A DNA stretch of 64,000 nucleotides from Pontederia crassipes. Taxonomy: Eukaryota > Streptophyta > Magnoliopsida > Commelinales > Pontederiaceae. Below are positions 1-64,000 of the stretch, piece after piece. The notes under the pieces were generated by a model. It made no database searches. It saw only the letters and a program-made list of their open reading frames with translations, and had not been told where the DNA came from. Where the stretch lies: assembly GCA_030549335.1 (NCBI GenBank), contig CM060194.1, positions 59,114,547 to 59,178,546 on the forward strand, given 5' to 3'. The first letter of the stretch is position 1. Each line of letters starts with the position of its first letter. The translations under genes were made by a program, and so were the position numbers.

Positions 1-1908
1 ACAACTCTCTGGACATTAATATTGGGTCATTCCCATTTAATTATCTTGGCACATATATCTCTTATAAGCAGATCCCGGGCAAGACGCATCTCCTGATCGA
101 CAAAGTGATTCGAAAGCTCTCTGGCTAGAAAGGTAAGATGCTGAATCAGGCCGGTAAAACTACTCTTATCAAATCTATAATTTATTCACTGCCCACTCAC
201 ATCTTTGCCTCTACTCACATATCTAATACGACCATTAACCAAATTGAGAAATGTGCAAGAAGCTTCTTATGGTCTTCTATGCAGAGAGGTCGGGTCTTCA
301 CCTGATCGGCTGGCCAACGGCCCAGTTCCCTTGCTCGGCTGGTGGTCTGGGTATTCACAATATGCATGCCATTAAAACTGCCATGTTAACTAAAAAGGTC
401 TTCGATCTTCTTAACCGTTCTAATAATATGTGGACTAATTTAATGGAGAATAAGTATGGCACTTTTCATCCGTGGCTCCCGCTTACTTACTCTCATCCTC
501 CGATGGGTAGTTGTAAGATTATTTTGAATTGCCTGCAGGAGATCTGTGAGGGCATCGCACGACATATTGGTAATGGTTTAACGTCTTCTCTTATGTATGA
601 TCCATGGCTTTTCTCCTTGCCTCTCAGTCTGAAGCCTACATTTGTGAATGGCAATGTCTCCCTTTCGGAGCTCAGAGTTTCTGATCTTATTATAAATCAT
701 GCCTAGAATGTGCCTTTACTTAATGACTATTTGGGTCCCTCCCTTGTTTCGTGTATCTCTGACTTGAGCCTTCCCCTCTTTACCGATGATGACCGATGGC
801 TCTGGCGGTCGGACCCCTGGTCGCGCCTCCACCTCTAGCACTTACTGCTTCTTATGTGGCAGGGTAACTCCACAGTCGGCTTCTGCGAACAAACTTGGAC
901 TATGATTTGGAAGCTTAATGTTTTGCAGAAGCTTAAATTCTTTATGTGGAAATTTTTGCATAACCGCTTGCCTACTTTCGATCTTCTGTCTCGTTTTAAT
1001 ATGCCTCTTTCTCCAAATTGTGTCTTGTGTGGCACTTCTATGGAATCTTTGTCGCATCTGTTTTTTCAATGCCCTTTTGTAAGGAATATTTGGCGTTTCT
1101 TTTTGGGTAACACTCCATATCATTTTAGGTTTTTTGACTCCTGGAATGTTGGTAATTGGATCGAGGAAGGTGCTGACCTTGAGCCTCGCTCAGGATCGAA
1201 CCTGAGATCGCTTTTTACTTTTATTTTTTCGAATATTTGGTGTTCTCGAAACGATGCTCATTTCTAGTCTAAGATTGTCACCACATGGGTTGTGTGGGAG
1301 AGGACCCTCGCCAGTTATAATGAATATGCTGAATTTTCACGGTCTGAGGCAAGGACCCCCCCCCCCCCCCCCGACCCGCCCAAGGTCCTGTGGGAGCCCC
1401 CTGCTCAGAGTTGGGTCGCCCTCAACTCAGACAGCTCACACTGCTATTTTGAACCTTCAAGGGGTGTAGGTTTCATCATCCAATCTTCTAATGGGTGTCT
1501 TCTTTTTCCATATGCTCAGTTGTCCCAGGGTCACTCGGCACTGGAGTTGGAGGCCAAAGCTCTTCTTGAAGGTGTGAAGTGGTGCTCGCAGCGGGGCTAC
1601 ATGCAGGTTGATTGCGGGCTGGACTCCGAGCTTTTGAACAAGATCATCACCAAAACCTCCCCTTGTCCTTGGCGCATTTAGAACACCATTCGGAGCGTCT
1701 GGCACTACATTTCTCTTTTATACAACTTCAAATGTAAACACATCTACCACGAATGTAATCGGGCGGCGGATTTTTTGTCTCACCTCGGCCATTCTCAAGA
1801 CTCTGGCATTTTTTGGGAGAATAATCCTCCACGCGAACTGTTATCTCTTTTGTATCAGGATCACCCTACTTTAATAAGTAATAGATAGCTTCTTTCTTAA
1901 AAAAAATC
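1..1908 (+). mobile_element. L1-type LINE, 3' part, decayed
   Basis: This is the 3' portion of a plant L1 (non-LTR) retrotransposon; its 5' part lies outside the window. Order on the plus strand: end of the reverse transcriptase region (about 3-700, with YLGTYIS-like and GGLGI motifs), a zf-RVT region (about 890-1110), an RNase H-like region (about 1400-1850), a short 3' UTR and an A-rich tail (AAAAAAAA near 1899-1906). A run of 17 C at 1356-1372 sits between the zinc-ribbon and RNase H parts. The tail and domain order are typical of plant L1 elements carrying a C-terminal RNase H. No target duplication can be checked because the 5' end is missing. Confidence 0.85.
3..1870 (+). pseudogene. 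LINE ORF2 C-terminal half (RT end, zf-RVT, RNase H), broken
   Basis: Remains of the LINE polyprotein that would copy LINE RNA at a nicked target. The first part reads in frame 3 (LGTYISYKQIPGK, then a KMLNQAGKTTLIKS motif as in plant L1 RT) and is cut by a TAG at 126-128. Near position 290 the homology moves to frame 2, where W(P)..Q(F)PCSAGGLGI continues the RT end. The stretch 890-1110 reads FMWKFLHNRLPTFDLL, then CVLCG and SLSHLFFQCPFVRNIW, the zinc-binding reverse-transcriptase motif. RNase H-like sequence follows (LNSDSS, LELEAKALLEGV, HECNRAADFLSHL). Further stops at 704-706 and 1265-1267 confirm that it is dead. Confidence 0.85.
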
Positions 1909-2866
1909 CACGAACCTGGCACAAGAAGAGAGATTAATTATGTTTGACAGCGACATCTTTGGGTCGAAACTAATCCAAGTTTTGTCAAACATAATTTATT
2001 TATTTTTAGGTCTCACTGGAATTTAAATTCCGGTCAAATTTAAATTTTCTTTTTAAAAATTTTGCTCTACACATTGTCTAAGCATTGAACTAATTTTTCT
2101 TCATTTTTTTCCAATTTTTTGGTGGGACTCATTATTAATGAGATAGAGAAGAGAATAGAGGGGTGAGAAATAGAGAAGGTGAGGAAGAATTATTTTATTT
2201 ATTAATTATTTATGATTAAATGATAAAATAAAGGGGTGAGAGAAAACGTGAATCTCATTCCAATTAATTAAAAATAGAGAAGGTGAGAGAGAATGATTTT
2301 ATCTATTAATTACTTGTGATTGAATGAAATAACTATACTTCATTTTAAAATATGAAAATAAAAATAAAATAATTTTATAAATGAATTAGGAAGGTAAATA
2401 AAGTACTCCTAGGTATTCTAATGTTTTTTTATTAAATTTTCTCTATTATTATATTATTTTATATATTTAAATCTTAGTGAATTTATTTATTTTATAATAT
2501 ATATAATAAAATAAGATACCAAATTCTTATTTTCATTCAAACACCTTAGAACTAGACGATCTAATCATCTTTTTAATTCTCAATCATTATAATTTTTATC
2601 CAAATGTCAAATTATAACTAAACTATCTAATCCATTAGTTCTTAACAACTTAAGTTTTCATTGTGAAACACAACTTTTTTGCGAATCCAATGAGGTGAGG
2701 AAAGAGAGAGTGGTCTGAGGTCAAATTTGGAGTCGAGTGCTTATCCATTCTTGAGGGAAACTTTATCTCCAATAATTGACGAAGAAACAAAGGCAAGGGT
2801 GTCCTGAATTATTCATGGAGATGAATACGACGAAGAAGGTGCTAAAAATGATCGCCGATAACGTGA
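1909..2866. other. AT-rich intergenic DNA, no gene seen
   Basis: AT-rich sequence with no supported coding region. It contains a 14-bp inverted repeat (1936-1949 against 1983-1996, TTTGACA arms). The last 170 bases may be the leader of the copia fragment that begins at the primer-binding site at 2867. Confidence 0.5.
1936..1996. repeat. Short inverted repeat, 14-bp arms
   Basis: The left arm AATTATGTTTGACA (1936-1949) pairs with the right arm TGTCAAACATAATT (1983-1996), leaving a 33-base loop. It could be a small hairpin or the ends of a short MITE relic. No target duplication was recognised. Confidence 0.5.
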
Positions 2867-3176
2867 CTATGATACCATTTCAGAATTTGAACTCTTGTGC
2901 CAATCGCCGGCATGCCAGTGCCAGAGTATCAGAATGAAAAGTTGTAGAAAACAAAGAACTAGCACGAAAACACACAATTCTAATCAAATGGAAAGTGAAT
3001 GATGAACTAATTGAATCATCCATTACGATTAGCAACTCTATTTATACTAAAACTAAAATGATACAATGAAGATAAACCGATATTACAAAAGAAATAAGTA
3101 ACTGGTAGAAGATTAAAGGAAATGACAACATGTCTTATTCTCAGAAATGATGTGATAAATGCCAACACTTTCCCGC
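2867..3176 (-). mobile_element. Isolated Ty1/copia-type LTR with PBS and PPT on opposite sides
   Basis: Read on the minus strand, an LTR of about 290 bp (2878-3167) begins TGTTGGCATTT and carries a TATA-like TAGTATAAATAG. On its 5' side (plus 3168-3176) is a purine tract, GCGGGAAAG. On its 3' side (plus 2867-2877) is TGGTATCATAG, close to the initiator-Met tRNA primer site of copia elements. An LTR with a PPT upstream and a PBS downstream is what the middle LTR of a tandemly recombined element looks like. No second LTR of this family was found nearby. Confidence 0.55.
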
Positions 3177-4200
3177 AAGTTGACGGGTGAAAGAACTTGA
3201 ATGATGTCAACTTGAAACTTTACATTGTGGATGCAGAAGAAAAGGAAAAATAGAGGTGAAAACAAGAAAAGATGCTGATAGCATCTACTAATAGTCAACC
3301 AACAAGAGAGTGAAGATGTGTGGTAGTGGCAAAGAGATCCACCAACGCTGCAAAGAAGAGATTCCGGTTGTGATACACTGCGAGAGGTGAAACGATGAAA
3401 AAATTCACCAGAGGTGATGAAGGCTGGAGAACCAACCAGAATTAATTGCTGCCACATGCAGGAACCAACATGTGCCAAGAAAGAACCAAAGTTCTGAAAC
3501 ACTCGAAGACATCGGAGAACCACCGACTAATCGAGGAGATCTAATCATTGATAACAACATCGGCGACAGAAGTTAAGCTCTGAAGAACGAAAGTTGATCA
3601 CCTCCGTGAACAAATGGAGACAAGCTCCGAACAATTTTGAAAAGAGAAGAAAATCCAACAAACATCGGTGAAGAAGAACAATGAACACCACCGCAAATTA
3701 ACGAAAGGAGACGAGACTCGCCATAAAGTGAAATCGGAGCTCCGAAGAAGACGAATCCCGCAGAAGGGAGAACCTACTCAACATTGGAAAAAACAATGGT
3801 GAAATCCACTACGAACAGTACAGGAGCTGGAGATGACATAGCGACACAAAGTTCAAAACGAAGAAAACTTTGACAAAGAAGAAAAGGAAGCGGCGGAAGA
3901 GAGTAAAAACCTAGAGCAAAGCATAGAGAAAAAGCTGTGATCATCGGCCAGACAAGGAGAAAATATAGAAATGTGTGAAACGAGTTGCGATTGTTGACCA
4001 AAGGGAAATCACAGAGGGGAAAAATAGAGAAATAACTTGAAGAACGTAGACGACAATCCAAGAAATGTCAATGACATGGAGACAATGATTGAATGTGTAA
4101 TAACCAGAAAAAATATGAAAAAATGAAACGGACAACTGTAAAAAAAATTCAAACACTAGGATCCCATGTATCAAGAGTAATAATTGTCAGCAATTATTAG
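3177..4200 (-). other. Possible non-coding internal part of the same copia-like element
   Basis: Directly upstream (minus sense) of the purine tract. The stretch CAACTTGCGGG resembles the CAACTTGAGGG seen before the 3' LTR of the copia element at 27409-32578. It is purine-rich on the plus strand and no recognisable retroelement domain was found. The minus-strand open frames here have no recognisable motif. Confidence 0.3.
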
Positions 4201-5099
4201 AGAATTAATATGATAAATTCTCATATTCTCCCTTGATCACCTCCACATTAGTAACAAACCCCCAGTAGATCCCTAATAACATGGAAATTCAAATTGCGAC
4301 AGTTGTGAGGGGGATAAATAATTATTAAGGGAATAAAATATGTTCTTAACCGATTTAATGGAAATAAAGGTTAGCATCCCTAGAATCATAAGGGGTAATG
4401 AGTGGGAACAATAGGAGTTATTGGAGATAAATTTGGATATTAGAAAATTAATGAAATTGATAACCATGACCCCATATTATCAAAGTAAAATCCCAACAAA
4501 TCTTGGGATTTAATACCCAAATAACTACATCACAAACACCCATAATCTTCTCATATCTCCCACATCCGCAAGAAAAGTCAATTCTTCCTTGTTGCTGGGA
4601 AGCTCATGCGCATCACCAAGGGACTTTAGTACCTTTTGATTCATCTCGTGTGGAGATCTTGCTGGGAGGAGATGTTGGTGCGGGGATAGCAAAGAGGGGG
4701 GAAACATTGCGGATTTGGACAGATCAAGGAAGGATCAATCGTGAAAATAGGTGGGTGATTCTAGAAAACACTTTCCATAATTCTTTAAGAGTATATCTGG
4801 CCCAATCCATGATTTCTACCCAAGTTCAATGCATGATTATGTATGTAAATCGTCCAAAAGATGACAAAATCAATAAGCTAAATGAAATGATATGATTATT
4901 GACTTGTTTGCTTGGATTGTCCTACTCTGCACTCTGATTGCATCATTGTAATGTTTTGTTCATCCATTCATAGTTAGACTAGGTTGTTTCTATTTTGTTT
5001 ATTGATTTGTCTTTGCATGAATGTTCTATATCTTGCTGTTTGAATCTTCTTTGCATAAATATTATGAATCATGATTATGTTCAAGGGCCCCAATCATTG
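4201..5099. other. Unassigned DNA with one unrecognised open frame
   Basis: No gene supported. A plus-strand frame at 4503-4895 could encode 130 residues, but it shows no family motif, signal peptide or repeat. It probably arises by chance or is an exon-like relic. Confidence 0.4.
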
Positions 5100-6480
5100 G
5101 TGCATCGTTCATCTATTGTTACTAGTAGATTAGTTTCGACATTCTATAAAACTTGTAACCTGGCGAATTAGTATGAACCCAACCTAAGTTCATACGATAT
5201 TCGATCGGACAGCTCGTTCACCCGACCCGCGTTTGCGAAACCCAGCCCGCTTCATCCTGAATCCGGCCCAAGTTAGCGGACAACGAAATGGCGAACTCTT
5301 GACATTTCCGTACGCGACCCAAAGTTCCACCGAACCCGGCACGAATTTGTCCTTGCGATGATTTCCACGAATCTAGCCCGAGTAGTTTTCATACTCGGCC
5401 CGGGTTCATACTATGAACTCGGCCCGGGTCACCTTGTACCCAACCCGAAACTTTTCGATCTTCACGACATGACTTTGACTTGATCATAAATATCAGATTA
5501 TATATTGATCTAACTTCTATGTTATCGTCATATGATTATATCCATGATTGAATCATTGATTTTATCTTGATAACATTGAAATACAAGATGCTAAAGTGAC
5601 TAATAAGATAAAATGATAATCACTAGGTCTCCCGCCTATGCCAAATGCCTGTATAATAAAGGTTGCTCCTTGGTCATGGCTTGATCAACCATTGATCCGC
5701 ACACAATTGTATCATTTCGCTCGGCGCATCTCATAAGTGAACAAGGGTCCATCCTATGATAAGTGAAGGATGAGAGATTTAAAGGCACCTCAAAGTCACC
5801 TAATTGCTAAACAAGTTATAAGAATATGAAGCATTGTCAAGCAAAAAAAATACGAATATCAAATCAAGTTACCGATATCGCATGTTATCGCGATTATCAA
5901 GCATGTCACTCATATCGTAATGTCATGATTATCAAGTGAGTTATTAACTTCAAGTTCATCATGTTTCATGAGATTATATTGTTCCATGTTATCTAATGAT
6001 TCTCTTTTGCTCATGATATCTTTATGATGACTCTTATGATTATCTCCCTAGCAAAGGTATAATCTAATCATTTTTCGATTTATTTTAATTGAATTATGCA
6101 TTGTATATTGTTATTGGCTCCCCACAAGGCTGTAAAGCTTACGGGAGAATTTCCTTCCCTATGTTTGATTTTCGCAGGGCCAAGTCAATGATGATGTGTT
6201 GCGATGATGCTCAAGCAATAAGATAGCACATGAATAAGAAGGTCCAGTTATTTAATCATATTTACTTTCATTATGACATTTCTATCTTGAGATTATGTAA
6301 AGTCCTTTCGACTTCTGCAATTCAATAATGTCTTCCGCTTTTATCCTTTCATTTCTATTTTCCCTCTTTGCTGATGTGTCATGTTTATTAATCGAGTCTT
6401 GATCAAATGTATGGTCAAAGTCATAGGTTCGTAACATCTTCAGATTGGTTTTCGCCATGTGGCGGGGGTCAAAATTCATA
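5100..6480 (+). mobile_element. Probable gypsy-type LTR relic
   Basis: A GC-richer stretch (5200-5460, two CTCGGCCCGGGT motifs at about 5395 and 5424) is followed by AT-rich DNA. Then comes a segment (6110-6180, GGCTCCCCACAAGG through TTTTCGCAGG) resembling the R/U5 part of long plant gypsy LTRs, ending with GTGGCGGGGGTCAAA near 6475. The assignment rests on overall style rather than on paired LTRs or a target duplication, so it is tentative. Confidence 0.35.
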
Positions 6481-8529
6481 ATAAGTTTATGCACATAAGG
6501 CTCAGAACACAAGAATCAAATAAAAATTATGTCAAACATATTTATTATAATTATGAAGACTTCCTTATAGATAAATCAAAATATTCAAGTTTAAAAGACT
6601 TAGCATTTGTATTTTTATGTGTCTTTTCTTTTGCCAAATTCAAAGAATAGTTATGATAATAAATATGGCAAGAGTAAAAATAGACATATAATTATCTTTA
6701 TTTTAATTGTGAATAACATAAATTTTGCAAGCATATATTATCACAAGTCAATAAGAATATATTATGTATTAATTTTAAACTTTTTTATAATTTTACATTT
6801 CTAAATATTCAAAAGATATTCAATTTTTAATTCAATATTTTAAAAAATCAAGTGTCATCAACAAAAGTATGTGATAATCAAACTTCAACCACACAAAGTC
6901 ATTTATTATTTTTCACTCATAAAAATATGATTCTTTTGTTAAAATCATAAGCATCATATAATTATATTGAATCACAAATATCAAGATGAAAAATGGCACA
7001 CATGATTCATATAAATCAATTATACGTTCTTAATGTTAAAATCAACATATTTTGAGTGTGAAAAATCATGTATGCAAACTTTAGTATTGATATAAGTGCT
7101 CTTATTTCATCAAACAAGCTTCCACATTGAATTAGCATGATAGTAAAAAAAATATCAACTTATAAATGAACCTAATCTTTAAACATATTTAATCAAAATG
7201 AGTAATGTATGAATTTTCAAGATTAAATAAGCAAGATAATTTTGATATGCAAAAAGATCATATTTTTTTGTCAATGTTTATCTTTATGCACATATTATGA
7301 TAATAAAAAATTCAAGGCACAAATATGCATCATATCAAAATGAGTTCAAATTTTTATTTTCATACTAAATACTTTTGTCGCAAACTTTATGTCTCCACCT
7401 TATTTCAACTTTATTTTTCTTTTTCTTTTCATGTAATGCAAACCTTGATATTCAAATTAGTTTGGCTCCAAAGTTGTTAGTCGCTTCTCTCTTTGGAACT
7501 CATTATATTTTACCATGATTAGTTTCCTTAACTTTGCATAAAAAAACAATGATCATGAAATTTATATGCATAACAAATAGAATGATATTTCAAGTATTAT
7601 CATGGACATATCTAGAATAATAAAAATAAGCATTTTCCTTAAACTTGTATTCAATTAAACTTTACATAAATGATTGTCAAATATTAATAAATAAAATATT
7701 AATCAAAGATGATATATATATATATATATATATATATTGATCATCACATATATATATATATATATATTTGCTAAATCAAGATGACAAATATAATAGATAT
7801 ATCAATGGATTAAGATATGCATGTAGTTTACTTCATTTAACATGTGAGGAAAGATATTTTACAAATACATTATCACAAGTCAAAAGAAGTTATGATATCA
7901 AAAATTAAAATTTTTACCAACTTTATTTTCAGAAGAAATTGTCAATTTTTAATTCTAAATTCCAAAATTATAAGTTCTTTCAATTTCAAAATTATGATGC
8001 ACGGAATGTTTAAATAAGAACTAATAAGAGCATAGTCATATATACATACTCTCATTTCCAATTGTTAAGCACATGTATGTATAATCATTTTCAAAGTAAA
8101 AAATTATCGTTCCAAAAACCATAGTCTTTGTGCAGAAATTATGATAATTAGTGAATACATTTAAAATTTAAAAAATTATGACAAAATATCATCATTATGT
8201 ATTCCTCACAAATATTTGAAAAGGTCAAGATAAACTTAAACATTTTAAATCTTTATGAGTCAAAGTAATATCATTGCAATGTCATCATCAAAATAGACAC
8301 ATCGAATACATATTTTAAATATGATATTTCATAATTAAAATCACATGTGCACAAGATAAATTTAAAATTTTACTTCAAATGATATTTTTATAAAAAAAAT
8401 GTGTGCCTTCACTTTACTTGAATCATTCTTCTCATTCCTTGTCAAGCACACATACAAACAATAATCATTTGTCCAACATGATTAATTTTGGTTCATTTAT
8501 GAATCCACATCAATTCCATGCCCATATTA
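6481..8529 (-). other. Very AT-rich DNA, likely decayed interior of the adjacent copia element
   Basis: No domain could be read. It lies downstream, in minus sense, of the copia gag remnant at 8530-9670 and may be its worn interior. It contains two (TA)n runs at 7712-7767. Confidence 0.35.
7712..7767. repeat. Paired (TA)n microsatellites
   Basis: Two TA runs (about 7712-7737 and 7748-7767) are separated by TTGATCATCACA. The spacer contains the palindrome TGATCA, so the whole can fold as a cruciform. Confidence 0.85.
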
Positions 8530-9686
8530 GTAATTTTTTTTAATTTGACATTCAAATTAATAATGCTTGTGAACATTACAATAATGACATTTAATAGATG
8601 ATCCAACAAAATGATCATGAACATATCTCAACTTTAAATAATCATGATGAGAAGCATTAGAATGTTTAACATGAAAAGAGCGTTCATAAGAATGTTTATT
8701 CTTCATATATAATCATTAGTATGTTTTGATTTTAAAGAATAAGAATATTTCAAATAATATCCTTTTGTGTTTTTTATATTTTTCTTCAAGTTAATTTCCT
8801 TTTTACAATCATTAGAGTTTACAAACATTTTAATAAGTTTTTGAGCATTCATACTATGTTTCAAAGGCATAACAGTTTTATCATGTAAAGCATTTTGTAA
8901 AGAAGTTATTTTCTTTTGTGATTTATTTTGTAATATAATTAACTTTTAATTCTCTACCTTCAAGATTTCATAATTTTTAATTTCCAAGAAGAATGAACTA
9001 ATTTCTTAATCAAATTTTCATTTTCAACTAAACATTTATTCTTTTCATTTTTAAAATTTTCAAAATCATTTTTCATGGCAATATACTCATTTATTAATAT
9101 TTTATTTTTCTTTTTAAGAGAAAGATGCTTTTGAATAAGAGATGAAAACTCTTTATGAACATCAAAAGTAATATCAACATCATCATCACTATCACTAGGG
9201 GAATAAGATGAAGTTGACATTACCTCATCATACTCACTTTTTTTCGTTAATCATAACACTTCATTCTTGGATGTTGTAAATGTAGAACTATCATTTTCTT
9301 CATCGTACACATTCGTACCATTTTTGTTAAAGTTGCTACTTTCGTACATTTCTAACAAAACTTTTCAAATTTCGTGAGAAGTAGAGCATTTAGAAATAAG
9401 ATTCATGGCATAAGAATCTAAAGATGAATAAAAGACATTTTTGATGTTGTACTCGAGTTTTTCAATCGATATAACTTTCTTTTGTTTTACAAAATTATTT
9501 TCTAAAACATCCCATATATCAAAATCAATAGAACATATATAAGCTTTCATTCTAATTTTTCATGAAGAAAAATAATGATCTTTAAAACTTGGTGGGCCGA
9601 AAATGAAATGACCTTCTTCATATAATAGTGCCTGCTCTAAAAGATGATTAAATCTTTAAAATAAAAGTAAGGCTCTGATACCAATT
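8530..9686 (-). mobile_element. Ty1/copia element, gag end plus PBS, broken
   Basis: Minus-strand remains of a copia gag. In order from right to left: primer-binding site TGGTATCAGAGC (plus 9672-9683); a gag segment with WDVLENNF and NVFYSSLDSYAMNLISKC, as in the conserved copia gag domain (about 9360-9550); a charged coiled-coil segment with an SDSDDDVDITFD run (about 8960-9220); and a zinc-knuckle-like CHYCNVHKH (about 8540-8580). It is heavily worn, with several breaks, and no pol was recognised further left. The arrangement resembles large copia elements with a long gag C-terminus. Confidence 0.65.
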
Positions 9687-9825
9687 GTAAGATCACAAGG
9701 CACCAAGAGGGGATGAATTGGTGTTAAACCGAAAATATTGATTTTACGAAAATTATCGTAGAAGCTTCAAATTGATTCGTTAATATATAAACCAACATAA
9801 TAGCAGCACATGCATAATCAAGGTA
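9686..9825 (-). mobile_element. LTR end of the copia element
   Basis: Immediately outside the primer-binding site the plus strand begins TGTAAGATCACAAGG, which in minus sense is the 3' end of a 5' LTR. The right boundary is unclear, because a GATC-rich segment of different character begins near 9826. Confidence 0.4.
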
Positions 9826-9920
9826 GTCAAGATCGGGATCTTACATAAGATCAAAAGGGGTCCGTAAGATCGAAGATTGTGAGATCGGATCGAGGATCGT
9901 AAGATCTTACCTATATATTA
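9826..9920. repeat. GATC-rich segment
   Basis: About eight GATC tetramers fall within about 90 bases, many in the context TAAGATC or GGATCG. It may be the end of a TIR transposon whose other end was not found. Confidence 0.45.
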
Positions 9921-10189
9921 AAATATTAATTTAATATATAAATTTATATTAAAATAGCATTTAATAAATCTATAATTATTTATATTATAGATAATATTAA
10001 ATTAACTAGTATCCCATTAAGATTTCTCTACGCATGTATACATATATAACTTATCTAATAATAATTTAATATGAATTGAAAAAAAAATGATAACAATATG
10101 ATTACTATGAAGTAAAATTATATAGAATTTCATATAGTAACATATATGATGATTTCACAATGGTACCATTTCCCTAAATTGATGTTTTA

Positions 10190-10522
10190 ACTCCTCGCTA
10201 AATCAACGCTAACATGGCGCTAAGACTTGTGACGTTACTCCGACACTAAGGTGGTGCTACATTTATCCGTATTGTGAGGCTACATAGACGCTAAGATGGC
10301 ACTATGTTGCAACACTATGTAGACGACCAAGTGACGCTAAATGTGCAAGTCTTGACACTATAGTAGCGCCAAAATGATGTCGTGTTGTGTCTTTAATGCG
10401 ATGCTAACTTGACGCTAAAGGTTGCGCTAATGTAACACTAACGTGACACCAATTACGATATATTTCAAATAGCGTCTAATCATATTGCATTGCTAATGCA
10501 ATGCTAATGAGATGCTAATTAT
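10190..10522. repeat. Degenerate short-motif array (CGCTAA-like)
   Basis: About 17 variants of a 6-7-base motif (ACGCTAA, GCGCTAA, ATGCTAA, ACACTAA) recur at irregular spacing over about 330 bp, ending with three close ATGCTAAT-type copies. It is not coding in any frame examined. Confidence 0.6.
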
Positions 10523-10540
10523 TGATTATTTTGTCCCATT

Positions 10541-11640
10541 TTAGCCATATTCTTCCCTTCTCATAGAAAGCTTGAAGTGACTCGCCAAGGATGTTTGCAC
10601 TGTCTTGGCATCTTGCATGGAAAACCTCTCTAGTACCTTTTCAACATAGACTTCCTGTGTCAACTTCAGGGTACCTATTTTCCTGTCCCGAACAATTTTC
10701 ATCCCAAGAATTTTTTTCGTAGCTCCCAAATTCTTCATCTCAAACACACTTGATAATTATTTCTTTAGCCTTTTAATTTCCATCATATCTGAACATGTGA
10801 CGAGCATATCATCCACATACAATAGCAATATGATGTAGCAATTATCAAAATATTTGATATAACAATAGTGGTCAGAAAAAACACTTAGCATATCCCATGC
10901 TAATCATGAAGTTATCGAACTTCATATACCACTGCCTAGGCGTCTGCTTCAAACCATACAAGCTTTTAGTCAGCTTTCACACTATGTTCTCTTTACCAGG
11001 AAATTGAAAACCTTCAGGTTGCTTCATATAAATATCCTCTTCCAAATCACCATGGTGGAATGCTGTCTTTACATCTAACTGTTCAAGATGTAAGTCCTCA
11101 GCTGCAACTATACTCAACACTAATCTAATAGTGGTTAATTTCACAACTAGTGCAAAAATCTCAGTATAGTCAACACCTTCCTTCTGTTTGAAGCCTTTCA
11201 CAACTAGCCTTGCTTTATACCTTTTGCCACCATCTGCCTACTCTTTAATCCTATACAACCACTTGTTGTGCAATACCTTCTTCCCTTTAGGCAATTCCAC
11301 CAGAACCCAAGTATTATTTTTGTACAACGAGTTCATCTCGTCCTGCATTGCTAACTCCCACTTGAAGGAATCATCAACCTCTAAGGCTTCCTTGAAACAT
11401 TCCGGCTCACCAGCATCAGTTAGCAATATAAGATTCAAAGAAGGAGAATATCTCACAGGTAGTCTTATCTCCCGAATTGATCTCCTCATGGGGGGTAGAG
11501 TACTCGGCCCAGCCTGTATCACCTCAGGCTTCTGCTGAACAATCTTCTCGGACCTAGCCACATCTTCATTTGAAATGCCCTCAAGTACCACTTGAGCCTT
11601 GCCTTCTACCTCTGCATTACTTAGGGTATGTTGAGTTGGA
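10541..11640 (-). mobile_element. Ty1/copia reverse transcriptase fragment, broken
   Basis: Minus-strand copia pol piece. From right to left it shows the integrase-RT linker and RT start (KWELAMQDEMNSLYKNNTW, HNKWLYRIKE), the RT core (FKQKEGVDYTEIFA, LDVKTAFHHGDLEEDIYM), and the RT end (LGATKKILGMKIVRDR, LTQEVYVEKVLERF). No gag, LTR or complete RNase H was found beside it, so it is an orphan piece with a few breaks. The motifs match copia lineages with a VKTAFLHGDL-type core. Confidence 0.85.
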
Positions 11641-11656
11641 GTTTTTTCAAAAGATT

Positions 11657-11801
11657 GATTAGGGTGGGACGCCCTCTAGTCATTGATTGAAAACTCGAAC
11701 TTAATCATAGTTTACGTCATGCATGATGTGTTGATTAAAAACTTATCGGGAGAGCGATTGGAGTGGGACGCCTTTCAATCCTCAATCGTAAGTTTGAATC
11801 A
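11657..11801. repeat. Diverged direct repeat pair of about 47 bp
   Basis: 11657-11707 and 11756-11801 share the order GATT.G.GTGGGACGCC, a CAATC/CATTG-rich middle and AA.TTGAA/ACTCGAA ends, about 99 bp apart. They could be two copies of a small tandem unit or the ends of a decayed element. Confidence 0.5.
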
Positions 11802-12727
11802 GCACATCATGTGTCATAGTTGGTGGTGGATGAGGAGTTGTTTTAGTAGTACTTTTAAGTGGAGACAATTTATGACTTAAGATTGAAGAATACAAGATTA
11901 TGAATTTTCTTTGTTAGTCTCTAAAGAACGTTGGTGGAAGAAATTTTAAATGGAAGACAATTTCAAATACTTTAAAGATTGATGGATAACAAGATCAAAT
12001 TGGTTAGATTCTTATATTAAAGTTTGTGGGATTTAGCCGATGAAGAGATTATTCGGTGGTGGGTAGATCATATTTTTAGTTTAGAGTAAAGTAGATTTTT
12101 TATAACATTGTTGTATCTAGAGTTTCATTGGTCTTAATTTTTGTCAACAAAAAAAAGGAGAGGAAATGTGATTGTGTTAGGAAAATTCCTTAAAATGAAT
12201 TTTGGTGGAAGTGAAAGATAAGTCTCATATTTGGAGTTTTGTATTGTCATTGTAAATTTGAAGATGTCGGTGCTATAGATGGTAGTCAATTGAGTTTTAA
12301 GAATGTTAAAATTTGTGGAGGTCAAAGTCCATATGGCAAACTCTGATTTGTAATTGCAACCAATCTTTCTTAAAAAGCTTGACCAATTGTGGTAGATAAA
12401 ATTTTAAAAAAATTAATGAAAATAAATTTTATTTCGAATTTTATGACGATTTGATCAAAATTTGATGGGATAAAATTTTAGCTTGAATTCAAATTCGAAT
12501 TAAATTTTACTTTTTTTTAAGAACAAAGGGGTGCTATTTTAAAATTTAAATACAATCATCATAATAGTAATAAGTAGTATAAAAAATATAATAAATTATT
12601 GATTCCTTTAGATGGGGATTAGAGAGTAAGGCAAGTGATGTATATATAGATATTTATATAAATAAATTCTCGTCTAGTTAACCTCTAGCAATTTTGAGAA
12701 CGAAATTATTTTTATGGATGTTGTAAT
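11802..12727. other. AT-rich intergenic DNA, no gene seen
   Basis: No coding or RNA gene supported. The short minus-strand frame at 12134-12325 has no family motif. Confidence 0.5.
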
Positions 12728-15542
12728 TGTAACGTCCTAGTTTAAAAAAAAGGTGTCAATAATTTAAAATGAGGGGCGTTATGGTCATTTGGCAAAAAAA
12801 TGAAATGAAATGAAAAAAATAGATAAATACGTGGAAAGGAGGAGAGAGAAAACCCATCTCCTCCCTTCCACACAAGAGCCCCCAAGCGCTATAGTGCGTG
12901 ACGGAGAGAGAAAAAAAATCAGCAACAGTCGCGTCACCTTCCGGCCGCCCGATCTCTTTCGTCCGGCCACTATTTCTCGCATAAGAGGTACCGATGGAAA
13001 GAGGACAACGAGACGAATATTTTGACATGATATGAGATGATCGGTCCACTATGCGTGACGCAGTGAGGGAAAAATGTGAGGAAGATGAAAAATCTGCCGA
13101 CGACGATTCCGGCTCCGATTCGCACTGATCCTTCTCCTGGTGAGTTGTACATCATGCTCGGGTAATTAGAATCATTTTGAGGGGTTTTAATTATGTCTTT
13201 GTCCAAATCACATAGGAGGTCGAGATATGGAGCTTTTTGGCGAACTTTTCCGGCGAACCGACGATGAACTTTAGTCAAGTTCACCACAACGTTCTGGTAG
13301 GTGTACACACAAGCGAAAGACGTATTGGGTTGCTGTCCATAAAAAATATTTAATCACAAATTATTTGTAGGTTCATCGATTTCGGTTTCGATCATCGGGC
13401 GATATTTTCGACGACTCGTCCTCAATGTGTATTGGTAAGCGATTGAAAATGTACAATAAATTTGATTTTGAATATGAAACTGATTTGTTTTTAATTAATT
13501 TTATTATGCTACTAATGAAGAAGGCAACGTTCGACGGGTGTGATTCCAATTTAGAGAGCGGATGATTTCATTATTATGGTAAGGATGATTGGTGGCCGAA
13601 ACTATTTATAAGATTTAATTTCATACTTGATAAGAATTGGTTATAGGGTCTAATTCGAATTATTATATGCTTAATTGGACATGATAGGTGGTTGTCCGAT
13701 GAACTTTGAGTAGGGTGCTATTAGTTGGCAATTTCTTTTCCCCTATCGGTAAGCATGCTAAAAATTTATAATGATGATTGATTTATGAAAAATAGTTTAT
13801 ATGATAATTGTAGTTCATTAATTATGAACTTAGGTAAGAAAATTATAAATTATAAATCTAGGTACCAAGATGTCGTTAGAAATGATTATTATGAAGTTAT
13901 TAATGAACTAAAAGATAAATAATACTTAGAAGTGATAAATGTCTTAAATGATAAGTTTATATTTCTAGATAAGGTTTAAATGAATGTAATAGGCATTTCT
14001 CTTCTTTGAGCGGATTCGGACGGAACGTAGTTGAAACTTGAGGAATCCAAGGTGAGGAAACTTACCTCAAATGATATAAATTACTTAACTCTTCGGAATA
14101 GTAACATTGTCCCATCCGATGTGGGGCGAATTTTTGAGATCGTTTTCTTCATGCATAATCATACTTATTTGTGTGCTTCATATGTGTGTCATCATATGAA
14201 TTGTGATGTTTAATTATGAATTTTGGAAGCTTAACAATTTTGATAAAAGTTTCTATTATTTTCCTGAATAAAATATTTAGTTTTGAAATGAAATATTTTG
14301 ACGTGATGAGTTCAAGCTCCAAATCTTCACATCGAATATGCATTCATGCATCATATGCACTTCATGTAAAAACCCGCATAAGACGGAATATTTTCACCTC
14401 GGAGGATTGGCCAACTCCAGGTAGACCGATTGGGGTTCGGTTTGCTCTGTGTCGATATAGTGACACGTGGAGCAGGTTCAACACCCTGTGTCAATATAGT
14501 GACACAAATGGTGGAATTAGAACAACCATCCTGTGGCGATATAGTGATATGAGGGATGGAATGCAAAATAAAAAATAACAAGCTCTATGTCAATGGGATA
14601 CGAGGAGCGGTTCAACGTCCTGTGTCAATGGGATACGAGGGACGGAATTTGAACAACTATCCTGTGTCAATGGGATATGAGGGGTGTGATTGAGTACTTC
14701 ATTGAGGAGATCGGATATCCATATTTGATGATGATTCCCCAACTTATATATTATATATGTATGATTTCATCATGCATGTGCATACATGACATTCATTTTG
14801 CATAATCATTACATGAATGAGTTCCTTTTGAAGAAGTGTGGATTTTAAATATTTTCTGAAAATTGATTTTCGCGATGATTTTCATACTTGAGATAGTCGT
14901 TTTAACTCAAGCTTAATCTATGCTCATCCTTTCTCTTTTAATGCTTACATGAAAGAAATATATATCCTGCATGTTTGTTTGAAAATGAGTATTGATTCAA
15001 AAGGGATTGTGTGTGAGATTCCACGAAGAACAAATCTGATAATGTTGTTCTTATGATACTTATCATTCTTTTAAACTGACTATTATGATTTTATTTATCT
15101 TGACATCATGGGTTGTGGATCATGATTTATTGTGGATATAAATTGATTGATGTGAGTTGAGGCTCCACAGTTTATGGATGAGATGATATGGGCAAGTCCC
15201 TATCATGAAATTGGATAAGGGCTTGATCCTTAATGAATTTTGGCAAGCATTCGATATATTGTATTAGTGTAATAGTTTTGAGACAAAACTTTTTGAACTT
15301 GAGTCCCATATTCTTTGATAATTATAAATTACAGCACATTAAATTTTATAAATTGCCTGTGAAGTGAAGAATTATGGATAAAAGTTATATTTGACGTATG
15401 AATGAATTTACGCATACGTTATGTCAAAATTTTTGAAAATTTCTAATGTTAGTTAATTTTTGAAATATTGATTTTCCTTAAATGTTCGAATTAAAATTTA
15501 AACGAATGATTTTTCGACCTCACCCCTTATAATGTCAAAACA
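12728..15542 (+). mobile_element. Possible long gypsy-type LTR or LTR-like block
   Basis: It begins TGTAACGTCCTAG and ends ...AATGTCAAAACA, the TG...CA ends expected of an LTR. The early part has a GAGAGAGA-rich leader-like stretch (12830-12920), as in long plant gypsy LTRs, and it contains a tandem array at 14444-14690. No primer site or direct target duplication was recognised, so this remains tentative. It abuts an aspartic protease relic at 15557, which suggests insertion or recombination within a third gene copy. Confidence 0.4.
14444..14690. repeat. Degenerate tandem array, six units of 40-50 bp
   Basis: Six copies of a core CTGTGTCAATGGGATACGAG or its variant (GATATAGTGACAC in the first units) occur near 14444, 14484, 14530, 14582, 14619 and 14661, each followed by a GG-ATTTGAAC/GGTTCAAC-type spacer. 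The unit changes from the ATATAGTGACAC form to the ATGGGATACGAGG form along the array. Confidence 0.75.
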
Positions 15543-15556
15543 AGTGGAAGGACTGA

Positions 15557-15643
15557 AATTACCTGCAGCAGAACATACATATACTCTACGATCTTGACAA
15601 CAGAGCGCTCTCCTTCGTGCCTGCACAATGCGACCAGCTTTGA
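15557..15643 (+). pseudogene. Aspartic protease C-terminal relic (third family copy)
   Basis: The plus strand reads NYLQQNIHILYDLDNRALSF then VPAQCDQL and a TGA stop at 15641-15643. Apart from E-to-Q and M-to-A changes this matches the last 28 residues of the intact aspartic protease at 46726-47997. Homology begins abruptly at about 15557, directly after the LTR-like block, and the codon just upstream is already unrelated. No other part of the gene was found on the far side of that block. It is therefore a truncated relic, in the opposite orientation to the other two copies, with an unrelated 3' flank. Confidence 0.85.
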
Positions 15644-15666
15644 TGTGCGTGTCTACTACATAAATG

Positions 15667-15755
15667 AAATAACACAGTATGTTTATGAATGTGTGTGAAA
15701 ATGTGGCGCTTGTTTGGGCCTCATTCGATCGCTAAATAAAATAACACAGTATGTT
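15667..15755. repeat. 17-bp direct repeat downstream of the protease relic
   Basis: AAATAACACAGTATGTT occurs at 15667-15683 and again at 15739-15755, each preceded by an AAATGA/AAATAA-type sequence. It is a short local duplication in the 3' flank. Confidence 0.8.
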
Positions 15756-16808
15756 ATGTGTACGTAAAGCATGATTATGGCTTTATATGGCCTATTGAAA
15801 TAATGTTTACATATATACTTTTCACACGTAATTGGTCAGTACTTCAAAAGACTCCTCATTGGCAAGCCGCCAACGTCCGACGTAATCATAAGATAGATAC
15901 TTCACTGGCCGCTCATGATTCGATGACGGCCGAATCACAGCTCTATATAGGGAAAAGTGGACCGAGATCACCGGCGATGACAAGAGCTCTATATAGCGAT
16001 CACGTTTGAAAGCTAGATCGTAAAAGGAATCACTTCAGAATCGAATAAAAAATTATTAACTTTTATTAATTGTTAATTAAGAGACATGCAAGGAGCTCAT
16101 GAACGATGAAAATCAGTGGATGAAATCGACAACGAAGAGAATATTAGTACAAGAAAATGAACGGAAATTTTCCAAATGTAATCGTCGATCTTTCTACTAG
16201 AAAAAGAAGGGTTCAAGGTTTTTTATTTCCTTCATTAGGAAGGAAGATCATTGACATAGTACAAAACTTAGAAATGAACCATCCACGTAAGATTTGATCT
16301 TTTGGTCTTGAAAGAATTCAAAGCCTCAACCTCTTAATGTAACAATTCACTTTAGCTAACCATTATATATATTGGTTGATGCGGTGATAGATAGTAATCT
16401 TTTGGAGACTCTCCTGTTGTTACTTCAATTCTAAAAATATTACATCAGCTTTCTAATATAAATAAATAGAAATAGATGAAAAGTTTTTCAAATGATCTAT
16501 TTCTACAAAATTTCTCGCCTGATTCTACTTTGGCCTGTTGGCAGGGCTAACGATTTATTATCGGATATTTTTCTAATTAATACGTACATGAATCCTTTTT
16601 AAAGAAATTAATTAATACATAACAATTAGCTGTTTGACCATAGTGTAGAATTGTCTGATTAATAAATTTAAATATTTGATGAATATAGCGTTTTAAAATG
16701 AGCATATAATGACAATCTATATCATGCATTAGAGATCAATTTTCGTTACAAGATAATAACTAATTTATTCATAAGTTTTTCCAAGAAAAAAGTATATCAT
16801 TTAATTTG
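15756..16808. other. Intergenic DNA, no gene seen
   Basis: AT-rich with no supported gene. The plus-strand frame at 15758-16009 has no family motif. Confidence 0.5.
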
Positions 16809-17693
16809 GGATTTAATGGGGTGCTACCCACTTAAATGGATAGCACCCTGCTACCTATATCCACAATCATCATAGGCAAGATCAGCGGCAGATGAAAAAT
16901 GCGCAGTTTACTGTAGCAAATCATTCGATTCAACACGATTCACAGGCCAGTTTAGCGATCTCTCTCGGCTCTCGCGGTTTACATTTTCGTGCCATCGTCT
17001 CCCTCTGTGCAAGCGAGGGCTCGCCTCATTGATCATCCTCTGGCGATCGAGCGATGAGCAGGCGAGCAAACAAGTGATCACGATGACAACTGTGAGCAGG
17101 GGATTCGACTGCAAGGGACGAGGGCTTCAAATGAGGGGGCGAGGGATTCGGACGAGGGGACGATGACGTCGACGGAGTGGCGACAATGGCTTCGACGATG
17201 AGGGCTTAGATGAAGATGGTGGGGGCTTCGGCGGTGAGCGACGAGGTCTTCAACTTGGGGATGAACAAGAAGCTGAACTGGCATCAATGGCCTCCTCGTC
17301 CGTGACCTACTCCTCATTTTTTATGTCGCCGGTGCCAAAATCAAGCCATCGATCCATGACGAAAAGCTGAGGGTGGACCTACGGGGTGGGGGCGTGGGGC
17401 GATGGGGCTTCGGCAGCGAATCGATGAGGCTTCGACGGTGAGAGCTTTAGTGGTGACGCGACGATGGCTTCGGCAGTGATGTCTTCAAAGGAGGCGACGA
17501 GGACTGGCGGCGAGGGCTGTGACAAGGGCTCCAACGCGCGAGGACACAAAGAGACAAGGGAGGCATGAACCGGCACACTGAATCATGCGGTTTGCTACAG
17601 TGAACCACGTGACTTTGCATCTACCATTGACGTCGCATCTAACTAGGTAGTAGGGTGCTACCAATTTAAGTGGGTAGCACATCCATTAAATCC
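16809..17693. mobile_element. MULE-like non-autonomous element with long TIRs
   Basis: Terminal inverted repeats begin GGATTTAATGG and share TGCTACCCACTTAAAT, TAGCACCCT and, further in, a GTTTACTGTAGCAAA/GTTCACTGTAGCAAA block. The arms are about 130-145 bp each (16809-16955 and about 17560-17693). Flanking 9-mers TTTAATTTG and TTTTATTTA match at 7 of 9 positions, fitting a worn 9-bp Mutator-type duplication. The 600-bp GC-rich core is made of GGCTTCGACGGTGAGG-like degenerate repeats and has no recognisable protein. There is no transposase, so it depends on one elsewhere. Confidence 0.75.
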
Positions 17694-17865
17694 TTTTATT
17701 TAAGACAAAAATAAGTATCACTTTATCACAAAAAATCAAATCATTTCCTTTCACAAATATTTAAATATCGTGTAATTTGGTACAATTAAGAGTCAAATAG
17801 TTTACTTGAATTAGAAATTAAAAAATTTGATTAGCCTTAGATAATACTGAAAACAATATACAAAT

Positions 17866-17871
<6 letters not shown>
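17694..17871. other. AT-rich spacer
   Basis: No feature seen apart from the start of the TA run at its right end. Confidence 0.5.

Positions 17872-17907
<36 letters not shown>
17872..17907. repeat. (TA)n microsatellite at the left edge of a TIR element
   Basis: A TA run of about 36 bp directly precedes the inverted repeat at 17909. A matching shorter TA run (23811-23820) follows the right end, which suggests insertion into a TA tract. Confidence 0.85.
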
Positions 17908-17912
<5 letters not shown>

Positions 17913-18189
17913 GGGTAAAATGGGCGTGTCACGCGTCTCCGGCTTCACACACTATCACGCGCGTATCCTGCGCGTCAAATGCAGACCCGACATCTGGCTT
18001 GATCACGGAAGCATCACACCATCCATATTCGATCATGTGTCTTTGGTTCGTCTTACGAGAAATGGGGCATCATCTCTCTCTCCCCTACCATGGCAATCCC
18101 CGATGAGTGAGATCAACGTTGCTGCTGCGAGGCGACACTCCGGCGATGAGATCATTCGTCCAATGTTGCATCAACAACGCGTGCATGTT

Positions 18190-18502
18190 CAACAATGTTT
18201 CCTCTCTGCGTGTTCGTTCCTCTTCTCTCTCTCCTCCCTCTCTCTTTGCACGTTCATTCCCCCTCTCTCTCCCTTCCTCCCTCCCCCTCCCCCTCTTTCT
18301 CTGCATAGTGGCCAAAATATTTTCCCTTTCTCTCTATCTCCCTTTTCGATGCAGCCAAAATGTTTACCCTTTCTCTCTCCTTGGGTACTCTCTCTCCCTC
18401 CCCTCTCTCTACCTCCTCTTTCTCTCCCTTCATCCCTCTCTCTTTCTCTCTGTGTGTTCCACAGTCTCTCTCTCCCTTCCTCCCTCTCTCTCTGTGCATT
18501 CC
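18190..18502 (+). repeat. Pyrimidine-rich (CT) tract, about 310 bp
   Basis: Almost uninterrupted C/T on the plus strand, with CTCTCTC and CCCTCC blocks and a few GTG or GCA interruptions. Three overlapping open frames here, and their purine-rich mirrors on the minus strand, are low-complexity artefacts. Confidence 0.85.
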
Positions 18503-18543
18503 ATGGCAGCCAATGAGATCGATGATCCTTGGTGATGAGTTCC

Positions 18544-19135
18544 TGATTATTAGCTGATCACAATAGGTTTTTATCTCATTTTCTATTCAATTCACCCATA
18601 TCGAGTCCTCATTTTGCCTAACTTTTGGTCATTTATGCTTGGAATGCAATGGATTATGATAACAAACTGATCATTCTCATTTTATACTTAATTCCATGTA
18701 CGTAGAGGTTCTGAGTTGCTAAAATCCATAAAAATAATAATTCTATGCCAAGTTATCATTCTAATGTGCAAAGTTATCATTTTTCTAATTGAGCTGATTT
18801 CTAGTGATTATCTTGCCCTAAATCTCTTGCCATCATGAATTAATCATATTTGGATGATCATATTTCAACTTGTGCAAAGTTATCATTCTATTTCACAAAT
18901 TATCATTTTTTGTGTCATCGTTTTTAGGATAAAATTGTCATTTCGATATGCAAGGCTATCATTTCTGCATAAAAGCATTAGGCAATCATTAAATTATTGT
19001 CCTAACTCCTTGCTGCTCTGATTTGATCACATTTGAATAATCACAACTAAATTTATGACAAGTTATCATTTTATGACACCAAGTTATCATTTTATGGCAC
19101 CAAAGTTATCATTACACTCCTCAATTTCACTAGCA
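18544..19135 (+). repeat. 5' LTR of the Athila/Tat-like element
   Basis: 592 bp starting TGATTATTAGCTGATCAC and ending CAATTTCACTAGCA. It aligns along its whole length with 22956-23571. Both LTRs carry many AAGTTATCATTTT motifs. Confidence 0.9.
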
Positions 19136-19319
19136 AGTTTTTTGCACTGCCAGGGATTTGAGGCCAATTAGATTAACTTAGATAGTTTATATTAGTTTTA
19201 GACTAGTTATCAGTCCATTTATTAACTTAGTTTTCAGTTTTCACAAGTTATCATTTTCAATTTTGAATTTTTGTCTAGTTTTCTTTCTTTTCTTAAATTG
19301 ATACTTTTGATTTCAATTT

Positions 19320-21160
19320 ATGCAGGATTTGGAGCTTCAAGGAGACTTCCACCTATCTGATCCTGAACCTGAAAGAAAGAAGATTCAATGGAGAAGGAGA
19401 TTGCAAAGAGAAGAGGCTAGGGGAAGAATTTTTTTTGAGGAGGAGGCTACCAATCAAAACATGGCTGCTCCTAGGACACTTAGGGATTGTCATTCACCCA
19501 GCAATATCAGAAATCAACCTGTGGATGGAGCCATAGCACTTGCGGCAAATTTTGAAGTGAATCCAGCATTGGTCACTATGATAAGGCAACATCAATTTGC
19601 TGGATTGGGGACTGAAGACCCAGCCATACACATTGACAACTTCATGAAGATATGTACCATTGTCCACTTCAACAATACTCCCATAAATGCTGTCTACATG
19701 AGGCTATTTCCTTTTTCACTCAATGACAAGGCCAAGACTTGGTACAAGACTCTCAAACCTGAAGAGATTGCCACTTGAGAGTCCATAGTTCAATTGGTTC
19801 TAGCTGAATTCTTTCCACCTAGCAAAATTGATAACTATAGGGACCAGATTGTCAGGTTTTACCAATTGGACCAGGAGAAAATATGTGATGCATGGCAAAA
19901 ACTCCAAAGCTTGTTGAGGGCATGTCCACACCATGGGTTTGAAAAATGACAATTGGTTAACTATTTTCATAAGAGACTAAACTACTCTAGCAAGGTTGTA
20001 TTAGATACTACTGCAGGAGGGATCTTTGCATTAAAAAACATTGATGAAGCCTACCAATTGATAGATGTCAAGAATCACCACTTCCACACTAATGATAGGA
20101 CAAGAAGGTCATCAAGTGATAATCAAGTCAACAACATTGCTATCTAGATTGAAGAAGTGTTGCACAAGGCCTTGGAGAAGCTAAATTTAACACCTAATAT
20201 CAACAAAGTTTTCAACCCTGAAACTAGGTGTGATGTATGTGGAAATCAAGGCCATGCCACTGAGAGTTGTAATTTGATAATGCAGCAATATGAACAGTCC
20301 ATTGATCAAGTGAATGTTGTGAGAAATTTTGGAATGAAGCCCATGCTGAGTATTATACACCTGAAAATAGGAATCACCCCTACTTGTCCTATGAGGCCAA
20401 TCATTACCAAGCCCCACCTATGCAGAATTCAAATTGGCAACTCAAAATTTTGCCAAGGACTCATCCACCTTCATATCAGCCTCCACAAGTTCAAATGCAG
20501 AGACCTCCTTATGAGCCACAAGTCCAAGCCACCCAATTGTAAAAAATGGAGGAGTTGTTGCAACAAATTCTGAAGAAGCAAGAAAAGCAGGAGGAGGCAA
20601 TGCAGAAATTGACTACTGAATATGAAATCTTGAGTGCCCATCAAATGATTCTTGAAAACCAATTTGCCCAATAAGCCAGCACCTCAACTAGGCCATCAAT
20701 GTTTTTCCCAGGGCAACCAGAAGTCAATCCTAAGGAACAAGTTCAAGTTTTCCAGCTCAAGAATGGAAAATTTTTTGAAGAACCGATGAAGAATGTGGAG
20801 GAAAATCCAACTAGAGAAAATCCAATTCCAAAAATTGTTGAAGCATCAGCTGAAGAATGTCAACATTATAGAATCAAAGATGTAGAAACATTAAAAGAGA
20901 AGAAGTGGCCTGAACTTGAAGCAAGCACTAATTCATTTGAAGTCATTCAAAGTTTCAAAGTCACACCCATGTCATTTTCCATTGCGCAAGAGGTTATGAC
21001 AGTAAAGCCACATGATGAAACTGAAATGGTCAAGAAGGATACAAAAATAGAAGAAATTTCTTTCCAAATAGAGGCTATAGCAGAATTTAAATTTGTAGAA
21101 GGAATGGAACATTCAATGAAGGAAGATCATTGTTTGTCTATTAAAAAATGAACCCAAGAG
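19320..21160 (+). pseudogene. Gag region of the Athila/Tat-like element, broken
   Basis: Retrotransposon gag: FAGLGTEDPAIHIDNFMKIC and LFPFSLNDKAKTWYKTL are the conserved capsid motifs of Athila/Tat-type gag (about 19600-19770), and FFPPSKI.NYRDQIVRF follows. A zinc knuckle CDVCGNQGHATESC lies near 20230-20270. A glutamine- and lysine-rich tail with a PNPKE-like motif follows (about 20550-21150). It is a fossil with several interruptions. Confidence 0.85.
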
Positions 21161-22955
21161 CTCAAAGATCTTCCAATAATGTTGCATTTTAATAGGTCAA
21201 TGAAGAAATGGCTGCTTAAACAAGATGGTAATCCAAGAGATTCATATGTCATACATGAGAAGTTTTGGAATGAGAAGTTAGTAGATTTCTAGTACAATGG
21301 AGGAGGGAATCAAACTGAAAAACACAGGTCAATCATTGGTAAACTAAGAGATCCATACTTGATTAGTGAAGTTGTCCACAGATTGAAATCTCTACTTGAT
21401 CACATCATAATATTTAAACCTCCTTGATATCAAGAGTTGTAACAATGTCTAGCCTAAGACACTAAAGTAGAGCGCTTCTTGGAAGGTAAGCCAAGTCATT
21501 TCATACCTAATTTTCTCTATTTTGCAGGAATAATTCGGAGAAGAATTAGAACCACTCTCACCCTTTCACTTAGGGAGTACTCTTACCCTCAATTTTAATT
21601 TTCACACTGAAATGCTGAATGATAACTGATAGTATCTACTAATCCATGCTTTATATATCATAATGATACTTGAATCATCACTCATATCAATTATCCAAAT
21701 CACTTGATGCCAAATTTTAGTGCATTTATCAATTTTCATATAAAATACCAACTTGTGCACTTTATTGATTCCAAAAATTTGATATTGCATATTTCATTAA
21801 TTCCCTTTTATTTTTCTCTACAGCATTGAAGGCAAACCAGAAATATGGACCACCCAAAGACTCTAATTGACATGAGAGGACAATTGCAAAAATCCAAAAA
21901 TTCAATACCCTCCCAATCCTCTCCCTTGCCTATCTTTTTCACACTGAGGACAATGCTGAGAATAAGCTTGAGAGAGGAAATCTGGTGCTTTTCTAAACTT
22001 TACACCATATTTTTAATCCATTTTAATGCTCATATCATTCATTATCACCATGTTATCATTGTTTTGATCAAGTTATCACTATTTTCACTCGATTATCATT
22101 AGTTTTGACAAGTTATCACTGGTTATCACTAATTTTCATTTTAACTCTAGAATGGGTGAAATTATTTAATATAATAGTTAGTACACTCCAATACCAAGTG
22201 GCCAATTTGGCCATTAGTCTTCTTGCTTTAATCAGCCTATCAATTCAGGTGCATTTGAATCAAAATTTCAGCTGAAATTTTTTTCATTTTGTGGGTAACA
22301 CTAGCTGACACCTATGGATTGTTTTGAAAGTATAAGATGTCTAGAAGGGAGTCAAGACTCTTGTTGCCATGTTAAATAGGAAAACTTGACTTTTTGGACC
22401 AAGGGATTTACTTGAGTTTGAACTATTGCTCACTTCATGAACATAAAAGAAAAAAAGGAAAATCAGAAAAAGGAAAAGTGAAAAGTTACATTTTACATTG
22501 TATGCATGCATCAATAAAGAGAGTGAAATTTCAAAAAGGAACTTCTCCTGAATAAAGCCAGGATTTTTATCCTGTAACCAACATGAATAAAAATTAGGTT
22601 CAAACCTGTTTATTGCATTTCCATGAATAAAAGTCAGGTGTTAAACCTGTTTAAGCAGTGAAAATCTATTCATGAAGGGATTTGTAGTTCAACCTTGTAG
22701 TAAAGTTGACAATTCCTGAAATTCAAACTTGTTATTGCTACTACTTTCTGCCATGACTTAAATTTGCTTTAGCCTCTGTGATTCCCTAGCTAAAAATTGA
22801 GTTTTTGGAAAGAATGAAGTGTTGGCAAAGTGGGAAACTCATTAGACTTAAATTAGCTAGTTTTTTATTCATTTGTGGACTGTTTAATTCAAGTTTGTTC
22901 TTAATTTCTGAATGTTTTGCTTGATGACAAGCAAAAGGCTAAGCTTGTGGGAGTT
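21161..22955 (+). other. Non-coding interior of the Athila/Tat-like element
   Basis: No pol domain seen. The segments GAGCGCTTCTTGGAAGGTAAGCC (about 21461-21490) and CACTGAGGACAATGCT (about 21940-21956) resemble the non-coding region between coding part and 3' LTR of Athila/Tat elements. The stretch 22440-22950 is A-rich with repeated TGAATAAA..CAGG motifs. Confidence 0.55.
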
Positions 22956-23571
22956 TGATCACTAGCTGATCACAATAGGTTTTTATCCCACTTTCTATTT
23001 AATTCACCCATATCGAGCCCTCATTTTGCCTAACTTTTGGCCATTTATGCTTGGAATGCAATGGATTGTGATAACCAGCTGATCATTCTCATTTTATACT
23101 TAATTCCATATTCATAGAGGTTCTGAGTTGCTAAAATTCATAAAAATAATAATTCTATGCCGAATTATCATTTTTTAGACAAGTTATCATTCCAATGTGC
23201 AAAGTTATCATTTTTCAAATTGAGCTGATTTCTAGTGATTATCTTGCCATAAATCCCTTGCTATCATGAATTAATCATATTTGGATGATCATATTTCAAT
23301 TTGTGCAAAGTTATCGTTCCATTTCACAAATTATCATTTTTTGTGTCAAGTTATCGTTTTTAGGGTAAAATTATTATTTTGATATGCAAGGCTAATATTT
23401 TTGCATAAAAGCATTAGGCAATCATTAAATTACTGTCATAACTCCTTGCTGCTCTGATTTGATCACATTTGGATAACCACGACTAAATTTATGATAAGTT
23501 ATCATTTTATGACATCAAGTTATCATTTTATGGCACCAAAATTATCATTATACTTCTCAATTTCACTAACA
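22956..23571 (+). repeat. 3' LTR of the Athila/Tat-like element
   Basis: 616 bp starting TGATCACTAGCTGATCAC and ending TTTCACTAACA. It differs from the 5' LTR by scattered substitutions and small indels, so the insertion is not recent. Confidence 0.9.
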
Positions 23572-23812
23572 GTTCCCCGATGATGAGGCGACATCACAGC
23601 GACCAATTTTCATACAGTGATGAGGTAGCCACCAGGCAGGAACCCACTCGTGCGTTAGGCATCCAAATCTCGCGAGAAATTGATTGGCCGCAGCATCTAG
23701 ATTGTGGACAATGGGCGCCTTCACTTGGACCGTCGAATCTCATATGGGCGGTCGGATACGCGCATGACAGCGTGTGTAGTGGGAGACCGTGACGCGCCCA
23801 TTTTACCCATAT

Positions 23813-24059
23813 ATATATATCTTAGTTGCAAATTTTGAGAGGCCTTCGAAAGGGTGTCCTCTTAATCTGCAATCGATGATATACCGCTAAGCATAATTCC
23901 AAAAAAATAAGGGGAAAAAAGAAAGGGAGAAGGTAGAGATATGAGATAAATCTCCAATCAAAACAAATGCATGTTTCCAAAGTAGAACAGCCGAGTTGGA
24001 ATAATGTCATTGTTAGTAGGCGGCCAACGCATAGATGCACTCTACATTTTTAGATTGTG
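23813..24059. other. Spacer, no gene seen
   Basis: A 72-residue minus-strand frame (23822-24040) is hydrophobic but has no recognisable family and is likely chance. Confidence 0.5.
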
Positions 24060-24564
24060 TAGGATTGAAAATAAGTCGAGTCATTCGTAGCAATTCGTGG
24101 CTCGACCTATTTTTTACCTATCTTGACTCGGCCTATTATCAAAATAAGCCACGCTAAAATATTAAATAAAGTTTATTTTTTTAAAGAGGCTTAGACTCTT
24201 AATAATTGACCTAACCTTATAGTTATCAAGTCAAGAATTATTAATACATTATATATATATATATAATTTTTAATCCTTCATATTTTAAATCTTCAATTTT
24301 GAGTTCAATATTACTATTTTTTATTATATATTAAAAAAATATATTAGTGGTGTCTCTTTTATTTAGTTCATATCTATTGTTTCTTTAATAAATAAGATTT
24401 ATTATATTTATTCTAGTCGATCATAAAAAATATGTTTGGCTTAACTGACTAATAGGCTAAGTCAAGCATTAAAAGTTAATCAAACAAGTCAGGGTTTATA
24501 TTCATGACTTATTATAAACTATTTAAGTGGAAGCCTAGCTCGGCCTACCTTGTATCCAACCTTA
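24060..24564. mobile_element. hAT (Ac-like) non-autonomous element, TAGGG type, copy 1
   Basis: Ends TAGGATTGAAAATAAG and, inverted, TAAGGTTGGATACAAG, close to Ac-type hAT termini. Flanking 8-mers AGATTGTG (24052-24059) and AGAGTGTG (24565-24572) match at 7 of 8. The inverted sequence aligns end to end with the element at 45953-46501, with shared blocks such as TAGATATGAACTAAATAAAA (one base different here) and AAGTCATGAATATAAA. It is 505 bp with no coding capacity. Confidence 0.8.
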
Positions 24565-24572
24565 AGAGTGTG

Positions 24573-25373
24573 AAAAACATTAGCCAAAGAACATGTTTTC
24601 AAACTTAATTTTTATTATAAAAATCGCCTCATATTTTATATTTTTTTTCATATTTCGTCACTGGCTCTCGGTTTATCATTGAAAAAAATATAATAAAACG
24701 TCATGTTAAGAGAAAATCAACGTCGTTTGAAGGATTCTTCGAAGTATGGCCACAAAACGTTCATCCATTATATTTGAATTAACTATGGCATTTCATCTTA
24801 ATTAAGCCATAGTATAATTAGAAGTTTGATAGTGGATGATTTGATCAACGAATAGTGATTTAATTGATAGATAGTTGTCACCAAATAGATGGTAGCGTTT
24901 AGAGATTCACTTAAAGGATTAATAAATAAGTGTTTAATAAATTTAGCGACTGAATTAGTTTATTTATATAAAATAACATAAATAGACATAAAATTATAAT
25001 TAATTATAGATATTGTATAAAAATATCTTTTATTCTAATGTAATTGCATTTTTTTCTATTTGTTTACACTAAAAATTAGGATATTCTTAAAAAAAATACT
25101 AAAATTTTAACTTAAAATCATAATATCCATTATGCATCTACTTATTCAAATGGTAAATATTTTATTACATCAATAATTTAAATTTTAAAAATATAATATA
25201 AGACCTCTAAATTACTTATAGTAAAATATATATAGTGCATTTAATTCAAGGATAAATTTGAAATGAAAATTAACCCTCTATCCTTTACCCTCTAACCATT
25301 AATCAAATTAGTCCATTCAAAATTTCTAATTAACGGTTAAAAGCTTTATTTAGCAATTTTAACTTGGTTCAAC
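24573..25373. other. AT-rich intergenic DNA, no gene seen
   Basis: No supported feature; very AT-rich with short homopolymer runs. Confidence 0.5.
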
Positions 25374-25376
25374 CAT

Positions 25377-26568
25377 CGCTACAAGAAAATTACCATTTTT
25401 CGATGGACAATTTCCGACGAATAGAAATTCGTCACAATTTGCGATGAATTTTGCGATGGAATTTCTGACGGTCACAATTGTCAGAAATAAAAATAATAAA
25501 TTATGCAATTTATTATATTATTATTTTATTTTTTGACGATTAGGAACGTCGATATTTTCGACGGATATCCATCTGTCACAATTTCCAACAAAATTTCCGA
25601 CGGTTGTAAAAATTAAAATAAAAAATTATGTAATTTGTTATATTATTATTTTATTTTTTGGCGCTTAGGAACATCGATATTTTTTAAGAATATTTTTTAT
25701 GCGAAAATAAAAATAATAAATTATGTATTATTTTATTATTTTATTTTTCGACGATTAGGAACGTCGATATTTCTGACGAATATCTATCCGTCGTAATTTC
25801 TGACAGTCGTAACCGTCAGTAAATGTATAATAATATAATATGAATAATTTTCGATGGTCACAACCATCGGTAACTTTAAAAATAATTGATATTTGCTTTT
25901 CCGATGGTCAGAGCCGTCGGCAATTAAAATTTCACTATCCCGCTTTTTTTTATTTTTCCGCTTTCTCATCTTTCCACTTATATATATATATATATAATCT
26001 TTCCAATCCCACTCCATTATCTACTTCTCTCTCCCGCTCTCCTCTTTCTCTCCCTCGACGACATGACGACCCGCCCGACGACCTCCCGGCCGACGACCCT
26101 CTCCCTCCTGGACGACGATCGCCGGCGACCCTTGCGCACCCCTCTCACCAGATCTCTCTCTCCCCCTCCAGAATGTGGCTGAATCTCTCTCTCTCTCTCT
26201 CTAGAATGTGGCCGGATCTTTCGCTGGGCGGCTGGCCGGCCGTGGCGTGATTGGCTGCCAGCTGGCGTGATTTGGCGGCCGAATCTTGCCGCGGGTGGTC
26301 GGCTATTTTTTATATTTTAAAACTTCTTTGCGACGGTTGCGAACGCTGAAAGTTCGATGGTTGCAATGACCGCCGAAAGTTTCAGCGGGTTGCGACGACC
26401 GTCGAAACTTTTGATGAATTTTCTCCACCGTCGAAAAATGATTTGCGACAATCATTTTTTCGACGAATCGATTCCGTTGATAAATCCGTCCGTAATGATA
26501 TTACAAACGGTTCTGGGGCTAATTACAAACTCTCTTGACCGTCTGTAATCAGCCTTTTTCTTGTAGTA
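25377..26568. mobile_element. CACTA (En/Spm) non-autonomous element, copy 1
   Basis: Ends CGCTACAAGAAAA and, inverted, TACTACAAGAAAAA, slightly worn versions of CACTACAAGAAAA. A 3-bp duplication CAT flanks it (25374-25376 and 26569-26571). The arms are packed with CCGTCG/CGACGG-type subterminal motifs in both orientations, as CACTA transposases require. The middle holds a (TA)n run near 25978, a CT-rich tract and a GC-rich stretch. There is no transposase. It has the same plan as the element at 58960-60347. Confidence 0.9.
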
Positions 26569-26571
26569 CAT

Positions 26572-27403
26572 ACTCTCTTGTTTTTGTTGTCCGATGGTGT
26601 CTGACTTAGCAAATGGCCGAAATCCATCACTTGCAAGTTCAAGTGGAACATTAAGAGGAACAATATCAAATAATTGATGAAATTCATTAAAGAACTTCAT
26701 GCGAGTGAAGCTATTGCGTGTCTTATTATTGGAAGAATGATTCAGTTATTTACCCTATGAAATTTAATTTTAATAATCAAACTTTAAATATACAACTATG
26801 TTTTTTTATTAAGATTATCTATATGATATCATTCTTAACAGTAGACTCATTCTTCCCATGTAATATTTCCAATCCGCCTATTTAATATACCTTTATAAAT
26901 GGAGCGAACATTTCCCCATCATGTAAGGTTCTAATTAGCCGAGTCTTTGGCTAATTTCGCAGTTTGGGATTATTTTCACCTTTCTCTGTATATACAAGTG
27001 TGCATCCATGGCTGCATGTATCGAAAGGCTTGCTAAGATCTTATCTACGTGATATGTAAATTTTATATCTTTTTTTAATATATAGCTAGGACTCGAGACA
27101 CTACGGTGCCGACCAATTCACACGCGCTAAATGGAGCACTGTCCATAAGTTGATGGAGGACCCATCATTTAAGTTTCACTACTCAAATTAGATCGTTGTG
27201 TTGCATACCTTATAGTGATATATAAGTCTTTCAATAAAAATATTAGTTGAGACGTTGCTTTACGAGGAGTCGCATAATTATCACTCTAGCTCAACCGTTG
27301 TCGGTAAATTTAATATCTTACTATACATGAAGTGTGATAGATTCGACCTCTAGTTATGTTATTGAGAAGTTAAATAAATCAATTGAATGATTGATCAATG
27401 ATT
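26572..27403. other. Intergenic DNA, no gene seen
   Basis: No coding region or repeat recognised. A TATA-like TCTCTGTATATACAAG at about 26983 stands alone, with no gene behind it. Confidence 0.5.
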
Positions 27404-27408
27404 AAACA

Positions 27409-27700
27409 TGTCGAAACTTTAGAGATCATCTCAATTGTACACACAGCAATCAGAAAACAGGAACCTCCAAGAACACCCAAGAATGCTGGAGAGTTCAAGA
27501 AGTAAAAGACATGTACATGTCTATTTATACAAGAAACAAATCACTAGCAGACAAAAGAAAACAACTCATCATTAGAACAATGTATCTGCAGTTGCACTCA
27601 GTAATCTTGCACCAGCAACTCTGTCAACTCTGCAACTCTGCACTTGAAACCTGCACGACCTGCATGACTGTTGTTGCTGCTGCTTCTATATGACTTAACA
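27409..27700 (-). repeat. 3' LTR of the minus-strand copia element
   Basis: 292 bp. The plus strand reads TGTCGAAAC...TATATGACTTAACA and matches 32300-32578 with small indels. Confidence 0.9.
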
Positions 27701-27719
27701 CCCCCCCCCCCCCTCAAGT

Positions 27720-29520
27720 TGGCGGCCGAAAGATATCGAGGAGAGCAAACTTGGATAACAAGTATTCATGTTGACGTCGAGATAAAGCCTTAGTCAGTAG
27801 ATCAGCTGGTTGCTCAATGGTGGAAATATAACAAAGTTTGATGAATTGTTGAACAGTACGCTCCCGGACAAATAAGCAATCCACATCAATGTGTTTGGTA
27901 TGCTCGTGAAACACAGGATTTTCAGCTATCTGAATTGCTTATTCACTATCTGTATAAAATTGTATTGGCAGAACAACTAGAAGATGCAATTCAGAAAAAA
28001 GTTGTTGCAACCAGATTACCTCAGCAACAGTGAGAGCAACACTTCGATACTCAGCTTCTGCGGATGAACGAGCAATTACATCCTATTTTTTGGACTTCCA
28101 CGACACTAAAGATGAACCAACCATTATGACAAATGCTGAAACAGACCTTCTGGAAATAAGACAAGCCGCCCAATCGGCATCTAAAAAAGCTGTTAAAACA
28201 GAATTCTTATCTGCTGAAAAAAATAGACCCTTTCTTGGTGCAGCTTTCAAGTACCTAACAATTCGAAAACCTGCATTCATATGTGACTCCTTGGGGCAAT
28301 GCATAAATTGACTTAAATGTCGAACAGAAAAAGTGATGTTTGGCCTGGTTTGAGTAATATGAATGAGTCGACCAATGAGTCTTTGAAATGGACCTGGATC
28401 TTCTTCTATTGGATGACCAAAATTTTGCATGTGCAGATCATAATCATATGATGTAAACTTAACACTTTCTTCCATAGGAGTAAAATTGGTTTGGATGCAC
28501 TCAAACCTGTGTCAGCAATTAAGCTTTGTATATATTTTCTTTGAGTCAGTATGATGCCTTTTTCAGATCTCAAAACTTCCATACCAAGGAAGTACTTTAG
28601 ATTCCCCAAATCCTTGAGCTTGAGATTACAATTTAGATTGGCCTTCACTTGTTGAATCAATGTGAGACAAGTTCCAGTTAACAAGATGTCATCAATATAA
28701 AGAAGAATGGCTACAAAGTTATCATCAACACACTTAGAAAAAAGAGTGTAATCATTTTTACTTTGTATAAAATTATCAGCTAGCAAAATTTTTGAAAATT
28801 TAATATACCACCGTCTTGAAGCCTGTTTCAATCCATAAAGAGATTTTCTAAGTTTGCACACCTTGTTGGGTACTGAAAAACTAGGTGGGGTGCACATATA
28901 TACTTCCTCAAATAGGTCCCCATTCAAGAATGCATTGTTAATATCCAAGTGATACAGTGGTAAATTTTTCTGGACAGCACATATTAAAAAAGCTCTTATA
29001 GTAACAATCTTTGCCACAGGGGAAAAAGTGTCTTTATAATCTATACCTTCCTTTTGACTAAATCCCTTTGCAACTAATCTTGCTTTAAATATTTTTACCT
29101 GCCCATCTGCCTTGAGTTTGATTTTGAATACCCATTTACAGCCTATGGGTTTCTTGTCTTTTGACATATCGACCAAGTCCCAAGTGTGATTGGCTTCAAG
29201 AGCATCTAGCTCTAACTTCATTGCTTCTAACCACTTTGGATTTTTCATAGCTTCTGAATAAGAGGTTGGCTCAATGAGATCATCTGTAGCAGTTAGAAAA
29301 GCCATATAATCTGATTTCAAATTATTAAAGCTGACATAATTTGACATTGGATATGGAGTTTTAATGACATAATCCTTCATCCACTCTGGCCTTTTGATAG
29401 TTCTCTTTGGTCTCTGACAGTCACTGGAACTAGTGTCTGGCACTCCAGATCTTTGGCAGTTTGAAGTAGAACTACTGTCTGATATTATAGGTAATGAAAA
29501 TTGTATGTCGAGAGTAGGCA
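27720..29520 (-). pseudogene. Copia RT and RNase H region, broken
   Basis: RT motifs: ALEANHTWDLVDM, KWVFKIKLKADG, FSQKEGIDYKDTFSPVAK, HLDINNAFLNGDLFEEVYM, KSLYGLKQASRRWYIKF and the catalytic YIDDILLTG. The RNase H part shows RPNITFSVRHLSQFM, SADKNSVLTAFLDADWA and, at the end, HTKHIDVDCLFVRE with QPADLLTKAL. A clear copia domain set, no longer functional. Confidence 0.9.
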
Positions 29521-29615
29521 AAGAGGAATCAGTGGAAACAGATTGTTGAGCTATGTTCTGTGATGTTGAAGGCCGAGAGTAGGCCGAGAAGTTGAAGGCT
29601 AAGCATTCTGCTGAG

Positions 29616-30750
29616 TCATATTCTGTGATGATGAAGTTGCATTTTGTTGAGCCATATTCTGTGGTGCCGAGGTCTGTCCATTCTGTACTGAATTATCTGA
29701 GTTTTCAGATAACCTAGGATCATGTACACAATCCGGAAAAAATTCCTATGGAAGCACTGAAATATCATTTCTGAACTCTTTAACCAATAAATCTTTTTGT
29801 CTGGAAAAAGGAAATATGTCTTCCTGAAATTTGACATTCCTGCTGACTGAAATTTTATTTGTGGACAGATCAATGTATTTATAACCATTTTGAGTGTTAC
29901 TATATCCCATAAAAACACATCTAGTGGCTCTTGGTCCAAACTTATCAGATATATTTAAATTTGAAACATAACAAAGGCACCCAAATACCTTGAAATGTTG
30001 GAGTTCAGGTTTTTGATTAAAAAACTTCTGATAAGCTGATATATTTCCTAGTATTTGTGAGGGAATTTTATTCATAATGTGTACTGTTGCCTTTACACAT
30101 TCATCCCAAAATTTGATTGGCATAGAAGTTTGAAATAAAAGTGCCCTTGATATCTCTAAAATATGCCTGTGCTTCCTTTCGACCAGTCCATTTTGTTATG
30201 GACTGTATGGACAGGAACTTTCATGAATTATTCCTTTATTACTCAGGAAATCAGTGCATTCTTTACTAAAGAATTCTGCCCCATTATTTGTTCTGACCCT
30301 TTTTATCTTTTCTTTGTATTGTGTCTCCATTTGGACAATGAATTATTTTAGAGAAGACAAGCAATCCGATTTTTTCTTGAGAAGATAAATGCAAGTTAAT
30401 CTACTGAAATCATCAACTATAGTAAGGAAGTATTTATATCCATTGTGAAAAACAAACTTGTAAGGACCCCATATGTCAACATGTAGTGTATCTAATTTGA
30501 CCATACAATTATTCCTTTCTGAATGTTTGAAAGGGAATCTAATTTGTCTTGCTAAAGGACATATGTCACAATGAAATGTCTTATTAACTTCAGAATCTTG
30601 ACAGCTATCAACATACTTGAGCTTCTCCAAAGGTAAGTGTCCAAGTCTTTTGTGCCATATATGAGCCTCCTTGTCCTCTTCTTGTACAGCCATCACTTTG
30701 TGAAGTTGCATCAAATCAGCACTTCCTTTATGTGTTGAGAGGTAGTACAA
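29616..30750 (-). pseudogene. Copia integrase region, broken
   Basis: The pre-integrase zinc motif (HIWHKRLGHLPLEKL ... CDICPLARQIRFPF) is followed by the catalytic core start (LDTLHVDIWGPYKF ... YFLTIVDDFSRLTCIYLL). Further on are WDECVKATVHIMNKIPS and FKVFGCLCYVSN, typical of the copia integrase C-terminal part. Confidence 0.88.
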
Positions 30751-30759
30751 ACCATTGAA

Positions 30760-31116
30760 TTATTTACCAATCAGGTGCAAACTTTCATTGTGCTGCTCCT
30801 GTATCATGCAGCATTGTGAAGAGAAAACAATGGAACAGTGCAGGTCCTTGGTTAGTTGAGAAACTGCTATCAGATTGTACTTGAATTCAGGTATATAAAA
30901 AACTTCTGACAACACTTTTTTAAACCCTATATTAAGAGTTCCTTTGTGTGTCACTGATACTCTACTGCCATTGGGTAAAACCACTATCCTTTTTACAGGT
31001 AATTTCACAATATTATCAAGATTACATAAACTAGAAGACATATGCTGAGATGCCTCGGTATCCAGAATCCAAGGATTATTGTTTATAGGCAAAGAAAGAC
31101 TTGTCATACCTGCCAT
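30760..31116 (-). pseudogene. Copia protease region, broken
   Basis: WILDTEASQHMSSSLCNL corresponds to the copia aspartic protease active-site region, followed by VVLPNGSRVSVTHKGT and VFYIPEFKYNLIAVSQL, both characteristic of copia protease. Confidence 0.85.
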
Positions 31117-31179
31117 GTGCAGATTATTATCCTGATTGATTTTGAGATCTTTCTCAATTTTCTTGAGTATGAACTGATA

Positions 31180-32162
31180 CTATTCTTCAGAAATAGCTAC
31201 CCCTTTATCTTTATCACCATTGCTCACAGCTTCAATTTCTGACTTGGCTACTTCTGAATCTGTCTGCACACAGGCTAAATTGGCACCACTAACTTGATTC
31301 TTTCTTTTATTAAATTTCCAATTTGGAGGGTATCCTATAATTCTGTAACACTGAGCTTTCTTGTGCCCTGGTTTGTGACAATGCTCACATATTATAGAGT
31401 AATCTCTCTTTCCTTTCTGATGCTGATTGTTCTGTTTAAAATTTCCATAGAATGTCATATTTTGATTTGAATTTGTTGTGCTGCCTTTATTCCTTTGTTC
31501 TTCTTCAACAATCATTGAAAAAACTTGATTAAGAGAAGGGGTAGGTGACATTAGTAGTATTTGAGATCTGGATTGGATGTATACATCATTCAATCCCATT
31601 AAAAACTTATATACCCTTTGCTGCATTATGAACTCTGAATACTCTTTGTTTATCTCAATAACAGGTAGACTTGGAGCAATTAATGAAAATTCTTCCCATA
31701 AAAACTTCAACCTATTATAGTACTCCTCGATTGACATTCCCCCTTGTGAAATATTATAGATTTCATTTTGGATCATGTATACTTTTGTGCCATCTTTCCT
31801 CTGAAATCTTTCCTTCAAATCAATCCAGACTGCCCTTGCATCTTGCCCATATGTTGCATTGCTTATTAAACCTTTTGATACTGAACCGATCATCCAAGAA
31901 ATAATTAAGGCATTCACCTTTTCCATTGGAAATGTAATGCCCGATCTACTGATTCAATTGGAAGAGATCCATCGAGGAAAACATGCTTATTTTTTGTGAG
32001 TAAAGCATTGAAGAAAGCACTACTCCAATCTATATAATTAGTTGAATCAACCAATGTACAATGAGTGAGAACTAAGCCAGGCGAATCAGATGGGTTTAGA
32101 AACAGTAGATTATTTATATCAATAACAATCGAAGAACTAGGATTAGAACTAGACGAATCCAT
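31180..32162 (-). pseudogene. Copia gag region, broken
   Basis: Begins MDSSSSNPSS, then LTHCTLVDSTNYIDWSSAF (gag N-terminal motif), ALIISWMIGSVSKGL, ARAVWIDLKERFQRKD and GMSIEEYYNRLKFLWEEF of the copia gag domain. A zinc knuckle CEHCHKPGHKKAQCYRIIGY lies at about 31310-31400. Confidence 0.88.
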
Positions 32163-32299
32163 AAATCGATCAAATCAGTTTCAGGAGATCAGATTCAAAA
32201 GATCATTCAGATGACTGATCAATTATCCTGTTGATCACTTCTTCAAATCTTCCGCTGGTCTCTTCTGCAGAAATTAGATTGAACCTTGCTCTGATACCA

Positions 32300-32578
32300 T
32301 GTCGAAACTTTAGAGATCATCTCAATTGTACACACAACAATCAAAAAACAGGAACCTCCAAGAACACCCAAGAATGCTGGAACTCGTATTGCAAGGAAAA
32401 GGAGAGTTCAAGAAGTAAAAAACATGTACATGTCTATTTATACGAGAAACAAATCACTAGCAGACAAAAGAAAACAACTCATCATTAGAACAATGTATCT
32501 GCAGTTAATCCTGCACCAGCAACTCTGCAATTGAAACCTGCACGACTGTTGCTACTGCTGCTTCTATATGACTTAACA
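32300..32578 (-). repeat. 5' LTR of the minus-strand copia element
   Basis: 279 bp matching 27409-27700. It is directly followed, in element sense, by the Met-tRNA primer site. Confidence 0.9.
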
Positions 32579-33539
32579 AAATACAAGAACAGATTTTTCC
32601 AAAATTTAAAGATACAGGAAGAAAAACTTGCCAATGATTTTAATGCACAGACATTGAAGGTACAACTCTATTAATAATTTCAGTCATTTTCGAAAAAAAA
32701 ACCTTAAATTATGATTGAGAAAACTTGCAAAATTTCCATATCCATGAATTTTCAAATTAAGAATTAATCGTCTTCATTTATGACGATGGCGAATTCATAC
32801 CATTTAATCTATTCTAATAATTCAATATATTACATAATTTTTTTATCGCTTTCGATCGGGATATATAGTTGACTAGGAAATAATTAAATTATTGTAGTAA
32901 ATTATTCAATGGTTAATTAGAAGTACAAGGAAAATCGCATATCACAATTTAAACGGGGAAAATAACTATGTCATTCACTGTTTTAATATTATTGTGTCGA
33001 GTTTAACTTTAATCATCAAATTTTAAATTTATAGTTGTAATTCTTTTATCAAAATTATTTCTAAAAGAAATTGCACCGTTCATGTATATGTTGGATGGCA
33101 CAATAGTTAAGTTAAAATTTGATCGATACAATTAGACTTTAATGTTAATATTCCATTTTATATTTCTCATTTGCCTATCTAATATATGAACAAATGGAGT
33201 GAAAATTTTATCATAACCATCAAAGTTTAAATAATATATCATAAATACTGTATAGAGTTATCCAGTAAAAAAAGGTATGAAGAATGGAGCAGCAGTTGTA
33301 GTGAAAGCGTAATATCTGCATTTAATGCTCTCACCGAAAAAATTGCCGTGCAGAATAATATTTTTTTATGTTTCGTAATGTTTAGAATGCAAAAAAGAGA
33401 ACTCTTTCAAAATAATACCCAAGCACATCTTTATAGTGTTTTACAAAGTTTTAATGAAAAAAATGCCAGAGCTTTTCCAGTATACCCAAATATGGCCTAA
33501 ATTTGCAACAATTTCTTCAAATAGAGTGAAAGGCCTTAA
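32579..33539. other. Intergenic DNA, no gene seen
   Basis: AT-rich. The stretch 33240-33320 (ATACTGTATAGAGTTATCC, then GAATGGAGCAGC) has a diverged copy at about 35265-35335, so the local repeat described next may start here. Confidence 0.45.
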
Positions 33540-34204
33540 TTTTTACTGGAAAGGTTTCAAATATGGTGAGTAGTTGGAAGGGTGAGCTTGCTAGCTTTGT
33601 TATACTTTTCTATTGATGATAAACGTCATGTCTGTGAAGACTTGGGAATGAGCCACAAGTTTCTTACTCTACCATGCACATTGCACAATTTTGTTTCTCA
33701 TTTTCGACAAGTCTCTTGTTTTCTATCATTTTCATTGACTCACAAGTCAATTTTCTTTCATTTTTTTATTTTTATTTCACTAAAAAAATTTCTGATTTGT
33801 ACACCACAATCATCATATACATAAAACAAAAGTGTCATATTCAGACCATTAGACGAAGGAAGCATGTTGCATGCACGTCTCCAACGCAGTCATCTTCATC
33901 ATAATCAGCAAAAATAATTAAGAAACGTTTAATTAATAAAGAAACATTTTATAATGATAAATGATATATGCTGACGACTGCGTTGTTATGCATCATAATC
34001 AGCATCCGTTCTATTCGGATTGTTATGCATTTGTATTGATGATAAATGAGAACATTTTCTACTGTGCACATTGCACTTTTTTTTTCTCATTTTCATTGAC
34101 TCACAAGTCTTTTTTGGTTTTCTATAATTCTTATTGACTCGATCACAAGCCAATATTCTTTCATCTTGATTTTTATTGCACTAAAAAATATTTCTCGTTT
34201 ATAC

Positions 34205-34913
34205 CAATATTTTCAGAATAGGACCGGCGATCGGTTCGGGTTCCTTACTAGGTCACGGTTGGACCGATCCGATCGGAGTTCGATCGGATTGAACCGAATT
34301 TTATTAAAATAATATTATTTATAATAATTATAAATATATAATATAAATTATATGATATAGTATATGAATATTATACTAATAACCTATTAATAATGTTAGA
34401 AATTAATATAACACATTTTTTATTTATTAATTTTTTTAATAATGATTAACATATAAATATAAATAGATCATTATTGATTTATTATTTATTAATGATAGAT
34501 GCTATATTAATAAATTTCATCTTAAATTATTATTATTTCTCTTTTTCTTTAAAACTTTCCTTTTTATTTCCTTTATTTATGTCTTTTATAATTTTTCATT
34601 TTAATGTTATTTAATTTTAAATACTTACCTTTTTATTTTAATTTTTATTTAATTTCAGACATGTCATATTCCCTCCTTTTTTACCTTTGTTATATTTATT
34701 TCCTTATTCCTTTTTTAACTTTCCTTTTTTTTTATTTTTTAATTTTATTCTTCAAAATCTACATTGAACCGGTTCAATTAATCCATTTCAACCGGTCGGT
34801 TCAATCGATTTTTCCCAGTTCAATGCTAAAAATAATTTTAACATCAAAACGAATCTAATTTCTGACCGATTCATGATTGAACCGACCGATCCGACCCCAT
34901 TTTGATAACATTG
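34205..34913. mobile_element. hAT non-autonomous element, CAATGTT type, copy A
   Basis: Ends CAATATTTTCAGAATAGG and, inverted, CAATGTTATCAAAATGGG, with GATCGGTTCGG/CCGACCGATCCG-rich subterminal arms around a very AT-rich core. The 8-mers GTTTATAC and GTTTGTAA flank it; the unbroken paralogous stretch at about 33793 reads ATTTGTACACCAC, consistent with a single target copy. 709 bp, no coding. Confidence 0.75.
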
Positions 34914-35417
34914 GTTTGTAAACCACAATCATACACAAACAAAAGTGTCATATTCAGACTTTATGTTCACGTTCAAAATTCCCATTATTTTGCTGGAACT
35001 GCATATATGCATGGATACGGCAGCGACACGTTGAAGCAAACACATGCCAACCCTTCGGGAAGACCATTCGAGTCGACAAAGGAAGCAAGTTCCATGCACG
35101 TCTCCAACGCTTGCAGTCGTCAGCATCATTAATCAGCAAAATCATTAAGAAACGTTTAACTAATAAAGAAACATTTCATAATGTTTTATAATATATTATA
35201 ATAACCTATTCTTTTTTAGTATTATAAAAATATCATAATAAGCCAAAAATTAATAATATATTATAAATACTGTAAAATTATTCGGTGAGAAAATATATAA
35301 AGAATGGTGTCGTAATTGCAATAACACATCAGAAAATCAGAACTTGATCAAATTCTACGAAAAATTAGCAAGAAGAAAAAATGTGACCCTAACTCAAGAA
35401 CTTGAATTCTTGTTGAA

Positions 35418-35464
35418 ACGGACACTTTTTCGAATCGTCGTCCGGTCCGATCCTAATAACATTG
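35418..35464. mobile_element. Fragment of a CAATGTT-type hAT right end
   Basis: GTCCGGTCCGATCCTAATAACATTG resembles the right terminus of the element ending at 34913. No left end was seen. Confidence 0.5.
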
Positions 35465-35680
35465 ATAAAAAAAACTACAATGAGTAGATAATATCCCTAT
35501 ATTCCTATATATGTTGCAAAAAATCACAAAAAAAACTGAAGGACCAGATCAATTTCTTGAAGGTGCCTAATTATTATATATGGAAAAGAGATGCTTCAAC
35601 AAGTGACTCTTTGAATAAGTATGGAAGTCTTTAATAATTTCAACAATTTCTTGAACGAGCCACAAGTCAATTTTCTTTCA

Positions 35681-36543
35681 CTTAGTTATCGATGCTATAA
35701 CCGAGAGTATCACAGAGGAGGTACCTAAGTGCATGTTATTTGCGGATGATATAGTACTTTTAGCGGATTCAAGAGAATAAATTAATACAAAATTGGAAAT
35801 ATGGAAAAATACGTTGGAGTCAAAGGATTTTCGTTTAAGTAGGAATAAAACAGAATATATGCATAGCAATTTCACAAATAAACAACTTAGAAACGATTTG
35901 AAAGTTAGGCTAGGGGAGGATATAATTCCTCAAGTGACAAAGTTTAAATATTTAGGATCAATTGTAAGATAAGATGGTGAGATTGATGACGATGTTAATC
36001 ATAGAATTCAAGCTGGTTGGTGTAAGTGGAGGAAAGCCACTGGAGTTCTTTGTGATAGAAAAGTACCCAATAAAGTTAAAGGAAAATTCTATCGTACTAC
36101 TATAAGACCAGCAGTGTTATATGGTAGTGAATGTTGGGCTATGAAGGGACAACATGAACGTAAAGTGGGGGTAGCCGAAATGAGGATGTTGAGATGGATG
36201 TGTGGTCATACAAGATTAGATAAGATTAGGAATGACCATATACGTGAACGAGTCGGAGTGGCTCATATTAGTGAGAAAATGGTAGAGAATCGTTTGAGAT
36301 GGTTTGGTCATGTTCAGAGAAGACCATTAGATGCGTCAGTAAGAAGAGTAGATCAAATAATCTGGAGTCCGATTAAAAGAGGGAGAGGGAGGCCAAGACG
36401 GACACTTGGCGAACTAATAGAGCAAGATCTATTGGTGAATAATATACCGAAAGGTTTGGTTACTAATAGAGCGGAATGGCGTCGTATGATCCATGTAGCC
36501 GACCCCACCTAGTGGGATAAGGCTTTGTTGTTGTTGTTGTTGT
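35681..36543 (+). mobile_element. RTE-type LINE, 5'-truncated
   Basis: 3' part of a plant RTE-clade LINE, starting inside the RT at the catalytic motif and ending with a (TTG)n tail (36525-36543), the usual RTE 3' end. The 5' truncation falls within a host repeat block. The 3' sequence CATGTAGCCGACCCCACCTA is shared with the two miniature copies at 37009 and 37927. Confidence 0.88.
35690..36512 (+). pseudogene. RTE LINE reverse transcriptase C-terminal part
   Basis: Reads EEVPKCMLFADDIVLLADSR (RT catalytic FADD box), then a stop at about 35780, NTKLEIWKNTLESKDFRLSR and KTEYM, FKYLGSIV, and a further stop. A 132-residue open frame (36114-36512) continues with LYGSECWAMKGQHERKVGVA, MRMLRWMCGHTRLDKIRN, ENRLRWFGHVQRRP and the basic RGRGRPRRTLGELI. 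These are the classic plant RTE C-terminal motifs. The 132-residue frame may look like a host protein but is LINE-derived. In-frame stops upstream show the element is dead. Confidence 0.9.
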
Positions 36544-37008
36544 ATATCTGAACAAAATTGGAACAAAAGCACGACAGGTTTGTGATATTAACAATGTTTT
36601 CCTTTGAGCCAACACATGTTAAGAAATGTACCCGTAATTTTTTTTTAAAAGAAATGTGTTTGTTTTCTGAAGAAAAAATGTCTTACATTGTTCTCCTCTA
36701 AAAAACATAGCATGCTATGCAAACCAAATCTTTCCAAACTTGTCTTGTTTGAATAATATGAGGAAACAATAAATTTGCTTTAGCATGTCAAGTACTTGGA
36801 ATCAGTTTTGAAAAAGCCAATTCCTTTTTACTGTAAGACTTTCTTTTGTTGCTTGAGGATTCACCCTTATCAGGACAAGTTTACTTCTTCACGGATCCAT
36901 GTAAACCATTTCTAATCTAATGCATAATTTATGGCCTACATTCTTATTGGACTATTCCAGCTATAGATAATGATGTATGATATTTCTTTGTATTACTTGT
37001 GACCTCAA
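36544..37008. other. Intergenic DNA within the RTE-rich insert
   Basis: No gene seen. It lies between the RTE LINE and a miniature RTE derivative. Confidence 0.45.
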
Positions 37009-37180
37009 ACTCCGCCTATGTTTTATAGCCGGTCCCAAGCCCGGATAAAGGAGGAGGGTTGTGTTAGGCCCCGACAGCCAGCGTAAAACCCTGTCGAATC
37101 TCATGAACATGAATCAACGAATGCGTCGTATAATCCATGTAGCCGACCCCACCTAGTGGGATAAGGCTTTGTTGTTGTTG
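37009..37180 (+). mobile_element. Miniature RTE derivative, copy 1
   Basis: 172 bp. A 5' part (ACTCCGCCTATGTTTTATAG, then CCGGTCCCAAGCCCGGATAA and GAGGAGGGTTGTGTTAGG) resembles the 5' region of plant RTE elements. It is joined to the last 60 bp of the RTE 3' end (CATGTAGCCGACCCCACCTA...AAGGCTTTGTTGTTGTTG). It behaves as a SINE-like, internally deleted derivative that keeps both ends. Confidence 0.75.
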
Positions 37181-37926
37181 ACTCAATGTGCTAAGATGGA
37201 GGGCTTTTGTCAGCTCCTTCTGCTGACAAAAACTTATTATTTTATACATTTGATGAACTGATTTATACTTGTTGAGTGGGTTTAAAAATTTTACCTTGTC
37301 AGTTTGCAAATCCAGCATTTTTACAACGAGATGCAAATGTATGGAGTCTACCTGATTAAACTACCTGAGCTGTTAAACACTTATTTACAAGTTTGTACAC
37401 TATTCTTTTGAGCTAAAATTTCATATTGGCTTCTCTGGATTATTTTTTTTGTTATTATGGGTTAAGTCTGTTTCACTTTTTATCCTGTTGCAGTTTCTGT
37501 ATTTGTGGTTCTGGTAGTTCTTCATTAAAAAATTGTAGATTGATTTTGTCCATAGAACTTGTTCATTTTACATCTATGGATTTTTCCATTGTTCTTGAAT
37601 CATTTTCTTCCAAATTTATGCATCCCTCAAATGTTGATGCTTTCTTGTTAAGAACTTATGACAATGTCACTCTTCTTATTGTTCGATTATACATGTTGAA
37701 GAGTTTGAAAATTAATGAATTCGTCATGTTCTAGATCTGACGGTATACCTTACCAGGTTGAGCATAGTGTAAAATCTTCACTTACTTTCACATTGCAGTT
37801 TTAATGTTTGGTTAGTTCAGGTGTGAACTAAGCCTTTATTACAATCATGTCCTCTCTGCAACGAATGTTGCTTCTCGTACTGCTTGATGAATATGATCTG
37901 TTAAGAAAGAAGATTTAAGGATTATA
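37181..37926. other. Intergenic DNA, no gene seen
   Basis: A 102-residue plus-strand frame (37426-37734) is hydrophobic and serine-rich with no recognisable family. It is probably chance, given the T-rich composition. Confidence 0.45.
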
Positions 37927-38103
37927 ACTCCGCCTATGTTTTATAGCCGGTCCCAAGTCCGAATAAAGGAGGAGGGTTGTGTTAGGTCCCGACAGTCAGC
38001 GTAAAACCCTGTCGAATCTCATGAACATGGATCAACGAAGCGTCGTATGATCCATGTAGCCGACCTCACCTAGTGGAATAAGGCTTTGTTGTTGTTGTTG
38101 TTG
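37927..38103 (+). mobile_element. Miniature RTE derivative, copy 2
   Basis: 177 bp, near-identical to 37009-37180 (ACTCCGCCTATGTTTTATAG ... AAGGCTTTGTTGTTGTTGTTG). Its (TTG)n tail joins directly to ATTTTTATTGCACTAAAAA, resuming the host repeat broken at about 35680. Confidence 0.78.
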
Positions 38104-38629
38104 ATTTTTATTGCACTAAAAATATTTCTCATTAATTTGTACACCACAAGTAAAAAAAGAGAGAGAGTTAATTAGTAAATTTATAACATAGAAGAGGAAA
38201 ACTATAAAACTGGCAAACTGGGCGTTCGAAGTTAATCAAGAAAAATACAATAATAACAGAAACAATAATTAGCAATAATATAAGGAGATGGAAAGGGCAA
38301 GAACCCTTGGATTAATGTTGGATGGATGACTGTCCGAAAAGAGGTGTGCACAAAAATTATAAATCAGTTTAATGTTCGAGATCTCCATTACGATTTGCAA
38401 ATAATGCATGGCGTGATGGACACCTATGAAGAAGGTTCCTCTATTCTAAAATATGTCAAAAAATCATAAATTAGTGAGATGATCAATGTCCATATTATAC
38501 GCCCAAACAAAAAAAAATAGAAAAACATAGGGATGGTCAGCACGTGAAACTTTGAATACGTTGGGGATGCTTTCATACGACAAATTATCTTTGAACAACC
38601 CTAATAGTGACTAGCTAGAAGGATGAGCA

Positions 38630-39640
38630 TGTGACGTCTATTTTTGTTAAATAAATAAACAAAAATATTTTTTCATTAATGAGATTTGAAAAATTATTAT
38701 TTAATATTTGAAATTATTTAACTCTAAAAATTAATGCAAATTATGAGAGAAGTTGAAAAGAAAAAGAGAGTCCGAAAAGAGGTGGAATTGTTAAGAAGAT
38801 ATTTATGAGATTATTAAGAAATTCATATTTAATTAAATCTGATAAATTAGAGGATGATTTATTAGTGATGAATGGTCAAAATTGATTTTAAAATAGTTCA
38901 AATTCTAATAGAAGTTGTAACCCTAGCCTACAACTATAAATAAACATAAATGGGTGACTAAAAACTCTCTTTCAACCAAATAGAATTTTTGCTCCACTTT
39001 GTCCTCTATTTTCATGTAAATCCAGGCATCCCAAAGTGCACGCGGCGATTGATTTTGAAGCCGACATATAGAATAAGATCTTTAAATTGATGGCCACAAG
39101 TTTTGAAATGTGGACGGAGAGTAATCATCGGTCAAAGATCGGCGTTTGTGCAGTTTTCGAGAAAAAGAATTGTAGTTAATTTTTCAGCCAACTTTAGGTA
39201 CATAGAAAAAATTCTTATCGATTTTTTACGACATAGAACCCTATTATCTTCTATTTTGTACTGAGAATTTATTGATATGAATTGTGCATCATTTTGACAT
39301 CATATAGTATAGTTACATTGATCGGAAAGTCACGTCGAAGCGCATTTCTTCGTCGGCGGCAGAACTCGGCCTGGATTGTATGAAATTCAGACCGAGTTGG
39401 ATTCGGAACCGAATCGAGTTGGATAACCCAGCCCAGGCTCCTATTAGCTCGGCTGGGATTTTGACTTCGACTCGACTCGGGTGTGGTGCGATGGAATTGG
39501 AGGTGAACCGGCCAACTTGGTCCCGGTTCACCGTACACAGCTTGGATTTTGACCTACCGAGAGGTTTTTGGTCGTTTCTGAACACAGTTTAGGTTCTACC
39601 CAACACGGGTTGAGTTCTAGGGGTAGAAAACCTATTTTCG
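38630..39640 (+). mobile_element. Possible gypsy-type LTR relic
   Basis: Begins TGTGACGTCTATTTTTG, contains a promoter-like CAACTATAAATAAAC (about 38930-38944) followed by an R-like AAAACTCTCTTTCAACC, and continues into a GC-richer stretch (39310-39600, ACCGAGTTGGATTCGG). No right LTR end or target duplication was found. The overlapping open frames at 39269-39592 have no recognisable motif. Confidence 0.35.
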
Positions 39641-41837
39641 AATATATTATTATGGAAAGTGAATGCTTATTATTGTTAATCATTTCGTGATCGTATTATT
39701 AATAGATTTGACCTCATCATATTTTTTAGATTTGATTTTGAGATTATTGATATCATTGTTCTATCTGATCATGTGACTATCCAGTAGTTTTCTCATAATT
39801 GAGTCTTTGTTTAACCTGAACTAAATTATTAAAGATAGATTTATTAGATAAATAAGGTAAAAGATGAAAATTGTTGAATCAAACATTCCAAGATTCCACC
39901 TCTTAAATAATTAACTTGATCAAGTATTTAAATTAATTATTTACTAGTTTAATATTAATTATCTTCAAGTAATTAATGATAATTGTAACGAGCAATTGAC
40001 TTAATTAAGAATTTAATAGGTAACATCAAATTATTATATTGTAATATCGGCACATATAAATTAATTATTATAACTAAATAATTGTAATGAGGAACTTTTG
40101 AGAATTAGTCATTTAGTAAATGATTACACTTCCTAATTCTTTATAACTTTATAATTTAATTATCTAATTTAACAAATTACTTAGATAACTTAACGAAATT
40201 TGTTGTGTGGACTAATTATAATGCATTATTTGTATTCTTATATCTATGGTTAAACTTATATTTTAGAACTGAATCGTAATTAGTTGTTTAACTTGATATT
40301 TGTTTTTATTCTCTTTCTCCTAACCGAATTATCTCTGTCAAGTATTGAGGAAATTTTGTTACTCCACTTCCAACCTTGTCAACCTCCTCTGAATAATATT
40401 ACCACTTCCAAACAACCGACTTGACTGCACATGCGATTTATTACCACTCAAACTTTATTTAGTAACAACCTTATAATATAAAATATATATATATATGTAT
40501 GTATGTATATATATATATACATACATATTATACTATACTTTTATTTTAATATTAGTCAACCGACCTAACTATCCCTATGCATTGTATTAGAGTAGGGATA
40601 TACATATATATGTAACATCCAAGTGCGTACCCAGAGAAAGCAAAATAAAAAGCAAAAGAAAATAGAATGATAGGGGATGAAAGCGAAGAAAAGAAATATA
40701 TGAAGTAAAGTAAAAAGATTTTTCTTATCTCCCCGATGCTGACCGAACAGAGGGGGAGATGGAAAACGTTAGAAGCGAGGAAAAAAATGTAAGGTGAAGT
40801 TCTCGTAATTTTATTGTTTTAGATCATTTAATCATTACATTTTAAAATATAATTTTGATTGATCAAGTTTCATATGACTAATAAAAGTATATTGATTTTA
40901 TGTTAACCAGTAAAATCAAATAGGTTATAAATTGAACATGTTGCTTCTTGTATGATCGAAAGTTGCATGATGAATTGAAAAAAAAATTATAAAATACATA
41001 TTTTACCTGGCATAAAATTGTATGTCTTGTTTTTATAATCCCTCAAAATCATATACATATTGAGAATTACGTAGGAACTGTAGAGTATCTACCATGTTCG
41101 TATTTTATAAATTATACCACAAATTGTACTAGTTAGATAAAATCTCAAGTATTTTAATAGGATAGCTATTTCTGATAATCACTCAAAATTTAGTAGCATG
41201 TAAAAGAACTGTTATAATAGACATATCTTTGCCTCTCGGATTGCAAAAAAGAATTCATATGGCTGTCACCCTAGGGTTTTCTAAGAATGAAATATGTTAT
41301 ATATCAGAGAGTCTAATCTCTAAAGAATTTAGAATCAATAAGGACATAAGTAGGCTGAAATGATACTTACACAACAATTATAAATCTAATAGCAAAAATG
41401 TGAAATACGATATTATTTTATTATTAGTTATGAGTTTCTTAACTAACTATGCAATCAACCATAATATATGGTAACCAAAAGCAGAAAGGACCATCCTTCA
41501 CGAGCCATAACACCGCCATCATGGTCGGAAGGTCGATTTCACGGGTCGTTAAGGTGCCCTTATGGCTCGTACAGAAAGGATAGCATATGCAACATGATTG
41601 ATCAATACCTAAGGAGATCAATACCTTAGGTACTCTTAATCCATCTCAAGGATCGATACTAGTATTTATGTTATAGTTTAACTATTACAAAGATCCATAG
41701 ACATTTATCTTTACATTAATCATCCATCACTTTATTTTTAATTGTCAATAATTTATTCTATGCAATTTTTATATTTCTATTTTGCAACATAAAACCCTTT
41801 TCCTTCTCTTAATAAGTTTTTAGGATAGAATTGATTT
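39641..41837. other. AT-rich intergenic DNA, no gene seen
   Basis: No supported gene. It includes a TA/TATG microsatellite at 40483-40527 and a sequence beginning TGTAACATCCAAGTGCG at about 40612 that could be another LTR start but has no partner. Confidence 0.45.
40483..40527. repeat. TA/TGTA microsatellite with dyad symmetry
   Basis: TA run, then GTATGTATGTA, TA run, then TACATACATA. The two mixed blocks are inverted copies, so the stretch can form a hairpin. Confidence 0.75.
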
Positions 41838-41842
41838 AGATA

Positions 41843-42518
41843 TGTTAGGATTTTTCTGCACGAGAGAAATTACGCATCGCGAGAAAATCCGAGAAATCCA
41901 AGGCGGCACAGAATAGTAATAGATGGAAGAAACAGAAGAGGATTACAAGATCATATTGATCTAGGATTATCCAGGATGGTCTTACAAGTCTTGATTACAA
42001 GTCCTTTTATAGGGCCTTGGAGAAACAACTCCTACTCTAACTTAAGGACCTAATTCTACTAGGCATGTAAGTCCCTTCTCTAGAAAACCCCCCTTGGACT
42101 AGGAGTAGAAATCTGACTTCCTGAAGACCCTTGAAGATCTCGGCTAACTTGAATTCCTCTCTGAAATCAAATTGAGCCGAACGCCCACCTGGCGCCCGCC
42201 ACGCCCGGGCGCGCCCTGGTTGTCCAGTCCGAGTCCCACTCGGACTGGGACTCCTCCAGGCGCTCCTACTATCTTCAAATCTTCCTTCACGTCTAGACTC
42301 CATATCCAAGTGTTCCTCGGTCCAGAAAGGAGCTCGGCCCTCCAAAAATTCGTCATGTTTTTCTCGACATCGAAAACCGGCCGACTCCTATTCTTACTAG
42401 GAGTAGGAATCCTTCCGACCCTGTACTTCTCGTCCAAGCATCTCTCGAAGTTTCTCTATTACTTCTTTGGATCCAAATAGATTTCCAGTTAAAGTAGGAT
42501 TCAAGGCATTATTTAACA
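41843..42518 (-). repeat. LTR 1 (left) of the copia array
   Basis: 676 bp. The plus strand runs TGTTAGGATTTTTCTGCACG ... GGCATTATTTAACA. It has a GC-rich middle with a perfect 11-bp stem hairpin at 42224-42248. Confidence 0.9.
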
Positions 42519-42865
42519 ATTCTCTACCTTGAATTGAATCCTACAATCAGATATCTAACACTCTCTGCCGCCGCCAATCCCTATTCTGATTTTTCACAGC
42601 CTTGCCAGACACCCTATGACGAAGTTCACGAGTATGTAGACTCGATCTTACTTCTTTCAGAGTAATTATGTCTCTTCCGATGATAATAGATTGTACGAAA
42701 TTTCCGTACGACAGAGGAAGAGACACCAACAAAAATAGGGCAGCATGTTCATCCTCAATCTTCACATATATATTTCGTCCAGTAAATTTCTCGACGTTGA
42801 CGTTGTGCGATGCCATCTCTACGCCTGAGGAGGATCGATGATGAAGCCTCGCTCTGATACCAGTT
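42519..42865 (-). pseudogene. Internal segment 1 with gag remnant
   Basis: The minus strand shows MASHNVNVEKFTGRN and EDEHAALFLLVSLPLSYGNF, GRDIITLKEVRSSLHTREL, the conserved late part of copia gag. Nothing of protease, integrase or RT remains. The primer site lies at the right end (plus 42852-42863). Confidence 0.75.
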
Positions 42866-43532
42866 TGTTATAATTTTTCTGCACGAGAGAAATTACGCAT
42901 CGCGAGAAAACCCGAGAAATTTAAGGCGGCACAGAATTGTATTAGATGGAAGAAACAGAAGAGGATTACAAGATCAGATTGATTCAGGATTATCCAGAAT
43001 GGTCTTACAAGTCTTGATTACAAGTCCTTTTATAGGGCCTTGGAGAAACAACTCCTACTCTAACTTAATGACCTAATCCTACTAGGCATGTAAGCCCCTT
43101 CTCTAGAAAAACCTCCTTGGACTAGGAGTAGAAATCTGACTTCCTGAAGATCCTTGAAGATCTCGACTAACTTGAATTCCTCTCTGGAATCAAATTGGGT
43201 CGGGCGCCCACCTGGCGCCCGCCACGTCCGGGCGCGCCCTGGTTGTCCAGTCCGAGTCCCACTCGGACTGGGACTCCTCCAGGCGCTCCTACTATCTTCA
43301 AATCTTCCTTCACGTCCAGACTCCATATCCAAGTGCTCCTCGGTCCAGAAGGGAGCTCGGCCCTTCAAAAATTCGTCATGTTCTTCTCGACATCGAAAAC
43401 CGGCCGACTCCTATTCCTACTAGGAGTAGGAATCCTTCCGACCCTGCACTTCTCGTCCAAACATCTCTCGAAGTCTCTCTATTACTTCTTTGGATCCAAA
43501 CAGATTTTCAGTTAAAGTAGGATTCAAGGCAT
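42866..43532 (-). repeat. LTR 2 (middle) of the copia array
   Basis: Nearly identical to LTR 1 and LTR 3 along its length, starting TGTTATAATTTTTCTGCACG. It includes the same CCAGTCCGAGT hairpin. Confidence 0.88.
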
Positions 43533-43697
43533 TTCCGTACGACAGAGGAAGAGACACCAACAAAAATAGGGCAGCATCTTCATCCTCAAGCTTCACATAT
43601 ATATTTCGTCCAGTAAATTTCTCGACGTTGACGTTGTGCGATGCCATCTCTACGCCTGACGGAGGATCGATGATGAAGCCTCGCTCTGATACCAGTT
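43533..43697 (-). pseudogene. Internal segment 2 with shorter gag remnant
   Basis: A second, shorter copy of the internal region, sharing MASHNVNVEKFTGRN and ALFLLVSLPLSYGN with segment 1, and the CTGGTATCAGAGC primer site at the right end. Confidence 0.75.
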
Positions 43698-44373
43698 TGT
43701 TAGGATTTTTCTGCACGAGAGAAATTACGCATTGCGAGAAAATCCGAGAAATTTAAGGCGGCACAGAATTATATTAGATGGAAGAAACAGAAGAGGATTA
43801 CAAGATCAGATTGATCCAGGATTATCCAGGATGGTCTTATAAGTCTTGATTACAAGTTCTTTTATAGGGCCTTGGAGAAACAACTCCTACTCTAACTTAA
43901 GGACCTAATCCTACTAGGCATGTAAGCCCCTTCTCTACAAAAACCTCCTTGAACTAGGAGTAGAAATCTGACTTCCTGAAGACCCTTGAAGATCTCGGCA
44001 AACTTGAATTCCTCTTTGGAATCAAATTGGGTCGGGCGCCCACCTGGCGCCCGCCACGCCCGGGCGCGCCCTGGCTGTCTAGTCCGAGTCCCACTCGGAC
44101 TGGGAATCCTCCAGGCGCCCCTGCTGTCTTCAAGTCTTCCTCCACGTCCAGACTCCATATCCAAGTGCTCCTCGGTCCAGAAGGGAGCTCGGCCCTCCAA
44201 GAATCCGCCACATCCTTCTCGACATTGGAAATTGGCCGACTCCTATTCCTACTAGGAGTAGGAATCCTTCCGACCTTGCACTTCTCGTCCAAGTATCTCT
44301 CGAAGTCTCTCTATTACTTCTTTGGATCCAAACAGATTTCCAGTTAAAGTAGGATTCAAGGCATTATTTAATA
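43698..44373 (-). repeat. LTR 3 (right) of the copia array
   Basis: 676 bp, starting TGTTAGGATTTTTCTGCACG and ending GGCATTATTTAATA. It is followed by the right AGATA target copy. Confidence 0.88.
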
Positions 44374-44378
44374 AGATA

Positions 44379-44889
44379 GTTCCTCGTAGGAACGACAAAT
44401 TTATTTTACACTTTATTGCTAGTGCACTTGCTAGCTATTGTGTTAGAGACAAACACTTTTTCGCATCAGAGACAAACACTAGCAAGAACTCCACCGTCAC
44501 ATCATAAAGTTCCAAGAACTTTACGAAACTTTATTCCACTATCCAAACCTACCTCGCTCTGTTTGGATCAGAACTTGTGAAAGTTTGCGGGTAGAACTTC
44601 TGCAAGTTTTGCCAAATAACAGCCAAAGTTCCCATGGGTCCTACAGGAACTTTGGTTCAGGTCAAAGCATTTTGTTCCCGAGTGTTCGCGAGGAAAAGTC
44701 CTTTGAGATGCTAGAACTTTTTCTCACGCCTTAACTTCCTCCACGCCTCAATGCCCACACGACAAAATTTCTATCAAATCAATAAAAATAATTCTTGTCG
44801 ATGCATAATTTTGTCAAACACTCGACGGATAGTTATGCGTCAAATCTCATTGGTTCCCAGAACTAAAATTCTCATACTCGTAGCCAAAC
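44379..44889. other. Spacer, possible MITE relic at its right end
   Basis: 44563-44890 has weakly inverted ends (CTGTTTGGATCAGAAC on the left; CGTTTGGCTACGAG, inverted, on the right) and lies just outside the segmental duplication, so it may be a worn MITE. No target duplication was recognised. Confidence 0.35.
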
Positions 44890-45013
44890 GAATCTCAAAA
44901 CAGTGGAGTGCCATTTTCCTCCGTCATGACATTTTAATTTTCTACCTTGGGATTAGATGAACTTTGGGGCCGTTATAGTCAAGCCGAGAATTTGGGCCGC
45001 GCTGGATTTTTAT

Positions 45014-45872
45014 CAATGTTTTTAAAACCGGACTGGTCATCAAACCGATCGGCCAACTGGGTCATGGTTCGATCGGTTCGACCAGATTGAATTGAATTTT
45101 TATTAAAATAGTATTATGTTATTACTTTAGAATAACATATTACAAATAAAAGTATAAAAGGTAAAAAAATAATGAAATAAAAGTATATTAATCATCATTT
45201 TAAATTAATCAAATATTAATATTTTATTTTTACATTTTAAGAACATATATTGTTTATCATTAATTAATTTTATATTTAATTATTTAATAATTTCATGAAT
45301 ACCTTTTTTGTATTTCCATCACTATTATCTTGCCCTCATTTTATTTTTCAAATTCATATTTTCTTTCCATTATTATTTGATTTCTTGTATAAATTCATCC
45401 TATAAAATTTACTATATTATTATGTTTTCATTTTCATATTTTATTGTATAATATTTATAATAATTAAAATTTTGTCATCTTCTTATTTATGTTCATGATA
45501 ATTTTTTCAAATTTATATTTATTACTATCTTTCCAATTTCATTTCAAATTCAATTACTTTCCTTATTATTTACATTCATTTATTCTTTACAATCGAATCA
45601 CTTGTATTACTCCTCTTTTTATTATTCTAGATTTCCTATTATCATACACTTTCCTTCTTTTCTTTTTTTTCCATTTATTCACCTCTCTTAAATTGTTTTT
45701 GAAAAAACCGGATTGAACCGATTTTTTGGTTCAACCCGGTTTTGACCGAATTGACCCAGTTCACTATGGTTTTTTGCAAAAATGGTTTTTGTACACTAAC
45801 ATGACCGGACCGATGACCTGTTCGCGGTTGAACCGGTCAAACCGGCTGGACCGGTCCGATTTTAAAACACTA
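45014..45872. mobile_element. hAT non-autonomous element, CAATGTT type, copy B
   Basis: Starts CAATGTTTTTAAAACCGGAC and ends, inverted, TAGTGTTTTAAAATCGGACC. GGTTCGACC/GGTCGAACC-like arms flank an AT-rich core. Copy 2 of the duplication has the empty site (GTGCTCCGTTTTTTGTGAAAA near 60728-60748), where this copy reads GGATTTTTAT before and GTTTTTTACG after, a worn target duplication. 859 bp, no coding. Confidence 0.8.
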
Positions 45873-45952
45873 GTTTTTTACGTAAAATATAATGTGCTGC
45901 TCATATTTATAAGCCTCTTGTCACCGAGAAGATTATGTAATAATCTTTTGTA

Positions 45953-46501
45953 TAGAGCTAGACACGAGCTAGGCCGAGCTAGATTTCTATTTAAATAGGT
46001 CAACTCTATTACAAAATAAAAATATTTAAGTCTGTCCTATAACTTTTAACAAGTCATGAATATAAACTTAGCATGCATTATTTGATTAATTTTTAATATC
46101 TGGCCTAGCTTATTAGTCTGTTAAGTCAAATATATTTTTTTATGATCTACTAGATTAAATATAATAAATCTTAATTATTAAAAAAAATAGATATGAACTA
46201 AATAAAAGAGGCTTCACTAATATATTTCTTCTAAACATATAATAAAAATATTAATATTAAACTCAAAATTAAAGATTTAAAAGATAAAAGATTAAAAATT
46301 ATATATATAATATATTAATAAATTTTGACCTGATAAATTATAAGGATAGGTCAATTATTAAGAGGCTAAACTTCTTTAAGAAAATAGATTTTATTTAATA
46401 TTTCAGCCTGACTTATTTTGATAATATGTCGAGTCGAGGTAGGTCAAAAATAGGTCGAGCCACGAATTGCTCACGAACGGCTCGGCTCATTTCCAACCCT
46501 A
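45953..46501. mobile_element. hAT (Ac-like) non-autonomous element, TAGGG type, copy 2
   Basis: Perfect 8-bp duplication CTTTTGTA (45945-45952 and 46502-46509). Ends TAGAGCTAGACACGAG and, inverted, TAGGGTTGGAAATGAG. The empty site is seen in copy 2 of the duplication (ATCTTTTGTATAATAA near 61213-61228). It aligns over its length with the inverted element at 24060-24564. 549 bp, no coding. Confidence 0.88.
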
Positions 46502-46725
46502 CTTTTGTATAATAATTAGAAAGTCTATTTTATATAGGATTAACAGGGCACAAATAAATGCTTTATTTGATAACAACCATATTTGGCATTTGTCACATGG
46601 TGTGTTTGCAAGTCATGTCACCAAGCACTGTCTTAATTGAGTACAATCCAGTAATAAAATGGTTGACGTTATAGTTTAATTAACTTATTCGAGCATATTT
46701 CATGAGTTTAGATAACTCGAATTAA

Positions 46726-47997
46726 TCAAAGCTGGTCGCATTGTGCAGGCACGAAGGAGAGCATTCGGTTGTCGAGGTCGTAGAGTATGTGTATGTTCTC
46801 CTGCAAGCTATTTCCGATGATCGATCCATCCAAATCATCTGTTGGCCCAATTAGCAGGCACAGCGTGCCACTTTCTTCGCTTGCATACATGTAGTTCTTC
46901 TGCGGTACGGTCATGTCTGCCCCGTCTAGGTGGAGCGTCAGATCCGGCATGTCCGGAGGAGGCCAAGATGACACTTGGAAGCAGAGGTCATACCCGCTGC
47001 TATCGTTCACGACCGGCAGGTCCACTAGGGAGATGATTTCTTGCTTCAGGACGTCGTATCCCGACTTTTGAAGCCAAGTGAGGGAGCTACCTGAGTCGAT
47101 GATCGTTCCGCCGGTTCCATTTGCGTTGTACTGGAATGTCCCGTCCGGAATCGGCAGGAGAGTTGAACCAAGAGATATCCCTTGCAGAGAGATGTAGTAG
47201 TAACTCGTGTCACTGAGAAAGGGGGTGGATTGAACTGCACCTGTTGTGCTGCTCTCATTCAAGCTCGCCGATGGCCCCAGCAGTAGCAAGCTGTTAGTAG
47301 AGGTCATGCTGAGACAGTATGAGAACCTGCCCAAGTTCAGCTGCGAGATAAGAGACAGATCTCCTTGTCCCAGCCCCACGATGCTTTTATTTTCTTGGGC
47401 GCAGCCGAAGCCGATCTTGTTGACCGTGCTGTCGCCCAAGGTGAAAGTCTCGTATCCGAGATACCCCGTCGAGTTGGAATTGTCCGCGTAAGAGATGGTA
47501 TAGTTGCATTGGCCGGTGCTGCTGCACTTGGAGCTCGAACCGAGGGCTTGGCACAGAGGATCGTCGCAAGGGACCTGCAAGAAGGTGGAAGAATTTAATG
47601 GATCGTAGATGGATGTGTTCTGCGGATCGCACTGGTCGCAGGGCTGGCACTGCGTCCAGACGAGGGTGCTGCCTGTGTCCATCACAGCAGTGATGGGCGT
47701 CGGGGGCGTGCCGATTGTCAGTCGCATATAGTACTCAACAACGTTGCCGCCATAGAAGATTGGATCTTGGATATCAACGGTGGAGTCTGATCGTTTTGAT
47801 TGGACGAGCGCCATGCGGCGTTTGCTCCGGTCTGCGGCGCGCGCGGCGAGCTCCTCGACCGTCATATCATTGTTGTTAGAGTCGACGTGGGTGAGGCCGA
47901 TGCGAAAGGCTGCACTCGGAGGACATTGAACAAGAACAAGGAGAAGAACCAAGGGAAGAAGAAGAAGAAGATTATTATTTTCGGCCTCCATGCCCAT
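46726..47997 (-). CDS. Secreted nepenthesin/CDR1-like aspartic protease
   Basis: An intronless 423-residue pepsin-type (A1) endopeptidase. A hydrophobic signal peptide (about 10-30, LLLLLPLVLLLVLVQCPP) predicts secretion. A prosegment-like stretch follows (40-80). The first catalytic Asp is D107 in VMDTGSTLVW and the second D301 in IIDSGSSLTWL. The plant nepenthesin-type cysteine-rich insert is visible (C117, C120, C123, C144, C149, C158, C164), and the flap region ISYADNSNSTGYL (168-180) holds Y170. Length is slightly below the usual 430-460, partly because the loop between GFGC (196-199) and IVGLGQG (206-212) is short. Two in-frame starts (M1, M3) are possible. Members of this family act in defence signalling and extracellular proteolysis; the substrate is unknown. 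It is the intact member of a duplicated pair (see 61614-62291). Confidence 0.93.
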   Translation of the reverse strand: MGMEAENNNLLLLLPLVLLLVLVQCPPSAAFRIGLTHVDSNNNDMTVEELAARAADRSKRRMALVQSKRSDSTVDIQDPIFYGGNVVEYYMRLTIGTPPTPITAVMDTGSTLVWTQCQPCDQCDPQNTSIYDPLNSSTFLQVPCDDPLCQALGSSSKCSSTGQCNYTISYADNSNSTGYLGYETFTLGDSTVNKIGFGCAQENKSIVGLGQGDLSLISQLNLGRFSYCLSMTSTNSLLLLGPSASLNESSTTGAVQSTPFLSDTSYYYISLQGISLGSTLLPIPDGTFQYNANGTGGTIIDSGSSLTWLQKSGYDVLKQEIISLVDLPVVNDSSGYDLCFQVSSWPPPDMPDLTLHLDGADMTVPQKNYMYASEESGTLCLLIGPTDDLDGSIIGNSLQENIHILYDLDNRMLSFVPAQCDQL

Positions 47998-48063
47998 CTA
48001 ATCGATCGATCTTAGTTAACAAATATCCCCAGGATACATGCAGCATGTCTGGGGGTGCAACAC

Positions 48064-48073
48064 GTATATATAG
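48064..48073 (-). promoter_or_regulatory. TATA box of the aspartic protease gene
   Basis: The minus strand reads CTATATATAC about 67-76 bp upstream of the ATG at 47997, placing a start site near 48035 and leaving a 5' UTR of about 40 bases. An ACGTG core overlaps its downstream edge. Copy 2 of the duplication has lost this region. Confidence 0.65.
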
Positions 48074-48307
48074 ATGTGCAGAGAGTCAGATAGGGAAAGT
48101 GAAGCAAATTTTAAATACGAGAGTTTAAGAGGTCATCCTGAAGTTAAAATTGTTTTATTTGCCAAAGACTCGGTACTCCACTTATGCATACTAAATTAAA
48201 CAGGCAAATTGCGAATGTTACATATATTAATTTGGGAGAAGAAATCCTGCTACGTTTGACCAAATACTCAATTTTTAGCTACTGAAAACAACGTTAAATA
48301 GGCAGAT
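48074..48307 (-). promoter_or_regulatory. Upstream region of the protease gene, shared with copy 2
   Basis: The stretch from about 48150 (TTGTTTTATTTGCCAAAGAC) to the hAT element at 48308 is nearly identical to 62291-62442. The hAT element therefore sits about 240 bp upstream of the TATA box and may alter regulation. Confidence 0.55.
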
Positions 48308-49209
48308 CAATGTTTTAAAAGTAGGATCGGCATGTCGATAGAGTTAGACGGATTTTTATATAATAATATTATTTATAATTATTTAAGAGTAATTTAATAC
48401 ATAAATTATTACAAAAATAATTAAACCAATTAAATATTTTTTTACCGAATGTTAATTTAAATAATAGATTTCCTTTTATTACTAATATAATAATATAAAT
48501 TTAATTTCAATATAAATTTATTGCCGAATTTCATTCTCTTTTATTTTAGTAGTTTTGTTTTTATTATTACTAATATAATAACTTAATTTTAATTTTAATC
48601 TAAATTTATTACTAATATATTATTACCGAATTTTATTTTCTTTCCACATATATCTTTCTTTTTATTTAATTTGATTAATATTCTGTTTCTATTTTCTCTA
48701 ACCAAGAATTCAAGATCTTTCCTTTTATTTTCTTATTTTTATTTTTATTTTTTTCCTTTTTCTCTCCTTTCACTTTCACGTGCAATACTTTCCAATTTTA
48801 TAAAATTATTTAAACATTCATATCCCCTAATAAAAGCTTTTCATATTTTATTATTCTCTTAATAATATATTCCAATTTTTATTCATTCTCTCCGACTACC
48901 ATTTTTCTTTTATTTTTTATTTTAAATACTTTCCTTTTGTTTCTCCTTCAATTTTCATAATCTTTTAATTCTATCTAAAATAATTTGGTAACTTTAAACT
49001 TTAATATCTCCTAATAAATTATTTCAGTATATTTATATTTGAAAAAAATAAAAAATCGGGTTCAACCGATTCATCGGTTCGACCCGGCTTTTTCAATTTT
49101 TTTGAGCCAATTCGATTTTTATTATTTCCGATTTTACTAATGAATTCTATAATTATTCTTATCGGTTCGCGATCGGACCGATCGGTCCGAATTGATTTTT
49201 AAAATATTG
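48308..49209. mobile_element. hAT non-autonomous element, CAATGTT type, copy C
   Basis: Flanked by AGGCAGAT (48300-48307) and AGGCATAT (49210-49217), 7 of 8 identical. Ends CAATGTTTTAAAAGTAGG and, inverted, CAATATTTTAAAAATCAA. Copy 2 of the duplication has the uninterrupted site TAGGCAGATATATAGCCGG at about 62437-62455. 902 bp; the core is extremely AT-rich and the right arm holds CGGTTCGACCCGG-type motifs. Confidence 0.88.
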
Positions 49210-49928
49210 AGGCATATATATAGCCGATATTAAATATTTTATTTGTAGGTATTTTTTTATCGTTGACTGCATGACTATCGACTTCTGAAAGTCAAGGTCC
49301 ATGCTTTATCTTCATTATGTCATCTTTTTTTTTTTCAAACTCCATGCTTTACATATTCCGTATGCAATTTGCTCTCTCTTATTTTATATATATATATATA
49401 TATAAGCTTTTTGGGCCCTTGTCGAAAAGAAATAATAGTAACTTGGACATGACATATCAATACTTTATTAAATGAATCCGAGAGGGAAACGCGTTATGCA
49501 TCTGGTAAACGTTATTTGGACCTTTTTTTCATCACTTGACTTTAATACTTAATCTCCGTCCCTATCAAAGACCATATCGATTTTTTTAACTCGTGTTCTT
49601 TTTCACTCAAGTCATTGATCAAATTAAAAAATAGAATAATGTAAAATAAAAAATACGAAACTACATGAAATTTAATAAAAGGGATTGAAACAAAATTATA
49701 AAAGAAGAGGGTGCAGAATCTCCATATATAAAGTCTCAAATTGCTATGCATAAAATTGTCAAAATTTCGATGTTTTTATGATCTAGATGATGATATTATT
49801 ATAATTAAGCGTACATAATAGGATATTTAAGATCCTTATAATATCTTTTGAAAAACTCACGAGAGATCTTTACCATCCTTGTTAAAAGATACGTAGTAGA
49901 ACTTTTAAGCAATCAAAGGTCATATATA
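49210..49928. other. Distal upstream flank shared with copy 2
   Basis: Non-coding. It matches 62442-62560 and 63464-64000 (TGCATCTGGTAAACGTTATTT and similar). It has a (TA)n run near 49385-49404. The minus-strand frame at 49542-49751 has a counterpart in copy 2 (63697-63879) but no family motif; it is probably carried along in the duplication rather than a gene. Confidence 0.6.
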
Positions 49929-50257
49929 TGTTGAATAAGTGATCACAACGATCACCGCTGACTCCATAATCCGCGTGATCAGTTGTGCGCATGATCACAG
50001 CGTCGACGGTAAACGGCTGGCGGAATCCGTCATTATGAGCTAGTCGCGGATCGTGGAGGAATAATGACGACGGACACGTCGCCGGACGTTACGAGGCGCG
50101 GATCATGAAGGATCGCGCGACCTTCGGGCGTAACGGGCGCGGAACTTTGGGGACGAACGATCGTGAGCGAACGCTATAAATCAAGGTCGAGAACGACTGT
50201 CATCGGCACTTGTCGAAAGTCCCCAATCGCCTTTCATTTTTTCTTCGCCCTGCTTCA
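49929..50257 (+). repeat. 5' LTR of the plus-strand copia element
   Basis: 329 bp, TGTTGAATAAGTGATCAC ... CGCCCTGCTTCA. It holds several ATGATCAC/GCGTGATCA and CGGATCGTGG motifs and a TATA-like CGCTATAAATC near 50172. Confidence 0.92.
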
Positions 50258-51830
50258 TTGGTATCAAAGCTCTAGATCGGTGACTTCTGGTGAACTCTGT
50301 CGATCCTCTTCTTCCCGGTGCTGGTGTTCTTTCTGAAGCCCTTCCATTTTTCTACAGCGACGCCCGAAGGTACAAAGGTGTTCTCTACCGAGGATTCGTA
50401 AACCAATAGCGAATTCTAGTGAATCCTTCCCTTTCGGTGTCTTCAATCCGCTGCCGACGTCCATCAATCCCCGCTGCGAATGACTCGCAATTGACGCTGT
50501 CGGAATGTTTCCACATCCTTGGAGAGTCTTCTCCGACCGTTGATTGCGCCTTCGACGAGTCCCTTTCGGCATTCACCTCTTCCCCTATCACCTACGGTGA
50601 ACGGTACGCGCATATTTTAGATTTGTCTGGAGAAAACGAACAGTGACAATATGACTTAAAACTACTAGATTGCATCGTAACGAATCTGCACCGTTAATTT
50701 TTTTTTATTTTTGTGTGTGATCCGCGTCGCGCTGTTAATTCCTGATCGCATCATAACCCATCTGCGCCGTCAATATTTTTTTTGGCCTGATCTGCATGTT
50801 GTTTTTGCTTTATGTCATTGTTACATGGTTGATTAGATCGCCATCTGTTGCATGCTTATTAGATTACTGCATGCTGTTTCTTTTTTAGATCGCCATCTGT
50901 TGCGACATATTATTGCGCAGAAATAATAAACCTTTATTCTGCATATTTTTTTAAAAGGAAAATGTATATGTAGAGCACGTGGAATGAGTATAGAATATTA
51001 ATTTTACTTATTAAATTAATAAAATAATTATATATTATTTTGACGTATATATTAAATAGTAAAAGTGATTAAAATTAAGATTATCGAATTATTTGATCAT
51101 CGTGATCAAGTCATGTAAACCATATAATTAATTCAACGGTTATAATTTATTTAGCCTTAAATAATACATTTTATTATAAAATTGTCTAAATAAATATATA
51201 TTATTTCATCCAAAAAATATATAATCAATTTGATTATAAATTATAATCATTAAATTAATTAAATAATATGAAATAAGTGTTGTACACGGAAGTGTAGAAC
51301 GGAGTGCTATACGAAATCATTAACCTCTTTTTTAAACTAAGCCATTAATCATAATCTTGGTCTCGATAAGTATCAACTTTAGATTTATTATTTAGTTCAT
51401 TAAATCAGAATATCTGCACCAATAATTTTCTGATCCGCATACTATTATTGATATGCGCGACGCATGCTTGATTAGATCAGTTTTTATCATAGTTGCTAAA
51501 TATAATCTGTTAAATTTTTTTAACAATTGATCTGCATATTTTAAATCCTTGCCGTAAAAGGGGGTCATAATTATATTTTTATAATCATCAGAATAGTAAG
51601 AGGCCCATAATGCTTGCCTTATATTATCAGCTCGTGTAATTTCTGCGGGTCGCTGTTATTTGTCGTCGGCCTATATAATTCTTATCTTATTCTTATTTGT
51701 TTGAAATTTTATTATTTCTCATAAATTTATGTTCCTGGAATTTTTTATTTAATTTCTGTTATTTGTCGTCGGCCTATAAGATATGTTTATTTAATTTTTG
51801 CCTTGCGACATGATTTCGGTTCTGTTTTAG

Positions 51831-51882
<52 letters not shown>

Positions 51883-52340
51883 CGAAACTGAACCTGGAAT
51901 TTTTATATATACCGAAACTGAATCTGGAAATTTTCTGGGATTTCATTTTTTTAACATTAATATTTTTTATTCTGTTTTGAAATCATAAGGCATTACTATT
52001 ATTATTACTCTATTTTCTAATTAATACGTATAGTTATTACTTGTTCATAATTGTGAATCTATTTCATCAAAGCAATTTTTTTTTTAACTAAAACATTTCA
52101 TTTTAACAATTAGTCTATCGGTAAAATTACCTTGAAATAAGTACAAGACCACATTTCTATAAGTATTTATTTCAACGTAAGGCAATAAATTTTAAGTATT
52201 TTGCTTTATTTTTATTATTCAAAATATTTGTTCACTGAATCTTTTCGTGGAATTCTCTCTAACTCTCCTCAACTCTCAGTTTTTTTATTGGTACTAATAA
52301 TATTTTTTTGTGTTTTTTTAGAAAAAGCATCATTTAGCAA
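50258..52340 (+). other. Long untranslated leader of the copia element
   Basis: About 2.1 kb between primer site and gag, AT-rich after 50900, with two similar segments (CGCCATCTGTTGC at about 50839 and 50888; CTGTTATTTGTCGTCGGCCT at about 51652 and 51756). No coding seen. Confidence 0.7.
51834..51879. repeat. (TA)n microsatellite in the copia leader
   Basis: Uninterrupted TA run of about 46 bp. Confidence 0.9.
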
Positions 52341-53230
52341 AATGACTCACAAATTTATTGCTTATGAACTGGTCAAGATGGAACACCTAAATGACGTTAA
52401 TTATGATATGTGGAGCAGAAAGATTAAGTATGACTTGATGTATGACAATCTTGAACCAATAATTGACTCCCTTGCTTTTGTGCTTCCTCAAGAAGCTAAT
52501 GCTGAGCAAATAAGGGCTCATGAATAGTGGGAGGATAAAGACAGAAAATCAGATCTTTCGTACTGATGCATATGGAAGATCATTTGATTAGGGTCTTCGA
52601 AAATTATAAAAATGCTCATGACTTGTGGAATGCTATTAAAGAAAAGTATGATTCGAAAACTCAACCGAACATACAGCTCCTTCTTCATAAATATAATACT
52701 TGTAAAATGAAGGAAGATGAAAATGTCATAAAGCATGTAAATAAGATGATTGTCATGGCTAAAGATTTAGCCACTGCAGGATCTGCCTTACCTGAACCAC
52801 TACAGGTCTCTGTAGTGCTAAGTAGTCTTCCACCATCTTTTGACATGGCTGTCACCATACTGCGGCTTAATGGAATAGTTAAGTCGGTGACTGACCTACC
52901 AACCCAGCTAGCCATAGAACAAGATATGACAAAGAGCAGGAAGACAACAGAAGTTTTTGAAGCGGAGGATGCTGGAGATCCCGTTGAAGAAATTCATTCG
53001 GTGCACCATAGCAATAGCAAGAAACTTGGACTTGAAAAGAAGCAATTCAAGGAAAAGCACGGACGAAAGCCAGCTAAGGGCGCTTGCCATAACTGTGGGA
53101 AGTATGATCATTTTAGGGCCAATTGTCCTTCTAACAACAAGTCGGCAGGCCCAAGTAGGGCTTCGTCTAGGCAAAGCCAAAATAAGCCTGAACTTGCTGT
53201 AGTCGTCGAGTGTAATGCTGCGACGACGAA
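52341..53230 (+). pseudogene. Copia gag region, broken
   Basis: Starts MTHKFIAYELVKMEHLNDVN, then NYDMWSRKIKYDLMYDNL, LWNAIKEKYDSKTQPNIQLL, LQVSVVLSSLPPSFDMAVTI and a zinc knuckle CHNCGKYDHFRANCP near 53085-53130. This is a typical copia gag. Confidence 0.9.
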
Positions 53231-53239
53231 TATTAAAGG

Positions 53240-54345
53240 TTGGTGGATTGACTCTGGTGCCACCCGTCACATCTCCAAAACTATGGAAGGCATTGTTGAC
53301 TTCAAGAAAATGAAAGAAGGAGAACAAAGAATCTTCATGGGCAACAACACCTATCTAGACGTTAAGGGTGTTAGAACTTACAAATTCGTTCTGGAAGAAA
53401 GCATCACAATACTTCATGATGTACTATATGTCCTCGGAATTCGTAGAAATCTCATCTCTGTACCCGTCCTTCTGAAGAAGGATTTTGAAGTCAGATTTTA
53501 TAATGGTCGTGTATCCATAGGAAAGAACAGAAAGATCGTAGCTATGGGAAAGTTTGTCCCTGGGCACGATCTGTTCTGCCTTTCTACCGTGAATAATGAA
53601 TCTATGAATGTGATTTTTGAGTACTCTGTGTGTGTATCTAACTATGATTTATGGCATGAAAGACTTAGACATCCAGAAAAATCTAAAATGGAACAAATAA
53701 AGAAAATGAATTTAGTGCTCAACATAACAAATGCAAGTATAGCACCTTGTGAACATTACTTGATCGGAAAAATGGTTCGGAAATCCTTCCCAACCAGAAT
53801 TAGGTCAACGGAACTATTGGGACTAATTCATTCAAATATTTGTAGTCCATTGAGTGTCGCTACACACAACAAAAAAGAGTACTTCATAACATTCATAGAT
53901 GATTACTCCAAATTTTCCTATATTTTTTTCTTAAAAGAAAAGCTGAAGTTTTTGAAATATGTAAGAGATATAGGATGGAAGTGGAAAAAAACATTGGGAA
54001 GACCAATTAAAATATTAAGAACGGATAGAGGAGGTGAATATACCTCTCAAGAATTTGAGCAGGTATATATAGGCAGACTACAGTGCCTTATACGCCAAAA
54101 TAAAATGGTGTGGCAGAGAGAAAGAATAAATCCATTATGAATGCAATAAGGTGTATGTTGTCACACTTGGGACTCCCAAAGAGTTTTTGGGGCGAGGCAA
54201 TAGTGACTGCTAATTACATACAAAATAGAATTCCTACAAAATCCGTTGAATCCACGCCATACGAAATATGGAATGGCAAGAAGCCGGATCTAGGCCATTT
54301 TTCGAAAATGGGGATGCAAAGCGCATGTATTAATTCCTAATCAGC
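53240..54345 (+). pseudogene. Copia protease and integrase region, broken
   Basis: The protease site WWIDSGATRHIS is followed by LHDVLYVLGIRRNLISV. The pre-integrase motif LWHERLRHPEKSKMEQI comes next, then the integrase core (LLGLIHSNICSPLSVATHNK, YFITFIDDYSKFSYIFFL, ILRTDRGGEYTS) and MLSHLGLPKSFWGEAIVTAN. Confidence 0.9.
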
Positions 54346-54849
54346 TTAGAAACAAGCTGGATACAAGGACGATAACATGCAGGTTCATAGGATATAGTAA
54401 AAAATTCAAAGGATATAGATTCTTTCACAATGATAAAGACCTTATTGAGAGTCGAGATGCAGTTTTCCATGAGAAAGGAAAAGAAGTATTGCATGAAGAA
54501 AAGGACGATGAGCCTCTAATTATCCTTGGGGATAATGAAAATGACTCAGGACAAGGCACATTGGACATTAATCCAAAAGTGGGAGATGAATCTATGCATG
54601 ATAATATACCTTTAGGGAATGTGGAGGAACCCATACACTCCATGAGTATAACTGGCAACAAAAGGCCCAGGAATTGACCCGCACATTTGGATGATTATCT
54701 TCTGTACGAGTGCGAGGTGTCGTGCTACTCCGTGGACATAGACATAGAGGATTGTACAGATCCCATGTCTTACAAAGAAGCAATGACTTCTCAAGAGTCG
54801 GAATCATGAACGGCCGCCATGAGGGATGAATTGGACTCAATTAATCGTA

Positions 54850-56306
54850 ATGGAGTATGGGCATTATGTGATTTGTCGGAAGGTAGGCAATCCATAGGGT
54901 GCAAATAAATTTTCAGGAAAAAATACCGAGTTGACGGTACTATCGAAAAGCACAAAGCAAGACTTGTTGCAAAGGGTTATACTCAGAAAGCCGGAATATA
55001 TTTTTAAGAAACCTATTCTTCAGTAGCTAAATTTGCATCTATAAGGATCATTTTAGCGATAGTTGCATATATGGATCTGGAATTATTTCAGATGGATGTT
55101 AAAACTGCCTTCCTCAATGGGGATATGAGTGAAGACATATATATGCAACAACCTGATGGTTTTCAAGTGGAAGGTCAAGAGAATAAGGTATATAAACTGA
55201 AAAAATCATTATATGGCTTAAAACAATCATCACGTCAATGATATTTAAAGTTCCATATGACGGTAATCCAATTTGTCTTTATGACAAATGAATTGGATCA
55301 TTGTGTGTACATCAAGAAAGATGAGAGCAAATTTGTGATAATGTCACTGTATGTAGATGACATTTTGCTCGCCGAAAATGATGTTACGATGCTCAATCAG
55401 AAAAAAATTTGAGCAAAGAATTTGAAATGAAAGACATGGGAAATGCATCATATGTTCTCGAAATTCAAATTAATCGAGATCGAAGCTCAAGAACATTGAG
55501 TTTGACTCAAGAACAGTATTTGAAAGATACTAAAGAAATTTGGGATGCATAATTCCAGCCCTGTCCCAACATCACTTGTGAATGGGAAAAGGCTTAATAA
55601 AGGTCAGTGTTCTAATCCTGGACAAAAACCTTTGGAAGTTTCTTATGCACAAGCGGTGGGTAGTCTAATGTATGCCATGTTATGCATAAGACCTGATTTG
55701 ACTTATCATGTAAGCTTAGTTAGTAGATTTCAAAGTAATCTTGGAAAGGCGCATTAGGAAGCCATCAAGAGGATACTACGATATCTGAAAGGAACATTGC
55801 ATTTGAGGTTGACATACCAGACTGATACACTTGAACTTGTAGACTATGAAAATGCTGATTTTGGTGGAGACATTGATGATCGAAAATTCACATCAGGTCA
55901 CTTGTTCATGTTGGATGGTGCAGCTATTTCTTGGGAAAGCAAGAAACAAGGGTGTGTAGCTAGACACACACAGGAAGCTGAATACATTGCCTATAGTATG
56001 GCAGCCACTCACGGAGTATGGATCAAACGTTTTCTTATGGAACTAAAGCTCGATCTGGCAAATGGGCCAATGCTCATGTTTTGTGATAATCAAGTTGCAA
56101 TAAGCTTGATAAACAGTGAAGCAAATAGTTCCAAAGAAAAATATATTGAAATAGAATATCACTATATTCAAGATATAGTGGAAAAGAAGAAAGTAGCAGT
56201 GACCTACATGCCTACAAGTGACATGTTGACTGATTCTCTTACAAAGGGAATTCCGACTGGAACATTCATTAAACATGTTGGTTTAATGGGACTTAGAAAT
56301 AACTGA
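54850..56306 (+). pseudogene. Copia RT and RNase H region, broken
   Basis: RT signatures: KHKARLVAKGYTQKAG, FQMDVKTAFLNGDMSEDIYM, KLKKSLYGLKQSS and catalytic YVDDILLAEN. RNase H signatures: YAQAVGSLMYAMLCIRPDLT, SWESKKQGCVARHTQEAEYI and TYMPTSDMLTDSLTKGIP. These motifs resemble the Tork/Tnt1 type, but the lineage is an inference. Confidence 0.88.
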
Positions 56307-56419
56307 GCTAAGATAAAATTTTCACAAATAGTGAACTTTAAAAAAAATGACATATCCATATGGCACTACACGAATAGTGGGAGTGTTGAAAATAATGATC
56401 GTTGTGGTCAAGTGGGAGA

Positions 56420-56745
56420 TGTTGAATAAGTGACCACAACGATCACTGCTGACTCCACAATCCGCGTGATCACCGGCTTCGACGGTAAACTACTGGCGGA
56501 ATCCGTCATTAAGAGCCAGTCGCGGATCGTGGAGGAATAATGACGACGGACACATCGCCGGACGTTACGAGGCACGGATCATGAAGGATCGCGCGACCTT
56601 CGGACGTTGTCGGCGGGCGTAAAGGGAGCGGAACTTTGGGGACGAATGATCGTGGGCGAGCGCTATAAATTAAGGTCGAGGACGACCGTCATTGACACCT
56701 GTTGGAAGTCTCCAATCGCTTTCATTTTTTCTTCGCCCTGCTTCA
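56420..56745 (+). repeat. 3' LTR of the plus-strand copia element
   Basis: 326 bp, TGTTGAATAAGTGACCAC ... CGCCCTGCTTCA, followed by ATATA. It aligns along its length with 49929-50257. Confidence 0.92.
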
Positions 56746-56750
56746 ATATA

Positions 56751-58340
56751 TAAACTGTAAATATGATCTGAAAACCAAGAGAACACTGATTTGATCATAA
56801 ATGAAACTTGAAGCAAAAACCTAACATCAGATAAGAACATGATTTCAAGTTTGACGCTAAGTAAATGATTCCAATGTTGCTATTCGAGAGAGCATTCAAT
56901 ATTGTTTCACAGCTCAAGCTTCCCATTCAGAGCTTAGTCTACTTAAACCTATTGTCTAATTGATTGATGCCAGGGAACAACAAAGTCGAACATACTTTTT
57001 ACTTTGTTTTCGTTTGGTTAATTAATTTCGTTCCATATAAATATTCATGTTGGCATGTGAATTTGTATTCTACTTTTAACTAATTATTAAGTTGAGTTCT
57101 AACTCAATTGAATATTTCAATGAACTATTAATTCCTACTCAATCATGATCACAACCGGGAGAGAAACACACAGAGAGTGAATATCTAATCTCGTAAATTC
57201 AAGATAATATCCAATATTATGAATTCGACATTGCTAATTCATGATGATTGATAATTTAAAACTCTTGGATATCGGTCTAAGTCTTCTCAATTAGAATTTA
57301 CGTTATTTATTTCTTTGAAAAATATAGTTTTTTTTTAGTAAGGTTCTAAAGAGGGTTGCGTTTTGAATATCATATACGTACACTCATTCCAATGTCAAGT
57401 TTTCTAAGAGTTAGTTGAAATTGACCTTGTTATTTTTCTTGACATGCATCTTTCAATTTTGGAAAGTGGGGTTGGTGGAGTTTAGTCACTGATCTTTCAC
57501 TATCAGTTGATTTATTTATTTTCTCAAATGACATAATTAAATGTTGAATAAGTGGCAATTGACTATACACTACTAAGATATATACCTCTTGATTTACAAA
57601 GTTGCTAACACAAGATAAAACTTTTCTAATTGATGATGTAAGCTCCTCATCAATTGTGATACATGACATCACAAAAGAGATTTGATTATCCATTAGAAAT
57701 TAAGTCCAGTAGAAGATATGTCCCCATGTCAACGTGTGCCCCGTATTTTACTCGGACATAAATGTTGATTCGATTTCAGACCAAAAAAGTTGGAGCATTC
57801 ATGAACGCGTACGTTGATCCCTAGAGAAGATAAAAGTGACGCCCTCAGCGTTAATAGTTTAACCCATGAGAAATTATGTTCATAAAAATAATAAAAAAAA
57901 ACATGGTGTTTGGATGAGAATTTTTCATGAGAACAAAGCGAAGTGCATGCAATCAAACAGCAAATAAAATTCTCATTGGGTCCAATGAAATTTAAGTTTC
58001 AGTGAACGCAAATAATTCTCGATTCAAACTTTGAAGTTACGATGGTCAGACACGTTATGGAGTCCGCTTACTATCTAATCAATTTCCAAAATTCTTCATC
58101 TTCATAACTTTGGTCCAAACAGTTTGTGATAACAAAAATATCTATTCCAAAAATTACCGAGAACTCATCACAATTTTAGTTCTAATATCCAAATAGGTCC
58201 ACTAATCATTCGGATCAAGTCAGATAGAGAAAACTAAGTTGGGAGAGATATTGAAGATTAAATTGAATTTCTTGATGTTATCATTGAAAAATATAAGAAC
58301 TGGATTATGTCATGAAAAAAATATAAGATTTGAATGTAAT
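56751..58340. other. Intergenic DNA, no gene recognised
   Basis: AT-rich. A minus-strand 87-residue frame (57430-57693, MDNQISFVMSCITIDEEL) and a 75-residue frame (57729-57956) have no motif I recognise. They could be relics of a host exon but are not supported as genes. 57895-58020 (GGTGTTTGGATGAGAA) is MITE-like in style. Confidence 0.4.
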
Positions 58341-58348
58341 CAAAATAC

Positions 58349-58928
58349 CAATGTTATAAGACCCGACCCGACCGTCGACTCGGATTGATCAACAGGTCAG
58401 GTCGGACCGGTTGGACTGGGTCTAATCAAATGGTCGGACCGGATAATATAAATTAATAAAAGAATAAAATAAGTTAAAGAGATTGTTATAATTTTATTAA
58501 TATATAATATCTTATTTAAAAAAAATATAAAATATAGTAAAATAAAGTAAAATAATATAATGCAGATTAAATAATATAATAAATTAACATAAATTAATTT
58601 ATCAACATAAATAAAAAATTCTTTGAGGTAATTATAAATAAAAAATAATGAAAAAATTATATATGTGACAAGAGGACATTAAAATATAAATTTCATGAAA
58701 TATATATATAATATGTCTAAATGTTTTAATAATTTTATTTATGTTTTAATTTTTTTATTTCAACAATTGACTCGGCCAGATCGGTTAAACCCGCCGGGTC
58801 GGCTTGTTGAACTCGAATTTTGACCGGGTCAAAATGGGTCAAACCCGTCCCCGGGTTTCGACTGACCCGCGGGCCATTTTAGTCCCCGGACACCGGTTCG
58901 ACCGGCCGGGCCGGGTCTGACAACCATG
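58349..58928. mobile_element. hAT non-autonomous element, CAATGTT type, copy D
   Basis: Perfect 8-bp target duplication CAAAATAC (58341-58348 and 58929-58936). Ends CAATGTTATAAGACCCGACC and, inverted, CATGGTTGTCAGACCCGGCC. GC-rich arms (GGTCAGGTCGGACCGG; GGTTCGACCGGCCGG) surround an AT-rich core. 580 bp, no coding. Confidence 0.92.
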
Positions 58929-58959
58929 CAAAATACATCCGAACTGATGACCGATCATG

Positions 58960-60347
58960 CACTACAAGAAAATTGCTATTTTTCGACGGACAATTTCTGA
59001 TGGTTTGAAATCCGTCGCAATTTGTGACGGATTTTGCGACGGTTTAATTTTCGATGGATTTTCTGACGGTTACAACCGTCGGAAATAAAAATAATAGATT
59101 ATGTAATTTATTATATTATTGTTTTATTTTTCAACATTTAGGAACGTCGATATTTCTGACGTGTATCCATCCATCATAATTTTCGACGAATTTTTCGACG
59201 ATTACGACCGTCGAAAATATAAATAATAAATTATGTAATTTGTTATATTATTATTTTATTTTTTGACATTTAGGAACGTCAATATTTCCGACGGATATCC
59301 ATCCGTCGCAATTTGCGACGAATTTTCCGACGGTTACGACCGTCAGAAATGAAAAAATAAATTATATAATTTGTTATATTATTATTAAATTTTTTGACGA
59401 TTAGGAACATCGATATTTCCGACGGATATTCATCTGTCGCAATTTCCGACGGTCGTAACAATCGGTAAATGTATAATAATATCATATGAGGAGTATTTTA
59501 TTAATATAATTAGCGATGGTTCAAACCGTCGCAATTATCGACGATTTCGATCATCAATAATAATTACCGATAGTTCAAACCGTCGATAAAATAAAAAATA
59601 AATATTATATATAACTAAATATTTTTTCGACGGTCACAACCGTCGGTAACTTTAAAAATAATTAATATTTACGTTTTCGACGGTCGGAGCCGTCGGTAAT
59701 TAAAATTTTGTTATCCTATTTTTTTTCGTTTTGTCGATTTTTCTCATCTTTTCCCCTATATATATATATATATAACACCTCAATTTTATTTCCTCCTCTC
59801 CTCTCTCTCTCTCCCTCTCCCTCTCCCTCTCCCGGCTGGCGAGCCTCTGGCCAGACGTCAAGCGTTGACCGCCAGCGACCCTCTTCCGCCGGAGTCTCTC
59901 TCTTTCTCTCCGGCCGCTGGCGGAAGGATCCGGCCTCTTGGCGGCCGGATCTGGCCGTCCGGCCGCGGGCGTTCGGATCGGGCCCCCAGCGGTCAGGTCC
60001 TGCCGTCCACGGCAGGATCCGACCGCGGCCGGATCCGGACGCTAATTTTTTTATTTCTAAAAAATTCTTTGCGACGGTTTTCACCTTCGAAAGATCGATT
60101 GTTGCGACGACCATCGAAAGTATCGACAGTTGCGATTGTCAAAAACTTTTGACGGTTCGAACCGCCGATATTTTTCGGATGGTTAGAACCGTCGATATTT
60201 TCGACGAAATTTTTTTTACCGTCGCAAATCGATTTGCGACGACCGTTTTAAGACGGATTCGATCCGTTTGAAAAACCGTCGGTAATTGCATTACCGACGG
60301 TTTTTGGATTGATTAACCGTCAAGTAATCAGCGTTTTTCTTGTAGTG
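58960..60347. mobile_element. CACTA (En/Spm) non-autonomous element, copy 2
   Basis: Perfect ends CACTACAAGAAAA and TTTTTCTTGTAGTG with a perfect 3-bp duplication ATG (58957-58959 and 60348-60350). It has numerous CCGTCG/CGACGG subterminal motifs in both orientations, a (TA)n run near 59757-59774, a CT-rich tract, then a GC-rich segment (about 59830-60045). It has the same design as the element at 25377-26568. There is no transposase; the open frames at 59708-60271 cross the low-complexity and GC-rich parts and lack a family motif. Confidence 0.95.
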
Positions 60348-60350
60348 ATG

Positions 60351-60618
60351 GAGCATGACTCTAGGGAATTTGAAAGTCCTTAGAAATATTGTCTTTTGTC
60401 TATTTTGTTTTGGAAATGTCCTTTTGACAAAGTTACTTGAGATTGTTTTTCTATACCTTTGTGAATGAAAATGTTGCATGTTGGATATTAATATTGAGTT
60501 GAATATTATAATAATGCTGAATTTGAAATTTAATATTTTGAATGTAAATGAGTTTGAATGCTATAAAATGAAATAGCCTCTTCTTAAAGAAAAAAATAGC
60601 AACTGGGTTGAACCTTTT
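60351..60618. other. Spacer, no gene seen
   Basis: Non-coding AT-rich DNA between the CACTA element and the start of duplication copy 2. Confidence 0.5.
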
Positions 60619-60802
60619 GAATCTCAGAGTAGTGGAGTGACATTTTCCTACGTCATGACATTCTATTTTTCTACCTTGGATTAGATGGGCTTTTGGGCTG
60701 AGATAGTTAAGCCGAGAATTTGGGTCGTGCTCCGTTTTTTGTGAAAATTATAATGGAAATTTTGCTAATATTTATAAGCCTCTTGTCACTGAGAAGATCA
60801 TT

Positions 60803-61197
60803 TAGGGATGTTGACCGAAACGAATCGACCTGTGAACTTCACCAGGGTCATGTATGAATTGAAAATTTTCAATCCGAGTCGATCCAATCTGATCTATTTT
60901 TTTTTATTTTTTATTCTTGTATTTAAATGTAAGGTTATATTTGATTTATTTTTTAAAAAAATAAAACAGTATAAGTACAGAAATAATATTATAGTTAGAA
61001 AATTTATTTATACTTTAAAATAAATATTAAATAATATTTTTATATTAAATAAACATAAATAGTAAGAAAAAAATAAAAAAATAGTGATCGAGGTAGGTCA
61101 AATTTAGCCCCCAAAACCTTCTTGACACGACTTGAATAATTTAAATCAGGTCGGGTCCAATTTATTCACACTCCAACCCGACCCGTGAAGACTCCTA
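60803..61197. mobile_element. hAT (Ac-like) non-autonomous element, TAGGG type, copy 3
   Basis: Starts TAGGGATGTTGACCGAAACG and ends, inverted, TAGGAGTCTTCACGGGTCGG. Flanking 8-mers AGATCATT and GGATTATG are worn versions of AGATTATG, which is the uninterrupted sequence in copy 1 near 45930-45937. 395 bp, AT-rich core. The inner sequence does not resemble the 45953-46501 family, so it is a separate subfamily with similar ends. Confidence 0.8.
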
Positions 61198-61225
61198 GGA
61201 TTATGTAACCATCTTTTGTATAATA

Positions 61226-61411
61226 ATAATTAGAATCGCTATTTAGCGGGGTCTAAAGTTACTATCACTCGACTAATGTTCGGGTGGGCGTGGTAGGAAT
61301 AAAGTCTGGCCAAAGTGGTGAATCTAAAAATTGAAGCTCAGGCTACTAGCACACACGGTAATTCAAGACACAACCCTGCTATCGGATTTGTGCCGGCCAT
61401 CTTTGATTTTT
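61226..61411. other. Unclassified insertion of about 185 bp in duplication copy 2
   Basis: Present here but absent from copy 1, where TAATTAGAAAGTCTATTTTATA is continuous. The insert (ATCGCTATTTAGCGGGGTC ... GCCGGCCATCTTTGATTTTT) has a small dyad GCTATTTAGC near its left end. Neither SINE boxes nor TIRs are clear. Confidence 0.5.
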
Positions 61412-61613
61412 GAAAGGCTATTTTATATAGGATTAACATGGCACAAATAAATGCTTTATTTGATAACAACATATTTGACATTTGTCACATGGTGTGTTTG
61501 CAAGTTATGTCACCAAGCACTGTCTTAATTGAGTACAATCCCGTAATAAAATGGTTGGCGTTATAGTTTAATCAACTTATTCGTGCATATTTCATGAGTT
61601 TAGATAACTCGAA

Positions 61614-62291
61614 TCAAAGCTGGTCGCATTGTGCAGGCACGAAGGAGAGCATTCGGTTGTCGAGGTCGTAGAGTATGTGTATGTTCTCCTGCAAGTAATT
61701 TCCGATGATCGACCTATACGAATCATCATCTACTGGATCCATTAGCAGGCACAGCGTGCCACTTTCCTGGTCTGCATACATGTAGTTCTTCTGCGGTACG
61801 GTCATGTCTGCCCCGTCTAAGTGGAGCGTCAGATCCGGCATGTCCGGAGGAGGCCAAGATGACACTTGGAAGCAGAGGTCATACCCGCTGCTGTCGTTCA
61901 CGACCGGCAGGTCCACCAGGGAGATGATTTCTTGCTTCAGGACGTCGTATCCCGACTTATGAAGGTAAGTGCGCGAGCTACCTGAGTCGATAATCGTTCC
62001 GCCGGTACCATCTGCGTTGTTCTGGAACGTCCCGTTCGGGATCGGCAGGAGAGTTGCACCAAGAGATATCCATTGCAGAGAGATGTAGTACAGGGAGTAC
62101 CCCGGGACACTGAGAAAGGGGGTGGATTGAACTGCACCTGTTGTGCTGCTCCCACTCAAGCTCGCCGATGGCCCCAGCAGTAGCAAGCTGCTATTAGAGG
62201 TCATGCTGAGACAGTATGAGAACCTCCCCAAGTTCGGCTGCGAGATAAGAGACAGATTTCCTTGTCCCATCCCCACGACGCCTTCATTGTT
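61614..62291 (-). pseudogene. Aspartic protease paralogue, 5'-truncated
   Basis: It keeps the last half of the protease at 46726-47997 with few changes: GMGQGNLSLISQPNLGRFSY, the second catalytic site IIDSGSSRTYL, CFQVSSWPPPDMPDLTLHL, and the C-terminus FVPAQCDQL. The signal peptide, prosegment, first catalytic Asp, cysteine-rich insert and the proximal promoter including the TATA box are missing. Homology passes from gene (corresponding to about 47385) to upstream DNA (about 48150) within an ATT/TTTTATTT microhomology near 62288-62300. With no first Asp it cannot be a working protease. A 221-codon open frame remains, starting at an internal Met. Confidence 0.92.
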
Positions 62292-62564
62292 TTATTTGCC
62301 AAAGACTCATTACTCCACTTATGCATACTAAATTAAACAGGCAAATTGCGAATGTTACATATATTAATTTGGGAGAAGAAATCCTGCTACATTTAACCAG
62401 AGACTCGTGTTTTTAGCTGCTGAAAACTACGTTAAATAGGCAGATATATAGCCGGTATTAAATATTTTATTTGTAGGTAATTTTTTATCGTTGACTACAT
62501 GACCATCGAGTTCTAAAAGTCAAACTCCATGCTTTATCTTCATTGTGTCATCTTTTGTCCTTTT

Positions 62565-63463
62565 TTTATTTCCTCCGACTACCCCTCAACTATCGTTATT
62601 TTTCACATCTAATTTCAAATTACGAACTTCATTTTTTGAATCCTTAAACTTTTACGATTTTTTCAATTTGATCATTCCGTACAATACCGTCAACTTCTTC
62701 GTTATTTTTTTTGCATTTGTGAAAAGTTCATTATACCTCTTCCTTAAGTGTTAATCTATTTTTATATAAAATAATATATAATAATAAATATAAAAATAAT
62801 TTAAAAAATAGCCACGTGTGGGGGGCCCCCTCTGCTCGTCGGACGTCGTAGAACGCAGGGAAGGAGGAGGGGGTGACCGCCCTCCCTGAGACCTCCGACG
62901 AGGTCACAAGGAGGGGGGCGACCCCCACCCCCGCACCGCGCGAGCGCAGGGAAGGAGGGGGGTCGCCCCCTTTCCTACGACCTCCGACGAGGTCATAGAG
63001 AGGTGGGAGACCTCCCCACCCCCTACGTCGAGCGCAGGGAAGGAGGGAGTCGCTCCCCTCCCTACGACTCTGGGCGACCTCCACACCCCATGCGCCGACC
63101 CCCTTCCTGCGACCTCGTCGGAGGTCGCAGGAAGTGGGGCAACCCCGTCGTCGACGCGGATGGGGGGGTGGCTGTGGTCCGGCCCCCCCCCTCCCTCCGG
63201 TGACACGTGATCATTTTTTATAATTATTTTTATTTTTATTATTATATATTATTTTATGTAAAAATAGACTAACACTTAAGAAATGAGTATAACGAATTTT
63301 TTACAAATACGAAAAATAAAAAATAATAGAGAAGTTGACGGAATTTGACGGAAGAATCAAATTAAAAAAATCGTGATAATTTAAGGACCCAAAAAATGAA
63401 GTTCGTAGTTTGAAATTAGATATAAAAAATCACAATAATTTATGAGTGGTTAGAGAAAATAAA
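62565..63463. mobile_element. Foldback/MULE-like element with 250-bp inverted arms and GC-rich core
   Basis: The arms 62565-62822 and 63200-63463 are inverted copies (shared blocks ACGAACTTCATTTTTTG, CCGTCAACTTCT, TTAAGTGTTA.TCTATTTTTA and CACGTGT). Flanks are CTTTTTTT on both sides, and copy 1 of the duplication has the empty site (about 49325-49345), so insertion occurred after duplication. The core (62823-63199) is very GC-rich with repeated GACCTCCGACGAGGTC motifs and no recognisable protein. Non-autonomous. Confidence 0.85.
62823..63199. repeat. GC-rich core with palindromic GACCTC-GTCG-GAGGTC units
   Basis: GACCTCCGACGAGGTC-type units occur at about 62891, 62981 and, as a perfect 14-bp stem hairpin with a 4-base loop, 63103-63134. 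GGGAAGGAGG-like motifs recur between them. Overlapping open frames on both strands are compositional artefacts. Confidence 0.75.
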
Positions 63464-64000
63464 CTTTTTTTTTCAAACTCCATTCTTTACATATTGCGTA
63501 TGCAATTTTCTTTCTATTATTATATATTAGCTTTTTGGGCCCTTATCGAAAAGAAATAATAGTAACTTGGACATGACATATCAATACTTTATGAAATGCA
63601 TCCAAGAGGGAAGCGCGTTATACATCTGGTAAACGTTATTTGGACCTTTTTTTTCATCACTTAACTTTAATACTTAATCTCCGTCCCTATCAAAGACTAT
63701 ATCAATTTTTTTAACTCGTGTTCTTTTTCACTCGTGTCATTGATCAAATTAAAAAATAGAAGAATGTATAATAAAAAATACGAAACTACATGAAGTTTAA
63801 TAAAAGGGATTGAAACAAAATTATAAAAGAAGAGGGTGCAGAATCTCCATATATAAAAGGGTCTCAAATTGCTATGCATAAAATTGTCAAAATTCGATGT
63901 TTTAATGATCTAGACGATGATATTATTATAATTAAGCTCACGAGAGATCTTTACCATGCTTGTTAAAAGATACGCGTGTTAAATTTTGTAGAACTTTTAA
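63464..64000. other. Distal flank of duplication copy 2
   Basis: Non-coding. It matches 49335-49908 closely (CTCACGAGAGATCTTTACCA, TACATCTGGTAAACG). The short minus-strand frame here is a duplicate of the one in copy 1 and has no recognisable function. Confidence 0.6.

Follow-up and report, generated by a model that had tools for sequence, protein, structure and literature searches.

Within the DNA of Pontederia crassipes analyzed here, an aspartic protease gene lies in a segment that is present twice in direct orientation, and the two copies of this segment differ by six insertions, three found only in copy 1 and three only in copy 2, each facing an empty partner site in the other copy. We consider it highly probable that the segment was duplicated directly, perhaps in tandem, and that insertions then entered each copy separately. 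The window is the whole stretch of 64,000 nucleotides that was analyzed (NCBI GenBank assembly GCA_030549335.1, contig CM060194.1, positions 59,114,547 to 59,178,546 of the forward strand), and its features are collected in Table 1.

Table 1 Features of the duplicated protease locus, in window positions, with the matching gaps of the global alignment.
Feature	Position	Strand	Details	Alignment gap (length)
Copy 1 of the duplicated segment	44890-49928		up to the copia insertion; aligned as far as 49908	
hAT-like element, 859 bp	45014-45872		copy 1 only; no long ORF; ends CAATGTTTTTAAAA / TAGTGTTTTAAAA	45004-45870 (867 bp)
hAT-like element, 549 bp	45953-46501		copy 1 only; duplication CTTTTGTA, 8/8	45955-46508 (554 bp)
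Aspartic protease ORF	46726-47997	-	copy 1; 423 aa, uninterrupted	
760-bp stretch	47388-48147		copy 1 only; start and 5′ half of the protease gene	
hAT-like element, 902 bp	48308-49209		copy 1 only; ends CAATGTTTTAAAA / CAATATTTTAAAA	48306-49215 (910 bp)
46-bp difference	49810-49855		copy 1 only	49810-49855 (46 bp)
Copia retrotransposon	49929-56745	+	right of copy 1; 6.8 kb; duplication ATATA/ATATA	
CACTA-ended element	58960-60347		between the copies; CACTACAAGAAAA at both ends; duplication ATG/ATG	
Copy 2 of the duplicated segment	60619-64000		cut by the window end	
hAT-like element, 395 bp	60803-61197		copy 2 only; ends TAGGGATG / TAGGAGTC	60796-61198 (403 bp)
Unclassified insert, 164 bp	61245-61408		copy 2 only; imperfect 15-bp flanking direct repeat	61233-61411 (179 bp)
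Truncated protease	61614-62291	-	copy 2; matches only aa 203-423 of copy 1	
Long-hairpin element, 899 bp	62565-63463		copy 2 only; GC-rich repeated center, in a T-run	62555-63464 (910 bp)

The direct repeat of 44890-49908 and 60619-64000 described in the initial annotation proved real and accurately placed, both in a BLAST self-comparison of the window, accompanied by a low-stringency comparison, and in a global alignment that penalized long gaps separately. The main BLAST blocks were 84-95% identical (best E-value 0.0), and in the self-comparison and the low-stringency comparison collinear direct matches chained 44890-49893 with 60619-63974. The global alignment gave one chain, in which 49908 is the base paired with 64000, the window end, so that the right end of the repeat does not come into view. 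The copies differed by 126 mismatches over 1861 aligned columns (93.2% identity, K2P 0.071); the alignment itself counts 1862 columns, one of which is a chance match outside the left edge. At the left edge, homology stops: a sensitive search of the 1001 bp left of copy 1 against the 2485-bp spacer found the two unrelated. One match in that search, among 32 rows up to E 10, fell below E 0.05 (46 bp, 72%, E 0.02); it was not accepted as extended homology.

An assembly artefact, in which two haplotypes of one locus were set end to end, could produce a similar picture: transposon content can vary between haplotypes in outcrossing plants, and what follows copy 2 on the right is cut off by the window end. 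In our judgement, however, the two copies differ a great deal for alleles (126 mismatches over 1861 columns, the six insertions, and the truncation of a gene), and the sequences to the left of the two copies are unrelated, which makes such an artefact improbable. If the duplication we favor was tandem, a layout that the two copies possibly have, the unit would be 44890-60618 (~15.7 kb including the insertions).

Divergence varied along the segment, with K2P values of 0.159 in the left flank (113 columns), 0.071 in the 3′ flank (296 columns), 0.073 in the coding stretch that copy 2 retains (662 columns), 0.079 in the 5′ flank (269 columns), and 0.048 in the right part (521 columns). Compared with shuffles, the mismatches were clumped (p 0.0002 overall; 0.01 for the part starting at 46509), and identical runs between the copies reached up to 111 (p 0.038 overall; 0.09 for that part). 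This clumping makes one clock for the whole segment doubtful, and gene conversion or uneven constraint is possible. The only other related stretch found in the window, 90 bp at 15555-15644, was considered as a third protease copy for polarizing the events and set aside as too short.

Of the long gaps in the global alignment, six coincide with the six insertions, as had been proposed, and two more are the 760-bp and 46-bp differences, both filled in copy 1. For the six insertions, the length by which each gap exceeds its element is 8, 5, and 8 bp for those filled in copy 1 and 8, 15, and 11 bp for those filled in copy 2 (both in the order of Table 1). Five of the six element bounds are those of the initial annotation; those of the 164-bp insert were set in the present analysis. 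If a partner site was never occupied, gap and element should differ by the length of the target duplication. The gap is longer by exactly 8 bp, the length of the hAT target duplication, for three of the four hAT-like elements, and the 5 bp of the fourth (45953-46501) is 8 minus one AAT unit, by which copy 2 was seen by eye to be longer beside the site. The empty sites hold one target each, with no remnant of a second and no visible footprint, whereas departure by cut and paste usually leaves one.

These observations bear on whether some of the elements might pre-date the duplication and have been cleanly lost from one copy. hAT elements do move by cut and paste and can leave a site, and it would take an outgroup to polarize the direction of each difference. 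Empty sites of exactly one target length in three of the four hAT-like elements, with the fourth agreeing bar one AAT unit, argue against such losses, as does the number of clean losses required, six, which is less likely than an equal number of gains, and we regard prior presence as very improbable. The six differences would thus be gains made separately after duplication. Copy 1 would have acquired its three hAT-like elements once the protease segment had been duplicated in direct orientation, and copy 2 would have acquired a single hAT-like element, the long-hairpin Mutator/foldback-like element, and the 164-bp insert.

Of the insertion chronology initially read from this locus, one part is well supported, namely that as a set the six post-date the duplication. 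No order can be given among them, since they are not nested in one another and short elements occurring singly are not datable here. The loading of both copies does appear independent, as had been claimed. Its description as rapid finds no calibrated clock behind it, only the divergence of the copies (K2P 0.071), and the 164-bp insert is not recognizable as a transposon.

hAT elements are characterized by an 8-bp target duplication and short inverted ends. These features, which are the marks of non-autonomous hAT elements, are found in the four elements beginning at 45014, 45953, 48308, and 60803, which we take from their ends to belong to this superfamily. The terminal inverted repeats are clear in the pairs CAATGTTTTTAAAA / TAGTGTTTTAAAA and CAATGTTTTAAAA / CAATATTTTAAAA and weak in the pairs TAGAGCTA / TAGGGTTG and TAGGGATG / TAGGAGTC. 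Each flanking repeat was compared with 20,000 random pairs of the same spacing. The CTTTTGTA duplication of the 549-bp element, alike at all eight positions, was equaled by a fraction of 0.0001 of the random pairs, and that of the 902-bp element (AGGCAGAT/AGGCATAT, 7/8), which sits 310 bp upstream of the protease ATG, by 0.00095. The flanking 8-mers of the 859-bp and 395-bp elements were alike at five of eight positions (in register for the former), a likeness equaled by 3.97% and 4.6% of the random pairs, respectively; since the letters agree only to this extent, the 8-bp duplication of these two elements is read from the gap length.

A relative of the 549-bp element lies elsewhere in the window, at 24060-24564, in inverse orientation and 83-84% alike. 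It is flanked by AGATTGTG/AGAGTGTG; with the end set at 24562 instead, the flanks are alike at 4/8. Non-autonomous hAT elements, including hAT MITEs, are known from plants, for example, as Brassica nigra families (PMC7385995). Compared with plant hAT MITEs, the four elements described here measure 395-902 bp and were placed by their ends and target length, not by a family match.

Copy 1 has a hAT-like element beginning 124 bp from its left edge, which raises the question of whether hAT ends made the duplication itself through reversed-ends transposition, as in maize Ac; duplications via hAT ends are known from maize (PMC3744419). By eye, however, no hAT terminus was seen at 60618/60619 or at 44889/44890, and copy 2 lacks the element near the edge, which is hence later than the duplication. 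We regard this route as extremely improbable, and the duplication followed by separate insertions is retained as the preferred reading.

The arms of the long-hairpin element, 62565-62819 and 63203-63463 (255 and 261 bp), are inverted repeats 82% alike, flanking a GC-rich center with an 89-bp repeat; over its full length, the element matches its reverse complement at 68%. Long inverted repeats are a mark of Mutator/foldback elements, and the insertion is presumably Mutator/foldback-like. A 9-bp duplication was alike at 6/9 or 5/9 positions, depending on which of two bound choices was used, and the surplus is 11 bp, not a clean 9; the T-run at the site makes the target duplication impossible to bound.

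For the 164-bp insert, the flanking repeat agrees at 12 of 15 positions, which 0.00025 of the random pairs equaled, an optimistic figure as the bounds were set after seeing the letters. The insert had no Rfam match, and a search of the window at E 0.01 gave no second copy. Either a retroposon or filler DNA left by staggered-break repair would account for it.

The protease of copy 1 carries its catalytic motifs DTG at aa 107 and DSG at aa 301 and matches the Pfam domains TAXi_N (8.4e-44, aa 89-241), TAXi_C (2.2e-30), and Asp (6.1e-26), so that both TAXi domains and both catalytic aspartate motifs are present. Its best match among 47 PDB sequences was a pepsin (1am5_A, E 2.7e-8), and no nepenthesin was among the 47 matched; from its domain make-up, we assume it to be of the nepenthesin type, the TAXi domains pointing to a plant protein. 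It has TAXi_N, TAXi_C, DTG, and DSG in common with plant aspartic proteases of the nepenthesin kind, and it differs from them in that one copy is cut down to the C-terminal half. That copy, in copy 2, keeps the DSG and a TAXi_C match (1.4e-30), while the start of the copy 1 protein and the DTG are absent and TAXi_N scores 26.3 bits, below the cut-off of 30.

The truncation corresponds to the 760-bp stretch, which codes for aa 1-203 and hence for most of the TAXi_N match. Because it completes a domain, we take this stretch to be ancestral, and the difference is best explained by a deletion from copy 2; a shared ATT at the junction was noted by eye. Copy 2 would then have lost ~760 bp, and with them the start of the protease and the first catalytic aspartate; the frame in copy 1 stayed uninterrupted. 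Over the 221 codons of the retained coding part, 38 changes were non-synonymous and 13 synonymous, which gave an omega of 0.89 (bootstrap 0.51-1.83), a range that shows neither constraint nor its absence. Two indels in the shared coding part, of 3 and 6 bp, are both in frame. Plant aspartic protease genes of the nepenthesin kind often occur in duplicated groups. Tandem duplication is mentioned five times each in PMC8875628 and PMC6591973.

On the ancestral coordinates, which run to 2667 and have the gene at 410-1681, the six insertion sites fall at 113, 173, 197, 207, 1989, and 2100. Four of the six lie within 94 bp (p 0.015) and three within 34 bp (p 0.033), under a null of uniform placement over 1395 non-coding positions and with a statistic that was picked after the positions were known and is hence weak. 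The 94 bp of ancestral sequence received two insertions per copy, of at least two kinds. That the 3′ flank of the protease gene drew insertions as a hot spot, independently in the two copies, seems rather unlikely; if true, it would indicate a local target property, beyond mere tolerance of insertions.

The use of element-less paralogous sequence to demonstrate movement follows the logic of RESites (Related to Empty Sites), applied to Medicago PIF/Harbinger elements in PMC2213677, where Le et al. are credited. Relative to the RESites used there, the present locus offers six pairs in one duplicated locus, three per direction and mostly hAT-like. Paralogous empty sites are an established tool, the kind of thing seen here is already known, and it alters no general view; the locus resembles what plant genome evolution ordinarily yields, in a well-preserved state. 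Its interest is as a teaching case, in which six filled/empty pairs in a ~2.7-kb ancestral segment bound element families of the genome, and a duplicate gene is seen losing half its coding sequence as its flanks fill with insertions.

The analysis also brought out items beyond those listed in the initial annotation, namely the 760-bp and 46-bp differences, the copia retrotransposon, and the CACTA-ended element. The copia element has LTRs of the form TG...CA, a 5-bp duplication, and copia-type gag and integrase, as found in Ty1/copia elements. Its frame at 52539-54137 matched Retrotran_gag_2 (2.6e-21), Pol_BBD (7.8e-17), and gag_pre-integrs (1.4e-9), with rve (4.6e-7) below its cut-off, and the frame at 55758-56303 had no Pfam match. 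As ATATA stands on both sides of the element, a repeat equaled by 0.0014 of the random pairs, copy 1 very likely resumes at 56746.

This element may be a seventh post-duplication case. Its LTRs differ by 20 transitions and 6 transversions in 312 columns (K2P 0.090; the 84% LTR identity of the self-comparison counts gaps), and the non-coding parts of the duplication differ by 43 transitions and 37 transversions in 1199 columns (K2P 0.070). The two divergences do not give an order of copia insertion and duplication (Fisher p 0.32 when all changes are counted and 0.34 when only transversions are). The partner site in copy 2 would start 20 bases past the window end. If copy 2 resembles copy 1 there, the sequence beyond 64000 should read GCAATCAAAGGTCATATATA, followed by the copia element if it was inserted before the duplication or directly by TAAACTGTAAATATGATCTG if it was inserted afterward. 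On the tandem model, sequence resembling 56751-58959 and 60348-60618 would also be expected there. The element between the copies has the CACTA ends and 3-bp duplication of CACTA elements.

The aspartic protease gene of the two direct-repeat copies is represented once more in the window by a 90-bp piece of the same family, lying on the opposite strand and covering the final 28 codons and the stop (89% likeness to copy 1 and 91% to copy 2). The rest of the gene was searched for around this piece by sequence comparison within the window, and none was found.

The middle of the AT-rich hairpin element of copy 2 is GC-rich, contains internal repeats with an 89-bp unit and could be captured sequence. 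Left of copy 1, a unit of about 0.8-1.0 kb occurs three times in direct orientation, with a mutual likeness of 92-95% by window self-comparison; its reading frames look like putative retroelement gag pieces.

A further copia-type element is split over several frames, two of which were searched against Pfam, one matching RVT_2 (6e-69) and the other gag. Outside this element, a frame at 839-1264 matches zf-RVT (Pfam, 8.8e-21) and is probably a non-LTR retroelement remnant. The second CACTA-ended element carries the motif with one mismatch at either end and is about 73% alike to the one between the copies (window self-comparison).

Coordinates of the features in the window
Feature	Positions	Strand
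zf-RVT frame	839-1264	
Protease piece	15555-15644	
Second CACTA-ended element	25377-26568	
Copia-type element	28409-31953	-
Threefold repeat	41843-44374	
First CACTA-ended element	58960-60347	
Hairpin centre	62820-63200
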